64,000 nt of DNA from Heliocybe sulcata. Its lineage: Eukaryota; Basidiomycota; Agaricomycetes; Gloeophyllales; Gloeophyllaceae. The position numbers and the translations under genes were made by a program. A model generated the notes under the pieces. The model was not told where the DNA came from. It searched no databases and worked only from the letters and a program-made list of their open reading frames with translations. The stretch is taken from contig ML213519.1 of assembly GCA_004369045.1 (NCBI GenBank), positions 580,527 through 644,526 of the forward strand, read 5' to 3'. Position 1 is the first letter of the stretch; the number at the start of each line of letters is the position of its first letter. Below are positions 1 through 64,000 of the stretch, piece by piece.

Positions 1-560
1 ATGAGCTAGACTCCACCCAGTTGATAGCGTTGAAGAGCGCAGCGGTGGAACCGTAGCAGGCGTTTTTCGAGTCGATACCCTCAATATCGGAGTTGCCAGA
101 TTCGGCGAAGAGGTCCATGAGCACGGTCTTGACAGATTTAGACTTGTCAATAATGGTCTCGGTGCCGACATCGAGACGTCCAATGGACCTTGGGTCGATG
201 TTGTACTTTTCCATGAGGTTGGCCACGACTGTTCAATCAGTTAGAGGCTGGCCTGAGATTGTACGAGCAAACTACACACCGGTCAATGCGAAGGAGTTGA
301 TGTCCTCGCGGTCGTCCGTGCACGCCATGTACTGCTGGCCCAGACCGATGGTGTACTTGCCCTTCGGGACACCGTCGAACTCCTCGAGCTCCTCCTCCGA
401 GATGCACTACCGGCAATGTCGGACATACTCCAACCGATAAGAACAAGATTATGCTCACCCTGCGGGGGAAATACATCTCCATGGCGAGAATACCCACATC
501 CTTGGGACGCGGACGGGTTTGAAGCTCCTCGACGACGGTGTTGACGATGGGGATGGTCAT
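1..560 (-). CDS. ERG13: Hydroxymethylglutaryl-CoA synthase, N-terminal part (runs off left edge)
   Basis: Condenses acetyl-CoA with acetoacetyl-CoA to HMG-CoA, the step before HMG-CoA reductase in the mevalonate/ergosterol pathway. Three exons can be read: 560-459, 406-280 and 228-1, with introns of 52 and 51 bp. The joined protein begins [13 protein letters not shown] and carries family blocks [20 protein letters not shown], a [13 protein letters not shown] block and [16 protein letters not shown], which holds the catalytic cysteine of the family. The start is the ATG at 560, which gives the short N-terminus usual for fungal cytosolic enzymes. A TATA box lies about 80 bp upstream. The C-terminal two thirds of the gene lie outside the window. 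Identification is secure from the motifs; cytosolic location is known for the family. Confidence 0.96.
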
Positions 561-637
561 GGTGGTTGCGGGCGAGTACTGGAGTAAAGGCAAAGGGTCT
601 GGGGAAGCAGTGTTGGGATAAAGGAGCGAATAAGAGA

Positions 638-647
638 GTTATATAGG
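638..647 (-). promoter_or_regulatory. TATA box of HMG-CoA synthase gene
   Basis: On the minus strand the sequence reads CCTATATAAC, 78-87 bp upstream of the ATG at 560. The spacing suits a TATA-type core promoter with a 5' leader of about 50 bases. Confidence 0.6.
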
Positions 648-2680
648 GCGCGCAATTAATGGGGTGTTTCCGTTACCCGGAAAATGGTACGATGAACGGA
701 GGTGTCACGGACGGAGTGCCCCCTTAGCGGCGCACTTCCTCTGATTGGCTGATTTTCCTGCTCTGCACTCTCTGCCGCGGCCGCATCTCTTTGGCTGTTC
801 ACTGGTACTCTTTACGACCGTCGTATACGGACTCTTAGTGTGATCTATACGGCAATACGAGTGGGCTGAACGAAACATACAGCGCAGGCTGCGATTTCTA
901 TATGTCAATCAGCTTTCGGAACCGGTCTCGCTCTCGCGTTAAATATTTTTCTGCACTGAGAATGGGCATTTATATCTCTTGATTAAAATCTGTCCTATGT
1001 AACGCCGCAGCCTGGCGTTCCTATCTGACCGCTTTGTTTGCCTATCGTCTGACCTAGACTAGCACTCTATCAAATCTGTGCGACCGGCCAACACTGTGGA
1101 TCTATTTTCTCGATGCTTAGCAAGACAACTCAATAACTCTTGTGTCTCGGAGTCCCCTGTGCGTCTTATCCTCTCATCGTGTCTCACTTAAGCTTCGGTC
1201 CAGAGTCAGGCAACTTGAATATACGATAGCCATACACGTCTCCTCGTCCCACCGTTACGCTTCCATTTACGATATTCATTCGTCCCACTAATTTCGTATT
1301 TCGTAGAGATCTATCATGACAATCCGACCTCCATACGGCCGCATGTTAGCTCCTGGCTGTGACTTTACCTCATCTTATGCCGCCGAGTCGTCTATTTCCC
1401 CGGCTGTGCTACCAGCTATAGATTGAGGCGGGCGTCCGAGATACAGCTCGGAGAGCGTTGCACGGAAGCACCCGACGAATCCGGCTCCGAGCATTCTACC
1501 TAATCTCCGCTGGATCGCAGTTCGTATGGCAGCCTAATACTTCAATCGGATAAGCTGCGTCATCTCACCTATTTGACTATCGTCTCCAGAACATCTCAGA
1601 TTGTGGCGCCGACAATAACGCGGAAATGCATATAAAACTGGTAAGGGGCCACGGGGACGTTGATGTTCCTGGTACACAGTTCCACCGGCTTTTGTAGAAG
1701 CGAAACACCAGCAGCGAGGCATGAGGAATACTCATCACGAGTGGCAACCTACAACCTTGGGGGCACCATAGGCGTCATCGCATGTATGGAATGCGAACTG
1801 TTCGCTCTCAATTCACCCTTATCTAGCCTGTTATGGGCCTACCAGAGAATTATGAGTGACAGACAGGTAATGCACGTTGTAGCCGATGCCTAATAGCAAC
1901 GGATCATTACGAGCTAATCATTTACCCTTGGCGATTGACAGCAGTCTCGAATATGACGCAGGAGACTTGACGTCTACCTGCAGCTGAGAAGACTGAATCA
2001 TTAATGCAGACGACGACCAGTGAGGTATGAGCGAGTGCTGCGCACTAGCAGAGTACAAGCATCCGGAAATATGATACATATGCCATATTTGGAAAATGTA
2101 CTTCCCTTTATGGGAATGGAGATGGCCAATGCCTCTTAAGTGTCACCTCTTAACAACGCAGTACCCTTCAAAGGAGCTGTAGGTAGTACTCACGATCCGA
2201 AAGCAACGTCTGCATGAAGCTCGCGGGCACGGCAAACCAGAATAGATTCAGGCACGCCATTCAAGAAGTCAATCACGTATCTAGAGGAGACGAGTTCACA
2301 AGAGAACCAGATCCGGGCTTAAGACGCTGTGACGGTGGTGCGGTTATATACAACTGTACTGGAGCAAGCTTGAGACATCGATGATGGAATGCTGTGGCAG
2401 CCATTCAAGCTCAAGCCCAAGATCTCGGGAAGTCAGAATAGTGTATAACGGACACGGTACGTAAACAAGACATTGAGAGGAGCTCCAAGAGTAGAGAAAT
2501 GACGAACTAGCCTCGGGTACATTACTCTGATCTACTTCCTAAAGATACGCTGCTGGTACAGGCTATCGCATGGCCTTAAAGGACAAACATACGTCAAACT
2601 AGTTATGGGTGCATAGACAGCCGGACACAGACGAGTAGAACATTATCAGAAATACAGCAGAGTGTTCAAGCGATGCCGGG
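648..2680. other. Gene-free stretch of about 2 kb
   Basis: No open frame here has codon patterns, splice sites or motifs that I can support. The longest ATG frames are under 80 codons. No tandem repeat or inverted repeat stands out. The left end presumably contains upstream control of the HMG-CoA synthase gene. Confidence 0.5.
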
Positions 2681-3642
2681 TCATGTGCGTCCAGTGAAGC
2701 ACGTCTCTTGCGCAATCTGTGCCAGTTATCGTAAGTATTACTGTAGGATCATATTGACGATAGACTCACCTTCGCAGTGAGATCATCCACTACCTGAGCA
2801 TAAGCATCCACGAGTTTAGGAAGGTCCGAATAGGCTTCATCCCGACAGGAAGAGCATTTTGTGATGGATGCGAGAAGAGGGGCCACGGTCTTGCTCTCCT
2901 TTACAACGTCAACGCATGGCTTTTCTCGCAGACGTCTGATTGTCTCTGCCCGGTAGATTTGCCAGGCACTGTAACCGTCCTCGTCATAGTATATTGAATT
3001 GGGACATGAATATGGCAGGTGTTTGCAATAGGACCTGTTCGTGTTATGTGGAAACAAGCCCAGATCGTCTACCCATCCCTCACCAACATGCGTCATAGCA
3101 CCCCGGCATTCCTCCTGGTATTGGAAGAGCCTGAATACGGCACTACCTTTCACGCCATCCAGCTCTGGCGCACAAATTTTAGGTATATCCTGCCGAAGGC
3201 TGGCTCGAGCTGCCAGCTTTGCCAGGTCCTCCCAACCTTCTTGGCAGGCTAGCGCGTACGCACGCACAGGCTCCTGATGGATGAGCGGACCCAAAATTTT
3301 CAATACCCTGACCTCCACATCTCCCTCCACCATATACTTTTTCATGGCCTTTACGACAGCCCACAATCTTCCTAAATCTTTGACGACAGGGTCGGTCTCA
3401 GGGTAACAGAAGCGTAGCAGCACTTCCATCGCGTGACTGTCTTCTTCGACCTTGACGCGGTCCTGTCCCGTGTTTGCTACGACGAACATGTCTCGAAATA
3501 CCGACGAATGGACAGACAACATGAATTTGTGCGTCCATATCTCGGTACCGTCCGACGTGTCGATTGTGAGATCGTGAGGGATCGCGTCGAAGAGCGTGAT
3601 GGGGTTCCGCGGCACAATGTCAGACGCGAGATTTTTCTGCAT
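2681..3642 (-). CDS. BTB/POZ domain protein, agaricomycete expanded family (copy A)
   Basis: The BTB fold covers roughly the first 110 residues: NPITLFDAIPHDLTIDTSDG, then a THKFMLSVHSSVFRDMF block and the LLRFCYPETDP block that closes BTB domains of this family. A helical region follows, then a C-terminal part with CKHLPYSC and CSSC cysteine pairs. I chose the ATG at 3642 (MQKNLASD), because a TATA-like TTTATATAAC near 3717-3726 sits about 75 bp upstream; an in-frame ATG at 3744 would lie upstream of it. The frame reaches a splice donor after GCG AAG. Joining across a 53 bp intron (2769-2717) adds IAQETCFTGRT and a stop at 2681. Neighbour copy B ends IAEETSFT at the same place, which supports the junction. 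BTB proteins often act as dimers or CUL3 adaptors; the role of this family is unknown. Confidence 0.85.
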
Positions 3643-4168
3643 TGCGATTCCTCGAGTGCGATAACCGTGTGTGAGTGAGAGAGGATGGGATGAAGTCTCA
3701 TTTCCCTGCACAAGCTTGTTATATAAAGCCGGGACTGGGCCCATGGTCACCGGTCAGCAGCAAGACTATATAAGGCTGCGATGAACTCACGATACATCTA
3801 ATCCTTCGAGAAATAGAGTTGGCGCCTGCAATTACACGAGGAATCAACGTGCCCTCAGCCCTGCGGGCGCCTCTCTGTGATGCAGGACATGAAAGCCCAG
3901 AACCAGTGCAAGAATGGCAACCTTACCTGTATATATATACGACACCACGGAGGCCTGATAGTGAGCACTGTCCCTGAGCGAATGATCCTTTAACGTGGCG
4001 TCACGCGAGTCAAGCAGGTATGATATCGTTCGAGGTCATACAGGTATGACATGCATTCGTATATAATTGTTTCTCTGTCGTAATGGGTCCAGTACTGTTG
4101 GTAGACATACCATCATATACTCAGGCAAGTAAGCAGATGTAGAGGTCTGCGCGAGCAGTGTCCGACGT

Positions 4169-5160
4169 TCACGTGAACGAGGTCTCTTCAGCAATCTAAA
4201 GACATTCCAAACATCATCATCTATGAGGTCCCAAACGGGAGGGATGATGATACGACGTACCTTCTTGGTCGCAGCATCCACGCTCTGAGCGTAAAGATCA
4301 AGAAACTTCACAAAGTCTTGGTAGGCACGGCTTTTGCAGCCGGGAGAAGTACACGTGGCAGCAGACGAGAGCGCAGACCAGACAATGCCGCCATTTTTAA
4401 CGACATCACCACACGGTCTGTCCTGCAGCAACCTCTTCGCCTCCCTCACGTACCTCCCCCAACAAGTCTTATCGCCTTCATCACCCAACCCTGCTGGAAA
4501 CATCTGTCCGCATGCACCTGTGTGACGGTACTCGCGGAACACGAAGGCATGCTCATTCAGCCATTCGAATGACAGAGAGACGACAGCTTTGGTGCACTTT
4601 TCACGATATTGAGATAGTTGATGCATCGCGCCGCCTGTGATCTCCTCCAGCTCTGGAACATAGTCCAGCAGCGCAGGCTGGCGCAGACTGAAGCGAGCTG
4701 CTTCTCTAGCTTCAGTCTGACGTCCATCCCGGCAAGCGAGAGCGTAGACCAGCAAAGGTTCCCTCGACAGGTACTTCCTGACCTGACGGGACAGTCGAGC
4801 GTCGATGTCTCCCATCTCATACTTCGACGCTGCCTGGCGGACGGACCACAGCTTCCTCAGGTCGTCGAAAACGGGATCGTCTACCGGATAGCAGAACCGT
4901 AAGAGAGGTTCTATGACCCCCGACTCTTCTGCGAGGCTGACTGGATTTTGTGCTGAGCGTTCGGCAACAATCATGCCGCGAAGGACCGGAGATCGGATAC
5001 ACAAGAAAGACTTGTGGACCCGGAATTCGGTACCATCGGACGTGGTAATTGTCAGATCCGGGGCGATAGTGTCGAAGACCGTGATGGGGCTCTGGGAGAG
5101 AACAAGTAATGAGGCCTCGTCATCGGCTGCATCGGTTTCGACATGAGAGGACGCGGCCAT
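4169..5160 (-). CDS. BTB/POZ domain protein, expanded family (copy B)
   Basis: A tandem relative of the BTB gene just downstream, same strand. The protein starts MAASSHVETDAADDE. The BTB segment has SPITVFDTIAPDLTITTSDG, the HKSFLCIRSPVLRGM block and LLRFCYPVDDPVFDDL. The C-terminal region keeps single cysteines where relatives have CxxC (HTGACGQMF; TCTSPGCKS) and then QDFVKFLDLYAQSVDAATKK. Reading straight through the last donor would add about 30 residues with no match in the paralogs. Splicing a 65 bp intron (4260-4196) instead gives IAEETSFT and a stop at 4169, matching copy A. A CATATAG TATA-like site lies near 5230-5241. The function is unknown; protein-protein interaction through the BTB domain is the family expectation. 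Confidence 0.85.
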
Positions 5161-5241
5161 GGCGGTAGAGTGCGGATTGAGAGCGACGTGCCTTCAGAGG
5201 AACTAACGTGGAAAGACGGTGGCGTGACTGGCTATATGAGT

Positions 5242-5890
5242 ATTCGGGACGGATGTCTAGGTTGTTCTCGGACCTTACCCTGTATAATACAGATGGTCTG
5301 CGATAAGAAACTATTCATTGTACTTGCGTGGCCCCCTAGAATGTAAACTTGTTGTGCAGGCTTCTCGGAGACGGTACCGATGCACGAGGCCCAGGATAGA
5401 CCACACTTCGTTAATCCACCTTCCCAGAAAAGAGGCTTAGACTGAGAAGACCAATGGATAGACCATCAGGTTTATTTGGGATGGATCAAGGGTGGACCCT
5501 GCGCATTCAGTTAGCGGCTGTATTCGTCGAAACCCGGAGCAATGTGTTGAATGTTCTCTAGTCCGAGCAGGAGGATGGTAACAGATAGAGAAAGTCTGGA
5601 GCCGAAACTGGACACGCAAGACGCTGTAGAGAAATAGGACGCCTCGCCGAAGATCCTGGATACAGAAGCACTTCAAGCGATAAGTACAGGGATAGAGGAG
5701 GGAACGGGGATTAATGTCGGATTTGTTTCAAGTTACCTAACGAAACAGGGTAAACATGAAAATATTTATTTATCGCCTCCTCACAGCGCGCCGCGCAGTG
5801 ACTTGACTCTATCCGAAGACACCTCCATTCCAGACGATCGAACAATCATCTACATTGTGTCCTCACTGCTTTTCTTGACGCATACACGCC
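5242..5890. other. Intergenic region upstream of the VPS9 gene
   Basis: This is divergent spacing between BTB copy B (minus) and the VPS9 gene (plus). No supported gene is visible. A pyrimidine-rich leader directly precedes the ATG at 5891. Confidence 0.5.
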
Positions 5891-8683
5891 ATGACTTCCA
5901 AGTCGACTGATTCGCCACCCGAGACCGCACCATTAGACGCTTCAATGCAGGGCCTGCGCATCTCAGAACCACCCACTCGCGCACCCGATTTAGAGGAGGA
6001 TGTCGTCGTACAGTCGAATCCCTGGCAGGAACCCGAATCACTCGGTGATGAGAATGCCCCTGCATTCACGTCTGCAGCGTCGGGTATGGAGGGTGCAGTA
6101 GGGCAGATTCCGGATGAAGAGCAAACGGACAAGCCTCGTATATCCAAAGAGCTATTAAACGAATTCGATCCTCTAGCTGCAGACCACGCCGAGAAAGCCG
6201 CCCATGAGGCTTGGGCACACTCTGAATCCCACCCTCCGCCCCCAGTCCCCCCTTCCCCACTTCGTTCAGAGTCGCCAAAACCCAGCGGTTCGAGTGGCAC
6301 GCATACTCCCGATTCCCCCTCATCGCCCTTCTCGCCGTCTTTCCCATCTCTGGCCGCGTTAGCTCGCACATTCGCGCTGCCACTCCCTCGTACGCGACCG
6401 CGCTCTCTGGACACCGCCGTCTCTGTTCCTTCCCCGGCCACCCTTTCATCGTTTGCTGCTCAGCAGGAGAAGCGCCCTATCCCAGAGGTAGACGAGACTG
6501 AGAGCAGCGACACTACTGCGCCTTCAACCTCAAGACCAAGACGACAGGACGCGCGTGCGTCGAGCAATGGAAAGGAACGAGATAAAGACCCACCATTCGA
6601 CTTCCAGAAGTTCTTGGATCAGATGAAGATGAAAGGGGCTGAACCTGTTGCGAAATACCTTCGATCGTATGTTAGTGCTATGTTCAGTCACGGAAACGTT
6701 GTTGATGATCTGGTGTTCAGATTTCTGAGTAATTTTGCGAAGCGTACCTTTACGGTCAATGACCAAGTGAAGATCATCCAAGATTTCTTGAGCGTATGTA
6801 CTTCATCTTCCATATCGTAGTGATCACTTACGAGATTCTTCACCTACGCAGTTCATCTCTGGCCGCATGCACGAATGTGAAGTCTGGCGAAACGCGACGG
6901 ATGCCGAGTTCGACAACGCCATGGAGGGCATGGAGAAGCTAGTCATGAACCGCTTATACGACTTGTAAGCGCTTTTCATCACTCTCATTCTTCACCATCC
7001 GAACAGCTCTGCAGTACCTTCACGCCCGCAGTCGCACGGGTGTCTCCTCCCCGGCCCGTCACCACAGATGATCTGGAACGAGATCGCGTCCTCTCGCAAC
7101 GTATAGCCCTGTTTGGATGGATCGAAGAGAAACATCTGGATGTGCCTGAAGGAGAGGGGAGTAAAGGGTTTCTTATGTTTGCACAACAAGGTGCGCCGGT
7201 TCTGTCACCCTGCGTCTCATATGTATCCTGATTTCCGTTGCGCTATCTTATAGAACTGCTAAAGATCAACCACTACAAGGCCCCACGAGACAAGCTTATA
7301 TGCATACTGAACTGTTGCAAGGTCATCTTCGGTCTGCCCTCCCTTGTATAGCAGTTGTCGGTAACGTGAACTGACGCATGTCTGCTTGCGGACATATCGT
7401 ATAGGTCTTCTTCGCCATTTGCGCACAGAAGAGAGCGCAGATTCGTTCCTACCTATTCTAATATACATTGTCCTCAAGGCTAATCCAGAACATCTGTTAT
7501 CCAATGTCGAGTGAGTGTCGGTCCAGCGCATTCATCAGCGTAAACGATTTAATGGGTCATTTACGAGAATATAGGTTTATCAATCGCTTTAGGAACCCCA
7601 GCAGACTGCAGAGTGAAGCGGGGTACTATCTGTCTAGTCTGGTATGTTCCAATGAGACTGGTGCGTTCCGTGCTTGTCTCATTGGGCATTGCAGATGGGT
7701 GCTGTCTCCTTTATTGAGACGATGGATCACACTTCGCTGTCGAATATAACACAGGAGGAGTTTGAGCAGTGCGTACATTCAATGCTGATTAGTGATCCTA
7801 CTTATCAAGAGAACACAGGAATGTGGAAGAGGCGATACAATCGCTCCCTCCTTCAGGTTCGCAAACGCCCGAAGTATCCCAGCCGGCGACGCCGAAAGCG
7901 AACACCGAGAGAACCGGGGTATTCTCTTCGCATCTAGGGGAGGAAGCTGCGCAGCCGTTATCGCTGCCGGGTCCCGGGACAACTCTCAGCGAGGATGCGA
8001 GGAGACTCCTGCAGAAGACCGGCGATACGATATCGAAGCCTCTTAACGCCATAAGCCGGATATTTAACGAGGCGCTGGACAGCGCTGACGGGAAGCTGAG
8101 CTATCTTCCAGGACCTTTTGCGCCACTTGAGCTGGGTCGGGAGAATAGGAATGGGCAGCAGTATCAGGAGAACAAGGCGTACTGGCCGCAGGGGTACGCA
8201 GGGCAGGACTACGCACCTCAGACTCCCGCAGCCAAAGGGCCAGGCCCTTCTCTGCAGACGCCGTACCAGCCAAGAGTCCGTCGTGTCCCTTCGCCGCTAT
8301 CTTCCCAGTCCACGAGCTCGCCAAGCTTCTCCCCAGAGAACACGCCCACCCGTGGAAGGCCGTTTACGAACCAGGCTCTCGCAATGGGTCCGTCGCAGTC
8401 TCTGCCCGCTTTATATCCCCAAGCGCCGCGCCTGCAGGAGCTGGCCGAAGCGGAGTCGGAGGGGACGCACCTGTCGCGCACGCCGACGCCGAACCTCGAC
8501 TTGGCGGGTGTGCAGGCGCAGATTGAGGAGGCGCATGAGAGGGCGGCGAGTGCGGCGCGGGAGACGTTGGTGCAGATATTCCCGAGTACGGATCTGGAGG
8601 TTGTGGATTGGGTGTTGGAGGCGAATGCGGGGGATTTGGGGAAGAGTATTGAGGCGTTGCTGGAGATGAGTAGCGGGACGTGA
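5891..8683 (+). CDS. VPS9: VPS9-domain Rab5 guanine nucleotide exchange factor with C-terminal CUE domain
   Basis: Activates Rab5/Vps21-type GTPases at endosomes and the trans-Golgi; the CUE domain binds ubiquitin, linking the protein to ubiquitinated cargo. The first exon (5891 to about 6793) holds a long proline/serine-rich disordered head, then [14 protein letters not shown], the start of the helical bundle before the VPS9 core. Short exons separated by introns of about 50-60 bp follow: [14 protein letters not shown], then [38 protein letters not shown], a block with [20 protein letters not shown] (the VPS9 signature), [20 protein letters not shown] and [16 protein letters not shown]. The last exon carries another disordered tail and ends with a CUE domain ([19 protein letters not shown]), in the same order as yeast Vps9. 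Some internal exon limits are approximate. Confidence 0.93.
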
Positions 8684-9272
8684 GTGGCGAGGGGAGATCG
8701 TCTGTTTGCCTCATCTGCCTTCGCTCCGATAAGCCGGTCCGTGTACTTGATTTCATTTGCACCAGAGACGTCCGCTGAACGTGTGATAGGAAAGCTTAGG
8801 AGCCTGCGCGATTGTCAGTGCTGCCATAAGTCTTATTACTACTGTCAGAGTCGTTGCAACAATCCATCACAAGCGCCCAGGGTGCCTGTTTCATGAGGCA
8901 GTTGTTTGACAGGTGTTCTTTTGAGTTCTTTGGCTGCTGCCGTGACAGTGTATACCATCACAGCCAATGACTGACTGTGGGAACTCAGCGGCATAGGTTC
9001 AAGCGGTTCTTTGAAATGCCTGGTCTGGGGAAGCGGGGTTGATCCGAAGGTCAGCTGGACAGGTCCCTGCGATTGCGATCCGTCAAGAGCCTCACTTCGT
9101 TCGTCATCTGCCTTTTATGGCTCTGCAGAATGAACCCCATGATTCTTGGAGCAGTCTAACCATTGCAGTAATTCGTATACCCGGCCGTTGACGAGTTCGA
9201 TATGCCGGCGATAAATACGCGAGGTGGGCTGCAAGATTATGCTGTTGCGCGCCCTCGCCAACTTCCTACACC
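8684..9272. other. Intergenic region between VPS9 and the MFS gene
   Basis: No supported gene. It serves as the VPS9 3' flank and the MFS promoter; a GATAAATACGCG TATA-like stretch occurs near 9209. Confidence 0.45.
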
Positions 9273-11662
9273 ATGTCTCAACAGGTCCCCAAAGCATCGC
9301 CAGCAGGCTCCATCTCTGAAAAGGGCCGCGAGTCTATGATAGAGGACGCAAAGCCAGCTCAAACAGCCGTCTTCAACCCTCATGTCGATGTCAGCGGCGT
9401 GGACGAACGCAAGTTGTTGAGGAAACTCGACTGGGCGCTCATCCCATGGCTTTCATTCCTTTACCTCCTGAGTTTCCTGGATCGAACTAGTATTGGCAAC
9501 GCCAAGGTATGTGCTCTGACTTCTCACTGGTATCGGCAGGAATTAACGAGTGGAACAGTTATACGGTTTAGAACAGGACCTGCATATATCCGACTCGCAA
9601 TACCTGATAGCCCTCACTGTCTTCTTCTTCCCGTATGCCCTGTTCGAGGTAAGCACGAAGCCTTCATTGAAGCTTTACCCCGCACTGAGCTCGATCTACA
9701 GGTGCCATCAAATATCTTCCTGAAGCGTCTTCGTCCATCGATATGGCTCTCGGGATTGATGTTCTGCTGGGGCATAATGATGGTTAGCACTTCACGCGTC
9801 TCCGCCCTCAGCGCTGGCTGACCCGCTCTAGACGGTGCAAGGTCTCGTGCACAACTACGGCGGCCTCCTCGGTACGTCCTAGCTCCGGCTGGGCATCATG
9901 TATCAGTGGCGCTGATGTCATACTAACATGGAACGTCCAAATATACAGGCATGCGATGGATGCTGGGAATGTTCGAAGCCGGTCTGTTTCCGGGGGTTAA
10001 TTACTACCTCTCGTGGTAAGTGCGATCACGATGAGAGGAGACTAGTACTGACGTGCGCGCAGCTGGTACCGGCGGTCAGAGTTCGGGATCCGCGCCGCAA
10101 TTTTCTTCTCGGCCGCAACAGTCTCAGGAGCATTCGGTGGCCTGCTAGCCGTAAGTAGCCTCCTCCACTCCTTTTTCTCCATCTCATCATCTCCCCCAGG
10201 CCGCCATCTCCAAAATGGATGGCATCGGCGGCAAACCCGCCTGGGCCTGGATTTTCATCCTCGAAGGCCTCGCCACCGTCCTCGCCGGCGCCGTCTCCTT
10301 CTGGATCATCCAGGACTTTCCCGACACCGCCAAATTCCTCTCCGAGGCGGAGCGCACTGTCGTCGTGCGGCGCCTCCAGGGCGACAACCAGTTCAGCGCG
10401 GCCGGCGAGCGGCTGAAGTTGAAGTATATCTGGAGGAGTTTGTCGGATTGGAAGACGTGGTTGGGGATGATTGTGTATATGGGTGCGGATGGGCCGTTGT
10501 ATGCGTTTTCGTTGTTTTTGCCTAGTATTATCACCGAGGTGCGTGCTTTGAGTTTTGTGGTCCACTTAATGTAAGCTAATCTTCCGACAGCTCGGTACGC
10601 TTCTCACTCATGGATCTTTGTGGCGTGACTTATTCTAGTCCATGACCAGGCTACAGCGCCACCCCCGCCAACTTACTGAGCGTCCCTGTCTACGTCCTCG
10701 CGTGCCTCGTCACATGCGCCGTCGGATTCGTCGCGGACCGCTATGGCCGTCGAGGCTATCTGAACATGTAAGTTCCAAGCTCTGACTATCCATACCATTG
10801 TACTTATCACCAACTATGTATGAACGCCAGTGCGTGTCTGCTCCTAGGTAAGCACTCCACAAACCCATGATGCAGAGTCGTGGCTGACTCTATACACGAC
10901 CAGCTGCGGTGGGCTACATCATCCTCATCACATCTCGCAGCGCGGCGCTGTCCTACGTCGCGGTGTACATGGCAGCCTGGTGCGTTTGTCCCTCTCATTT
11001 CCGCTCTGCGCACCACCAAAACTAACCCTGCGTTATTTATAGCGGTATATACCCCGCGATCCGTAAGTCCCGTCCCATTCCATCATCTTACGACAAAAAC
11101 GACCGCTAATCCTGCCCCCGACCTGCAGCGAACTCAATGTGAGTGTCCCAGGTTCTCTATTGGGTCCGGGGCTGATGATTTAATTCTGTAGTGCGTGGGT
11201 GTCGAATAATGTGGAAGGGTCGTACAAGCGGAGCGTCACCTTGGCCATGGTCATCAGTTTGTGCGTATCACATTAGTATCTCGTATCCTAATGCTCATAC
11301 CGGATGCATACAGCGGGAACCTGAACGGAGCTGTGAGCTCAAACGTCGTGAGTACCAGTCCCGCTCTAAGGTTCAACACACGCTAATGTATTCCCTCGCA
11401 GTACCGCGCCAGAGACCGCCCATGGTACAGCCTCGGTCACGGCATCGTCCTCATGTACATCGGCCTTGGCCTCATCTCCTCCACCCTGATGGTCATTCTC
11501 CTCCGCCGCGAGAACGCGCGGCGCGACCGCGGCGACCGCGACGAGCACATCCAAGGCGTCTCTGACCAAAGCCTGGCAAAGAAGAACGGCACGTTCACCA
11601 GCGTTGACGACGCACGACGGGAGAAGGGCGACGAGTGGAGCGGTTACCGGTACACTTTGTAG
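9273..11662 (+). CDS. MFS transporter, anion:cation symporter family (allantoate/nicotinate/vitamin permease type)
   Basis: A plasma-membrane proton symporter of the Dal5/Tna1/Fen2 group, which take up allantoate, nicotinate, pantothenate or similar small acids. The gene has many small exons. The joined start gives an acidic cytosolic head, then ERKLLRKLDWALIPWLSFLY with TM1, the LYGLEQDLHISDSQYLIALT segment, FEVPSNIFLKRLRPSIWLSG, a FEAGLFPGVNYYLSCWYRRSE motif region and the WIFILEGLATVLAGAVSFW block with a conserved glutamate. The second half shows VPVYVLACLVTCAVGFVADR and the RYGRRGY signature loop. The hydrophilic tail ends EKGDEWSGYRYTL at 11662. The order and spacing fit 12 membrane segments. 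The substrate cannot be read from sequence. Splice sites in the 10.6-11.4 kb part are approximate. Confidence 0.88.
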
Positions 11663-12083
11663 TTGTGTGATTGTAGATCGTGTTCTACGATAGAGTTAGA
11701 CGATGATCGGTCGCTGTTGATGATGCCACGAAATGATAATATCTATTATATTAATCCCGTGTGCTTGTGAACATGACGGAGAAACGGAGAAGCGGACAGT
11801 GTAGTGGATCCAGTGGCGACGTGCTAGAAAACACACGTATGTAGCAATGAACACCAGCGCGATATCGAACAACAGCAACCCCTCCCAGACCGGCCTTGAT
11901 ACACGAATCATGCTAGCAGTATGTACCTAGCAAACAGCGTCGTAAAACCCTAAGATACGATAGATAAGGAAAGGACAGGACGTGCAGCAGACGGCACAGC
12001 ATTTTGAGCATTGTGGGGGTAGAATCCGGCCAATTTTGAGTGTTCTCTGTGACTGCACCTCTGTCCACCTCCTATAACGCCTT
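11663..12083. other. Convergent intergenic region
   Basis: This lies between the 3' ends of the MFS gene (plus) and the unknown gene at 12084 (minus). Nothing supported is seen beyond 3' flanks. Confidence 0.45.
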
Positions 12084-12995
12084 CTAGATCCTGATGTGGC
12101 GCGCCTGGACTGGGGTGGGGGCGATGTGGGCAAGGGACATCCTTGCGCTCGGGTTCCTGAGAATAGGAGCGGGGGACGGCGAGGTAGGGATGGAGACGCT
12201 AGGGCCTGACCAATGGTATAGTCTAGGAGTAACGGTCGGTGGGGGAGAGGGCGTCAGGGGAGAGAACGGGGTGCGGAGGACTCGAGGAGTGCTGGGTGGA
12301 CGACGTGGAGTGGCGGGTGGTGAGGAAGGCTGCTCATGCGGACCGTGCACAAATATGGGAATAATATCCGACGTGCGAGTGGTGGTCGTCCGGTCAATAG
12401 TGGGCGACCGGGCTTCTGGGGTTCCCCTGCTCTGCAGAGCGAAGTTGTACATGTTCGAGAAGTGGGAGACGTCTTCGCCCGGGCGGTAAACGTGCGCTGG
12501 TTCTCGGCCGTCGTATAGGCCCCGCGTGCGGGTCAACTCGCCAGCAGGGCTATCAGCGCGCTGGTTCACCGGCACGCGCACCACAACAGGAACATAGTCC
12601 TCAGTGGGGGAAGCGCTCGTCTCCACCCTCTCCTCCTCCTGACTGACACCCTCCATCGGACTCTCCCTCCCACTCGCAGTGCCCTCGCTAGAGCCAGAGC
12701 TCACGTCGCTCACGTCGTCCTGGAGCACGACCACGCCCACATCTGTATGGCCAGCGGTGACCACCGTCGGAGACGCCGATCTGCTCGACGTGCTTCCTTC
12801 CTCCCGCGGCTGCAGATCCGCCGGATCAACAAACGCCTCGTATACGGCATCGTCGCTCTCGAAGAACTCGTCCGAATCCGGGTCGAACGCGTTCCACTGC
12901 GTCCACTTGCCGTACGTCGGGTAGACAGGTTCGGGTTCGACTCTGACGGCGGGGGCAGAGTCGCGGGCGGCGGCGGAGAAGAGGGGTCGGCCCAT
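12084..12995 (-). CDS. Hypothetical low-complexity protein of about 303 residues
   Basis: Not recognised. The chosen start is the ATG at 12995 (MGRPLFSAAARDSAPAV); a longer open frame upstream to 13178 looks like leader sequence. The protein is a single exon and rich in Ser, Thr, Pro and Glu. Around residue 30 a block reads YPTYGKWTQWNAFDPDSDEF and continues FFESDDAVYEAF, the only part that looks folded or conserved. Acidic serine clusters and repeated SP/TP dipeptides follow, then a proline-rich stretch (PPATPRRPPSTPRVLRTPFS) and a basic tail ending QARHIRI. There is no signal peptide or membrane segment. Many possible proline-directed phosphorylation sites suggest a regulatory or scaffold protein; this is inference only. 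Codon use resembles the neighbours, so I take it as a real gene. Confidence 0.7.
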   Translation of the reverse strand: MGRPLFSAAARDSAPAVRVEPEPVYPTYGKWTQWNAFDPDSDEFFESDDAVYEAFVDPADLQPREEGSTSSRSASPTVVTAGHTDVGVVVLQDDVSDVSSGSSEGTASGRESPMEGVSQEEERVETSASPTEDYVPVVVRVPVNQRADSPAGELTRTRGLYDGREPAHVYRPGEDVSHFSNMYNFALQSRGTPEARSPTIDRTTTTRTSDIIPIFVHGPHEQPSSPPATPRRPPSTPRVLRTPFSPLTPSPPPTVTPRLYHWSGPSVSIPTSPSPAPILRNPSARMSLAHIAPTPVQARHIRI

Positions 12996-13510
12996 TTTGT
13001 TTGTAGTAGAAATACAGATGGCGGGATAAGAGAAAGTGGATGGGTATTGGGAGAGAGAAGGGTATTTACGACGCGTCAGGTTCGCGGTGGGGATGAAGCC
13101 GTTACAAACGCGCACTGCCACGCAATGGCTGACTTGAGGGCCGGTGGCGGCAACAGTGCGGAAGTTCAAAAACTTCAATTTCCATCCCTTTCCGGTCGTT
13201 GTGGCGTTTGTGGCTGTTCAGCTCGCATGGCTTTCAGGTTCACCGCGCTGCAGCCAGGCATCATGCCCAAGCCCGGTGTTGTAAGGAATCGAAAGTATCA
13301 ATTGTTTTACCTCATGGACCGACTTGCAGCACCAGTCTACCGCTCATCTCCTCTGAGACCTCTCTAGCGCCGCGGCGGCTCGGCACTTGTTTTGATTTCT
13401 AACGCTTGCGCGTTAAGCGGACAAAAGAAGTTAAATAATAGAAAATGCCGTAGATGGGTGTGCACCTCAAGAGACCTGACTGAAGATAAAGACACCTCAA
13501 GTTTGCTCTA
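12996..13510. other. Intergenic region upstream of the hypothetical gene
   Basis: This separates the 3' end of the RNase P subunit gene from the start of the hypothetical gene; both are on the minus strand. No supported gene, RNA or repeat. Confidence 0.45.
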
Positions 13511-14996
13511 CTAGCCCCAGCGCATATCCCATTTACCAGCCGTCTCTGCTAGCGCCCACTTGCCCACTCTAACGCCCGCGCCCGCCTCCGATCCCCCTCG
13601 AACATTCGACGCGTCTCTCCTGTCTTCGTTTACAAAGATAACTGACCATGTGGCCTCCGCATCCTCCGTGATGACTCGCAGTGGCGGAGTCTTCGGAGCA
13701 GTTGGCAGATAGGCGACGGGAGCATTGAATGGACAGTGCGATGTTATGGACGCGAGGGAACCATTCCGTTCTCTGCATGTATGTCAGCCGAAGAATGTAT
13801 GACGATAGCATCCCAGAAAACGGGCAAACTAACAGTATAAGGTTTATCACCGATTGGACGAAGGCAGGCGTTAGGAGGCCTGTCCAGCGCAAGTGGACAG
13901 TGTCTCCTACCTCTGACTGAGTCGGCGGGCGGTAAACAGCGACGTAGGGATCGACCCTGTCCTGCACATCCAGTCTTCGGTCGGTCATCAGTCGCGATAT
14001 AGTCAGCATCCACGTAAATATAAGCACGGCACCTTTGCGACCCTAGGCACGCTAGACCCACCCATTCGAATAACTCTGATATCTCTTCTTCCCAATCCTC
14101 AAGAGCGTCTTTATCTTTGGATGGACGATCCGGTATTGACGACCTCGGGATATGCACTTCTAAGCGCCTGTTGACCGATGCTCGGACCGGGTGGATTGCA
14201 TGGGGCTGCCCCAGCTTATGCTCTGTATTATATCTCGTACTGGGACTCTCAAAGATCGGCGCCGTCACTTACCTGCTAGAGAGCAACTGAAGAGGACATC
14301 CCACTCTCCTACGCCGTCTTGTTGTCGCCTTTGATCCCAAGCCTGGAAGGCTGATTTCTCTCGTTCGCGGTTGGTCACGCTCTCCGCTTTCTGCTGCAAG
14401 GGTACACGGATAACTGTGATTTTCCGTTAGACTGTTTTCTCAGCTCACAATCATGTCAAATACTATAGCAACGAGTCTTACCATATTGCTCTGGTGCACC
14501 TCTGAACTTGAAGGGCAGTTTCGTGCCTACGAGGCCCAGTACTTCATAGGTCTCCTTCGTCACTTGGATGATCAAAGTCCCGGTGGGGTCGATACACCAG
14601 GTGTCGTCTGATAAAGACGACGGAAGTGGCAGAGCCGAGAGTTGGGCGGTCCTGTAGTACAATGACAATTTTAACAAGGAATAACAAGATGAATCGGATC
14701 GGATACTTACGTCTCATGCGAGTACCGATCAAAGAAAGCCATCGCATATTCTACAAAGGGCCATAGTCCGATTCTACTTCTGTTGTATGAAGTACCGAGG
14801 TTCTGCAAAGGAACCAGAATATCCGCGTCCAAATCTTTTGTTGCTGCCAGCAGTACGTCGAGCTACAGAGAGAAGAAACCAATTAATAGCTGAAACTGAA
14901 AGAGCTCGAAAACCAGAAACGCACTTGCTGAGTAAAAGGATACGACGACGCTAAATTTGTTATCTTTAATGAAGGCAGACTGCCCGTGGACACCAT
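13511..14996 (-). CDS. RPP40: Ribonuclease P/MRP subunit p40-like protein
   Basis: RPP40 is a nuclear protein subunit of RNase P and MRP, which process precursor tRNA and rRNA; it is found in metazoa and many filamentous fungi. No single open frame shows it; it appears on joining exons. Exon 1 starts at 14996 (MVSTGSLPSLKITNLASSYP). Exon 2 gives LDADILVPLQNLGTSYNRSR. Exon 3 has TWCIDPTGTLIIQVTKETYE followed by VLGLVGTKLPFKF, the best family signature. Next come a charged exon (QQKAESVTNREREKSAFQAW), then EVHIPRSSIP, ELFEWVGLACLGSQR and the DPYVAVYRPPTQSEVGDTVH block with LRWTGLLTP. The last exon ends GKWALAETAGKWDMRWG with a stop at 13511-13513. Introns are about 50-60 bp. The name rests on the KETYE..GL.G motif, the EWVGL..LGSQR motif and overall order, so it is probable rather than proven. 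Confidence 0.78.
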
Positions 14997-15527
14997 CGTC
15001 CGAGACGTGCTAGCAGTTGGAAGATCCATCGAATACTATATTTCGGGTTGAACGTTGATGAGGGACACTCTGCGCGAATTCAAGGGTTCGATTCTCCTGC
15101 TATGGCTTAGAGTCCGAACATAAGACCCGAGTCGTATCCCAAGCACACAACTTCCACCACGGATCAGATTGATGCTTGAATGCGAATATTGGTGCTTAGC
15201 TTCAAGACCGCGATGAGTGTGGCTGAAGGCGAAGGCATGATCGCCGAGACGCGTCTCGGGTCGGACCGCATTTAAAGGTACAGTGCATATTGCTTTAATT
15301 ACCCGCTTACGCTCCCCCCGCCGAAATGCATTCGCAACATGACACTGGGACAGGATAGAGGCATGATATCGTTACGGGCATTGTCCTATTGAGTACAGGT
15401 GCGGATAAATATACCAACTCGAATAAATATACTAACTCGAAACCGGGTGACAGCGACGACTTCAAAGCAAGGCTGAGCGAAAGCGATCCGAAAGGTACAA
15501 ACATTATCAAGACCAGCCAGAATTCGG
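14997..15527. other. Intergenic region
   Basis: This lies between the RPP40-like start and the 3' end of the membrane protein gene, both minus strand. A GGTTCGATTC box near 15085 is tRNA-like but lacks a matching acceptor stem. Otherwise nothing supported. Confidence 0.45.
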
Positions 15528-17321
15528 CTATTTGGGAAGCACCGGCACAGCGTCTTCGGTGATGTAGCTATACCTCCGCACTTTCGTATCGTAGTCATCA
15601 TAGCCAGTGGAGACAGGGTCATACACAGAGCCTTGGGAGGGTATAATCGGCATCCGCATGCCCTCCTGTGCAGTCGAGTCTGAAGCGTAGAAAATGAGTA
15701 TGACGCAGATGGAGTATGGTCGACCACGTACCGGGTCCGGAACGGCGCTCCTCCCGGTATGCTGCCGCAGAAATGAAGAGGCCCAGGATAAATCCGAACA
15801 AGGAGGAGTTGTTTCCGAGTACCATCGCCACCAGTGATAGAGGCTTCTTCCACTTCTCCGTCGTGACGGTACAGAGGTATCCCCCGTCGATTGCTCGGTT
15901 TTGCAGATCATTGGAAGCCAAATCCTGAGCAATTAATCACGAGTTTAGTACAGAGGAAAAAGCGGCGATGGATGTGCCACTGTACCAGGATCATGTTGAG
16001 ACACTTTAGGGTGTAGTCCCTCATTTGTGTTACAAGCGCCGGTTCCGTGAAGCCCAGCCCTTGATTGATCGCAGTCGTGTAGAGCATTAGGCCACCGATG
16101 CCGTTCAGGCCAAGCTGCATCCCAGACGCTCCGCCAGGTTGAGCTGTCGCCCCGAACACGGTCCCAATATCGGTGGTCGATGATGAGCTGCCGACTACTA
16201 TCATCTGATGGGTGGCTCCGAAGTCGCTGAAGTCGGCATCCGTAGACGGAGTGGAGTTCGGGAGGTAGATGAAGTCGTCAAGCCAGACAGACAGGTCGAA
16301 GGCCTTCTCGGGGGTTATAGAAGTGTCTCGCGGGGAGGTCCCGGCGTCACCGTACGGTGGAAATACAACTAGCGGAAAAGTGCCGTTCGGAAACTCCAGT
16401 CTACGGAGGTTAGCGCCTTATTTGGGAGAAGTGAAGAAGAGGCACTGACTGCTGGAAGTACTGAGAGCTAATCCCAAATACCTTGTTCTGGACGTTATTT
16501 TGCGCTCGTTGGGCCCACTTGGGTCCTGAATCTAAGGTAATACATGAGTAGCGTCCATCGATACAAGGAAAAAGTCAGACCTTTGGACAAGTCAAAGTCG
16601 GCGCACATCGAAATTGTCATAGAGCTATCTCCAGCCGCATCGGTGGTCGTCGAATTCATGCCGGTGAGGTAGGGAACAGAAGCATTGGCGCAGACCTCGT
16701 AGTAGAAGGTCTGCCCAGTGAACTGATGCGTTAATGACACCAGTGTGAGCTGCAACAAGCTGAGTGAGATATGACGATGCGACGATGCACTAACTCTCAC
16801 GTTGGCTTGTATGAGCGCGCCGTTGTAGATAAAACCCGATGTGTCTTGGCCCGGTATACTGACGTCCGTGATATACCACTGCAGCTGGCCTTGTGGTCGT
16901 GTCAACAGGGAGTCCCCCACGTTGATACTCCGCGCAGAACATTGTATCGTATCGTTGTTGACGAAATTATCGAGTAGTACGGACGTGTACACTGGGTCTT
17001 TCCCTTGCGTTACCACATTCTGTACCCGCATCAGTACACCGAGCTGCCAATCCAACAAGGACAGATGACATACCCACACAGTAAGGCCGCTATAAATAGT
17101 GACCTGTTTATCATACGGACTAAGAAACGGATGAACCACTAGCTAGAGACACGTACGGCGCACAGTCCAAGCAAGATCACAGTCGATCTGCTTCTGAAGT
17201 CTTTCGACACAGGATATCTACACGACCCGCTACTGTGAGGTCCTTGCCATCGCGGTCATCGGATGAATCTCACTCACGAGATGAAGGGCAGCAGACTGTA
17301 AGAAAATCCGAATATGCCCAT
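15528..17321 (-). CDS. Multi-exon membrane protein of unknown function, agaricomycete type
   Basis: Function unknown. The start at 17321 gives MGIFGFSYSLLPFIS, then after a 60 bp intron YPVSKDFRSRSTVILLGLCA and TIYSGLTVWLGVLMRVQNVV. This pattern, a short cytosolic head followed by one membrane segment, is one I associate with large agaricomycete families of unnamed surface or endomembrane proteins. The central part is a probable lumenal/extracellular domain with FVNNDTIQCSARSINVGDSL, a GQTFYYEVCANASVPYLTGM segment, several NxS/T sites and ICADFDLSKG-like cysteines. A second membrane segment near the C-terminus reads NNSSLFGFILGLFISAAAYR. The cytosolic tail is Tyr-rich, with a YDPVSTGYDDYDTKVRRYSY block, and ends ITEDAVPVLPK. 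At least six introns of 50-70 bp are needed, so internal limits are approximate. Confidence 0.72.
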
Positions 17322-17824
17322 GTTGGATGGTCCGCGAGAGACAGGGAGGTGCGCAAGAAATGGACCTCCCACACATGACTGGTGACTTTTGAATCTATGA
17401 ACGGTCCCGACAAGCGAAGGCGTCCTACCAACAGCACCCGGGCCTGGGCCGCGTCTTTCGTTTTGAAGACACGAGTTCCTTGGCGCGCTAGTATAAGCGC
17501 TCGACAACTCTAGCGCCACGCCACCAACCATGCAAGATTGAAACGCAAGCGCGAGGAGACCACCTTAGCTGCGATGATCCGCAGGAACACCTACTCTCCT
17601 AGCCGACAGAACACAGCCGAACGCACGCATATCGGAGCAGCACCGCTATTTTGCCAAGCACCACGATCAACGAAGGATGGTGATTGGGCGCCTCCTCGAC
17701 GCTGCGGAGATATCATTTTAGGCACAAGGAACAGGATCAGATTAAACATAGTTAGGGGCATCAGCGTCGAGAGGCGCCCCCTGTCACGGAAGGAAATCTA
17801 CCGCATTGAAGACGATCTCGATGC
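17322..17824. other. Intergenic region
   Basis: This holds the promoter of the membrane protein gene and the 3' flank of the BCS1-like gene. Short open frames here show no motif. Confidence 0.4.
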
Positions 17825-19737
17825 CTATTCACCACCCACGGAACCTACCTTCCTTGCCGCTTCCTCCTTCTCGACCCAAGCAGGAGCATGTTCGACGGCT
17901 TTACACGGTTGTTGTTTGTATCCCATCAGATACCCCTGCAAGCTTGCCATCGACAATTTCCTTTCCGGAATCACGCTGGCAAAGCGGCGGGCGAGGATAG
18001 ATATAGTGCTCCATTGATGGGGCGCTGCTTTGCAACCTTCGTCGTCACCTTGTTCATCAACCGCGTGCAAGCCGTGCGCCTGCGCACCTCCCGCACAGTC
18101 GGCAAGGAGACAGGAGTTCTCGCAATTCGAATCCGAGCACTCCGCCGGATCCTCTCCCTCATCGAGGTCAGCTTCAGATTTGCTCCGTGCTGGGACCGGG
18201 AGGTAGAAGCACTTGAAGAGCTCCTTCGCCTGCAGCCTACTCGCCAGCTTGAATTCGATGTGCAAGTCCATACGGCCGGGCCTGCAGAGGGCAGGATCCA
18301 ACGCGTGGTATTTGTTAGTCGTAGCGTAGAGGATCCGCCCCTCCTGTGCTCCCACACCGTCGAGAGCGTTCAATAAGCCGCTCAAGGTGAGACGGGTCGT
18401 GAATGATGGAGATCCATTTGGAGAAGATGTCGATTGGGATGTCGATTCTGATAATCCTGTGGATGGAGCGTGATCGGGCTCGCGGGTGATGCTTTGATGG
18501 AACGCAGCATCTATGTCTTCCATGATCGCGATGCATTTCTCTGGAAGCTCGGATAGGAGTTCGCTGAGCTTCGCATCATCCATGCCAGCCTTGGAGAGGG
18601 TTATGATATACACGTCCAAGCCGAGTTCGCCCGCAAGGCTATGGATGATGGAAGTCTTGCCTGTCCCAGGTGCGCCGTACTGAGAGGTCTTTGTTAGTAT
18701 ATCAGATCGACATAGGGATTAAACTATTGGACTGACCAGAAGATATCCCCTGCGAAACGGTATGCCGCGCTCGACATACCATTCTTTGTTTTCGAGAAAT
18801 TCGCGTGCATCGTCGAGAAGTGATTCTTTGATTCCAGGATCCAACACGATGGACCGCAGCGGTCTTTTTGGACGAGATGCTACATGTCGCCATTTTTCGT
18901 GATAACCACTGAACGCGCGCTGCTGAGTGTTGACGAATAATCGAAGGTGGCTGGACTCACGCATCAGACACGTATATTGAAATGGTGTGCTCTTGTGCCG
19001 CTTTATATGCGTCTTTCGCTTCACGTAGGAGCGACGTCAGGATGGTATGGTCCCTTGTCATGAGACTGGAAGGTTACGGTCACAAAATAGCGCAAGTGAT
19101 ACCGGGAAAGTATCACCTGAATGTCAATGTCTCTTCCGATCTACCATAGTATCCGGTGTTGCTGCGGTAGCGATATACTGTCAGCCACCGGCGCTTGTAC
19201 CACATAGTATGTGTCTTTGCCAACGAAGGCAGGAAAGCAAGCTTTCGCGCCCCGTTCTCGCCCTCCTCGTTCGGTAGCAAGACACCTCTAGATGCCAACC
19301 CAAATGATCGTGTGCTGATTTCCAAGTCCCTTGTCTCCTCTATTATGCGAGTGAGCGAGGTTATCTCGGGATAGAACTCAGCCACGTACTCCACGATGAA
19401 TGCTTGGATAGCCAGAGCATCATCCAATCTGACTTATGGAGTCAGCAGAGGAGATAGTACAATGTATAGCAGACATACCATAGCAAGGATCATCTTCTTG
19501 GAATGATACGGAGATGTAGAAAATGGAGAGGCATCTATTTCCGAGTTCTGACAAAGTTCTGCGTAAGGCGTCCAAGACCCCGCCCACAACTATCAGCTGC
19601 AGCCAGTCATACAGAGCAGGAAAAGGCAACATCAATGCGACAAGGGAACCAAGATTATACGAATTCGAACCCAGGACTGGTGTTGGCATAGTAGAGCTTG
19701 CCGAGCCTGCCTGCGTGATATTCTTGCCAGCGTCCAT
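17825..19737 (-). CDS. BCS1-like AAA ATPase, intron-containing copy (copy 1)
   Basis: BCS1 proteins are membrane-anchored AAA ATPases; the founding member inserts the folded Rieske protein into mitochondrial complex III. This is one of three paralogs in the window and the most divergent. Start at 19737 (MDAGKNITQAGSASSTM), then a hydrophobic segment (LVALMLPFPALYDWLQLIVV) and the BCS1_N region with ARKLAFLPSLAKTHTMWYKR. Next is RHVASRPKRPLRSIVLDPGI, then RRGYLLYGAPGTGKTSIIHS (Walker A), CIAIMEDIDAAF (Walker B), and YATTNKYHALDPALCRPGRM with the arginine finger region. The C-terminus has RKLSMASLQGYLMGYKQQPC. About four introns interrupt it (near 19457, 19110, 18960 and 18735), while the two other copies have none. 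Catalytic motifs are intact. True orthology to mitochondrial Bcs1 is not claimed; agaricomycetes carry many such paralogs of unknown role. Confidence 0.9.
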
Positions 19738-20274
19738 ACCAGATAGTAAAGTGCTTGGAGTGCTTGAAGTCGGTCATAGAATCTCTAGCTAGAGAGCTCT
19801 GGTAAGAATGCAGGTGGAAGCGTCCCTCTATTTGTAGAGGACCGCGCGGCACAAGTAAAAGTGCGCATGTGAACCTTGACGGTCAAATGGAGTCAAGTGT
19901 TCAGTCGAATCCGAGTCGCCGATCTCGGACTAATCTTCATTCTACCAAGACAGAAACCGAACGTCAACTGCCAGCGATCGTCAGTACTCAGTACTTGCCG
20001 GGGCCAATTAGCTGGGTACAATAGCTGGCAGAAGCAAGGACAAATGATGGCGAGAAGAAGAGGATGTGAGAATGTGGCAAAGCCTATGAGCCCACGTGAC
20101 CTTATTCGCTGTACATTGCTTGAAAGGCTTCTGATTAAGCCACAACTCGAACTCGACTTTGTGGTCGAATACGACTGTAGCATTCAAAGACAACTTGACT
20201 CACATCCCAGTAACTTTCCCGTAGTATATACTCTTGCAGGAGGCCCTCTCGCCTGCAATTGAAGCTCATGCGAG
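19738..20274. other. Divergent promoter region of BCS1-like copy 1 and dolichyldiphosphatase
   Basis: The two flanking genes are transcribed away from each other from this 0.5 kb. No supported gene is inside; short frames lack motifs. Confidence 0.45.
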
Positions 20275-21312
20275 ATGTCGGACCATCAAGTTTCACGAGC
20301 TTCCTTGGAACTTACGCATGTCCTATGTGCGTATTCTTATACGACTGCTTCTCACTCTATTTAAATGTCGCACAGATGATCCTTCATCGGTCACTTCCTT
20401 CTTTTTGGCGCTCCTGACGTTGAGCCCCATTCTTCTAATGGTAAAGTCGATATGCTGTTGCAGCGGAGCTGGGCCACTGAACCATATCGCAAGGCATCAT
20501 ACGCTGCTCTCTCCGTATACACTAGAGAACTAGTGATCATCGAGATGTGGGCCGGGCAGTTTATCTGTGAAGGCCTAAATTGGGTCCTAAAGCGTCTAGT
20601 CAAGCAAGACCGCCCGGAAGGTTGGTGTCCAGGCACTGGTGTGCTGTTTACACCGGTCCGCTCTTGACTGCAACACGCTCAGTACTTATGTCGTGCTGAT
20701 AATGCTTAATTAGACAGTTTGGGCCACGGCTATGGATTTCCGTCCTCGCACAGTCAGAACATGGGCTATTTCGCCTCTTTCCTGATGTGCCACATGTATT
20801 TCCGGCATAGGTTTGCGACAACTGGCCATGGAACCTTAGATAAGGCCTGGCGTCTCTTCCTATATCTTAGCCTCGCGGCATGGGCTGGGATAGTTGCCTA
20901 CTCGCGGTACGGGGAAATTTCCTTCCTTTACCGTACGCCTATGCGCCCACGATGCTAACAAATTTTTCTCATACTGCACAGTTATCGTTTGACCTACCAC
21001 ACGCCTCATCAGATTCTGTGGGGCCTCGGGATCGGAATTATCTACGGCGTCTCATTCTACGCTGCCACGGAGCTCATCCCTATCCGAAGACCAGACAGTA
21101 TTTTGGGCCGAATAAGACGGACCATCTTATTGAACCCGCTGTCTGAGTGGATAGAGCTGAAAGACGGCTGGCTCGTCTACCCAGACGGAGGGCGCGCGGA
21201 AGAATGGAAGCTATGGCGAGAAAGACTCGACCGGGGCGAGGTAGTGCATGACAGGTTGCACCGCTCAATAACGGCAGAAAGGACTCTCAAGAAAGGAAGG
21301 AAGGAACTATGA
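20275..21312 (+). CDS. CAX4: Dolichyldiphosphatase
   Basis: Removes a phosphate from dolichyl diphosphate on the lumenal side of the ER, recycling the lipid carrier for N-glycosylation. The start at 20275 gives MSDHQVSRASLELTHV. After an intron come DDPSSVTSFFLALLTLSPIL (TM1) and SYAALSVYTRELVIIEMWAG. The PAP2 phosphatase motifs follow in order: RLVKQDRPE (motif 1), GYGFPSSHSQNMGYFASF (motif 2) and a split motif 3, YSRY joined to RLTYHTPHQILWG across an intron near 20910-20980. Membrane segments alternate with these loops as in yeast Cax4 and human DOLPP1. The tail is hydrophilic and basic, ending TAERTLKKGRKEL. At least four introns are needed; all are short. All catalytic residues are present, so the gene looks functional. 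Confidence 0.94.
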
Positions 21313-23073
21313 GCGTACCCTATTATCGAGTAGTCTGGGCCTCGTTGATACCAACTCTCGTAATGAAAAGCAGATGCTCCCGGCGCTGAGAGAATAGTCC
21401 GTTTGTATCATTGATGATAATTATCCGCCAGCCTAACGGATCGGACGGATGCACGCAGAAACTCAGCGCAATTGAAGCGAAGACCGCATATGCAGTGTCT
21501 GGGCTCCGTATGAATAGTAGCAAGCGCTTTAATCGGTCCGCTATGAAGCAGATTATGACCCGTCTATTGGGAGACGCTGGCTCATGACCAATGTATGGCC
21601 TACACTCTCAAAGGAGAGATATACCTTTGAATACCACTGTCTGAACAGTTGGGCCAACGTTTGATAGAAGGACGGTAGGGAGGTACTGCTCCCTCGAGGT
21701 TGACTTCCATCTTGACCCATCATTGAGGTAGGCGCGCTGATCAGTTTGACGCTGTTTTCTTGTCGCGCCGGAACGTAATAGCTTTAGCTTGCAGGAGAGC
21801 AACCCCACTGACATTAATAAGGCCGAAGGATCGGCAGCCGAGTAGTCTTCGTATACACTGCGCACTAGTGCACCTCGTGATTCTTGGGAAGGAACGGAGC
21901 CGATCACTAAACCCGAGCGCGTCGGGGACACTCGCTCCAAGCCCGTCACCAGGCGTACGTCTGGAAGGTCAGACATGTAAAAAATATCGCAGCAGTGGAG
22001 GAAGGACACAGTACAGTCGCCTCGTGACCACCCAACATCATCGCTAGCTAACGGCACCCTTTCGAGTCGGCAAGGAGCACTTCGTCCCGAGTTAGCGCTT
22101 AGACTATGTGCGAAGGTTGACTCTCCTTCTCGCCATAGTTTCGGGCAAACGGTAGAACATAGCGTAGGCTGAAATGAGAAGGTTCCCGTGGAGTTGTCGG
22201 ACGCACTTCTATTGTGAAAATGAACCTTGTATCGCCAAGCGCAGGCTTCGAATTCAATACGTACGCCACGAGTGAGGATTCTTGAGGTTGAGGTACACAG
22301 GACAATGTTTCCGAGATTCAACATCCTAGAGGCTCCTGCAATAGAATACGAGCGGAGGATGGAAGGAGATGTAGACACTAGCGGCTGGTGGGTACCAAGG
22401 CGTCCTATGGTCCAGACCCTATCAGTCATGAGTCAACCAGGTTTCTGGAAAGCTCATGTGTGGTGTGAGGTAGTAGGCTAGCTTCATCGATCATATGGTG
22501 AGTGGAGTGCACGCATAGTGCTGACTGCTTTGTGGATGGATACCGGAAACATGAGTCTCGCATGATCATGCTCCGACGCTCACGTGCAAGGCCGGCAGAT
22601 TGGCTGAAATGCTTCGACTAGTTGGCAGATCTGTATGGACCTTCAAGCTTCATCGACAGAGTCGAGATGATAGAAAGAGCATTGAAGGCTGTTAGCCGCC
22701 GAAAACAGCGCTTTATATGCATGGTCCGCGATTAATACCGAGGGCACGTTGCAATTATGCGGAATCAAAGGAAGTCCTCACCTAGAGAAATATGCGAGAC
22801 GCGCTGAGGCAGTCAAGCAGGGGACGGATGAACTCTGCGGTAGCCTTGCCTGAGAACTACGGGCAATCCTGCAAGAATACTGGACCAGCCATGCCTGCAA
22901 AAAAGCACCATGCGTACTTGTGGAAGTCGACGACAGCTCCCAGAGCGACGCAACGCATCAAGGAGCGGAGCGGAAGCATTGTCGCTCGGACATGAATCCA
23001 CTGCTCTCCAGCCTTGGAACGATCGTTCCGCAGAACCGATTAACCGTATCATCTCGTCCATTAACCCGCTCAT
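21313..23073. other. 1.8 kb region with one long unassigned frame
   Basis: A 273-codon ATG frame runs on the minus strand from 22429 to 21608 (MTDRVWTIGRLGTHQPLV). It has no domain I know, is rich in Ser, Arg and Leu, and no paralog lies in the window. It may be chance or a short-lived orphan gene. The rest of the stretch shows nothing supported. Confidence 0.3.
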
Positions 23074-24357
23074 CTAACCTATTATGGTGCCATCGTCGCC
23101 TAAGATGATATTGTCGATAAGCCTCGTCGTCCCTAACCAGACAGCCCCACTCAATATTATGGGTTTCCCGGCCGCAGACGTCGCGTTTCCATCCACGACA
23201 TCGAAGGTCTCCACATCGTTCATATCAATGTAATCCAGCCGCACGTCGACCTCTCCTGCGAAGTCCTGCCTGCTTTTCTCGAAGGATTGGAGAGCGACCT
23301 TCACGGTATCGTCCTTGCTGTGCCCAGCATCCCAGTAATCCCGAGCCGCCTTTAGAGCAGCATAGAGAGCCGGTGCGAAATGCCGTTCAGCGGGACTTAG
23401 GTGAACGTTGCGGGATGAGAGCGCTAGTTCGTCCGCAGCATCCCGCGCGGTTGGCAGAATGTGGAGATGCTCCGGATCCGGATGCGATAACAGCAGATCC
23501 CGCACGAGGCGGCGGAGGAGCAAGCCCTGCTGGATATCTTTCTGGCCAAAATACGCGTTCGTCGGCTGCGAATGCAATGCGTCAGTAATTAGTTGACGTG
23601 GCGGGCAAGTGACGTCCGGTGTAAACTGAGAACTCAGAATCCATAATGGTCGCAAATGTACGAACCTCTACTGCGTTGAATAACTTGGTGACAACAGTCG
23701 CCACCCCTCGAAAGAAGGAAGGACGGCTCTTGCCTTCCATCTGTTCGCCATAGCCTTTGACCTCGACAAATGTCCCTTTCTGCGTGGACACTTGTTGGCT
23801 CACGCCAGAGGGATACATCTCCTGGACGGAGGGAAGAAAAACAGCCGAAGGAGTCCGCTCACGAGCAGTATTAGCATTGCCTTCTGAGTCTTCAACCGTA
23901 TATGAAAGTGCCGACAAAAGTTCCAGGTCCCTAGGCAATGTCCTGGGATATGTTGCGAGGTCCTCGTGCGGAGCGAATTGTGTCGGATTGACAAAGATAG
24001 AGACTACGGTAAGATCGTTGTTGGCAAGAGAGTGATTCACTACATATGCAACGGATTATACGTCTCAGCTAACAGGTACATCAGTATATATGACTGACCT
24101 AAAGATAGATGACCATCGTGTAAGGCTCCCATCGTAGGTACGAACCCCACTGTCCTTCTGTCATCTGAAGCCTTCCTTCTCCATGCTCTTAACGAATTGA
24201 GGGTCGTGAATACGGGGATTGCAGAAGTCGGTAGAGTATCAGTTAGATGGTTTGGCATATTGGATCCGGTATTAGCGGTAGACATAGCTCTGCAGGGGAG
24301 GATTAGATGCGTTCGATAGAGGCCATTAAGTTTGTGAGCAATAGGAAGCTTAAGCAT
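23074..24357 (-). CDS. PAN6: Pantoate--beta-alanine ligase (pantothenate synthetase)
   Basis: Joins pantoate and beta-alanine with ATP to make pantothenate, the precursor of coenzyme A. Three exons: the first ends with VGFVPTMGALHDGHLSL, which holds the HxGH-type nucleotide-binding signature. The second carries NNDLTVVSIFVNPTQFAPHE and KSRPSFFRGVATVVTKLFN. The third, after a donor following NAVE, starts PTNAYFGQKDIQQGLLLRRL and contains ADELALSSRNVHLSPAERH, the KMSKS-like region of the family. The C-terminal domain has VDVRLDYIDMNDVETFDVVD. The protein ends GDDGTIIG with a stop at 23074. Two ATGs are possible, 24357 (MLKLPIAHKLNG) and 24285 (MSTANTGSNM); the longer form could give a mitochondrial leader. 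All signature residues are present. It shares no strand logic with neighbours and appears to be an independent unit. Confidence 0.95.
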
Positions 24358-25127
24358 GTTAATAAATAAGAGGTAGCGTAAGGATGATACGATGCACTGG
24401 TTTCAGGCGACCATGGTGGTCCTCCTAAGGATTTTCCATCACTCGATGAGGACATAATTAGCGGCAAGTTTCGCACGCTCTCATCAGTCGCATGAGGCGC
24501 GCTCTATCAGCCTCAATCTGCTAAGAGTCTCGTACCATATCGACGGCTGCCTTGAGCAGACTTCTAGGATAGGATCTGGATAAGGAGAGCGACTGTCTTC
24601 ACCATACTGGCGGCCGGCGCACCCATCCAGAAAGGCTGAAAGCTTACTGCACCACTGCCGGCCTGTTTCCCAAGTCGACGATCGATGCATATGTTGCAGA
24701 GGAGCAAGACTCCTGCCTATATTCTCATGGATCCGTGCGTTCACGACAGCTGTGGCACCCATTCCTCTGCTGTGGACAAGACATGGAGTAACTTCGGTGA
24801 GCAGACGAAGCTCTAGTATTAGGGTTGAGTCTCAGCAAATTCCCGCCAAATGCGCAGCCTCCGTTTCCGCTCTCAGGGGAACGGTATCGATTTTTGGGGA
24901 GCAGTCATGCGACGCTGATTCTCTGCAAAGACGAGTCGAGTCCACCGGGCGTTAAACGCCGTAATTTCACGCATGGACGGGCTGCAGAATACTGTGGCCC
25001 CGTTCTGACTAGCCGAGTGAGGGACCAGCTCGTGAGCGTATAACTCGTCACTCTATGCAAGACGGTACGCGAAACCGATGCTATGGCCGTGCTATGGACG
25101 CTCTTCCGGTTCACTGTCTTCCTGCGC
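24358..25127. other. Intergenic region outside the inverted duplication
   Basis: No supported gene. This is unique sequence between the pantothenate synthetase promoter side and the outer edge of the left duplication arm. Confidence 0.45.
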
Positions 25128-25608
25128 TTCCGACAGGCGCGCAATATTCAATGATCGTTTGGGCGCTAAAGGCACGTGGAGGCATTGCTTGCCATTTCAG
25201 GACGTCAATAAATTTAAAGTTGACTCACCGTTTGATCCTGTAGGCGCATGAGTGGGGTGGTCAAATTTGCAGAATCTCTCCAATAGGCGTATTCTTATTT
25301 TCAGGCTCTCTGAATGTCCTTATGTCCTGAGTCAAATCGGCAATGGGTGACTCAGACCTCCCTTTCTTTCATGGAAGCAAAGCGCCACGGGCTCTTCTTC
25401 CTCTATAGCAGCAGCGTCAACAAAGTCGGTCGGTTACATTCGAGCACCACATTGTGCCGTCACAGCCATTGCACTGCCACTGTCTCCGGCATCGCACTCG
25501 CCTGTGGAGGATGACTCCCTCGGGCAAAGTGAGTCAAAGAACATCGGTGGCATCAACTCGGAGGCGCATCGGGGCTTCCTGAGCGTCTGATCTGAGCGGT
25601 GCACGCGG

Positions 25609-25616
25609 TATTTAAG
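25609..25616 (+). promoter_or_regulatory. TATA-like box of BCS1-like copy 2
   Basis: TATTTAAG in the context GCACGCGGTATTTAAGCTCG, 107-114 bp before the ATG at 25723. The same sequence is conserved in the right arm. Confidence 0.5.
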
Positions 25617-25722
25617 CTCGAGAAAGTTCCGAGGGACACTCACCGGCCTGCAGGCCCTCACCTCCAGCCTGGACAACCCACTCTCACAGTTATTCACCCT
25701 CTCTCTCTCAAAAGTCCTTGGC

Positions 25723-27354
25723 ATGTCGGCCATGGACACGTACACGAACACTACCACCTTCCACTCGGGTATGCGCTCGCCTAATGCCACATCCGCCTCT
25801 CCCCTTCCATCTTTCCCCGGCCTCGGCTTATTCGCATCCATCATGTCAATACCGGGGCTCTTCGACTATGCCAAGCTCATGCTCATGGGAAGCATCATCC
25901 CCCTCGTCCAGCAGGCCGCGTCCTGGGCTCAGGAGCGTGCCATCTCCGCTTTGTTCCTCACCGCTTCCTTTCGAGAAGGCGACCCCGCTTTCGACTGGAT
26001 GATGGTATGGCTCGCGCAACACTCTGCATGGCGCCGTGCGCGCAATGTCGAGATTAGCACGCGCGGGGTGAAAGATGGGCGCTGCGTCTCAGACGATGAC
26101 GCATCGGACACCGGTTCGCGCAAGTTCTCGTACCTCCCTTCTATAAGCGACCAGCACTGGATGTGGTACAAGGGACGTCTCCTGACCGTGTGCCGCTCCA
26201 AGGAGTCGACTGGGTATTATGGTCGCCAGGAAGAAGAGTTGGTCATCCGCATTCTCACCTGGGACCACAAGATCCTTAATACACTTATGTGCGAGGCACA
26301 GGGTATGTGGAAGGAGGGTCAGAGCGGGCAGATCGGCATTCACGCGTCGGACAGCTACAATGACTGGCGGCACGTCGCATCGCGTCCAAAGCGTCCGCTC
26401 AAATCCATCGTCCTGGAACCCGGCGTGAAGGAAGACATTCTTGAGGACGCCCTGGAGTTCCTGGAGAGCAAGGAGTGGTACAACGACCGTGGCATTCCGT
26501 TCCGCCGCGGTTACATGCTCTATGGCGCACCAGGGACGGGCAAGACCAGTCTGATCCAGAGTATCGCGGGAGAGCTCGGTCTGGACGTGTACATCTTGAC
26601 TCTGAGCCGGGCGGGTTTGGATGATACCGCGCTCAGCGAGCTCATTGCCGACCTGCCGGAGAAGTGTATCGCGATTATGGAGGATATCGACGCCGCGTTC
26701 ACCAGCGGTCTCAACCGCGACCTCCCGTCCGCCCCGACATCCAATCCCGACTCTGCTCCTCCGCTCCCGCCCGACGTCCCTCCCCAGGTCCCCAACCAGC
26801 CCGCACAAGACTCGGTAAGCAAGGTGACGCTTAGCGGTCTCCTGAACGCGATCGACGGCGTCGGTGCGCAGGAAGGCCGTATCCTCTTCGCGACGACGAA
26901 CAAGTACCACGCGCTCGACCCGGCTTTGTGCCGGCCTGGACGGATGGACAAGCACGTCGAGTTCAAGCTGGCGAGTCGGTACCAGGCGCGGGAGCTCTTC
27001 CGGGCTTTCTACCAGCCGCGGAGGAAGCCTGCTGACCCGGAGGAGGAGGAGAAGGAGAAGGAGAAGTGGGAGAAGGACAGCGGCTTTGAGGAGAAGCTGG
27101 TGGATAGCTCGACACCGCCTCCATCGCCTCGGAGGAAGTCGAGGAAGCTGGTGGGGCCTGATTTGGGCGAGCAGGAGCTGGGGGAGCTGGCGGCGCGGTT
27201 CGCGGAGGCGGTTCCGGAGCGGGCGTGTTCGATGGCGAGTTTGCAGGGGTACTTGATGCAGTACAAGACGAAGCCGCGTGATGCTTCGGCGAACGTGGCA
27301 CAGTGGATCCTGCACGAATGGGAGGGGAGGAAAAAGGAGACGCCCACTTCATGA
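25723..27354 (+). CDS. BCS1-like AAA ATPase, left-arm copy (copy 2), intronless
   Basis: An uninterrupted 543-codon frame. After the start (MSAMDTYTNTTTFHSGM) comes a Ser/Pro head, a hydrophobic stretch (LFASIMSIPGLFDYAKLMLM) likely to anchor the protein, then the BCS1_N domain (about residues 50-230) with KFSYLPSISDQHWMWYKGRL. Between the domains is WRHVASRPKRPLKSIVLEPG. The AAA core has GYMLYGAPGTGKTSLIQSIA (Walker A), CIAIMEDIDAAF (Walker B) and RILFATTNKYHALDPALCRP with the arginine finger. A Pro-rich insert between Walker B and the finger is unusual. A Glu/Lys run and a PPPSPRRKSRKL segment precede the C-terminal ERACSMASLQGYLMQYKTKP. All ATPase motifs are whole. The other arm holds a near-identical copy, and a third divergent copy at 17.8-19.7 kb has introns. 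Cellular role unknown; mitochondrial membrane location is the family precedent. Confidence 0.93.
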   Translation: MSAMDTYTNTTTFHSGMRSPNATSASPLPSFPGLGLFASIMSIPGLFDYAKLMLMGSIIPLVQQAASWAQERAISALFLTASFREGDPAFDWMMVWLAQHSAWRRARNVEISTRGVKDGRCVSDDDASDTGSRKFSYLPSISDQHWMWYKGRLLTVCRSKESTGYYGRQEEELVIRILTWDHKILNTLMCEAQGMWKEGQSGQIGIHASDSYNDWRHVASRPKRPLKSIVLEPGVKEDILEDALEFLESKEWYNDRGIPFRRGYMLYGAPGTGKTSLIQSIAGELGLDVYILTLSRAGLDDTALSELIADLPEKCIAIMEDIDAAFTSGLNRDLPSAPTSNPDSAPPLPPDVPPQVPNQPAQDSVSKVTLSGLLNAIDGVGAQEGRILFATTNKYHALDPALCRPGRMDKHVEFKLASRYQARELFRAFYQPRRKPADPEEEEKEKEKWEKDSGFEEKLVDSSTPPPSPRRKSRKLVGPDLGEQELGELAARFAEAVPERACSMASLQGYLMQYKTKPRDASANVAQWILHEWEGRKKETPTS

Positions 27355-28049
27355 TCGTAGGGTCTAATCGGACAATGAAGTGAATCTCATGTAGCATATG
27401 AATCCATACCCCTTACGTCTCACTGTGTATACCCGACAATGTAACTTATCAACGATATCGTCACGCATAGACTGTAATTTCAGCGGCGAAAAACGCACTT
27501 GTGGAAGCCGTTTCGACAACGGAACAGTCATTCACTTACATATTTTAGTGGGAGGCATATGGACTAGTACTAGTGTCAGCTACCGTCCCTTCCGTCTGTC
27601 TTCGAATAATTAGGCCTATGAAAAATCCGCGTAGCGGTACCGTGAACTCTCGATGGAGTACTCGGTAAGGGCACTCACTCTATTATGAGACGAAGAGATT
27701 GCAACAATAGTCAGGGTACAGCTTGATGAGTATGCTTCAAGCATGGATTTCATAATCCAACTGGTGGCTAACAGGAGCCACACATCTGGCGCGTCAACAA
27801 AGGCAAATAACGCGTCGCCCGTATTAGGCAGCCTCTCGCGTCGACGACGGCTTGCCGGTGGATGACACTCTACCCGTCACGGTCATATCAATCCTGACTG
27901 CCAGCCGCCACCTCCGCACGCGTATAAAAGTCATGTCTTTCCACTCAGTCGACATCAGCTCTTGTCCTCTCTTTGCCCTCCACCACCTCTTGCTACACCC
28001 TCCCATTCCTCACATCGTTTTGGACTCGGCAGGTGTTCCTATTGCTCTC
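27355..28049. other. 3' flank of BCS1-like copy 2 and promoter segment of the left array
   Basis: No gene. The whole stretch is alignable by eye, inverted, with about 32.9-33.58 kb. It ends in the TATA-headed segment described separately. Confidence 0.6.
27923..27929 (+). promoter_or_regulatory. TATA box facing the left repeat array
   Basis: GCGTATAAAAG occurs just upstream of a segment (TTTCCACT..AGTCGACATC) that is conserved in the other arm, where a matching TATA points the opposite way. Both boxes point toward the central spacer, into the degenerate arrays. No conserved protein frame follows: the ATG 5 bp downstream opens frames that differ between arms through indels. A non-coding transcript is therefore the simpler reading. 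Confidence 0.45.
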
Positions 28050-29550
28050 TATCTTTGCTCTGACAACCAGCGGTTATCTTCTCTGGTCCGACAAGTATTC
28101 ACTCACTCTCTGGTCTGGAAGCTTCTGGGACCTGGTCCTGCTTTATAAGGTCGACGAGCCTGCGTTCTCTCTCAAGTCTACCGAGTCGCCATTCTCTCTC
28201 CCACTTATACGGTCTGGTAATGACAAGTGCTCGTCCTCAAAGAAATCTTCATCTTTGGTCTTGCAAGTCCCTGGTCCCTTCCTCAGGTTTAGCGAGCAGT
28301 CCTCCCTCGTCTGATATCCCCTTCTGCTCTGGTGAATGTCCGTTCTCTTCCTCCGAACCAACAAGCAATCGTGCTCTTCTCTGGTCAGGCAAACCTTCGA
28401 CCTCTATTTGATCAGGCAAGCGTTTGATCTCTATTTGGTCTGGCAACTGTCGCCATCTCTCTGTTCCGCTTCCTGTTCTCGAACTAGCAAATCGTCCTTC
28501 TCTCCTTCACTGAACTCACCTGACCTTGCAAGTGTCCGTAATCTCTGATGCCGCCTAAGCGGTCACTTCTTTCCTTATTGCCGGCTCAGTGCCATTCTGT
28601 CTCCCTCGCTCCTTTGGTTTATTCCTGCGGTATAACAATAGGTCCTTCCGTCGGCTGGTCTCGCAGGTGTTCGACTCTCTCTCTTTAGGCTCCCTGGTCT
28701 GCTCAGTGCTCGTCCCTTTAAGGTCGGCAAGCGGGAGCTGGTCCCGGTTGGTTGTCTCTCTGCTCTGACGATTATCCATCTCGGTTCTGGTCCGATAAGC
28801 ACTATTCCTCGTGCTCTGATCTAGCAAGCAGTCGCGCTCTTTCTTCGATATAGCAGTCGCTCATCCACCATCTAGTCTGGCAAGCGTTCTGACTCTATAG
28901 TATCTCGCAATCGACAGTTGTTCTCCGGTCTCACAGACATCCCTGCTCCTGATCTAGCAAGCGAGCCTTCCATCTTGTGACTCTGCTCTCTGGTCTGGCA
29001 CCCATTCATCCTCGGCTTCCGGTCTCACAAGCGTTCGCCCCTCCTCTAGCACCTCAGCCCATTGTTACCTCCGCTGGTCTGGTTATCAGTCGCTCCATTT
29101 CTTAATTTCTGAAACGTCTCTCGATAAGGCAGTCTGGCAAACGGTCGCATCTCTCTGTTTCAGCTAAATTCGCTGTCTTCTTCTGACCTAGCAAGTGTCC
29201 GTTCGTCTTCTGGTTCCTAAGAAGCCGCTCTCTGTCTGATCTGGCAAGCAGTTGCACTCTCTGATGGGGATATCCTTTCTTGACCGACAACTCCCCGTGC
29301 CTCTCTCTTAGCAAGTATCCGTCCTCTCCTAGTTTTCCTTTTTTGGTCTAGTGCGTGTCGCCATCTACAAGTTCTGGCAAGGACCGCTGCATTTGACTCC
29401 CCGCAAGTGCCTGATAAGTAGCCGTTTCTAACTGGCTTCGCGAGCGATCGTTACTTCTCTGATCCGATGAGTATTCGTCCTCTTCTTCCGGACTAACAAT
29501 CAGCGCCGCTTCACTGGTCCAGCAGGCAGTCGTTGCACGAGCGCAGGTGG
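28050..29550 (+). repeat. Degenerate tandem array, unit about 28-35 bp, core CTGGTCTGGCAAGC
   Basis: The core recurs dozens of times with changes: CTGGTCCGACAAG, TTGGTCTTGCAAG, TGGTCAGGCAAA, TTGATCAGGCAAGCG, TTGGTCTGGCAA, TAGTCTGGCAAGCG, TGATCTGGCAAGCAG. Each is followed by a short G/T-C-G piece and a CTCT-rich tail. Spacing is irregular and many units are decayed. The plus strand is pyrimidine-rich, which keeps some frames open without implying coding. Confidence 0.8.
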
Positions 29551-29881
29551 CGGCTGAAGGTATCTCGCACGAGAAAAATGTCCAAGTCGGAGAGTTCTCG
29601 CACAACGAAAGTCCAAGCGAAGAATCCTTGTACAACTAAGGTCACGCCGAAGAACTCTTGCATCTTGCACAAGGAGAAGCCGCCGGCAGAGTTCACACCT
29701 GATGGAGGGAAGAGGGCCGAATCCCAGCATCCCGTGTGCTCAGAGCAGAGAGGACGCACATGCCACATTATCGAGCCGTACCGCCACTACCTCAGGCCTC
29801 AATAGTTAAGGTCCCTCTAACAACCGCAGGTTACGATTATACAATACATTCAGTCTTGGTACTTCTGTATCCTTTACAGTT

Positions 29882-31240
29882 TCACACGACACCCTTCCCC
29901 CCGCCGCCCACGCCGATCCCAAATCCCAGCATCCCGCTCCCCTTCTCACCGTGGTGCTTCGGCCCATGCGCGGCCTCGTGCCCGAAGACTTCTTCGAATG
30001 CTTTGCCTGCAATGTGTCTGGGTGAGTATCGGTGTTTAGGAGGCAAAGCGGCGAACGCAGCCGCGAGGTAGCAATGGCACCACCAGAGGGATAAGAGTGC
30101 GAAATGAGCCGCTCACCGATTTCAGGCACGAGATCCTCCGTGAGCATTGCGCGCCCCATCTTCTCGAAGCCCCGCCTGCTGACGGTGCGGGTGAGAATAG
30201 AGCCTCCGGTGGCGGCAAGGATGGGGAGGGAGGTAGGGGAGATGGATTTGTCGCTAAAAGAATGAAAAGATGGTCAGAAGGAAGCATGTAATACGCAGCA
30301 GCACACTCACCCATAACTCCCCTCCTCAAAACACTTGCCCCATGCCAAGAACGCACCCACGCTCCCACTCAAAATATCCCCCTGACCGCCACAGCGCTTG
30401 TACCCGCCCCGCACGTCGACGTCGACGATCTGCTCCTCCTCCTTCTCCTGCTCGGAGACCTTGGACTGCGCGCGGTCGGCGTCGGAGGCGCCGGTGGTGT
30501 TGGTGGCGATGATGTCGGTGCCGCCCTTCTGGAGGACGGTAACTCCGCCGAGCTTTTGGGAGAGAAGGGACGCGAGGCGGGTGGGATCGGTTTTGGGGTC
30601 AATTTGCTGGGAGAGGTTAGTGGGGAGAGAGAAAAGCGAGAGAGGGGACGTACGACGGTCTCGGAGAGGCGCTTGAACTCCATCACGTTCGGTGTGAGGA
30701 CCGCGCGGCGGTAGCCCTTGATGAGGCTCAGGTCCTGCTGGATTAGCCACAACGCGTCTGCGTCCAAAACTAAAAACATGCCCTGGTCCTTTGCGATGCC
30801 CAGCGCCATCCGTGCGTAGTTTTGCATGTACTCTTCCCTCCCCAGCCCCGGCCCGATAATCAGCGCATGCAACCGGCTTAACAGGCTCTTGAGCTCGGAC
30901 TTGACCGAGTCATACGAGGCGCCGGCGGCGTCCGACGGCGGGGAGAGGATAGGGTGGACGATCAAGTCGGGCGCGTAGGACTTGATCGCCGGTGCGGCGG
31001 TAGGCGCGCAGATGACGTGGGAGAGGTCACAGCCGACACGGAAGGCAGAGATGGCGGCAAAGAACGGCGCGCCAGTGTAGCTGCGGGCAATGTCAGTACG
31101 CGTTTAGCTCTGGGGAATGGCACGCACTCTTGTGCGCCGCCGAGGACGCCGATGCGGCCAGACTGGCCCTTGTGGAGGGAGCCGTCGAGCGGCGGGATGA
31201 GGCGCTTGATCTGCTCGAAGATGTGCTTGGGGACGGGCAT
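29882..31240 (-). CDS. ATP-dependent (S)-NAD(P)H-hydrate dehydratase
   Basis: Repairs hydrated NADH and NADPH by ATP-dependent dehydration (family of human NAXD/CARKD and yeast YKL151C), a ribokinase-like fold. The start at 31240 gives [20 protein letters not shown], then [15 protein letters not shown], the nucleotide-handling loop. After an intron comes [20 protein letters not shown]. Further on are [34 protein letters not shown], a [14 protein letters not shown] block (PN.. motif) and [33 protein letters not shown] carries the GQGD catalytic/phosphate motif near the C-terminus. An insert between GGTDIIA and CGGQGD is acidic and longer than in yeast. The final exon ends [13 protein letters not shown] with a stop at 29882. 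Four short introns. This housekeeping gene lies alone in the spacer of the inverted duplication, flanked on both sides by degenerate arrays. Confidence 0.94.
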
Positions 31241-31399
31241 CGTTGGTGGTCGTGGGGGAGGATGAGGGCGTTCATTTTGTAGGGAGATTGTGGGGGACCT
31301 GTCAGGGACGTGTTATCATGGTGATGTCATACAATCAACCCTAACCTTGACAGGCCTCGAATAGCATCGGGCCGGAAGTTCCCGTCCGGCGGCGCCTTG
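31241..31399. other. Short promoter region of the NAD(P)H-hydrate dehydratase gene
   Basis: Only about 160 bp separate the ATG at 31240 from the inner end of the right array, so the promoter must be compact or lie in the repeat units. Confidence 0.4.
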
Positions 31400-32900
31400 A
31401 GGGATGCAAGACCCGAGGACGAGGACGACTGCTTGCTAGACTAATGAGAGGCGCTACTTGGTGACTTATCAGAAGAGGAGGGATGTCTGCAAAGCCAGCA
31501 AGAGTAGACCACCTGAGGCGAGACACCGGTTAGACCAGAGAAGTGGGTTAAAACAAGAGGCGAGTGCTTGCTAGACCTTGTAAGTGGTGACACGCGCCAG
31601 ACTATGGGAAATGATCAAGAGAGAGGAAAGAAGCTTGCGAGAAGAGAGACGCGGCGAGTCGTCGGACCAGAAAGGATGTCCCGATCAGAAGAGAGCGCGA
31701 TCACTTGCCAGGACAGGTAGAGAACGGCTACATGCTAGACCAGTGGAGATAATGATTGCTTGCTACGCCGAGGAAGAGAAGCCCAACAGGAAGCTGAATG
31801 GGTCGCGAGAACAGACTTGCTAGGTCAGACGCAGACAACGGCTTGTGCTGGAGCATAGAGATGCGACCGCTTGCTAGACTACCTTGCCGAGAGAGATTTC
31901 AAAGACCAGGGATGGAGCGGCCGCTGGCCGGACCTGCAGAGATAACAATTGCTTGCAGAGCCAGAAGGAGAGTGAACGCTTGTGAGACCTTACGACGAGG
32001 AGGAACAGTTGCCAGACCAGAAAGCAGAGCCAGAAGATGGAACGACCGTATGCTAGATCAGATTAGGGACACTTGTAAGACCAGCGAGAAGCAGTCGGTT
32101 GCAAGACTCTACAGAGTGAGAACGTTGGCCAGACCAGATGAAGGATGAAACCTGCTACGCGAAAGGAAGAGCGCGACTGCTTGCCAGTTTAGAATGTGAG
32201 AGAATGTTCATCCGACCGGAAGTGAGATGAGAGCCGTCAGAGCAAAGCGGTAGATAGAGGAGACGACCATCGCGCTTGCAGAATTTTGAGTGGCGAGTAT
32301 TAAACAGACCGGGGAGCACAATCAGAGAGCGACGAACACTTTGCGAGGCCAGCCAACAGAACGACGACAAAAACAAGCCAACGAGACTGAAAGGCACTTC
32401 CGAGCGTATACCAAAGAAGTAGCCGCTTCGGAAGTACCCGCCAGATCAGAGGTTGAGTGAAGGAGAGATCGACGATTTGCTGGTCCGGAGAACAGGAAGC
32501 GGAACAGGGAGAGGCAACACTTGCGAGACTAGTGATGTGCAGCCATTTGCCAGACCGAATAGAGATCAAACGCTTGCTAGACCAGGAGAAGACGACGACT
32601 GCCTGCAGAACCGGAGGAAGAGAATGGACATTCACCAGACCAGAAGGGTTTATCAGCAGCCGGGAGGGCCGCTTACCAAACGTGAGGAAGAGCTCGGACT
32701 TGCCAGACCAGATATGAGGATCACACTGGAGAGGATGAGCACTTGCAAGACCAGAAGCGATATGCGGTAGAGGATGGCGGGACGCTAGACTTGAAAGAGA
32801 ACGCAGGCTCGTCGACCTTGTAAAGCCGGACCAGCTCCCAGAAGCTCCCAGACCAGAGTGAGTGAATACATGTCGGACCAGAGAAGAGAACAACTGCTTG
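31400..32900 (-). repeat. Right degenerate array, reverse complement of the left one
   Basis: On the plus strand the recurring core is GCTTGCTAGACCAG with variants such as ACTTGCCAGACCAG, GCTTGCGAGAAGAG, ACTTGCTAGGTCAG, GCTTGTGAGACC and ACTTGTAAGACCAG. It continues the inverted match with 28050-29550: for example GTCTGGTGAATGTCC in the right arm (minus strand) corresponds to CTCTGGTGAATGTCC in the left. The arrays match less well than the gene-bearing parts of the arms. Confidence 0.8.
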
Positions 32901-33034
32901 TCAGAGCAAAGATAGAGAGCAATAGGAACACCGGTCGAGTCCAAAACGATGCGAGGAATGGGAGTGCGTAGCAAGAGGTGGCGGAGGGCAAAGAGAGGAC
33001 CAAGAGCTGATGTCGACTAAGTGGAAAGGCATGC

Positions 33035-33042
33035 TTTTTATA
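33035..33042 (-). promoter_or_regulatory. TATA box facing the right repeat array
   Basis: On the minus strand GCGTATAAAAAGC, the mirror of the left-arm box at 27923, with the same conserved segment (CCACTTAGTCGACATCAG) about 15 bp downstream. Confidence 0.45.
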
Positions 33043-33585
33043 CGCGTGCGGAGGTGGCGGCTGGCAGTCAGAATTGATATCACAGTGACGGGTACCGTGT
33101 CATCCACCGGCACGCGAGAGGCTGCCTGCCTAATACGGGCGACGCGTTATTTGCCTTTGTTGACGCGCCAGATGAGTGGCTCCTGTCAGCCGCCAGCCGC
33201 AACGCGTCAAATTATGAAGTCCATGCTTGAAGCATACTAATCAAGCTGTACCCTGACTATTGTTGCAATCTCTTCGTCTCATAATAGAGTGAGTGCCCTT
33301 ACCGAGTACTCAGTCGAGAGATTCACGGTACCGCTACGTGGATTTTTCATAGGCCTAATTATTCGAAGACAGACGGAAGGGACGGTAGCTGACACTAGTC
33401 CATATGCCTCCCACTAAAATATGTAAGTGAATGACGGTTCCGTTACCGAGACGACTTCCACAGGTGCATTGTTCGCCGCCGAAATTCCAGTCTATGCATG
33501 ACGATATCATTTATAAGTTACATTGCGGGTATACACAGTGAGACGTAAGGGGTATGGATTCCTATGCTACATGAGGTTCACTTCA
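33043..33585. other. 3' flank of BCS1-like copy 3
   Basis: Non-coding, aligned in inverted orientation with 27355-27920 with scattered substitutions and small indels. No gene. Confidence 0.6.
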
Positions 33586-35190
33586 TCATGAACTAGGCGC
33601 CTCCTTTTTCCTCCCCTCCCACTCGTCGAGGATCCACTCCGCCACGTTCGCCGAAGCATCACGCGGCTTCGTCTTGTACTGCATCAAGTACCCCTGCAGA
33701 CTCGCCATCGAACACGCCCGCTCCGGAACCGCCTCCGCAAACCGCGCCGCCAGCTCCCCCAGCTCCTCCTCCCCTAAATCAGGTCCCACGAGCTTCCTCG
33801 ACTTCCTGCGAGGCGACGGAGGCGGCGTCGAGCTATCTACCAGCTTCTCCTCGAAGACGCTGTCCTTCTCCCATTTCTCCTTCTCCTCCTCCTCCTGGTC
33901 AGCAGACTTCCTCTGCGGCTGGTAGAATGCCCGGAAGAGCTCCCGCGCCTGGTACCGACTCGCAAGCTTGAACTCGACGTGCTTGTCCATCCGCCCAGGC
34001 CGGCACAACGCCGGGTCGAGCGCGTGGTACTTGTTCGTCGTCGCGAAGAGGATACGGCCTTCCTGCGCACCGACGCCGTCGATCGCGTTGAGGAGACCGC
34101 TAAGCGTAACCTTGCTTCCCGAGTCTTGTGCAGGCTGGTTGGGACCGTCGGGCGGGAGCGGAGGAGCAGAGTCGGGATTGGATGTCGGGGCGGACGGGAG
34201 GTCGCGGTTGAGACCGCTGGTGAACGCTGCGTCGATATCCTCCATTATCGCGATACACTTCTCCGGCAGGTCCGCAATGAGCTCGCAGAGCGCTGTATCG
34301 TCCAAACCCGCCCGGCTCAGCGTCAAGATGTACACATCCAGACCGAGCTCTCCCGCGATACTCTGAATCAGACTGGTCTTGCCAGTCCCAGGAGCCCCAT
34401 AGAGCATGTAACCGCGGCGGAACGGAATCCCACGGTCGTTGTACCACTCCTTGCTCTCCAGGAACTCCAGGGCGTCCTCAAGAATGTCTTCCTTCACGCC
34501 GGGTTCCAGGACGATGGATTTGAGCGGACGCTTTGGACGCGATGCGACGTGCCGCCAGTCACTGTAGCTATCCGACGCGTGAATGCCGATCTGCCCGCTC
34601 TGACCCTCCTTCCACATACCCTGCGCCTCGCACATGAGTGTATTAAGGATCTTGTGGTCCCAGGTAAGAATGCGGATGACCAACTCTTCTTCGTGGCGAC
34701 CATAATACCCAGTCGACTCCTTCGAGCGGCACACGGTCAGGAGACGTCCTTTGTACCACATCCAGTGCTGGTCGCTTATAGAAGGGAGGTAGGAGAACTT
34801 GCGCGAACCGGTGTCCGACGCGTCATCGTCTGAGACGCAGCGCCCATCTTTTACCCCACGCGTGCTGATCTCGACATTGCGCGCACGGCGCCATGCAGAG
34901 TGCTGCGCGAGCCATACCATCATCCAGTCGAAAGCGGGGTCACCTTCTCGAAAGGAAGCGGTGAGGAACAAGGCGGAGATGGCACGCTCCTGAGCCCAGG
35001 ACGCGGCCTGCTGGACGAGGGGGATGATGCTTCCCATGAGCATCAGCTTGGCATAGTCGAAAAGCCCAGGTATCGACATGATGGATGCGAATAAGCCGAA
35101 GCCGGGGAAAGATGGAAGGGGAGAGGCGGATGTGGCATTAGGCGGGTGCATACCCGAGTGAACGCTGGTGGTGTTCGCGTACGTGTCCAT
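33586..35190 (-). CDS. BCS1-like AAA ATPase, right-arm copy (copy 3), intronless
   Basis: Near-twin of the left-arm gene, with an uninterrupted 534-codon frame from the ATG at 35190 (MDTYANTTSVHSGMHPPN). The frame is open upstream to 35325, but the upstream ATG used by the left copy (MSAM) is changed to ACG here, so this start is three codons later. The motifs are the same: YGAPGTGKTSLIQS, CIAIMEDIDAAF, FATTNKYHALDPALCRPGRM and ACSMASLQGYLMQYKTKP. Differences are few: a 4-residue shortening in the Pro-rich insert (PPLPPDGPNQPAQDS against a longer PPDVPPQVPNQ form), a 2-residue shortening in the Glu/Lys run, and scattered substitutions such as R-H-E for R-Q-E. Both copies look functional, so the pair is either recent or kept alike by gene conversion between inverted arms. 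A TATTTAAG box lies at 35308-35315. Confidence 0.93.
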   Translation of the reverse strand: MDTYANTTSVHSGMHPPNATSASPLPSFPGFGLFASIMSIPGLFDYAKLMLMGSIIPLVQQAASWAQERAISALFLTASFREGDPAFDWMMVWLAQHSAWRRARNVEISTRGVKDGRCVSDDDASDTGSRKFSYLPSISDQHWMWYKGRLLTVCRSKESTGYYGRHEEELVIRILTWDHKILNTLMCEAQGMWKEGQSGQIGIHASDSYSDWRHVASRPKRPLKSIVLEPGVKEDILEDALEFLESKEWYNDRGIPFRRGYMLYGAPGTGKTSLIQSIAGELGLDVYILTLSRAGLDDTALCELIADLPEKCIAIMEDIDAAFTSGLNRDLPSAPTSNPDSAPPLPPDGPNQPAQDSGSKVTLSGLLNAIDGVGAQEGRILFATTNKYHALDPALCRPGRMDKHVEFKLASRYQARELFRAFYQPQRKSADQEEEEKEKWEKDSVFEEKLVDSSTPPPSPRRKSRKLVGPDLGEEELGELAARFAEAVPERACSMASLQGYLMQYKTKPRDASANVAEWILDEWEGRKKEAPSS

Positions 35191-35307
35191 GGCCGACGTG
35201 CCAAGGACGTTTGAGAGGGAAAGGGCGACAAACTGTGAGAGTGGGTTGTCCAGGCTGGAGGTGAGGGCCTGCAGGCCGGTGAGTGTCCCTCGGCCAAATT
35301 TCTCGAG

Positions 35308-35315
35308 CTTAAATA
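35308..35315 (-). promoter_or_regulatory. TATA-like box of BCS1-like copy 3
   Basis: TATTTAAG on the minus strand, 118-125 bp before the ATG at 35190, in the same context as in the left arm. Confidence 0.5.
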
Positions 35316-35989
35316 CCGCGTGCACCGGTCAGATCAGTCTTCCAAGAAGCCCTGACGCGCCTCCGAATCGATGCCATCGATGTTCTTTGACTCACCTTGC
35401 CCGAGGGAGTCATCCTCCACAAACGAGTGCGATGCCGGAGATGGTGGCAGTGCAATGGCTGTGACGGCACAATGCGGTGCTCGAATACAACCGACCGACT
35501 TATTGGCGCTGCTACTGTAGAGCACAACGAGCCGTTGGAGCTTTCGTTCCATGAAAGAAAGGGCGGTCTGAGTCAACCATTGCTGATTTGACTCAGGACA
35601 TAAGGACATTCACAGAGCCTGAAAATAAAAAAGTCCGCCTATTGGATAGATTCTGCAAATAGATACGGCCAGCCAGAATAAGCAGTAAAGTCCAGATGGT
35701 TGACCACCCCACGGATGGATCAAAAGGTGAGTCAACTTCAAATTTATTGACGTCCTGAAATGGCAAGCAATCCCTCCGCGTGCCTTTAGCGCCCAAAGAT
35801 CGCATCGGGAGTGCGCGCCTGTCGGATTATGGATAGCGGTACGGCCCTCTGTCCCCACCATCCAGATTATTCTGCCGTATCTCTTTTTTACAGAAATGTT
35901 CTCTGCCTCTGCATCTCACGACTAACAACACTGGCACATCCCACGGCTTCGGTCCCAGCATGGGAATACGCAGAATGCCCGCACCGATG

Positions 35990-36650
35990 CCGCATAGGAG
36001 GACGCCCGCGGGAGGGTATGATTTACCTCCGTCAACAGCATATCAGACTGCCTCTGATAGCGGGGTGCACGGAGAGCCATGAAGCGCTCACTCAGGACGG
36101 GTACGCGCTGGCATCGCATCCTCTGCGGCTCGGTCTCCTCGGCGAGGTCTTGCCAATCTCCGCTGGAGTTGGTTTACAGCATATCAGACTGCCTCTGATC
36201 GTGGAAACGGGCCGCCATGAAGCGCTCTCTCACGACTGGTACGCCCTGGCTGTTGAGAATAGCGCTAAGTATAGACGAGCTCAGAAGAAAGTAGCCGATT
36301 GCAGTGATGTACAGCTACGTAACCCAAGTCTTTTTATACTAATGGATGTCTGCCACCGCAGTCGTGCCACTGGTGGCACGACTCTGCCACCCGATGAAAT
36401 AACGGAGAGTGGGAATAATATACCGTATATGAAAACCCTATGTATAGCCACATTACGCATCAACGCTGGCATCGCATCCGTTGGAGTGGTTTACCTCTGT
36501 CAACAGGATATCACACTGCCTCTAATGATGGGCCCGGGGAGCCATGCAGCGCTCGTCCACGAGTGGTACGCCTCGGCATCACATCCGCTGCGGCTTCTGT
36601 CTGCTCAGCGAAGTCTTGCCGATCAGACAGCGCTGGGTCGCGACGCGCTA
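35990..36650 (+). repeat. Three imperfect copies of a 110-150 bp unit
   Basis: Copies begin near 36020, 36165 and 36490. Shared blocks are CAGCATATCAGACTGCCTCT (third copy CAGGATATCACACTGCCTCT), AGCCATGAAGCGCTC-like sequence, and ACGGGTACGC/ACTGGTACGC followed by CTGGCATCGCATCC in copies 1 and 3. The second copy is cut short. A 300-codon open frame with a GTG first codon (first ATG at 35829, ending 36713) runs across all three in one phase. It has no known domain, so I list the repeats and not a gene. Confidence 0.6.
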
Positions 36651-36716
36651 GATGGGCTCATTAAAATGCTTCCGTACTCAGATTGGATACGACATTCGAT
36701 GTATGCTGTGTGAGAG

Positions 36717-39700
36717 CGATTGGAATCGGGGCATGTGCAGGACAAAGTCACCCTCGATCGACGGTACTGTTTTATGTTTACCCCTGGGTCCGCGCAAGAC
36801 CTGGATGGTCTGATTGGTGCACAGGAATGCTGGACACGGGGGCCTCCTGCAGCTGACGCGAGCGCAGCAGGGGTGGAAGGAGCGCGTCACCTTCCGGCAG
36901 GCGACAACAAGCGCGCATTCTTCTCCCGGCCTTCTAGCCTTCCTGATAGCGAAAGGGTGTGCATTGCTATTTGGGTCTTAGTCTGGTGCGCAGAGTTATG
37001 CGCGAAGGAATAGATCAGAGTGGGCGGCGAGTAAGGACATGTAAATGTGCTCATGAGCAGCATACTAGGGCAATAGCGCGGTAGCCAGAACACCGCTGCA
37101 CCACATTCCATTGTACCGACCAGAACTCGTCTCAAACCGTTTGCTGTCCCCTCTACGCCTTTCCCTAGACACATACCACGTCGACCACCCGGGGCCGTGC
37201 GTGTGAGCGGATTCCATTTATCAGCCATAGCCATGAAAAACACGGGAGCTGCAGTACACTGCCGCGGGCTTCTCGCATCTGTGGTTGCACCGGTAAAACG
37301 TCGCAAGCGAGTATAAGCCCAGTTTCTGTGGTCTTTGGCTGAGGTTATTTTGGCCCATTCTCGCGGCGCTCCTTGGGCTCTAGATTTCATTCGCGGATCT
37401 TGCCGCTGGTTGCTTCGGAGTGATTGATAGCCATGCCAGCGGGTGGCTCTTAACGCTAACCTTTCTCACGAGCCACTGTACAGCTTATGCCCGCTCCCTA
37501 CTATTTGAAGAGCAGTGTTCTCTGCGATACCGACGAGGCGGCGAGAGCGGTAGCTATGGTTGTTTTTGAGGTTCTTTGGCGAAATAGGGTTCTGCAGACC
37601 TTGCCAGCCCCGGGTTCGCATTCTTCCCTGGGACTGCGATATGCATGTTGAGACGGTAGGGTTTGCTTGCGAGGAGCGGCCAACCGCATTTAGAACTGGA
37701 GAGCGTCGATGGTTGCTTCTTGATTCCTGATCTCGTTGGCGGCACTCTGGCCTGGTCCTTGCTGGGGTTGCGATGTCTATCTGATGAGTGCGGTACTCAG
37801 CGCGTCTATGAACATTTCCAATGCCAGCCGGGCACCCGCATAGCTGCGGTAGAGGCAAGAGAAGACAACAAATGCCAGTGTCAGCAGGCAGTTTTCGCGC
37901 TCGGTCCTAGACTGCCTCTGAATTGCGTTCGACCCAGCCACATTGCTCGGTACGAAGGCGATCTCATGGTGCTATCTGAAGCGCTTCTACATATGACCAG
38001 CGACCTAGCGTCCCTCAAGGTGCGCGCTCGGTAGAATCGAGATCTCACAGATATACCTTGAGCGCTTACGCATTGCCAGGCCTTTGGTTGTACGGACCAG
38101 TACTGGCACTCTCTGGTCGTATAACGCGCTTGATCGAGATTGAAGTCGAAAGCGTACCATCATAATTGCGTGCGCAATTATCTTGGCAATGGTTAGTGGC
38201 AACTCCGCCTCCAAAATCACGGTTCCTGATGCAAACCATTCGCGCAAGGCCTTCGGTTATTGGCATCTGTATGCTGCGTTTATAGCGAGCCCTGTGATAG
38301 GTTATACAGCTGCATGTGAACTACAGCTGCATGTGAACTACTAAAGCACCGGTCCTACGACCGGGCCCATGGCGCGCGCATCTCACTGGCACCAGATCGA
38401 TCATTTTCGGATGCTTTCTCGGTGGCGCGAAAAAAGGACAGTTTGTCCTTTCAGCTGTCCTGTGAGGTGTTCTTTTCGCAGCGCCATCAAAAAGGACACC
38501 GTGACCGTGACATGACGTCAGGTACCCGGTAAATGACCGGTCAAGTGTGCTCGGGCTCACCCAAAACCTAGGCCGAGCCGTCTCTGGTGGGCTCAGGCCA
38601 GGCTCGGGCCTGCACTGCACGGGGAAAGAGAACTCACATATAGTATACAATGCAATCCTACATGGTCAATACAAGCTCCTGCGTCATTCACGTTATTACG
38701 AGCAATTCCGGCCATTGGCGCCATCTCCTGCTCCCACAGTATTCAAGGCGTCTCCGCCGGTGCCCTTCATCAATTGGACTACGAGAGTCCATAACGGAAA
38801 GGTGACCAGCAGCAATTCATGGGTTTACGTGTGTCTCGGGAAAGAGCACGCTGGGAAGCGTCCCATACGTCAGGAGACCGGCCGCCGGTATCATAATGCA
38901 GTCCCGGGCCTGGTAGGCCCGGCCCTCCAAGCCCTGCCGCGTACACCGAACCTATCTATATCAGTGCTTGGGCCCGGCCGGGAAAGGCCTAAATCGGGCC
39001 CATCCCGCTTGTCCCCGGCTTTGTGCCCGGTCTTGCACAACACTAGTCGACGAAAGTGAGTACTAGTGAGTGGCAGTCCATATACAGCGTTACTTGGGTC
39101 TGTGATCGGTCCATTTCTCGTGTACGGTCCATTTGTCGTGTACAGGTGCCTTGCCGACAAATTACTTCCGAGGCGCTCGTCAGCGTTCGCTCTTCCGTTC
39201 CTTACCTACGAGATGGATAATTGGATCAAGTCGTACTCGGCACAGACCATTGAAGCCCGCTACGCCCATGCAGTGTAAAGTTTCTCTGGTTTTCCTCATC
39301 GATGCCTCTATCCCGGCAGAGGATAAAAGGGCAATATGCAGCCAGACAAATCACCATCCCTCTCCAACCAGCCAGGACGAAGCGTCCCCGCAATATCACA
39401 CGGTGAGACACATATTTCTCGTTTTACCCGCTGAAGCGCTGACGTACGGAGTAACCTCCAGACCAAAACAAGAAAACCACACGTCCATCCTATGCAGGTC
39501 GCACGCCCTCACGCCTTCGCCCCGCCCTCCAAGCCCGTGTCGGGCACGCCCAGGCCCAAGCCCAAGCCCAAGCCCGCCCATTCCTCAACCATCCTCCTCA
39601 TACTCGCCGTTACGGAAACCCTGTCCGGCACGTCCGGGAGTTCCTACGTCCAGAAGTCGTTGGGCCCCGCGATGATAGAGCACCGGTCCCATATTATTTG

Positions 39701-40246
39701 AAGCGATTAATACAGGTACGTCTCCGTGCCAGAGCCAGTGCCGAACTCAAGTGTTCACATCTACAGCTGGTCCCAAGGCCAAGCCTCAGGGCCGCAAAAA
39801 ACTAATGAGATGACTGCCATCCATAGTAAAAGCGTTGATTAGAAGCGAGCACCGAGTCCGATGCATGAGCTGTATTTTTCTCACTCAAACCATGCAATAT
39901 AAGCAATCCACCCTGACGGTCGCGAACATTTATACCTTGAAGTCAAACTCTGCATAGCTATGACTTTAGACTTGACATTCTTCGGACGACCTAACCCACA
40001 CACGCGTCCAACGCATACAGTAGCCTTCGGCTCGGAATGAGGCGGACAAGACATCGTGTGAAGTCCGAAGGGAGATCCCGAGTCCCCTATTTATAGCGAA
40101 ACCCGCAATTCTTGAATTCAATCCACTGAAAAGTACATTCTAACATTCAATTCGAGTAATTACTTCTCCACAGACATGCAAATCGCACGACCTACAAAGC
40201 GACCAATCAGCACAGAAGCACCGTCACACCAAACGACACACACACC
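36717..40246. other. 3.5 kb without a supported gene
   Basis: Several ATG frames of 100-180 codons occur (for example minus 37390-36887 and plus 38547-39059), but none has motifs, paralogs or convincing splice structure. The stretch contains a 17 bp tandem duplication at 38305 and a GC-palindrome-rich zone at 38.55-39.03 kb. A run of GGCCCAAGCCC-type repeats near 39545-39575 is simple sequence. Confidence 0.45.
38305..38338. repeat. Perfect 17 bp tandem duplication
   Basis: TACAGCTGCATGTGAAC occurs twice head to tail. It may be a replication slip or a target duplication without an insert. Confidence 0.8.
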
Positions 40247-42175
<1,929 letters not shown>

Positions 42176-42525
42176 CGATGGTGAACTGAATGGCTCTGGA
42201 GCGTTGCAGGGCTCCTATATACTTCCTGCTATCGAGATCCAAATCGGTGATGTCAGAAGCGTATCACGTGGTCAGAGACGCGTCGAGCCGCGTAAATTTA
42301 GCACCATATAGTCGCATTGGCACACAACGTAACAGAACGTAACACCCAAGACCATAGAGTATATAACATGTACAGTACTGCTGGAACTACCAAGAAATTC
42401 TGTGGCATTGTCAGAAACGGAGCGCGACATCTGCGCATCACCAATGAAGACGCGAATTGATATACGCAGTCCAAATAATCGTGTCCGAATTGGATATCCC
42501 CATATTTCGAAGGCTTAGCTGGAAG
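42176..42525. other. Promoter region of phosphoglucomutase
   Basis: Only a 350 bp spacer to the BTB cluster; no gene seen. Confidence 0.4.
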
Positions 42526-43569
42526 TCAACCGATGGAAAGCCAACGTTTCCATGCCTCAGGCCTCAGCGATCGCCCTGCTCCGATATCAGAAAGACAGAC
42601 CAACTGAACCTACGAAAACGGATGAATAGGGAATATGTCTATAGAAAGGGAGTAAAGCTGTTCTCACCTTCTCAATAGCTTCTGTAAGCGAACGAGAAAA
42701 GAGGTCTAGAAATTGGCAGATATCCTGCCCGACTGTGGCCCGACAGGTCGCACATTGGGCAGGTGTCATTAGATACTCCCAAGGGAGGATATCCATTGTC
42801 AATGGTGCCAGAGGCTGCTGTTTGATCGCTTTCTTCACGTCCTGCATGAACGAGTCCCACCAGCGCGACTTTGAGGCCCTGACATACCCTGCCAGCGAAT
42901 AACACGACGAGGTTCCATTACATGATTGACATCTGAAGAAGCAGAAGCTGTGGATACGCGCGTGTTCGAGCCAACCAGACGACCAGCTTTCCACGACCAT
43001 AGCCGCAGCATCACCACATTTTCGATGGTACTGTCCGAGGCGTATAAAGGCCTCCACAGGCACAGAACTGAACTCTGGGATGTCATCAGAGTCCCACAAC
43101 TCCGTCTGTTGCAAACGGAGGCACGCCCGGGCTGATACTATGGCTTCTTGGTGTAGCTCATAGAGGCATGCTATGGCGTACACTCGGAGCCGATTCTCTT
43201 CCAGAAGCTCGGGGGAAACGAGAGATCGCCTTATAAAAGGCATCGCGCCTTCCACCTGGTACTTCCTCACCATCTCCAGCCCTTTCTTCACGCCGTCAAA
43301 GGTCAACAGCTCCGGGACCTCGCCGGGATAACAGAAGCGGAGAAGAATGTCCACAGCAACGCGGTCCTCCGTGATGTCTACAACCGGTATCCCTCTCTTC
43401 TCGGCCGCTACCTCCCCATGCGCTGATGGAGCATACTGGCGAAGACGGGGGAGGCAGCGCTCAGCATGGCCTTGAACATGCGGAAATCGACGTTGTCGCT
43501 GGAACGTACTATCACGTCCGCATCGGGTTTATCGAAAGGGGCTCCTGCAGGGGCAGAGTTGTCGGACAT
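42526..43569 (-). pseudogene. BTB/POZ domain protein with one reading-frame break (copy D)
   Basis: The start at 43569 gives MSDNSAPAGAPFDKPDADV, the FDKP..D..VRS opening of the family, then DNVDFRMFKAMLSAASPVF and ASML. Here the frame breaks at about 43415-43435, and the homologous continuation (AHGEVAAEKRGIPVVDITED, then VDILLRFCYPGEVPEL) is one base out of phase. No intron with usable sites covers the change. So this is a one-base indel, either real decay or a sequencing error. Downstream all is whole: FFRCQSCNGTSSCYSLAG, an AQCATCRATVGQDICQFLDL block, then the conserved last intron (42667-42610, 58 bp). The final exon reads VQLVCLSDIGAGRSLRPEAW and is longer than in the paralogs, so its end at 42526 is less certain. 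Codon use is still gene-like. Confidence 0.72.
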
Positions 43570-44493
43570 GAGCGGTCCTGTAACAAGGCTTGTCGGCGCA
43601 AGAGGTGGAAGGAGGGTAACAGAGAAGTGTGAACGTCCGAGAGGCTGAAGCATACGCAGCATTAAGCTTCAAGTGCCGTTGGGCACGAGGACCACACGTG
43701 CTGCGCGCTCAGAAATAGCTAGCGAAGATCAAGGGCAAAGATAGCTTCATGGGACACGGAAATTGAGGAGAAGCCAAAAAGGAGTAGGTGTATTCCTCGG
43801 CGTTCTAGACATACAGCGGCGATAGCAAACAAAAACTTCTGATGCACGGGCGACAATCTTGGAATAGGATATTGCGCACGACAGACCCGGATTCGTGACA
43901 CCTTCTGGTCAGAGCCACTAGTAAGCGAGATCCATAAATGCAGGAAATCCGAACGAATGGTACCAGGCGTGCAAGCTGAGGGATATTCTGCGTCCAGCGA
44001 CGACTAGCGTTATACCGTACTGGCTTAAAGGAGTAGTGACGTACCCGGGAATGTCTCGCCTCAACCAGCGCCGGAGTCGCTAAGCGCTGGACCTCTGTAG
44101 TCCCAGCCCACAGCCCAGTACGCATGTCGAAGTATCGTAAGTCTGTCACTTCTGCCCGGTATTGATAACCACGGCCTACTGTTGCGCACCAGTTCGTCAA
44201 CGCGTTGATATGCCCTCAAATCTACAGCGTCAGTAAGTACGCATACAGCCGACATCGAACACATGCCGTTTTCTGGACATGCGCAAACGCAATTAGACCA
44301 AAATATTCTGCGAAGGCGCGGATAGTAGTGACGCAGACATTACAGTGGGTGTATCGGTGGCGAATGATGATGAAAGGGCAGTTGTCCTAATACTGGGTCA
44401 CGTCGGCATTCACAAGGAGCTGAAACCGAGACAGTGCTCTACGCCACCCCTGCAGGACGTCGAGATCGACTATGCCGTGCATTTGTATTCATT
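43570..44493. other. Spacer between BTB copies D and E
   Basis: A 131-codon minus frame (44200-43805) has no motif and no paralog. Nothing else supported. Confidence 0.4.
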
Positions 44494-45491
44494 CATTTGC
44501 TCACTGGAACCTGACAGTTGCCGCTATCTGATCGCTATTAGCTGGGCAGCATCGTACTTGGAACGAATTTAGTACACACCTGCATTACAGCAGCATCCAC
44601 TCTAGCCGCGAGGAGGCGACTAAAAGCCTGGAGGTCCGCCATCCCTTTACCATTCGTCCGACAGAAGTTGCAGCCCGATACGCTCTGTACGGCTAACATG
44701 AGCGCGCTGGCATTGGTAACGGTCGCCCCGCAGGGCTTCTCCCGAAGCTGTTGCTGCATCGTATTCATGTAAGAGCGCCACCACAACCTAGGTTGCACAT
44801 TTCCATCTCGCAGCTGAACAGTACTGTTATCCGCCGAGCACTGATTGCAACTGAAGAAAGTCCAACTCCTGTCCACCTCTTCGCTCTCCGCTAGCCATGC
44901 AAGACCGACAGCAACAGAACTGGCAGGTCCACCAGCTTTGTCCTTCAGCTCCCATAGTGCACGGGTAGCCGAAGCTGAGATGCTGCTCAGCTCCCGGACG
45001 TTCGGGCCCGGTAGGCCCTTGTAGCACGCATGCATAGCCGCGAGCCTGGTCTCCTCCTCAAAACCATGATAACGAGCGATCGCAAAGACACGCAGAGGCT
45101 CTCTATCCAGGAACGTCTCCGATGCCAGCCTCCTTCGGAGTAGGTCTGTAGCATCTTCCATCTGGTACTTCAGGGCCGCCTCGAGTACCGGTTTCAGCTC
45201 GTCCAAAGTCTCCAGCGATGGGGAAGCGACAGGGTAGACAAACCGCAACAGTTTGTCCAGCACGTCGCTGTCCTCGGTCACTGAAATCACGGTGCGGCTC
45301 TCGGCGCCATCATCACCGTCCTTGGAATCGGTCGTGCGACCCAGGCTCTCGGCTTCGGAGGCGTCGTTGTGCAGAGGGGATGCGATGGCGAGGATGCATT
45401 TGTGAACGCGGAAGTCGATATTGTCGGTAGTGCGGAAGATGAGATCGGAAGATATTCTGTTGAAAGGGGCAGATGCGAGACGCGAAGACAT
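44494..45491 (-). CDS. BTB/POZ domain protein, expanded family (copy E)
   Basis: The start at 45491 gives MSSRLASAPFNRISSDLIFR, then TTDNIDFRVHKCILAIASPL (BTB strand-helix start). An Asp/Glu-rich loop (SKDGDDGAESR) replaces the short loop of other members. TEDSDVLDKLLRFVYPVASP closes the domain. The helical middle has DREPLRVFAIARYHGFEEET. The C-terminal region carries two CxxC pairs, FFSCNQCSADN and SGCNFCRTNG, with WWRSYMNTMQQQLREKPCG between. A 69 bp intron (44579-44511) follows the codon CAG; the short last exon reads VPVSK and stops at 44494. Intact. It lies head to tail with copies D, F and G on the minus strand, which suggests growth by unequal exchange. Confidence 0.88.
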
Positions 45492-45790
45492 TGGTACCTA
45501 GGAATACTGGAAGTAGTTAGGAAAGGAATGCAGAGGCAGGCGAGGCTTATCTGTCATGCAATCGTTAATATATACCCACTCGAGGCTAGCACGTGTAAGC
45601 GGCGATTAAGAATGTAGCAAAACGAGATATGATCGTAGGAAATGACGTGCCCTCGGAAGGCACTTCCTGGGTCACTTTGATATTTCTGTTGCTATCGCTG
45701 CATGCTGGACAGGAGAATAAGCAGGAACGACACGTCCTTGCGTAATCCGCCCAGTCTGATTAGACCCGAACTGCAAGGGCGGCTCCGGCT

Positions 45791-46276
45791 TCACTGCAAC
45801 TTGAATGGTATCGTGAGCCGTATGCGTGCGAGGGTAGGCAGCGTGCACAGTTCGGGGACGCCAACAGGATCGTATACTTCTGCTCGCCTCAGACGGAGAG
45901 ATGCCTTCGCCGCTACTAAGGTTTCTTGCGGCAGCTCATAGAGGTATGCTATGGCATACACTCGAAGCGGGGCATCCTCCAAGAGTGTCGGCGAAATCAG
46001 CGATCTCCGCAAGAATGCCGTTACACCATGAACGTCATATTTTCTCGACACCTCCAGCCCTATCTTCACGTCGTCCAAGACACGCAACTCCGGCACCTCG
46101 CCCGGAAAACAGAGGCGGAGAAGGATGTCCAATGCATTGCGATCTTCCGTGACGTCCACAACAGGAATTTTGCCTTGCTCGGCGTGTCCCGCATCCTTAA
46201 CATATCGAGGGAGACTGAGCATGTTGGCGAAGACAGACGACGAAAGGGGTTCGATAGTAGGGAAGGAAAACAACAT
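45791..46276 (-). pseudogene. Truncated BTB fragment (copy F), closest to copy D
   Basis: Only the middle of the family remains. It opens MLFSFPTIEPLSSSVFANML, so the first BTB strands and the FDKP opening are missing. It then runs KIPVVDVTEDRNALDILLRL, CFPGEVPELRVLDDVKIGLE and PLRVYAIAYLYELPQETLVA, and stops at about residue 161, before the cysteine-rich C-terminal part. Many blocks (PVVD.TED, FPGEVPEL, YAIA.LYELPQE) match copy D best. Downstream sequence does not continue the homology. It is most simply a partial duplicate of D that has decayed. Confidence 0.8.
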
Positions 46277-46437
46277 TGGGCTGGCGGTAGTAATCGCTTA
46301 GCAAGTGACGACTGCGGAGTTTGATTCATTCCGAGCCGTTCAACGGTGTACGACAGCGCCAGTAGCTCTCAGGAGCGTACGCCCTGTGTCCTACCATCCA
46401 GACCCCACGGACACAAGCTCCCAACAACGGTCCCATA

Positions 46438-47430
46438 TCAGAAAGGCAAGTCTAGAGACACCTAGAGTCCTTGTGGGCCACCGCAGTGCTCTATTAAAGA
46501 GAAACACACCTCCGATATGGCAGCCTCAACTCGCGCCACGAAAACCTCCCTGAGATGCTGACTATCGTGCACTGCAGTAGCGTGACAGTGTGCGCATGAT
46601 GCAGCTTGTTCAAGAAGCTCGCTGTAAATCGGTTGGAGAATAGATGTTGACGGGCACCGAGAAAGAGCGAGGCAGGCTTTCTGAATGAGATCAATGAACC
46701 AGGAATGCACATTTCGTCGCGATGTCTCATTAGTGAAAAGACTGCGTTCAGTCTTCCACCTCGTAGTGTTGCAAAGCAAAGACCTAAGGTCCGGTTGTCG
46801 CGGCAACCAAGGTGCGAAACCTGCATGCGCAGGATCTAGTTTGCTGACAGCTTGCCCGCACTCATGATGATACCGAAGAAGCCGAGCATAACCGTCCGCG
46901 GGGACTAACATGAGGATAGGGCGGGGAGCAAAGAGCTCAGGCTGGCCCAGACGAAGAGCCAGAGTAGCAGCGCTTCTCGCCTCTTCACTGAGTTGATATT
47001 GATACACGATCGCGTAGGCAGTGACAGGGTCCTTATCCATCAACAATGGCAGCATTGCTTGCAGCTGCGACGTCAACCATGCCATGTCGTACTTCCTCGC
47101 GACAGCGAGCAAGGAAAATATATCCGCCATCTCTAGCTGAGGCCTGTCGACAGGGTAGCAGAACCTGAGCAACAACTCCAGCGTGCGACTTTCCTCCGCC
47201 ATCTGCACCACGGACTGCCCTCCGCCCTCTCCCGAAACGGTGGTATCGACTTCATGCGGCAGAGGCAGAGTGAACATCGTCTCGAAGAATGAAGAGGCGA
47301 TAGAGAGGATGGCTTTGTGGACGTGGAAATCGACATGGTCTCGAGAGCGAAGAATCACATCGGCGTTCGGCTTATCGAACGGCGCCGCCGCCACCTTCCG
47401 AGAGAGAGCACATTCGTCCGCGGAGCTCAT
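46438..47430 (-). CDS. BTB/POZ domain protein, expanded family (copy G)
   Basis: I chose the ATG at 47430 (MSSADECALSRKVAAAPFDK), since the upstream open part lacks family similarity. The BTB segment reads PNADVILRSRDHVDFHVHKA, then ILSIASSFFETMFTLPLP, a short Ser/Gly loop, and LLLRFCYPVDRPQLEMADIF. The helical middle has DKDPVTAYAIVYQYQLSEEA. The C-terminal region has SCAHCHATAVHD, the second CxxC; the first pair is reduced to one Cys (SLLCNTTRW). A 48 bp intron (46509-46462) after the codon GAG leads to VSLDLPF and a stop at 46438. Intact; function unknown. Confidence 0.87.
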
Positions 47431-50299
47431 GAGAGGAAGCAAGGGATGACTGAAGACGTGGAGAATTGCTTGAAGAGCGGGCTGCCAAACGTATGCATAT
47501 ATGAGGTGGCGCCGAACATGCGGAGAACACGAGGCGGCTGGAGTCAAGGACCAACGATAACCTTGATAGAGCTCTTGCTGGTACTTGCGTACGTACATCC
47601 AGATAGAGATCCACTGGTCAAGGTGCTTGCAGGGATATCAGTGCTGCATAAAGGCCATATCTGCGATTAAGTTTGATCGTGAGACTCGATAATCAGCATT
47701 GCTCGCGGCTTCTCGCTCGAGTTGAAGCTTGCGCACAGCCGCATCTATGGCAGCATGCTCGAGTCACTATAGCCGCCATAAACAAGACATACTCTGCCGG
47801 CTGACTTCGGAGACGCTTCGAGCGTCCACAGACGTGCAGAGGCAACCGCGCGCAAAAACAGGTGCGGGACACGATATTCATAGGCGGAGGGGGTCATTCC
47901 CGGTAATACGCTGGCCAGACTCCGAAACAGAGCTCAGATCCAGTTCCGTGGCAATCTACGGGGCAGCCATTATTGACTGCGTAATCTCAATGGAGGTTAT
48001 AACTCACCTGGCAGACAGGTTTGTAAGTTTCATTGACGAACTATCTTATGAGATCGCACAGGTGCCTTTACGCGCGTCATCGGATATTCTCATGGAAGGA
48101 GATACCGATGCAGCGCGGGTGCGTTGCGGCGAGAGGATCCAGAATGCAACGAGAAGAGGGCATATCGATCGAAAGAAGATGAAGCGCCGAGCGAGCGGCA
48201 CAGTCTGCCTCCCCTTCAAGTCCACGACGATATGCGAGAGCATATATATGGACCTCGAAAATTCGGTTGACGTCACAAAGGAAAACACGATTTTTCCAGA
48301 TCGGCGAGTCTCCCCAATACTTCGCAGCAGCAATAAATGGAGCCAGGTTTCAAATGGACAGTCGACTAGGGAGAGAGGCACAGCAAGCAGGTGGAAGTTC
48401 CGGGTTTCAGATATCCAGCATGATGGTAGGTGTTTAGAAGCGCTTGGGCCACTAGAACCAAACAGGCCAGTCTCAAGAACTCGGACATCGGGAACGCCAT
48501 TGGGCATACAGGTCCTGGGGCGGCGAGGAAGGTGTAAGACTAGCGCAGCACGAGCCCCGCATCAGGGTCTGCGTTAATATTGGAGATCCTGGGTGCTAGC
48601 GTCCCTGCCAGGTCTACCAAGCCGCGTGTGGTGTCCACAAGCCAACTGGCAGCTAGGATGGCCGACCCGCTCTCTTCGTGGTCTTTGATCCCCAAGTTTG
48701 CAGCACTGGGAGAACACTTTGCTCTCCCACGTCCACCATTCGTCGCCCCTATGCCCCTACTTCCTGAGACCTCGCCATCAAAACCCACGGGACTGTCTGC
48801 CGCTGTCCTGGCCGCTCCACCATCAGCCCCATATGCATCGCCTACGCCTACAGACAACCCATTCGCGCCCCCGCCGCCTCCTCTGTGACGACGTACAGAT
48901 CAGCAAGCGCCCAACTGCCATCGTCGGTAGCCGACTCGTTCAACGGCGTCGGCGAGTTCTTCGACTTCCAGGCCCTTCTCCTGTGCCTGTTGCCAGCGGG
49001 TCGCCCAATGATTCCAGCTTCCATCATCGCCTGATAACGAACTCTACTCCACTCCACTCCCGCACAAGCTCTATTACCAACGCAATGTGTCCCAGATGAC
49101 TTTGTTCCTCGACTTCGCCTCCAACGCCTCCAGTCAAGCCGCCAGACCCGGCGAAACTGCCAACTGTGAAGTCGGCACCGCACATGCTCCATCGCGATCA
49201 TACGACATGCCGACTCTCACCCCAGGGACTTGGAGATCTGCAGCAGGATGTATGCGAACACGATCCAGTAACGAGACCGGCGACGGCGGAGTCCATACTT
49301 GGCATGTCGGCAGCTCGTACGCGATACTAATGCGGGACATTGCCAGACATAACATAGCCATGCGGGTGAATGGCGACCAACAGAACTTGGTCGACGTGAC
49401 GTATTTCAGGCTACGATGTTGCACATAATCAAATTCTACTCCTATTTTGAAGCAAATGCGAACGTACGTCGATAGAATTGAACAGCTTGCTGTCCTATGC
49501 TTCCGCACATTCCGATGCGTCTTCAGCATTGCGTAATCCAATATGCGCAATCGAGTGGTTTGGTGTTGACTATTGAACCTTTGTCGGGCATTCAGCGATG
49601 TTATGATCCATTGTTGAGACGGACGCACCTGATTGTTCGCAAAGGAGCCGTGCGAAGAAGCAAGAAAGTCCGGAGGTGTCATTCACAAAGGCGCTTCTAG
49701 GGCAGCCATTACGATACCGTTTGAGTCTGTATGCTGCAGCGCCGGATCATGGCGTGGTGGGGACGAAGCGGATCTTCCAGGGTCGTCATTCATGGATGCA
49801 GTACCGACGTTTTGGCGAGCGAAAGAGAAGTGCCACTCCTTCAGGTGGGTTCACAGACCCTGTCTCGGTACGTGTATGCGGAACGAAGTTCGCAACCGCG
49901 GTGCCTAAAAACTGGGTTAATGGCAACACCCACGATGCAAGGAAGATTGAACGAACTGTTTTTCCAGTGTCCCTTTTCCTTGCCCGTCAAGGCTGCTTTA
50001 TTCATGTCGAGTTCAGAGTCCACTCAGTCAAGACGAATCGGTCCTTGTGGTTGAGGATTGAAGAGTACGTTCTGGTGCGGGTCTGCTTGGGTGTCTACGG
50101 CGGCGGGCAAATGCTGAAATATGGGCGTCGGAACGAATGCGCCGAATTTCTTGGGTTGCGAGCATGATATGTTGTCTGATGTCGGATGGAGAACGATGCG
50201 GATATGGGGGCCTTTCGTGATTCTAGTGGGCGTGCATGCTCGCGGTGCAGAGGCAAAGAGAGTTGCCGGCGGCTCGTTGGCGCTCTGCCTTGAAAGAAT
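47431..50299. other. Gene-poor stretch with a possible gene remnant
   Basis: Between the BTB cluster and the NLR no whole gene can be supported. A plus-strand frame from 48544 to 48888 reads gene-like (QLAARMADPLSSWSLIPKFA; then a Pro-rich part). Similar composition continues one base out of phase (ASSVTTYRSASAQLPSSVAD, FNGVGEFFDFQ) to about 49030, as in a broken gene. Frames at 49.1-50.2 kb lack motifs. I recognise no family. Confidence 0.35.
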
Positions 50300-50749
50300 T
50301 TGTCGATCGTTCTCCTCGACCGCAACCTCTACTCTGCAGCTGCGTCGGACGACACCTCCTATATATTGCTGTCTTTGCCGTCGACGGGATTGTCGACCAA
50401 TTCGATACTAAATGTGCTAGCAGAGCAGGAGCAGCGGTACAATCTCTCAATACATTCCCCTGTCCTTGTGCCGCTGCATAATGTCGTGCCAGAGCCTGAT
50501 TTGCTGCTGAAAGTGATAGAAAAGCATATGGGAGATCACTCCGGAGAGGTAAGGTATGCACTGCATCGCTCGCGATTGCTTTCCCGTTAAGCTTGTCACA
50601 GGTTCTTTCGAGGTCGCGTCGGTAAGGTACGTCTGCCATCTCCCGTGTAGCTGATAGGTTAACTCAACACGACGCAGACGGACATGTCCTATGAGGCTGC
50701 GGCCCTTCGGAAAACAGAAGAGAAGTGGTCATCCATCCTGGTCAGGTAG
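50300..50749 (+). CDS. Possible 3' exons of an unrecognised gene
   Basis: Not recognised. The first frame has no ATG, so 5' exons or a lost start are needed. The acceptor after CTCTGCAG at about 50339 could open it, giving SDDTSYILLSLPSTGLSTNS and VVPEPDLLLKVIEKHMGDHS. Two short introns with good sites (donors GTATGC near 50555 and GTACGT near 50626) keep phase and give the joined tail RFFRGRVGKTDMSYEAAALR, then KTEEKWSSILVR and a stop at 50747-50749. The neat phase across both introns is the main support. The N-terminal part cannot be traced upstream, so this may be the end of a decayed gene. Confidence 0.4.
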
Positions 50750-51575
50750 AGATCCTTGGTGTACAAGGTCCACCCGAGCTATCTCTGCGGGGCATTAGGG
50801 TCTAGCCGTACGCCGTGAGTTGCAACCTCCTCCCCTCCTTGCTTGTCTAACATGGTATCCAGGGATTTATTCGTTCCTCTATGGAGTCGTAATAGCCGTC
50901 CCACTATCCCCGACCCTATCTCTCTGTCCGTCCCGAAAACCTCCGCGCCCGAAGTTGCGCACATCTTCCACCTTCCATTGACATAGTTCCCCAACTCGGA
51001 CCGTCTCCGCGTACACGGCTTTCGGCATCAGACTGAGTGCCTGTACTGGGCCATCACGGTCTCCGACTTCATACCAGGCAGTGCGATTGAACGGGCGAGC
51101 GACCCAATGCAGAGAGACGAGATCGGGGCGGAAGGTTGGAGGTTTGCGGCGTGACGGCGTGATGATCACGAATGGTGCTGATGAGGGTATTGGGATTTTA
51201 CGGGTGACAGAGGGGCTAAATCAGAATTGTATGCTAAGCCATCGATGGCAGAGTGCGTCAGAATGTCTGTTCTATATGTCAATGATTTCCTTGTTGTGAA
51301 GTGAGGGATGCGAGCCGGCAGTGTCCATGAACATCGTGAAGCCTGGGTGCTACCTAGCGGGCATCATTATCAAGTATCATTCGGGGTAAGCATTCAGCGA
51401 ACTATTTCCCGGAGGGAGCTCTTGCTCGTTCATGGGAGATGCAACCCGCGTGCCCCACGCTCGAGCGCTTAGCGGGCGGCTAAGACGCCTCAGAATAGAT
51501 CTATGGCCAAGCACGCGCGAACAGCATTGCACAGCAGTAGCTCTTGACCGTCAACCACTCGCAGACTCATCGACA
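50750..51575. other. Region upstream of the NLR gene
   Basis: A minus-strand frame at 51169-50879 (FRPDLVSLHWVARPFNRTAW) looks somewhat coding but has no motif or partner exon. The rest holds the NLR promoter and leader; an in-frame upstream start codon for the NLR exists at 51432. Confidence 0.35.
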
Positions 51576-54500
51576 ATGCCACCAAAGAAGGCCGACCGGG
51601 GTATAGCAGCGCTGGCGAGAGCCACAAGCACGCTAGCTCTTCAGCCAATCGCGGGATCTTTGACGACATCCTGGAATGAGGGTCTGGAAAAGGCAGACAG
51701 AACCAGATCAGCTGCGATTGCTTCAACGATAATGAAAGATGCACTGACCGTGGTCGCAAGCCTGGCGGATGGCGGCGTGAACGTGCCTTTCTTGAAGGGA
51801 TCGGCGCAGATCGCCGTGCAACTTATCGACGCCGCTCAGGTCTCATCACCAGCCTTCTTATCCTTGAGTGTATGCAAAACTGACGATCTTGGGATGTCAG
51901 CTTGTCAAGAACAACCAGGACGACTGCAGGGATGTGGCGAGACTGGCCGCGGAGACCGTGCTCCATCTAGCAGATGCTGTGAAAGGCCGAGACCCCGAAA
52001 GTATAGACGAGAGACTCAAGGCGGAAATCCTGAGATTCGAGAAGTAAGTGCTTCGCCTGTTCTCAATGTTCCCCGATCTAAATTGCCTATCACATTCCTC
52101 CAAGAAAACTCCAGGAAATCTATGAAGGGGTGAACAAGCTCACACATGCAAAATTCTATACACGTGCTGCTACCCGAACTATGGACCAGGCTATGATCAA
52201 TGGCTGGAAGGCTGAAATGGACCATGCTCACAGGCAATTTTTGGTATGTCATTCCGGGACAGTCTTACAGTTGTATCCCAGCTCAGTTTGGCATAGCGTG
52301 GAGTTCTCGTGGATCTTGCTGCAGGCAAAGTGGAGGTCAAGACTGAACTGGGCCAGCTGAGTAACACTATGGATACCATGAGGGGGCAGATATCAGGGAT
52401 ACATGGCATTGTCATGCAGACTTTACCTAGGCAAGATTTGGTATGTTTATTCAGTGCTTTGGCTTTCTTTTACATAAGTCCTTACTCCCTCCACAGGCAA
52501 AGACCAAGTATGTATGTATAATTAGCCACTGTAACTATGAGCTGACATGCTTGGAAGTATTTTTCTGAGCAGGACTCCACCTCCCAAGCCATCCATCTTC
52601 TGTGGAAGAGATCAGGAGACCTCTGATGCAGTCCATCTTCTGACATCAAAGGCTATCTCTCAGCCGAACCTTGCTATTCTTGGCTCAGGTGGTATGGGAA
52701 AGACAAGCCTTGCTCTGACTATCCTCCATCATGCAGCAGTCAAGGCTCATTTCAAGGACCAGGTGTACTTTGTACCCTGTGAATCAGCTCAGAGCACTGA
52801 GCAACTGGTCTATCATATTGCCACTGTCCTTCCATTCAAGAAACAGGAGGAGGATATCTTGACAAGCATAGACTCATTTCTTCACAGAAGCTCAAGGCTA
52901 CTGCTCATCCTGGATAATTTTGAAACTCCATATTACCAAGCAAAAATGGAGGAGTCAACACTTGAAGTCCTCAAGAGGATGACTAGTATTCCAGGGGTGT
53001 CTCTTATCTTGACAATGAGAGCCAGTACTGCACCTCATGGTATCCAGTGGGATAGAAGCATCTTGCTGCATGGATTACCTATGGAAGCTTCAAGACAAGC
53101 TTTTCTGGGTACAAGCCATTCTTCCTCAGAACAAACAGTGATAGATCAGCTGTTGAAGGAGCTAGATGGTGTTCCACTTGCTATCAAGCTTATATCCAAT
53201 TTGGCCCAACTTGATTCACCAGCAAATCTCCTCAAGGAGTGGCAAGAGAGAAAGACTGCAATGCTAGCAGAGCCTGGAAGGGGCAGGCTGGAGAATATTG
53301 AAGTCTCTATAGAGCTATCCTTGCAGGCTACAGTTGTGCAAGATTGTCAAGATGCAATACCACTTCTGGCACTTATAGCACATCTGCCAGATGGCTTGCT
53401 ACAAGCAAAAGATACACTGGAGAAAAAGGCACCATATATCTATCTTGGACCTGCAGCAAGGAGGGCCTTGAAACAGGCAGCTCTAATGGATGACTCAGGA
53501 GAGCAGATGAATATCCTATCTCCAGTCAGGCACTATATTTGCAAGAAATATCCTCTGGATGCTCCTGGCAGAGAAGCTCTTGAAGACTATTATGAAGCAC
53601 TCATTGGCAAATATAACCAGGAATGCTACACCAGTATCAATGACACTTTGCTATTGGAAAGTAGCAATATTATTGCTATAATAAAGCAGGCATGCTCCTG
53701 TGGCAAGGTCAGCACAAAAGTAGCACAAATGGCATACAAGATGTCATGGTTCCTACTCTTCTATAGACCCACCATAGAGCTACTGGATGCCATTCAGCAT
53801 GCAGCTCCAGAAGGGATGGACCAGAAATTTCAAGCACAGTGCCTGTATCTGGCTGTATTGAATCTATACATGCAAAATGACTATCTTAATGCTGCACAGA
53901 TCTCTACTCAAGCCAGGGAGCAGTTTAAAGCCATTGGAGATCAACTAGGAGCTGCTCAGTGCCAGCAGAGCCTTGGAAACATTCTGCGGATGCAAGACAG
54001 ATATGAGGAAGCCAGAGGTCAACTTGAGGAAGCCAGGGAGCAGTTTAGAGCCATTGGAAATCAACTGGGAGCTGCTCAGTGCCAGCGGAGCCTTGGAGAC
54101 ATTCTGCAGATGCAAGCCAGATATGAGGAAGCCAGAAGCCAACTTGAGGAAGCCAGGGAGCAGTTCAGAGCCATTGGAAATCAATTGGGAGCTGCTCAGT
54201 GCCAGCGGAGCCTTGGAAACATTCTGCGGATGCAAGACAGATATGAGGAAGCCAGAGGTCAACTTGAGGAAGCCAGGGAGCAGTTTAGAGCCATTGGAGA
54301 TCCACTGGGAGCTGCTCAGTGCCAACAGAGCCTTGGAAACATTCTGCAGATGCAAGCCAGATATGAGGAAGCCAGACGTCAACTTGATGAAGCCAGGGAG
54401 CAGTTTAGAGCCATTGGAAATCAACTGGGAGCTGTTCAGTGCCAGCAGAGCCTTGGAAACATTCTGCGGATGCAAGCCAGATATGAGGAAGCCAGAGGCC

Positions 54501-54917
54501 AACTTGAGGAAGCCNNNNNNNNNNNNNNNNNNNNNNNNNNNNNNNNNNNNNNNNNNNNNNNNNNNNNNNNNNNNNNNNNNNNNNNNNNNNNNNNNNNNNN
54601 NNNNNNNNNNNNNNNNNNNNNNNNNNNNNNNNNNNNNNNNNNNNNNNNNNNNNNNNNNNNNNNNNNNNNNNNNNNNNNNNNNNNNNNNNNNNNNNNNNNN
54701 NNNNNNNNNNNNNNNNNNNNNNNNNNNNNNNNNNNNNNNNNNNNNNNNNNNNNNNNNNNNNNNNNNNNNATTGGGAGCTGCTCAGTGCCAGCAGACCCTT
54801 GGGGACATTCTGCAGATGCAAGCCAGATATGAGGAAGCCAGAGGCCAACTTGAGGAAGCCAGGGGGCAGTTCAGAGCCATTTGTAAGCCTGGTGGCTTAC
54901 TAGGTTCCCATAACTAA
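51576..54917 (+). CDS. NLR-type receptor: N-terminal helical domain, NB-ARC ATPase, TPR repeats (3' part broken by gap)
   Basis: A STAND/NOD-like protein of the kind linked to non-self recognition and regulated cell death in fungi. Exons 51576-51839, 51901-52043, 52105-52243, 52297-52440, 52497-52507 and 52573 on join in phase, including an 11 bp micro-exon. Residues 1 to about 200 are all helical (IAALARATSTLALQPIAGSL; FLKGSAQIAVQLIDAAQ), resembling the MLKL-type four-helix domain of basidiomycete NLRs. NB-ARC follows: P-loop LAILGSGGMGKTSLALTIL (about residues 267-285), Walker B RLLLILDNFE, LTMRAS and the GVPLAIKLI motif. TPR units of 40 residues (LGAAQCQQSLGNILRMQDRY) run into a 255 N gap. 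Past the gap they continue in another phase, since the gap length is an estimate, and an inserted element ends the frame at 54917. An in-frame ATG at 51432 is an alternative start. The gene is AT-richer than its neighbours. Confidence 0.88.
53948..54514 (+). repeat. Near-identical 120 bp units coding TPR repeats
   Basis: Units begin at GGAGCTGCTCAGTGCC near 53948, 54068, 54188, 54308 and 54428 (one copy has GTTCAG). They differ by only a few bases each, so they are much more alike than ordinary TPRs. Differences cluster at D/A in MQDRY or MQARY, at R/S in EARGQ or EARSQ, and at N/D in AIGNQ or AIGDQ. One more unit follows the gap at 54770. Confidence 0.95.
54515..54769. other. Assembly gap (255 N) within the TPR tract
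   Basis: The run of N lies between identical repeat units, the expected place for a short-read assembly to fail. The true number of units is unknown. Confidence 0.99.
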
Positions 54918-55010
54918 CATATATACCAGTGAGTGGCTGAGATACCAGTTCTCAGTTATACTGCCTTTTGGTGTAATGGTTAAAGCGTCACTGGTCTTGA
55001 CCCTCTTACA
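54882..55010. mobile_element. Short 129 bp inserted element with 5 bp target-site duplication
   Basis: The ends are TGTAAG and CTTACA, perfect inverted 6-mers with TG..CA termini. The flanks are CCATT on both sides (54877-54881 and 55011-55015). Removing one CCATT and the element restores a normal TPR unit boundary (GCCATTGGACATCAACTGG), so the insertion is clear. It contains a box-A-like TGGTGTAATGGTTAAAGC. It has no coding capacity. It could be a MITE or a small solo LTR; the family is unknown. The high similarity of flanking repeats suggests a fairly recent event. Confidence 0.75.
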
Positions 55011-55105
55011 CCATTGGACATCAACTGGAAGCTGCTCAATGCCAGCAGAGCCTTGGTATCATCCTACAGATTCAGGAGGGATCTGATGAAGGCCAACTAA
55101 GATGA
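55011..55105 (+). pseudogene. TPR unit of the NLR cut off by the insertion
   Basis: The sequence resumes with GGACATCAACTGGAAGCTGC and translates as GHQLEAAQCQQSLGIILQIQ, then EGSDEGQLR and a stop. This is a diverged last TPR unit and probably the original end of the NLR reading frame before the insertion. Confidence 0.7.
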
Positions 55106-55225
55106 GTGGATCTGCATTATTGATTGGAGTTATGGTTAGCCCTCCTAGGTCTCTGTGTTTCACTGGTTGACCTCTGTAAATTTACAGTTGGTTACAACCA
55201 CCTTTCATCTGCTATACTCTGTCTG

Positions 55226-55990
55226 TCATAGTCCATTGGATACAACCAGACACCCATAATTCAACCCGCACAATGCAGTGAAAGCTCCCATCTGACAAGC
55301 TTCAGGTACATCCTCTCTCCATTTCTCTGCCTCATGCAGTGGACCCTCCTTGACAACCATCTTCACCACTGTTGCATCACATTGTTCATGCTGCTCCCTG
55401 CTGGCACTATTTGAGATGTGCATGATTGTGTGAATGCTCATCCTGAGGCTAGTCATCAGATTCTAAGTACAATGAATTGTTTCAGGCAACAAGTCAGCAA
55501 CAAGTCAGCCTATAAAATTGTTTGTCAATGTAATGCTGTCTGTACACTTTGTCTTGCATGATACTCATTCTGAACTCCCTCACCTCACACTCCAGACAGT
55601 CTCATGCAATCAAAACCTGCAACAGCTTCTATCATAGGATCTTTGCTGGACTTCATATGCTTGAAGGTATTCATTTGATGGACAGTGCCCTCTTGTCGCA
55701 ATGAAACTGTGAAGAAGACCTCCTCTGTAGGGTCTTATGCTAGACAGGATATAGAATGTGGGAGGTGGAAGGTAGTGAGGAGTGTTTGGGAGCTTGATCC
55801 CTAGAACTCCAAATAAAAATGATCAGAGGGACAGACAAAAGTTGCATAGCATACAATGAATACCTTGACAATATGGCCAGTGGAACTCATAGGAATTCTG
55901 CACCTCGGGAAGGGCCCTACTACGTCACAGTGCAGGTCAGTGATGGGCAGGGTATGATTGCTCAGTGTGCGATATGGCACGGCGAATCAG
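55226..55990 (-). other. Possible decayed gene, not recognised
   Basis: Three short minus-strand frames look coding: SNHTLPITDLHCDVVGPFPR (about 55960), DPTEEVFFTVSLRQEGTVHQ with MNTFKHMKSSKDP (about 55720), and MTSLRMSIHTIMHISNSASR to ALCGLNYGCLVVSNGL (55456-55226). Donor-like GT sites follow the first two. No domain is recognised, and the pieces may belong to one gene or to a transposon remnant. Confidence 0.3.
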
Positions 55991-56002
55991 TCTGCTAGTT
56001 AT

Positions 56003-56269
56003 TGTAAGGGCTACCTTAACAACCAGTGAGCTGGCAAGGCTGCACGTTGTTGAAGGGAGTTCCAAAGCAGATATATACACTCATAAGCACTAGATACATC
56101 CACTAATGATATCTAAGGGCTTACCTGCACGTTGTTGAAGGGAGTTCCAAAGAGGAACAGGTTAAAGAACCCTTCAACAAGTGCAAAACACAAAGTGGCC
56201 GCACCGCGTGACACGTGACGTCACGTCACGGTGGCTGAAAGCGAAGGTGGCTGAAGGGGAGCCCTTACA
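56003..56269. mobile_element. 267 bp element with 10 bp inverted ends and 5 bp target-site duplication
   Basis: It starts TGTAAGGGCT and ends AGCCCTTACA, a perfect 10 bp inverted pair. GTTAT flanks both sides (55998-56002 and 56270-56274). Inside, the 20 bp run CACGTTGTTGAAGGGAGTTC plus neighbours occurs twice (about 56040 and 56127), and the right end holds a TGACGTCA palindrome. TG..CA ends and a 5 bp duplication suit a solo LTR, but a MITE is possible. Non-coding and apparently whole. Confidence 0.75.
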
Positions 56270-56274
56270 GTTAT

Positions 56275-56735
56275 CACCTAATAGTCATTACATGAATTGC
56301 ACCCATGATACTCACTGCGTTCTAGGCACAAGTAGTCGATGTCCGAACAGATGTGGACATCTCACGAATACACATCTGTTTGGACCCCAGATAGGTGGTC
56401 CCTGCAAACCCTCGAATTCCTTGGTATTTATATAAATACAGATTTGTACAGACCCTCAACATATACCAAATGTTCTGTCCTCTGAACAGATGTGACTGGC
56501 TCGACTATATAGCCTCTGAATACCTCAGCCTAGCGGTATATAATGGGCCGCCCAATATTTGATATATCCAATATAATATTCATTTACAATATAGCAATAA
56601 CTGCTCTATTTGGGTTAATACGGAAATACACGAGCACGTGATCCACGTGCTGTGGTGCTCCCTGATCACGCTCATCCTAGCTTGCACTTGCTCATTACCC
56701 CTCATACCAGGTACTGTCTACCGGCTGTATACCGG
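56275..56735. other. AT-rich spacer before the transposon-zone gene
   Basis: Contains several CATCTGTT/AACAGATG pairs (56346-56490) in inverted arrangement and AT-rich TATATAA stretches. No gene is supported. Confidence 0.4.
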
Positions 56736-58948
56736 ATGGCATCTAGAGGGACAGTCCCTAGTCGTCCCCACTATATCCCAGTGGATAAATGGGCACTGTT
56801 GGATACATCAGCCCAGTTAGCCCTTTCTGAACCTCCGGCTATCCCATTAAATGACCTACCTGGACTGGGTACTAGAATCCACAATGCATATATGGATGGC
56901 CCTCAAGGTGACCCATATTCAGCATCTTCTGATCTCATACCCGAGGTTACAGACAAGTCAGTCCAATTAATCATGCTGATCACTGTGTCAACTCACCAAT
57001 TTACGTGCATATATCCAGCACTGAGCAGCCAAAACAACCGAAAAGGAAGTGGCAAATGCAAGATACTACTGACTCCGACCACGACTATGGATACAGACCT
57101 AAGAAGGTTCAGAGCGCACGTAACACAAAGCAGAAGGTTGCCGACATCACTGTGACATCTGTTGATGGATCACAGAATATGCAGCCAGATGCATATGGGA
57201 AGACAGTCGGCGCAGCAAGGATCGAGAATGCTCCTAGAAACGGTCGTCAGCCAAACAGGTGCTCGACGTGGAAGGCAAAGCAGAAACAGCCCCCGTTGTC
57301 AGTGAACAGTAGCATATACGTACACATTACCACTGATCTTGGTGTTTTCCAATAGATCGAGACGTTCTGAGTCTCCGATACCGGTCTCTGAGCTCCTCCA
57401 GCAGACGAAAGCGTAAGTCAAGCATAGCATATATCTACAGATCGTGAGCCAGCTTACATCGATTTTTTAGTGGTCCAGACACCGGTAACTCCAACACCGA
57501 TGATGCTGACCCGGACCAGATGCTCCGGGAGGTCTTGAAGCACCAGAACAAGATGGAGAAGGAAATTCAGACCCTTCGGAAGCAAGTTGCCAGTAATCAA
57601 ACCATCGCTGCAAGTACAGCAAGTCAGAGCCATGCTGATAACACCAGACGCGCACATCGCCAGATTCGCGAACACGAGAAGAGACTCGAGGCCCGCAAGG
57701 ACAAGAACACAAGCGGTGCCGATGACGAGGAGGCTGACAATGAAGGAAGCAAGGACAAACTTGATGACCAGCATTGGGACGAGCTCTTGAAAGCTCCGTA
57801 ACATCTTTCCCCGCCGCTCAGAAGCGCAAAAGCGCTGTTAAATGTCAGTAAATTACATAGACCTGCCTGACTTGCCGTCAGCACCTCGAAATCAGTGCCT
57901 TCCGTATGCTCTGTGGTGTTGGCGTAAAGGAGAAGTGGCCTGAAGTAGGCGAACTGCAGATTAATGAGAAGACAAACCAACCATATTTCACACCCAACTT
58001 TGACCAGTGGGTAAATCACCCAGTAAATGCTACCATATGCCGATGAGTAGCAGATTCTGTTATGGCTGAACTTGAGGTAAGTGATATTAACCGGTATTCC
58101 TCACTGGAAGTGTACTTACATTGATACAGGCCGCAGAGCAGCTGCCCAATGACCTTCGACACTCATCTGTACACTTCAATCGGAAGATGATTGAATGGAT
58201 GGCAAAGGAAACCTTCCGCAGCTTCAAGGCCCAGGCTGCAAGGGAACGAGACGAAGTTAAAATGGCAAAACAGCTCGAAAATGAGAGAAATACACGCCGC
58301 CATAATCACCGGACAACAGTTTGCTTAATCTCTCTTCTGCGAGGTGGTTGCTGACACTGTTTCCCAGAAACTGAAGCATCTCTGGCTAGGAGCTAAGCTT
58401 TAGGCGAAGCTGCATGGCGTAGATCCGATGCCGCTCCTGGAAAATATTGACATTGTATCAGACTACGCATCAGGACCCGAAGATGAAGACAAGGAAAGCA
58501 AAGCAGACTGGAAGCGGCACATGGCAATCAATCTTGGCTACGACCTGAATGCGATGGACCCACTCGAGTGGAAGGCGTTCAAGGTCTGGGAATGTATCAG
58601 ACCTTCGTGGCACTCACACGAGGTAAGCTGTGGTTGATTCCAGATAGAATGAATTCACTGACCTGGGGCGTTGAGTTCGAGTGGCTTCTGGAAGACATCA
58701 TGGGCCTTTACCTGAATTCCCTCTCAGAGAGGGATCTGTCCCGGTTTGGTCCTAAGCGCTTTCACGCCAGCACCCGGTGGAATGAGAGGCCACCTATCCA
58801 TGTTCCTTGGGACTTCACCATACAGCGCGGGTACTACAAAGAATTCCAAGACAGCTGGGAATTTCTTATGCAGCAATGGTATACAAGAGGTGATCCAGAA
58901 GGGTTTGGAAAGAACACACCTCAGCCTGAGGATGAGACTTCTGGCTAG
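56736..58948 (+). CDS. Uncharacterised multi-exon protein of a transposon-rich zone
   Basis: Not recognised as a known enzyme. A start at 56736 (MASRGTVPSRPHYIPVDKWA) leads through charged exons: QPKRKWQMQDTTDSDHDYGY, SGPDTGNSNTDDADPDQMLR with a coiled-coil KMEKEIQTLRKQV, then AEQLPNDLRHSSVHFNRKMI and EMAKQLENER-type helices. Next are GVDPMPLLENIDIVSDYASG, PLEWKAFKVWE, and WGVEFEWLLEDIMGLYLNSL with WNERPPIHVPWDFTIQ and WYTRGDPEGFG at the end. I recall similar Trp/Gly-Asp-Pro-rich C-termini in many unnamed agaricomycete proteins near transposons. Several joins lack a clean frame (about 57.80-58.12 and 58.35-58.43 kb), so the gene may be decayed. It runs opposite to the transposase and could be its accessory gene or an independent passenger. 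Confidence 0.5.
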
Positions 58949-59000
58949 ATTGGCTGCTTCCTCTTGGGCTCTGGCTAGATTGGCTGCTTCCTCTTGGGCT
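58941..59000. repeat. Perfect 30 bp tandem duplication
   Basis: The unit starts CTGGCTAGATTGGCTGCTTC and ends CTCTTGGGCT, twice head to tail. It overlaps the stop codon of the plus-strand gene, and the second copy also carries a stop. Confidence 0.9.
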
Positions 59001-59559
59001 CTGGCAACATTAGCTCGACGTCCTTCCTGTCTTCGGTATCTATGCCCTCTTGATGTGACTCGGAACGAGACTTCCTCCTGCTAATACCATTCAGTAATGC
59101 TCGACTCTTTGTTCTTCTTGATACTGGTGCTCCCGTGCTTGTCCAATCGCTATCCTTCATCCAGTCAAATCACACTGCCAATACTTGCTTCGTACTCAGC
59201 GGCGTGGTCTCGATTGACTTGTAGAGGTCTGTAATCGTGATTGGGGGACACCTGTCCAATAGCAAATGTAATTTTCAGTAAGAAGCAATAGAGAGCATTT
59301 GAACGCAATGACAGGCGATGATAACACCGGCGAATGGGCTGTACGGTACGCAACAAAACACTATCAAGCACTGTCTAACAACATGTCTATAATCGCATGC
59401 TGCCGTGGGTTGTAACGAGGATGAGTATACGCTAACAGATGAGGGAAGAGGACTCACTCTTTCCATTGTCGTCGTAATCCATACGCGAGGCTTCATGTCT
59501 CGGTATTCACCTCTAGAGAGCTGGCACTAAATAGACGAAAATGGGACGATGATGGGTGG
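59001..59559. other. Spacer inside the transposon zone
   Basis: Short frames only. No terminal inverted repeat of the transposase element could be found here. Confidence 0.4.
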
Positions 59560-60151
59560 CACTTGGCGATCGCCCGTGTTGTGATATTTCCCGAGCTCCC
59601 AATACTCTATGCTGAGCTCGGGGCTGAGGATACCACACAGGTAAGTTTGATCATATGCTTGAGAGGAATCGGACTTACTACTTGCACCAGTAATTCTGTT
59701 TTGATGGGACCTTGCAGCGCTTCATCCAGCGCATCTCGGCCCATATCGCATTGTCTAGAGATTGAGTATGCTGAAAGATTCGCTGAACCTCACCGCCATA
59801 GCTCTGGCCATCCACGAGGACCTTCACAATGGATGAACCAGCCCCCTTGCGCTGAGATCAAGATGTTGGCACGATGCGCCGACCGTCAAGGATTGCGTAC
59901 TCAAACAGGATGGCATTTGAGGCTATCAATCTTCTTCCTGGAAGAGGATTCCGCTCAAGCAAAGTGTGGTAGATGGGTCTCGTCGAATGAGCATTGTAAT
60001 GCATACAGAGTGCCATGACAACATTGTCAGGTAGTCTTTGGGCATGAACCGAGACTGCTGGCCCTGCTTGTAGACAAATTGGGGTCCTCACTATAAGATC
60101 ATCTTCATTCACATGTAATCCACTCCCACTGCTATTATGACACACCTTCAC
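59560..60151 (-). pseudogene. C-terminal segment of a fungal Tnp2-type transposase
   Basis: The minus strand reads RPIYHTLLERNPLPGRRLIA, ILFEYAILDGRRIVPTS, one in-frame TGA, then SQRKGAGSSIVKVLVDGQSY, GGEVQRIFQHTQSLDNAIWA and EMRWMKRCKVPS. This order (surface-binding block, promoter of a small beta domain, then an E.RW motif) is what I recall from the ends of agaricomycete Tnp2 transposases. The in-frame stop shows decay. It lies downstream of, and in the same direction as, the main transposase at 61.8-64 kb, so both probably come from one element. Confidence 0.5.
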
Positions 60152-61822
60152 TCAGGACGGAAGCTTCTGTTCGACTTCCGGCCGCCTCGACTGTGCCGCT
60201 GATGTGACACGGACACACAACGAGACTGCGGCAGACCTAGAGAGAACAACAACCACTGAAGCGAACCACCAATCCCTTGGTGGCAAGTGGAAGCGAGGTC
60301 TGGGGAGTCGGAGGGTATGGGGTAGTTCGAGGGGAATAGGGATAGTAAGACGTGCAACGAAGAGGGGTGATGATACGGGAGTTTAGGCGCTCGGCGATAG
60401 AGACCGGCGCGCTAATAGAACACCGCTATTGATGAAGCGGTGGAGCGAACGATATGGCGGAGCGGTTTCAACTACAGTAGTTCAGCCGGCGGAGGCTCTT
60501 GAAGACCTGTGACCTGACTTTCGTCTGCAACTGGTGCTACAGAAACTGTGAACGTATCTGAACGGCACACGGGGCCGCTTCAACGTAGAGCTTGAGGAGC
60601 GGGACTTACCGCAGCACTAAAGGTACTTTTCACCGGCAATTCCGGATGCTTCGTTTGACGGATGCGGGTGGTCGATAATACGGGCACTTCGCCTGATAAC
60701 ACAGGATTAACAATTTGAACGGCACATGAGACCGCTAAACGGGGAGGGAAATAAAGATGGACACACGCTAATAGCGGCGCTTTCTCTGTTGCGAAAACTC
60801 TTGACGAAGTCAGAAGACGATAGAGGTCGCCTTTGTTGCAGAAACACTTATTGCAAGACTGAGACGCCAAAGGTGAAGATAACTTGATTCCTACAAACAA
60901 AAGCGGCTGCTCTATATACCAAGTCCATCCATCGTACTACCGTCCTCTCCTAATTGCTGCAGCACTCTCTTTGTGGTGCGTTTCCATCACTAGCCCTCGG
61001 ATCTGTCATCTCCCGACTGTACCTCAGCCCTTCGTCCAATCCCGATACACGACCCTGAGCCTATCCCTAAATGGCTCCCGCCGCTCCTGCTATATCAAAG
61101 ACAAGCCGTATGGCAACCTCGCTTGTGCCTGCTGACTGCAGCTATTCCCGACGGCATTGGGAGACGCACGTCTGATGGTGAGTATGCCGGACTCGGTATT
61201 AGCGGCGTCGACTGCGCTGGCGGCAGGTGCACCGTGTGCCGGACAGCCACGAATGCCTCGGCCTTCTGAGACTCTTGCATAGACTCGCTCCCACTGAACC
61301 ATCAGCCATACAGTCGCCAGGAACGACAGCGGCTGCCAAGTGGATGACGAACCAGCCAGCCAGATGTGCCGGAGCGACCAGTCATTTGGCTGCAGCTGGA
61401 CATTTATCTGAGCTCACTGTCATTAGTCATCGGCCCGCTGGAGTTCCCGTGGCAGCGTCGGCCGAGAAGGATGGCAACTCAACTGAATACGGCCCAGGTA
61501 GCAACACTGACGCGTCTTCGCTGACGTTTGAATGGAAGTGTTGTCATCCCGGAATAGTGTAGTTGGTGCATAGAGTCTGTTTAGCCGCCGGCACCGAGAA
61601 TAGCGAGAGACTGCCACGAGAAGACACCAGGAATAGAACGGCGTATCCGAGAATAGCACGGAAGCTCAGGGAAGCGCAGAAGTCCCGCTAAACGAGATTT
61701 CTGGGGCCAGGAATGCAGTGGGGCGTATCACCGTGCTCCTCTCCGGCATTTGAAAGGGCCCGAATCGCAAGCTGGTCTTCAGCTATGTGGATATCTTCAT
61801 AGCCTTCGGCGATAGCTGAGGT
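60152..61822. other. 1.7 kb between the two transposase parts
   Basis: Intact transposases would need only a few hundred bases here, so extra DNA is present. Motifs such as GCGCTAATAG, CACCGCTATT, AGCGGTGGAG and GCGGAGCGG recur at 60.37-60.80 kb, which may mark an inserted non-autonomous element, but I could not define its ends. A faint transposase-like frame (AEGYEDIHIAEDQLAIRALS) lies just before 61822 on the minus strand. Confidence 0.35.
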
Positions 61823-64000
61823 CTACAAATTATGAGCAACGATGCATGATGCTCCTGAGATGTAAAGACTAACCATATCCCGGATGTGGACTTCCCGATA
61901 GAACATACGCATTAGCGTAATCTCGAGTTCGCCACCAGAGTGGTTGTTCATGTTATAGTCCTTGAGTGTTTTGTTGAGGCGCTCGACAAGAAACAGCCAA
62001 AAACAATAGACAGGCCCGAAATCGCAAACCTGGTCAGGGGTATGGACCACCCAGTGATGATTTGGCTTCATGGCGCCCTCGCCATAGACCTATAAGAAGA
62101 GGAAATGAAAGTTTTTGAATGATGTGTACTTGTGCTGGCGTACCTCACGATATTTCAGAAGATATTCACGAAGGAGCTCTAGAGACCTCGTGAGAGATGC
62201 ATCATCAAGAGACCGACCCAATAGGAGCTTCAAGCTAGTAGCCAGACAAAATAGTAGCTCCAGCTCATCTTTGTGCATTCAATTTCCCGGTGGATCTGGC
62301 GCGACAGGTCGAGTGTTGTTGTCATCCCCAAGCTTTCTCTTTTTGGGAGCACAGCCTGTAGATACGGGCGGTATGCCCTTACGAGTTACCTTCCGGGTGG
62401 ATGTTGCTTCCTCGATAGCCTCCGGATGACGTTCTTTCCACTCCTCGAGATCCTTCTCGTGCTTAGTCAAATCCGCCTTGTATTTCTTGGACTGCTTGGC
62501 GAACTCTTGCTGAGCATCCTTGAGGAATTCGTCCCAGACGAATGGGATCTGCAAGCCCAGTCAGCCAAGCTGAACAGTTGTTCGAGCCGATAGCAGCCCA
62601 GAGAAGCGCTAACATGTGGCATAGGATACGCAGCATGCAACACCCGCACTTTCGGATGTGGATACGAAACGCAAGTGGAATCGGACTCACAATCATAGGC
62701 ATTGGGCATGTCATAGCTAGCTTATATTCATCAGCGGTGAGCGCGCCTCCAGCAGGTTCTCCCACTCGCGTTGGGAGGTGCCCGGCCCACAAAGGGGATT
62801 CAAACTACAAGCTCAGTCAACCATAGTGCACCGATGAAATGTATACTTACCGTACTGAGAAACTTGTGGATAATACCCAACTCCCGACCTTGCATTGGTG
62901 TTGGTGCTCGGATGGCGTTCCTTCGTATCCATTGAGTATACCACTGGTTTTTTGCGAGGCCTAAGAGGACGTTGTGCATCGGGTCGACGAGCGTATACCT
63001 GACAAGATCAAAATAATTCAGCCGCGCAAATTCGGTCCACCTTGATCCAAATGTCTCGAAGAAGGTGTTGCGCTCGGCCTGCATCTGGAGGGATTTCCAC
63101 ATATAGCATTGGGCTCGATGCTGCTTGCCATCTCTTGCCGGATATTCTAATATTCACGATGGTTATTTGTGTACATAGGGTAGTACTTTAATCATGATCT
63201 CTTACTGTTGCGCAATGCCTTTTCGGAGAACATGTCATTCCGAGATACGTGGCACTTTGTGCATGGCGCCTCGCTATGTGCATGATCGGCAAACCCACAA
63301 ACCTTGCACATGGCTGGGTGGTCGCATATAATTGCCAGTAGAAAGACACGCACTAGGTGTCCTGATAACGAGATCAGAGGCATGTTTGTGACCCACATTA
63401 CGAAGACTTACCCTTCAGATATTCAGGTGTCTTAATGCAAACACCCTCTTCGTATAATTTGATGAGGTCACCGATGAGAATCTTGATGTACTTCTGCAAT
63501 TGCTCAGCAGTGGGCTTGTTGGGTCCAGGTGTCATGATGGGGATCAGAAGGTTTGATGTCTTGTACCTAGTTGGGCATGCTGAGTACGTGGTCGATATTT
63601 TTGCAGCAACAAGGATCGATAACGTACCAAAGTTCCGGAGGGAGGTTGGAGACACAGAACGACATCACTCCAGAGGAGTGACTACTGCAGTAATTACTTG
63701 TATTCGTGTTGAACCTAGTGGATTCATTTCAGGACAGCTAATATTTTGAATACATATATGAATAATCAGACATACCAGTCGAGACTGAACGTCATGCCCA
63801 ACCGTAGTTCCTCAGGCTCAGAGAGAGACCCTCGGGAAAAAAACGGCTGCCCATCATGGCCTTTCACTGTTCTCGGGACCTCGCCATCCAGCATGTGAGA
63901 GTAGGTTCCCGGTGCTTGAGGTTCGTAGTCGAGCCATTGTTCGCATACTGTTTCGTTGTCGCCCTGGTTTAGAAAGTCGACTAGAAGGCTGGATAGAGGT
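61823..64000 (-). mobile_element. CACTA-like DNA transposon, Tnp2-family transposase gene (5' end beyond right edge)
   Basis: A cut-and-paste transposase. Minus-strand exons in order: VPRTVKGHDGQPFFSRGSLS and EELRLGMTFSLDW (64.0-63.78 kb), KTSNLLIPIMTPGPNKPTAE, VFLLAIICDHPAMCKVCGFA with DHAHSEAPCTKCH (zinc-binding pair), ERNTFFETFGSRWTEFARLN and YTLVDPMHNVLLGLAKNQWY, which holds the DPMHN signature. Next come FVWDEFLKDAQQEFAKQSKK with a charged insert, HKDELELLFCLATSLKLLLG, WVVHTPDQVCDFGPVYCFWL and ERLNKTLKDYNMNNHSGGEL. All match the layout of fungal Tnp2/Plavaka-type transposases. Several short introns are implied. The segment within the window has no clear frame break, but the C-terminal part at 59.6-60.2 kb carries a stop. 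The terminal repeats were not found. Confidence 0.85.

Follow-up and report, generated by a model that had tools for sequence, protein, structure and literature searches.

Current models explain the turnover of fungal NLR repertoires by exchange between repeats and by selection, and RIP in ascomycetes has been proposed as a source of mutation. In the window (the whole 64-kb stretch of Heliocybe sulcata DNA analysed here), a gene starting at position 51576 of the forward strand carries tandem 120-bp TPR units that differ at a few codons only. This locus raises the question of what kind of receptor the gene encodes and of which process supplied the variation among its repeat units.

Domain architecture of the predicted receptor

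Three paralogs were found in one genome: the window gene (hereafter C17) and copies on contigs C8 and C19. The start at 51576, given in an earlier note on this DNA, is compatible with a predicted model of six exons, and the C8 paralog has sites that match its splice sites. Exon 1 (51576..51839; all exons lie on the forward strand), the edge of which is matched in both C8 and C19, contains the start codon, an N-terminal extension and the first part of an MLKL-like helical domain. This domain continues through exon 2 (51901..52043) and exon 3 (52105..52243), and exon 4 (52297..52440) encodes a helical linker; these three exons are placed by the model and by the match to C8. Exon 5 (52497..52507) comprises 11 bases, is placed by the model only and has an equal length in the C8 paralog. 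Exon 6, which extends from 52573 to 54514 as far as a run of Ns, encodes a NACHT/NB-ARC module followed by the TPR tract, and the frame of the gene before the N run is open for 881 codons.

Pfam matches to NACHT (44.2 bits; cut-off, 26.7), NB-ARC (33.8 bits; cut-off, 23.5) and TPR_12 (95.4 bits; cut-off, 30.1) all exceeded their cut-offs. Fungal NLRs combine a NOD, such as a NACHT or NB-ARC module, with superstructure-forming C-terminal repeats of the TPR, ANK or WD type, and the gene from 51576 is, as judged from its sequence, a fungal NLR-type receptor, in agreement with the earlier note. The predicted structure of exon 6 shows TPR helix pairs from residue 421 on (block-mean pLDDT, 83-96), and its quality is poor over the NOD part. 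The best PDB match was 6mfv, a STAND protein with TPRs (E-value, 6.0e-10), with a superposition that was poor overall (TM 0.34). In an NCBIfam search, exon 6 matched nine families, each far below its cut-off.

The N-terminal domain had been described as MLKL-type, and this description holds by way of relatives but not for the window domain taken alone. The latter matched no Pfam family at E-values up to 10, MLKL_N included, and no NCBIfam family; MLKL was not found in PDB searches with the single window N-terminal sequence or with a profile of the three NLR N-termini (C17, C8 and C19). The C19 paralog scored 14.3 bits against MLKL_N, under the cut-off of 27, and a relative on contig C30 (C30:48170) passed it with 30.5 bits. 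hhalign gave 97.7% for this relative against the NLR N-termini, including the window domain, and the first six PDB matches of a five-sequence profile from the genome were MLKL structures (best E-value, 1.9e-5). When C30:48170 was left out of the profile, MLKL dropped to E ~1 and ranks 12-16; the comparison with an MLKL_N domain on contig C4 was also weak (36%). Homology to MLKL is found through the C30 relative, itself a family member, which indirectly suggests that the window domain belongs to the MLKL superfamily. MLKL-like (BaMLKL) N-termini of basidiomycete NLRs and NACHT-TPR architectures in Agaricomycetes are described in the available part of Wojciechowski et al. (2022; PMC9815663). Compared with that part of the report, the likeness consists of an MLKL-related helical domain in front of the NOD, whereas the window domain differs in lying, by itself, below Pfam detection; CpG content goes unmentioned there.

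Repeat tract and its interruptions

Tandem Repeats Finder reported 5.0 copies of a 120-base period with 92% matches at 53910-54514. Four complete TPR units of 120 bp (forward strand, within 53954..54514; starts at 53954, 54074, 54194 and 54314) are followed by a partial fifth unit from 54434. The complete units differ by few bases, as the earlier note had claimed, with a nucleotide identity of 94.3% (range 92.5-97.5% in 6 pairs), and their differences do fall on few codons, since amino acid changes are confined to 11 of the 40 unit positions (mean amino acid identity, 87.9%; lowest pair, 82.5%). The high-conservation threshold, set at >85% identity across 100 aa or more (PMC4986451) and applied to unit identities computed here and not with the program of that study, is exceeded by C17, whereas the C8 units (75.2% aa) fall short of it.

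The tract is interrupted by a run of 255 Ns at 54515..54769, an assembly gap or a withheld stretch, which the earlier note had missed. The repeat frame past the run (54770..54917, forward strand) contains one unit from 54780. This unit begins 265 bases after the first N, whereas the register requires 39+120k; the length of 255 N is therefore only an estimate, as would be any repeat number derived from it. An N run, of 120 N, likewise interrupts the tract of the C8 paralog. These two runs and the misfit to the 120-base register are what one would see if the repeat number and some of the apparent homogeneity were artefacts of assembly, the reads having failed to bridge the tract. We consider this improbable, because the sequenced units differ at fixed sites with distinct residue sets, which simple collapse would not produce, and because the same kind of tract is present in C8.

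The gene had been taken to end at 55105, the last base of a TGA at 55103-55105. This codon is located behind a multicopy insert of 129 bp (54882..55010) that the earlier note had likewise missed. The insert has the ends TGTAAG...CTTACA, is flanked on both sides by a CCATT 5-bp duplication and is solo-LTR-like or TRIM-like. Read unspliced, the repeat frame already stops within the insert, at 54915-54917, and the remnant behind it (55011..55105, forward strand) consists of the last degenerate unit and a tail like that of C8. Since the tail of the C17 copy has been lost to the insert, this copy may be decaying, and if it were a silenced pseudogene its repeats would say little about a working receptor. 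Such a reading is favoured by the stop ahead of the tail found in C8, by an insertion that looks recent because the insert is 100% identical to another of its copies, and by a transposon-like loss of CpG over the gene body (see below). We regard it as unlikely nonetheless, given the length of the frame that is open before the N run, a dN/dS of 0.35 between the NOD regions of C17 and C8, and the C8 and C19 paralogs, which show the same CpG loss, have open frames and lack the insert.

Variation at ligand-contact positions

Nucleotide identity of the units, 0.943 within C17, was 0.851 within C8, 0.777 between C17 and C8 and 0.450 within C19. The pS was 0.087 among C17 units, 0.25 among C8 units and 0.29 between the NOD regions of C17 and C8. 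These values clearly point to homogenisation of the C17 units after the split from the C8 paralog; recent homogenisation is clear in C17 only, because the C8 units are hardly younger than the NOD split. A small number of contact residues have been reassorted between the C17 units, a pattern visible at the non-singleton two-state sites (positions 5, 9, 12 and 15), where 3 of the 6 pairs show all four combinations.

The ligand-contact set of HOP {2,5,6,9,12,13}, taken from PMC1261162 and tested after the first test, exceeded random sets of positions in variability (p 0.013 in C17, 0.003 in C8 and 0.002 in both), and variation on the concave face, as expected of conserved-repeat NLRs, is found with this set. 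A seven-position groove set gave p 0.013 in C8 and 0.085 in C17 alone, which is not significant (0.14 with a null lacking the core positions); five helix-A positions (2, 5, 9, 12 and 13), a set chosen post hoc, gave 0.021 in C17 and 0.0003 in C8. Unit positions 33 and 34 are invariant, and position 22 varies in both C17 and C8 although it is no contact position. Identity, pS and contact-set tests support homogenised units in C17 and variation at ligand-contact positions. Over whole units, dN/dS was below 1 (0.62 in C17 and 0.44 in C8). The diverged C19 units are also variable in the groove (p 0.010), and TPRs in general vary in the groove (PMC1261162); groove variability is therefore no proof of immune function.

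With these units, the window gene fits a known class of fungal NLRs. High internal conservation is given for 21.2% of the TPR-type repeats of a fungal NLR set in the accessible part of Dyrka et al. (2014; PMC4986451). The NLRs treated there share near-identical TPR units with variable concave-face residues, and the window gene differs from them in a tract cut by an N run and in a gene body that is nearly free of CpG.

CpG loss and a candidate source of contact-residue variation

In the NOD-TPR exon (exon 6), C17 has 7 CpGs against 107.8 expected, and the other two paralogs have 11 against 124.5 and 9 against 148.5; background codon usage would give the same three proteins 135, 139 and 185 CpGs, against an actual 7, 11 and 8. 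CpG is normal in exon 1 (23 observed, 21.5 expected) and exon 2 (10 observed, 10.7 expected), and the loss sets in at exon 3 (2 observed, 7.1 expected). Among the 128 non-overlapping 500-bp segments of the 64 kb, an observed/expected ratio <0.4 was found only in the eight at 52001..56000. CpG differences in the aligned NOD of C17 and C8 are CG versus TG or CA in 4 of 4 cases, and CA and TG are in excess in exon 6; CpG loss with an excess of TpG/CpA is the pattern of a MIP/RIP-like target. Transposon-like surroundings were also depleted, and the other genes sampled were near normal; across the genome, 20 samples of 1.5 kb were taken. From this base pattern, we infer that methyl-CpG decay has long acted on the gene while its frame remained open.

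AG and CT are likewise overrepresented in exon 6, so that its composition is not accounted for by CpG decay alone. The exon might instead owe its composition to a CpG-poor source, if an intronless NOD-TPR gene had been captured or acquired horizontally, or to codon preference, without methylation. It is long, intronless and CpG-poor in all three paralogs, unlike exon 1, and its sub-cut-off NCBIfam matches are to bacterial TPR proteins. This origin nevertheless seems doubtful at best, since the loss also covers exons 3-4 and in C17 continues 3' of the gene, the paralogs differ at CpGs in the manner described above, and transposon-like DNA of this genome has undergone the same loss.

Two other accounts of the loss were rejected. 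Spread from a neighbouring transposon cannot be the sole cause, because CpG is normal on both flanks of the C8 and C19 paralogs. Nor is the loss common to all NACHT, TPR or MLKL-type genes, as L001, L022, L023, L024, L031, L032 and L037 have ratios of 0.87-1.03; L024 has one edge segment at 0.33 despite a near-normal overall value.

The CpG loss, which the earlier note had missed, provides a possible mutational origin for some of the variable codons. Of the 14 CpGs left in the C17 and C8 units, 10 belong to Arg codons at positions 5 and 12, both ligand contacts; these counts carry no valid p-value because the units are copies of one another. The alternatives at these positions are mostly CGG/CGA versus CAG/CAA, with TGG also present at position 5 in C8. 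Because the remaining CpGs are concentrated at these codons, some of the "variable codons" may reflect CpG decay. The classical explanation would be repeat exchange with positive selection on concave-face residues, the CpG loss being unrelated to the variable codons. It draws support from the excess variability of the contact positions, from a groove dN/dS in C8 of 3.22 against 0.26 elsewhere, from a C17 groove with a pN of 0.106 and zero synonymous changes, from contact position 9, which varies without any CpG, and from Podospora TPR NLRs with concave-face variation, as far as the available text of PMC4986451 describes them. Against it, the alternatives at codons 5 and 12 are CpG deamination products in a region from which CpGs have otherwise been cleared; we hold this explanation to be a serious possibility, somewhat short of an even chance. 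Selection alone is ruled out as a full account by the pattern at codons 5 and 12, and mutation bias alone by the variation at position 9.

We consider it probable that the gene is an MLKL-type NLR with homogenised TPR units in which methyl-CpG decay has fed variation at contact residues. By analogy with the family, the TPR superhelix would bind a ligand on its concave face, whereupon the NACHT/NB-ARC module would oligomerise and the MLKL-type N-terminal domain would attack the membrane and kill the cell. The sequence pattern shows that, after the C17/C8 split, the C17 units were homogenised and a few contact residues reassorted among them. On the simplest reading, the gene body, which has lost nearly all its CpGs from about exon 3 to the end, would have been CpG-methylated in the long term like transposon DNA, so that methylated cytosines deaminated while selection kept the frame open. 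The CGG/CGA codons for Arg that remain at positions 5 and 12, both ligand contacts, could then change to Gln or Trp through CpG decay, and variation supplied in part by this decay may have been spread by repeat exchange. A stronger proposal, that NLR bodies are treated as transposon-like methylated DNA and that the receptors exploit decay at Arg codons 5 and 12 for diversification, strikes us as a long shot. If it were true, CpG-bearing Arg codons, which survive almost exclusively at these two positions within the units, would yield Arg to Gln or Trp changes for repeat exchange to reassort, and CpG decay there would be a CpG-based counterpart of the hypermutation hotspots in antibody contact loops.

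The CpG footprint is strong and measurable, lies over the bodies of NLR genes with long open frames and is common to the three members found. If methylation were confirmed, genome defence would be linked to receptor diversification in a testable manner. The footprint also calls for caution, as variable repeat codons may mimic positive selection where CpG decay accounts for some of the change. Among the matches listed in a literature search, no paper dealt, by its title or the start of its abstract, with methylated or CpG-depleted NLR genes in fungi. The Podospora NWD/HNWD NLRs (Paoletti et al. 2007, PMC1805685; Chevanne et al. 2010, PMC2873952) share concerted repeat evolution and selected contact residues, and genome-defence mutation was proposed there as an extra mutation supply, as it is here. 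In the available parts of these two reports, RIP is mainly of the CpA type; it is strong in two pseudogenes, though not so in their WD40 repeats, whereas the CpG loss described here extends over three genes that have long open frames, and over their repeats. In basidiomycete transposons, CpG-specific C-to-T changes are attributed to methylation and deamination, with a Masc2-like methyltransferase, in the available part of Amselem et al. (2015; PMC4352252); the signature is of the same CpG type, there in transposable elements and here in a receptor gene family. C5-methyltransferase domains are encoded in this genome, with six PF00145 matches over the cut-off on contigs C1, C3, C17 and C19.

Domains and genomic family of the window receptor

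The window gene, located on contig C17, was predicted to comprise six exons on the forward strand: 51576–51839, 51901–52043, 52105–52243, 52297–52440, 52497–52507 and, for exon 6, 52573–54514, where a 255-N run interrupts the sequence. The model encodes 881 stop-free residues up to this run, and sequence comparison showed matching splice places in the paralog on C8 and, for exons 1–3, in the paralog on C19. The earlier note had described an NLR with TPR repeats, and this was borne out by Pfam matches above cut-off for NACHT (44.2 bits; cut-off, 26.7), NB-ARC (33.8 bits; 23.5) and TPR_12 (95.4 bits; 30.1). In the AlphaFold prediction of the contiguous exon 6 together with the two paralogs (mean pLDDT, 68.7), the NACHT/NB-ARC (NOD) part was poorly modelled, and the TPR part from residue 421 formed regular helix pairs with block-mean pLDDT of 83–96. 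The top PDB match of the exon 6 model was the TPR-containing STAND protein 6mfv (E = 6.0e-10, with a TM-score of only 0.34), followed by LGN TPR domains.

Short introns, the genes present and the type of receptor suggest a fungal, probably basidiomycete, genome. A search of this genome (31.6 Mb, 51 contigs) found three members of the receptor family, the window gene and the paralogs on C8 (76% identity in the NOD region) and C19 (45%), and NB-ARC matches were confined to these three places. NACHT was additionally matched on C15 and in three more C17 locations; the strongest match in the genome (C15:372500–373024, locus L023; 52.2 bits) belongs to a gene with normal CpG content. The window gene is a member of a known fungal receptor kind and ordinary for its class, and from family knowledge it would be expected to sense a ligand, oligomerise and attack membranes.

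The MLKL-type N-terminal domain proposed in the earlier note is supported indirectly. Searched alone, the window domain gave no Pfam match at E ≤ 10 and no relevant PDB hit, and the C19 domain scored 14.3 bits against MLKL_N, below the cut-off of 27. The genome search detected a relative on C30 (30% identity, E = 0.003), which exceeded the MLKL_N cut-off (30.5 bits), aligned with the three NLR N-termini at an hhalign probability of 97.7% over 126 columns and, on our own inspection, agreed with the window gene in the position and phase of two introns. A second C30 relative had no MLKL_N match. When the three NLRs and both C30 relatives were combined in one profile, the first six PDB hits were MLKL N-terminal structures (best E = 1.9e-5); without the C30:48170 relative, MLKL appeared at E of about 1 (ranks 12–16), and the three NLR N-termini alone did not find MLKL in the PDB. 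A gene on C4 also exceeded the MLKL_N cut-off (38.4 bits), and its comparison with the NLR/C30 set was weak (36%). Since the window domain itself lacks a Pfam or relevant PDB match and is linked through the C30 relative, membership of the MLKL superfamily is likely but indirect. About 600 MLKL-like sequences are reported in basidiomycete NLR N-termini, with models carrying an extra N-terminal helix (Wojciechowski et al., PMC9815663). The two C30 domains (L032, C30:48170–48379; L031, C30:75374–75676) lie ~27 kb apart with normal CpG content, and no NACHT was found on C30 among the matches listed.

Homogenised units and a variable groove

The four complete units of C17 shared a mean nucleotide identity of 0.943 (6 pairs); the value was 0.851 for six units from C8 (15 pairs), 0.777 for comparisons across these two genes (24 pairs) and 0.450 for ten units from C19 (45 pairs). 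The corresponding pS was 0.087 in C17, 0.25 in C8 and 0.44 between them; for the C17 and C8 NOD regions, pS was 0.29, dS 0.37 and dN/dS 0.35. Because the C17 units differ far less at synonymous sites than the NOD regions, they must have been homogenised well after the C17/C8 split, through exchange or fresh tandem duplication, in agreement with the homogenised 120-bp units claimed in the earlier note. This timing does not clearly apply to C8, whose units differ almost as much as the NOD regions do. The non-singleton two-state residues of C17 occupy positions 5, 9, 12 and 15; all four combinations were present for pairs 5/9, 5/12 and 5/15, and the six units carried six different sets of these four residues. 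Despite their synonymous divergence, C17 and C8 units share residue alternatives at 5, 9, 12, 22, 36 and 37. The C8 tract (L012) contains an N run of exactly 120 bases (5611–5730), one unit length, which may be an estimated gap.

According to Magliery and Regan (PMC1261162), variability in TPRs is highest at positions 2, 5, 9, 12, 13, 33 and 34, and the ligand contacts of HOP are 2, 5, 6, 9, 12 and 13. The HOP contact set was more variable than random position sets (p = 0.013 in C17, 0.003 in C8 and 0.002 in both); for the seven-position set, p was 0.085, 0.013 and 0.017, respectively, and 0.143, 0.024 and 0.034 when six core positions were removed from the null. Since the diverged C19 units likewise showed groove variability (p = 0.010), this is as much a TPR property as an immune one. 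In the C8 groove, dN/dS was 3.22, versus 0.26 at the remaining positions; the C17 groove had pN of 0.106 and no synonymous change, with dN/dS of 0.40 elsewhere, and whole-unit values were 0.62 (C17) and 0.44 (C8). In Podospora TPRs, variable and selected sites are placed on the concave side (Dyrka et al., PMC4986451).

CpG loss across the receptor family

Depletion of CpG over the NLR family was not among the points of the earlier note. The CpG count of exon 6 is 7 for C17, 11 for C8 and 9 for the C19 stretch, versus 107.8, 124.5 and 148.5 expected from base composition; under the codon usage of six other window ORFs, 135, 139 and 185 would be expected, and the coding frames hold 7, 11 and 8. 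CA and TG were raised to 1.47–1.57 and 1.28–1.38 times expectation (the first 50 kb of the window gave 1.06 and 1.05), and all four CpG differences in the aligned C17/C8 NOD regions were CG versus TG or CA. AG (1.38–1.47) and CT (1.24–1.48) were also raised, so CpG decay is not the whole of the composition. The genome encodes C5-methyltransferase domains (six PF00145 matches over cut-off), and CpG-type decay of basidiomycete transposons has been ascribed to methylation and deamination (Amselem et al., PMC4352252).

The depletion has defined edges. In C17, exons 1 and 2 were normal (23 CpGs versus 21.5 expected; 10 versus 10.7), exon 3 had 2 versus 7.1, and depletion extended beyond the gene to ~55.7 kb. 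In C8, exon 1 was normal (19 versus 20.8) and exon 2 half-depleted (4 versus 8.4); in C19, exons 1–3 were normal and depletion began 3′ of exon 3. In both paralogs it stopped near the stop codon, with values of ~1.0 outside on both sides. Eight of the 128 non-overlapping 500-bp windows in the 64 kb fell below 0.4, all within 52001–56000, compared with one of 60 in the genome background (20 spaced samples of 1.5 kb), and values of 0.87–1.03 were obtained at seven loci that carry other genes of the TPR, NACHT or MLKL type. The sole CpG-poor stretch of the spaced samples was L056 (C16:200001–201500; 0.38 overall).

Most CpGs of the C17 and C8 units (10 of 14) fall in Arg codons of positions 5 and 12. 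Arg was encoded by CGN in 10/10 cases at these positions and by AGA or AGG in 31/33 elsewhere in the unit. The other codons at 5 and 12 were mostly CAG or CAA, with TGG at 5 in C8, all CpG deamination products; C8 also carries AAG at 5 and CTA at 12, which fall outside that set. As the codon at position 12 ends in G in every C17 unit and in A in every C8 unit, the Arg/Gln alternative there probably arose separately in each gene. Two causes would fit the contact Arg codons, namely old Arg codons in decay or repeated selected gain of Arg amid decay, and both presuppose the methylation that we infer. For the Podospora WD40 receptors, RIP has been proposed as an extra supply of mutations, although the WD repeats themselves showed no strong RIP (Paoletti et al., PMC1805685). 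Among the literature matches listed and in the passages of the papers cited here, we found no description of a CpG footprint on fungal NLR genes; the receptor kind is already known, and the footprint is not ordinary for the class.

A multicopy insert and other features of the window

One further unit follows the N run in the repeat frame, and the unspliced frame ends at 54915–54917, within a 129-bp multicopy insert (54882–55010) that starts with TGTAAG, finishes with CTTACA and has CCATT on each side. Other copies are located at C28:122008–122136 (100% match), C21:181561–181689 (98%), C20:179069–179198 (92%), C6:1365604–1365908 (97%, split by another insert) and C2:296756–296850 (partial, adjoining an N run). 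On our own inspection, and counting the window and interrupted copies, the 5-bp duplication was perfect in four of five full-length copies, the C20 copy having a mismatch. The TG...CA ends and this duplication point to a putative solo LTR or TRIM. The sequence 3′ of the insert is a remnant resembling the C8 paralog tail, and the insert may be costing the window copy its function. Most windows surrounding the C28, C21 and C6 copies had CpG values of 0–0.4; around the C20 copy, 6/10 were below 0.3 and the others normal, and around the C2 copy, 2/6 readable windows were low. By eye, ~56000–56190 and locus L020 resemble the insert that splits the C6 copy.

Elsewhere in the window, BTB/POZ domains were found in four of the ten ORFs scanned (2752–3753, 4039–5193, 44541–45497 and 46465–47637 (−)), two BCS1-type AAA ATPases of near-equal length lie in opposite orientation (25591–27351 (+) and 33589–35328 (−)), and 58940–59005 is a perfect tandem repeat of 30 bp in 2.2 copies.
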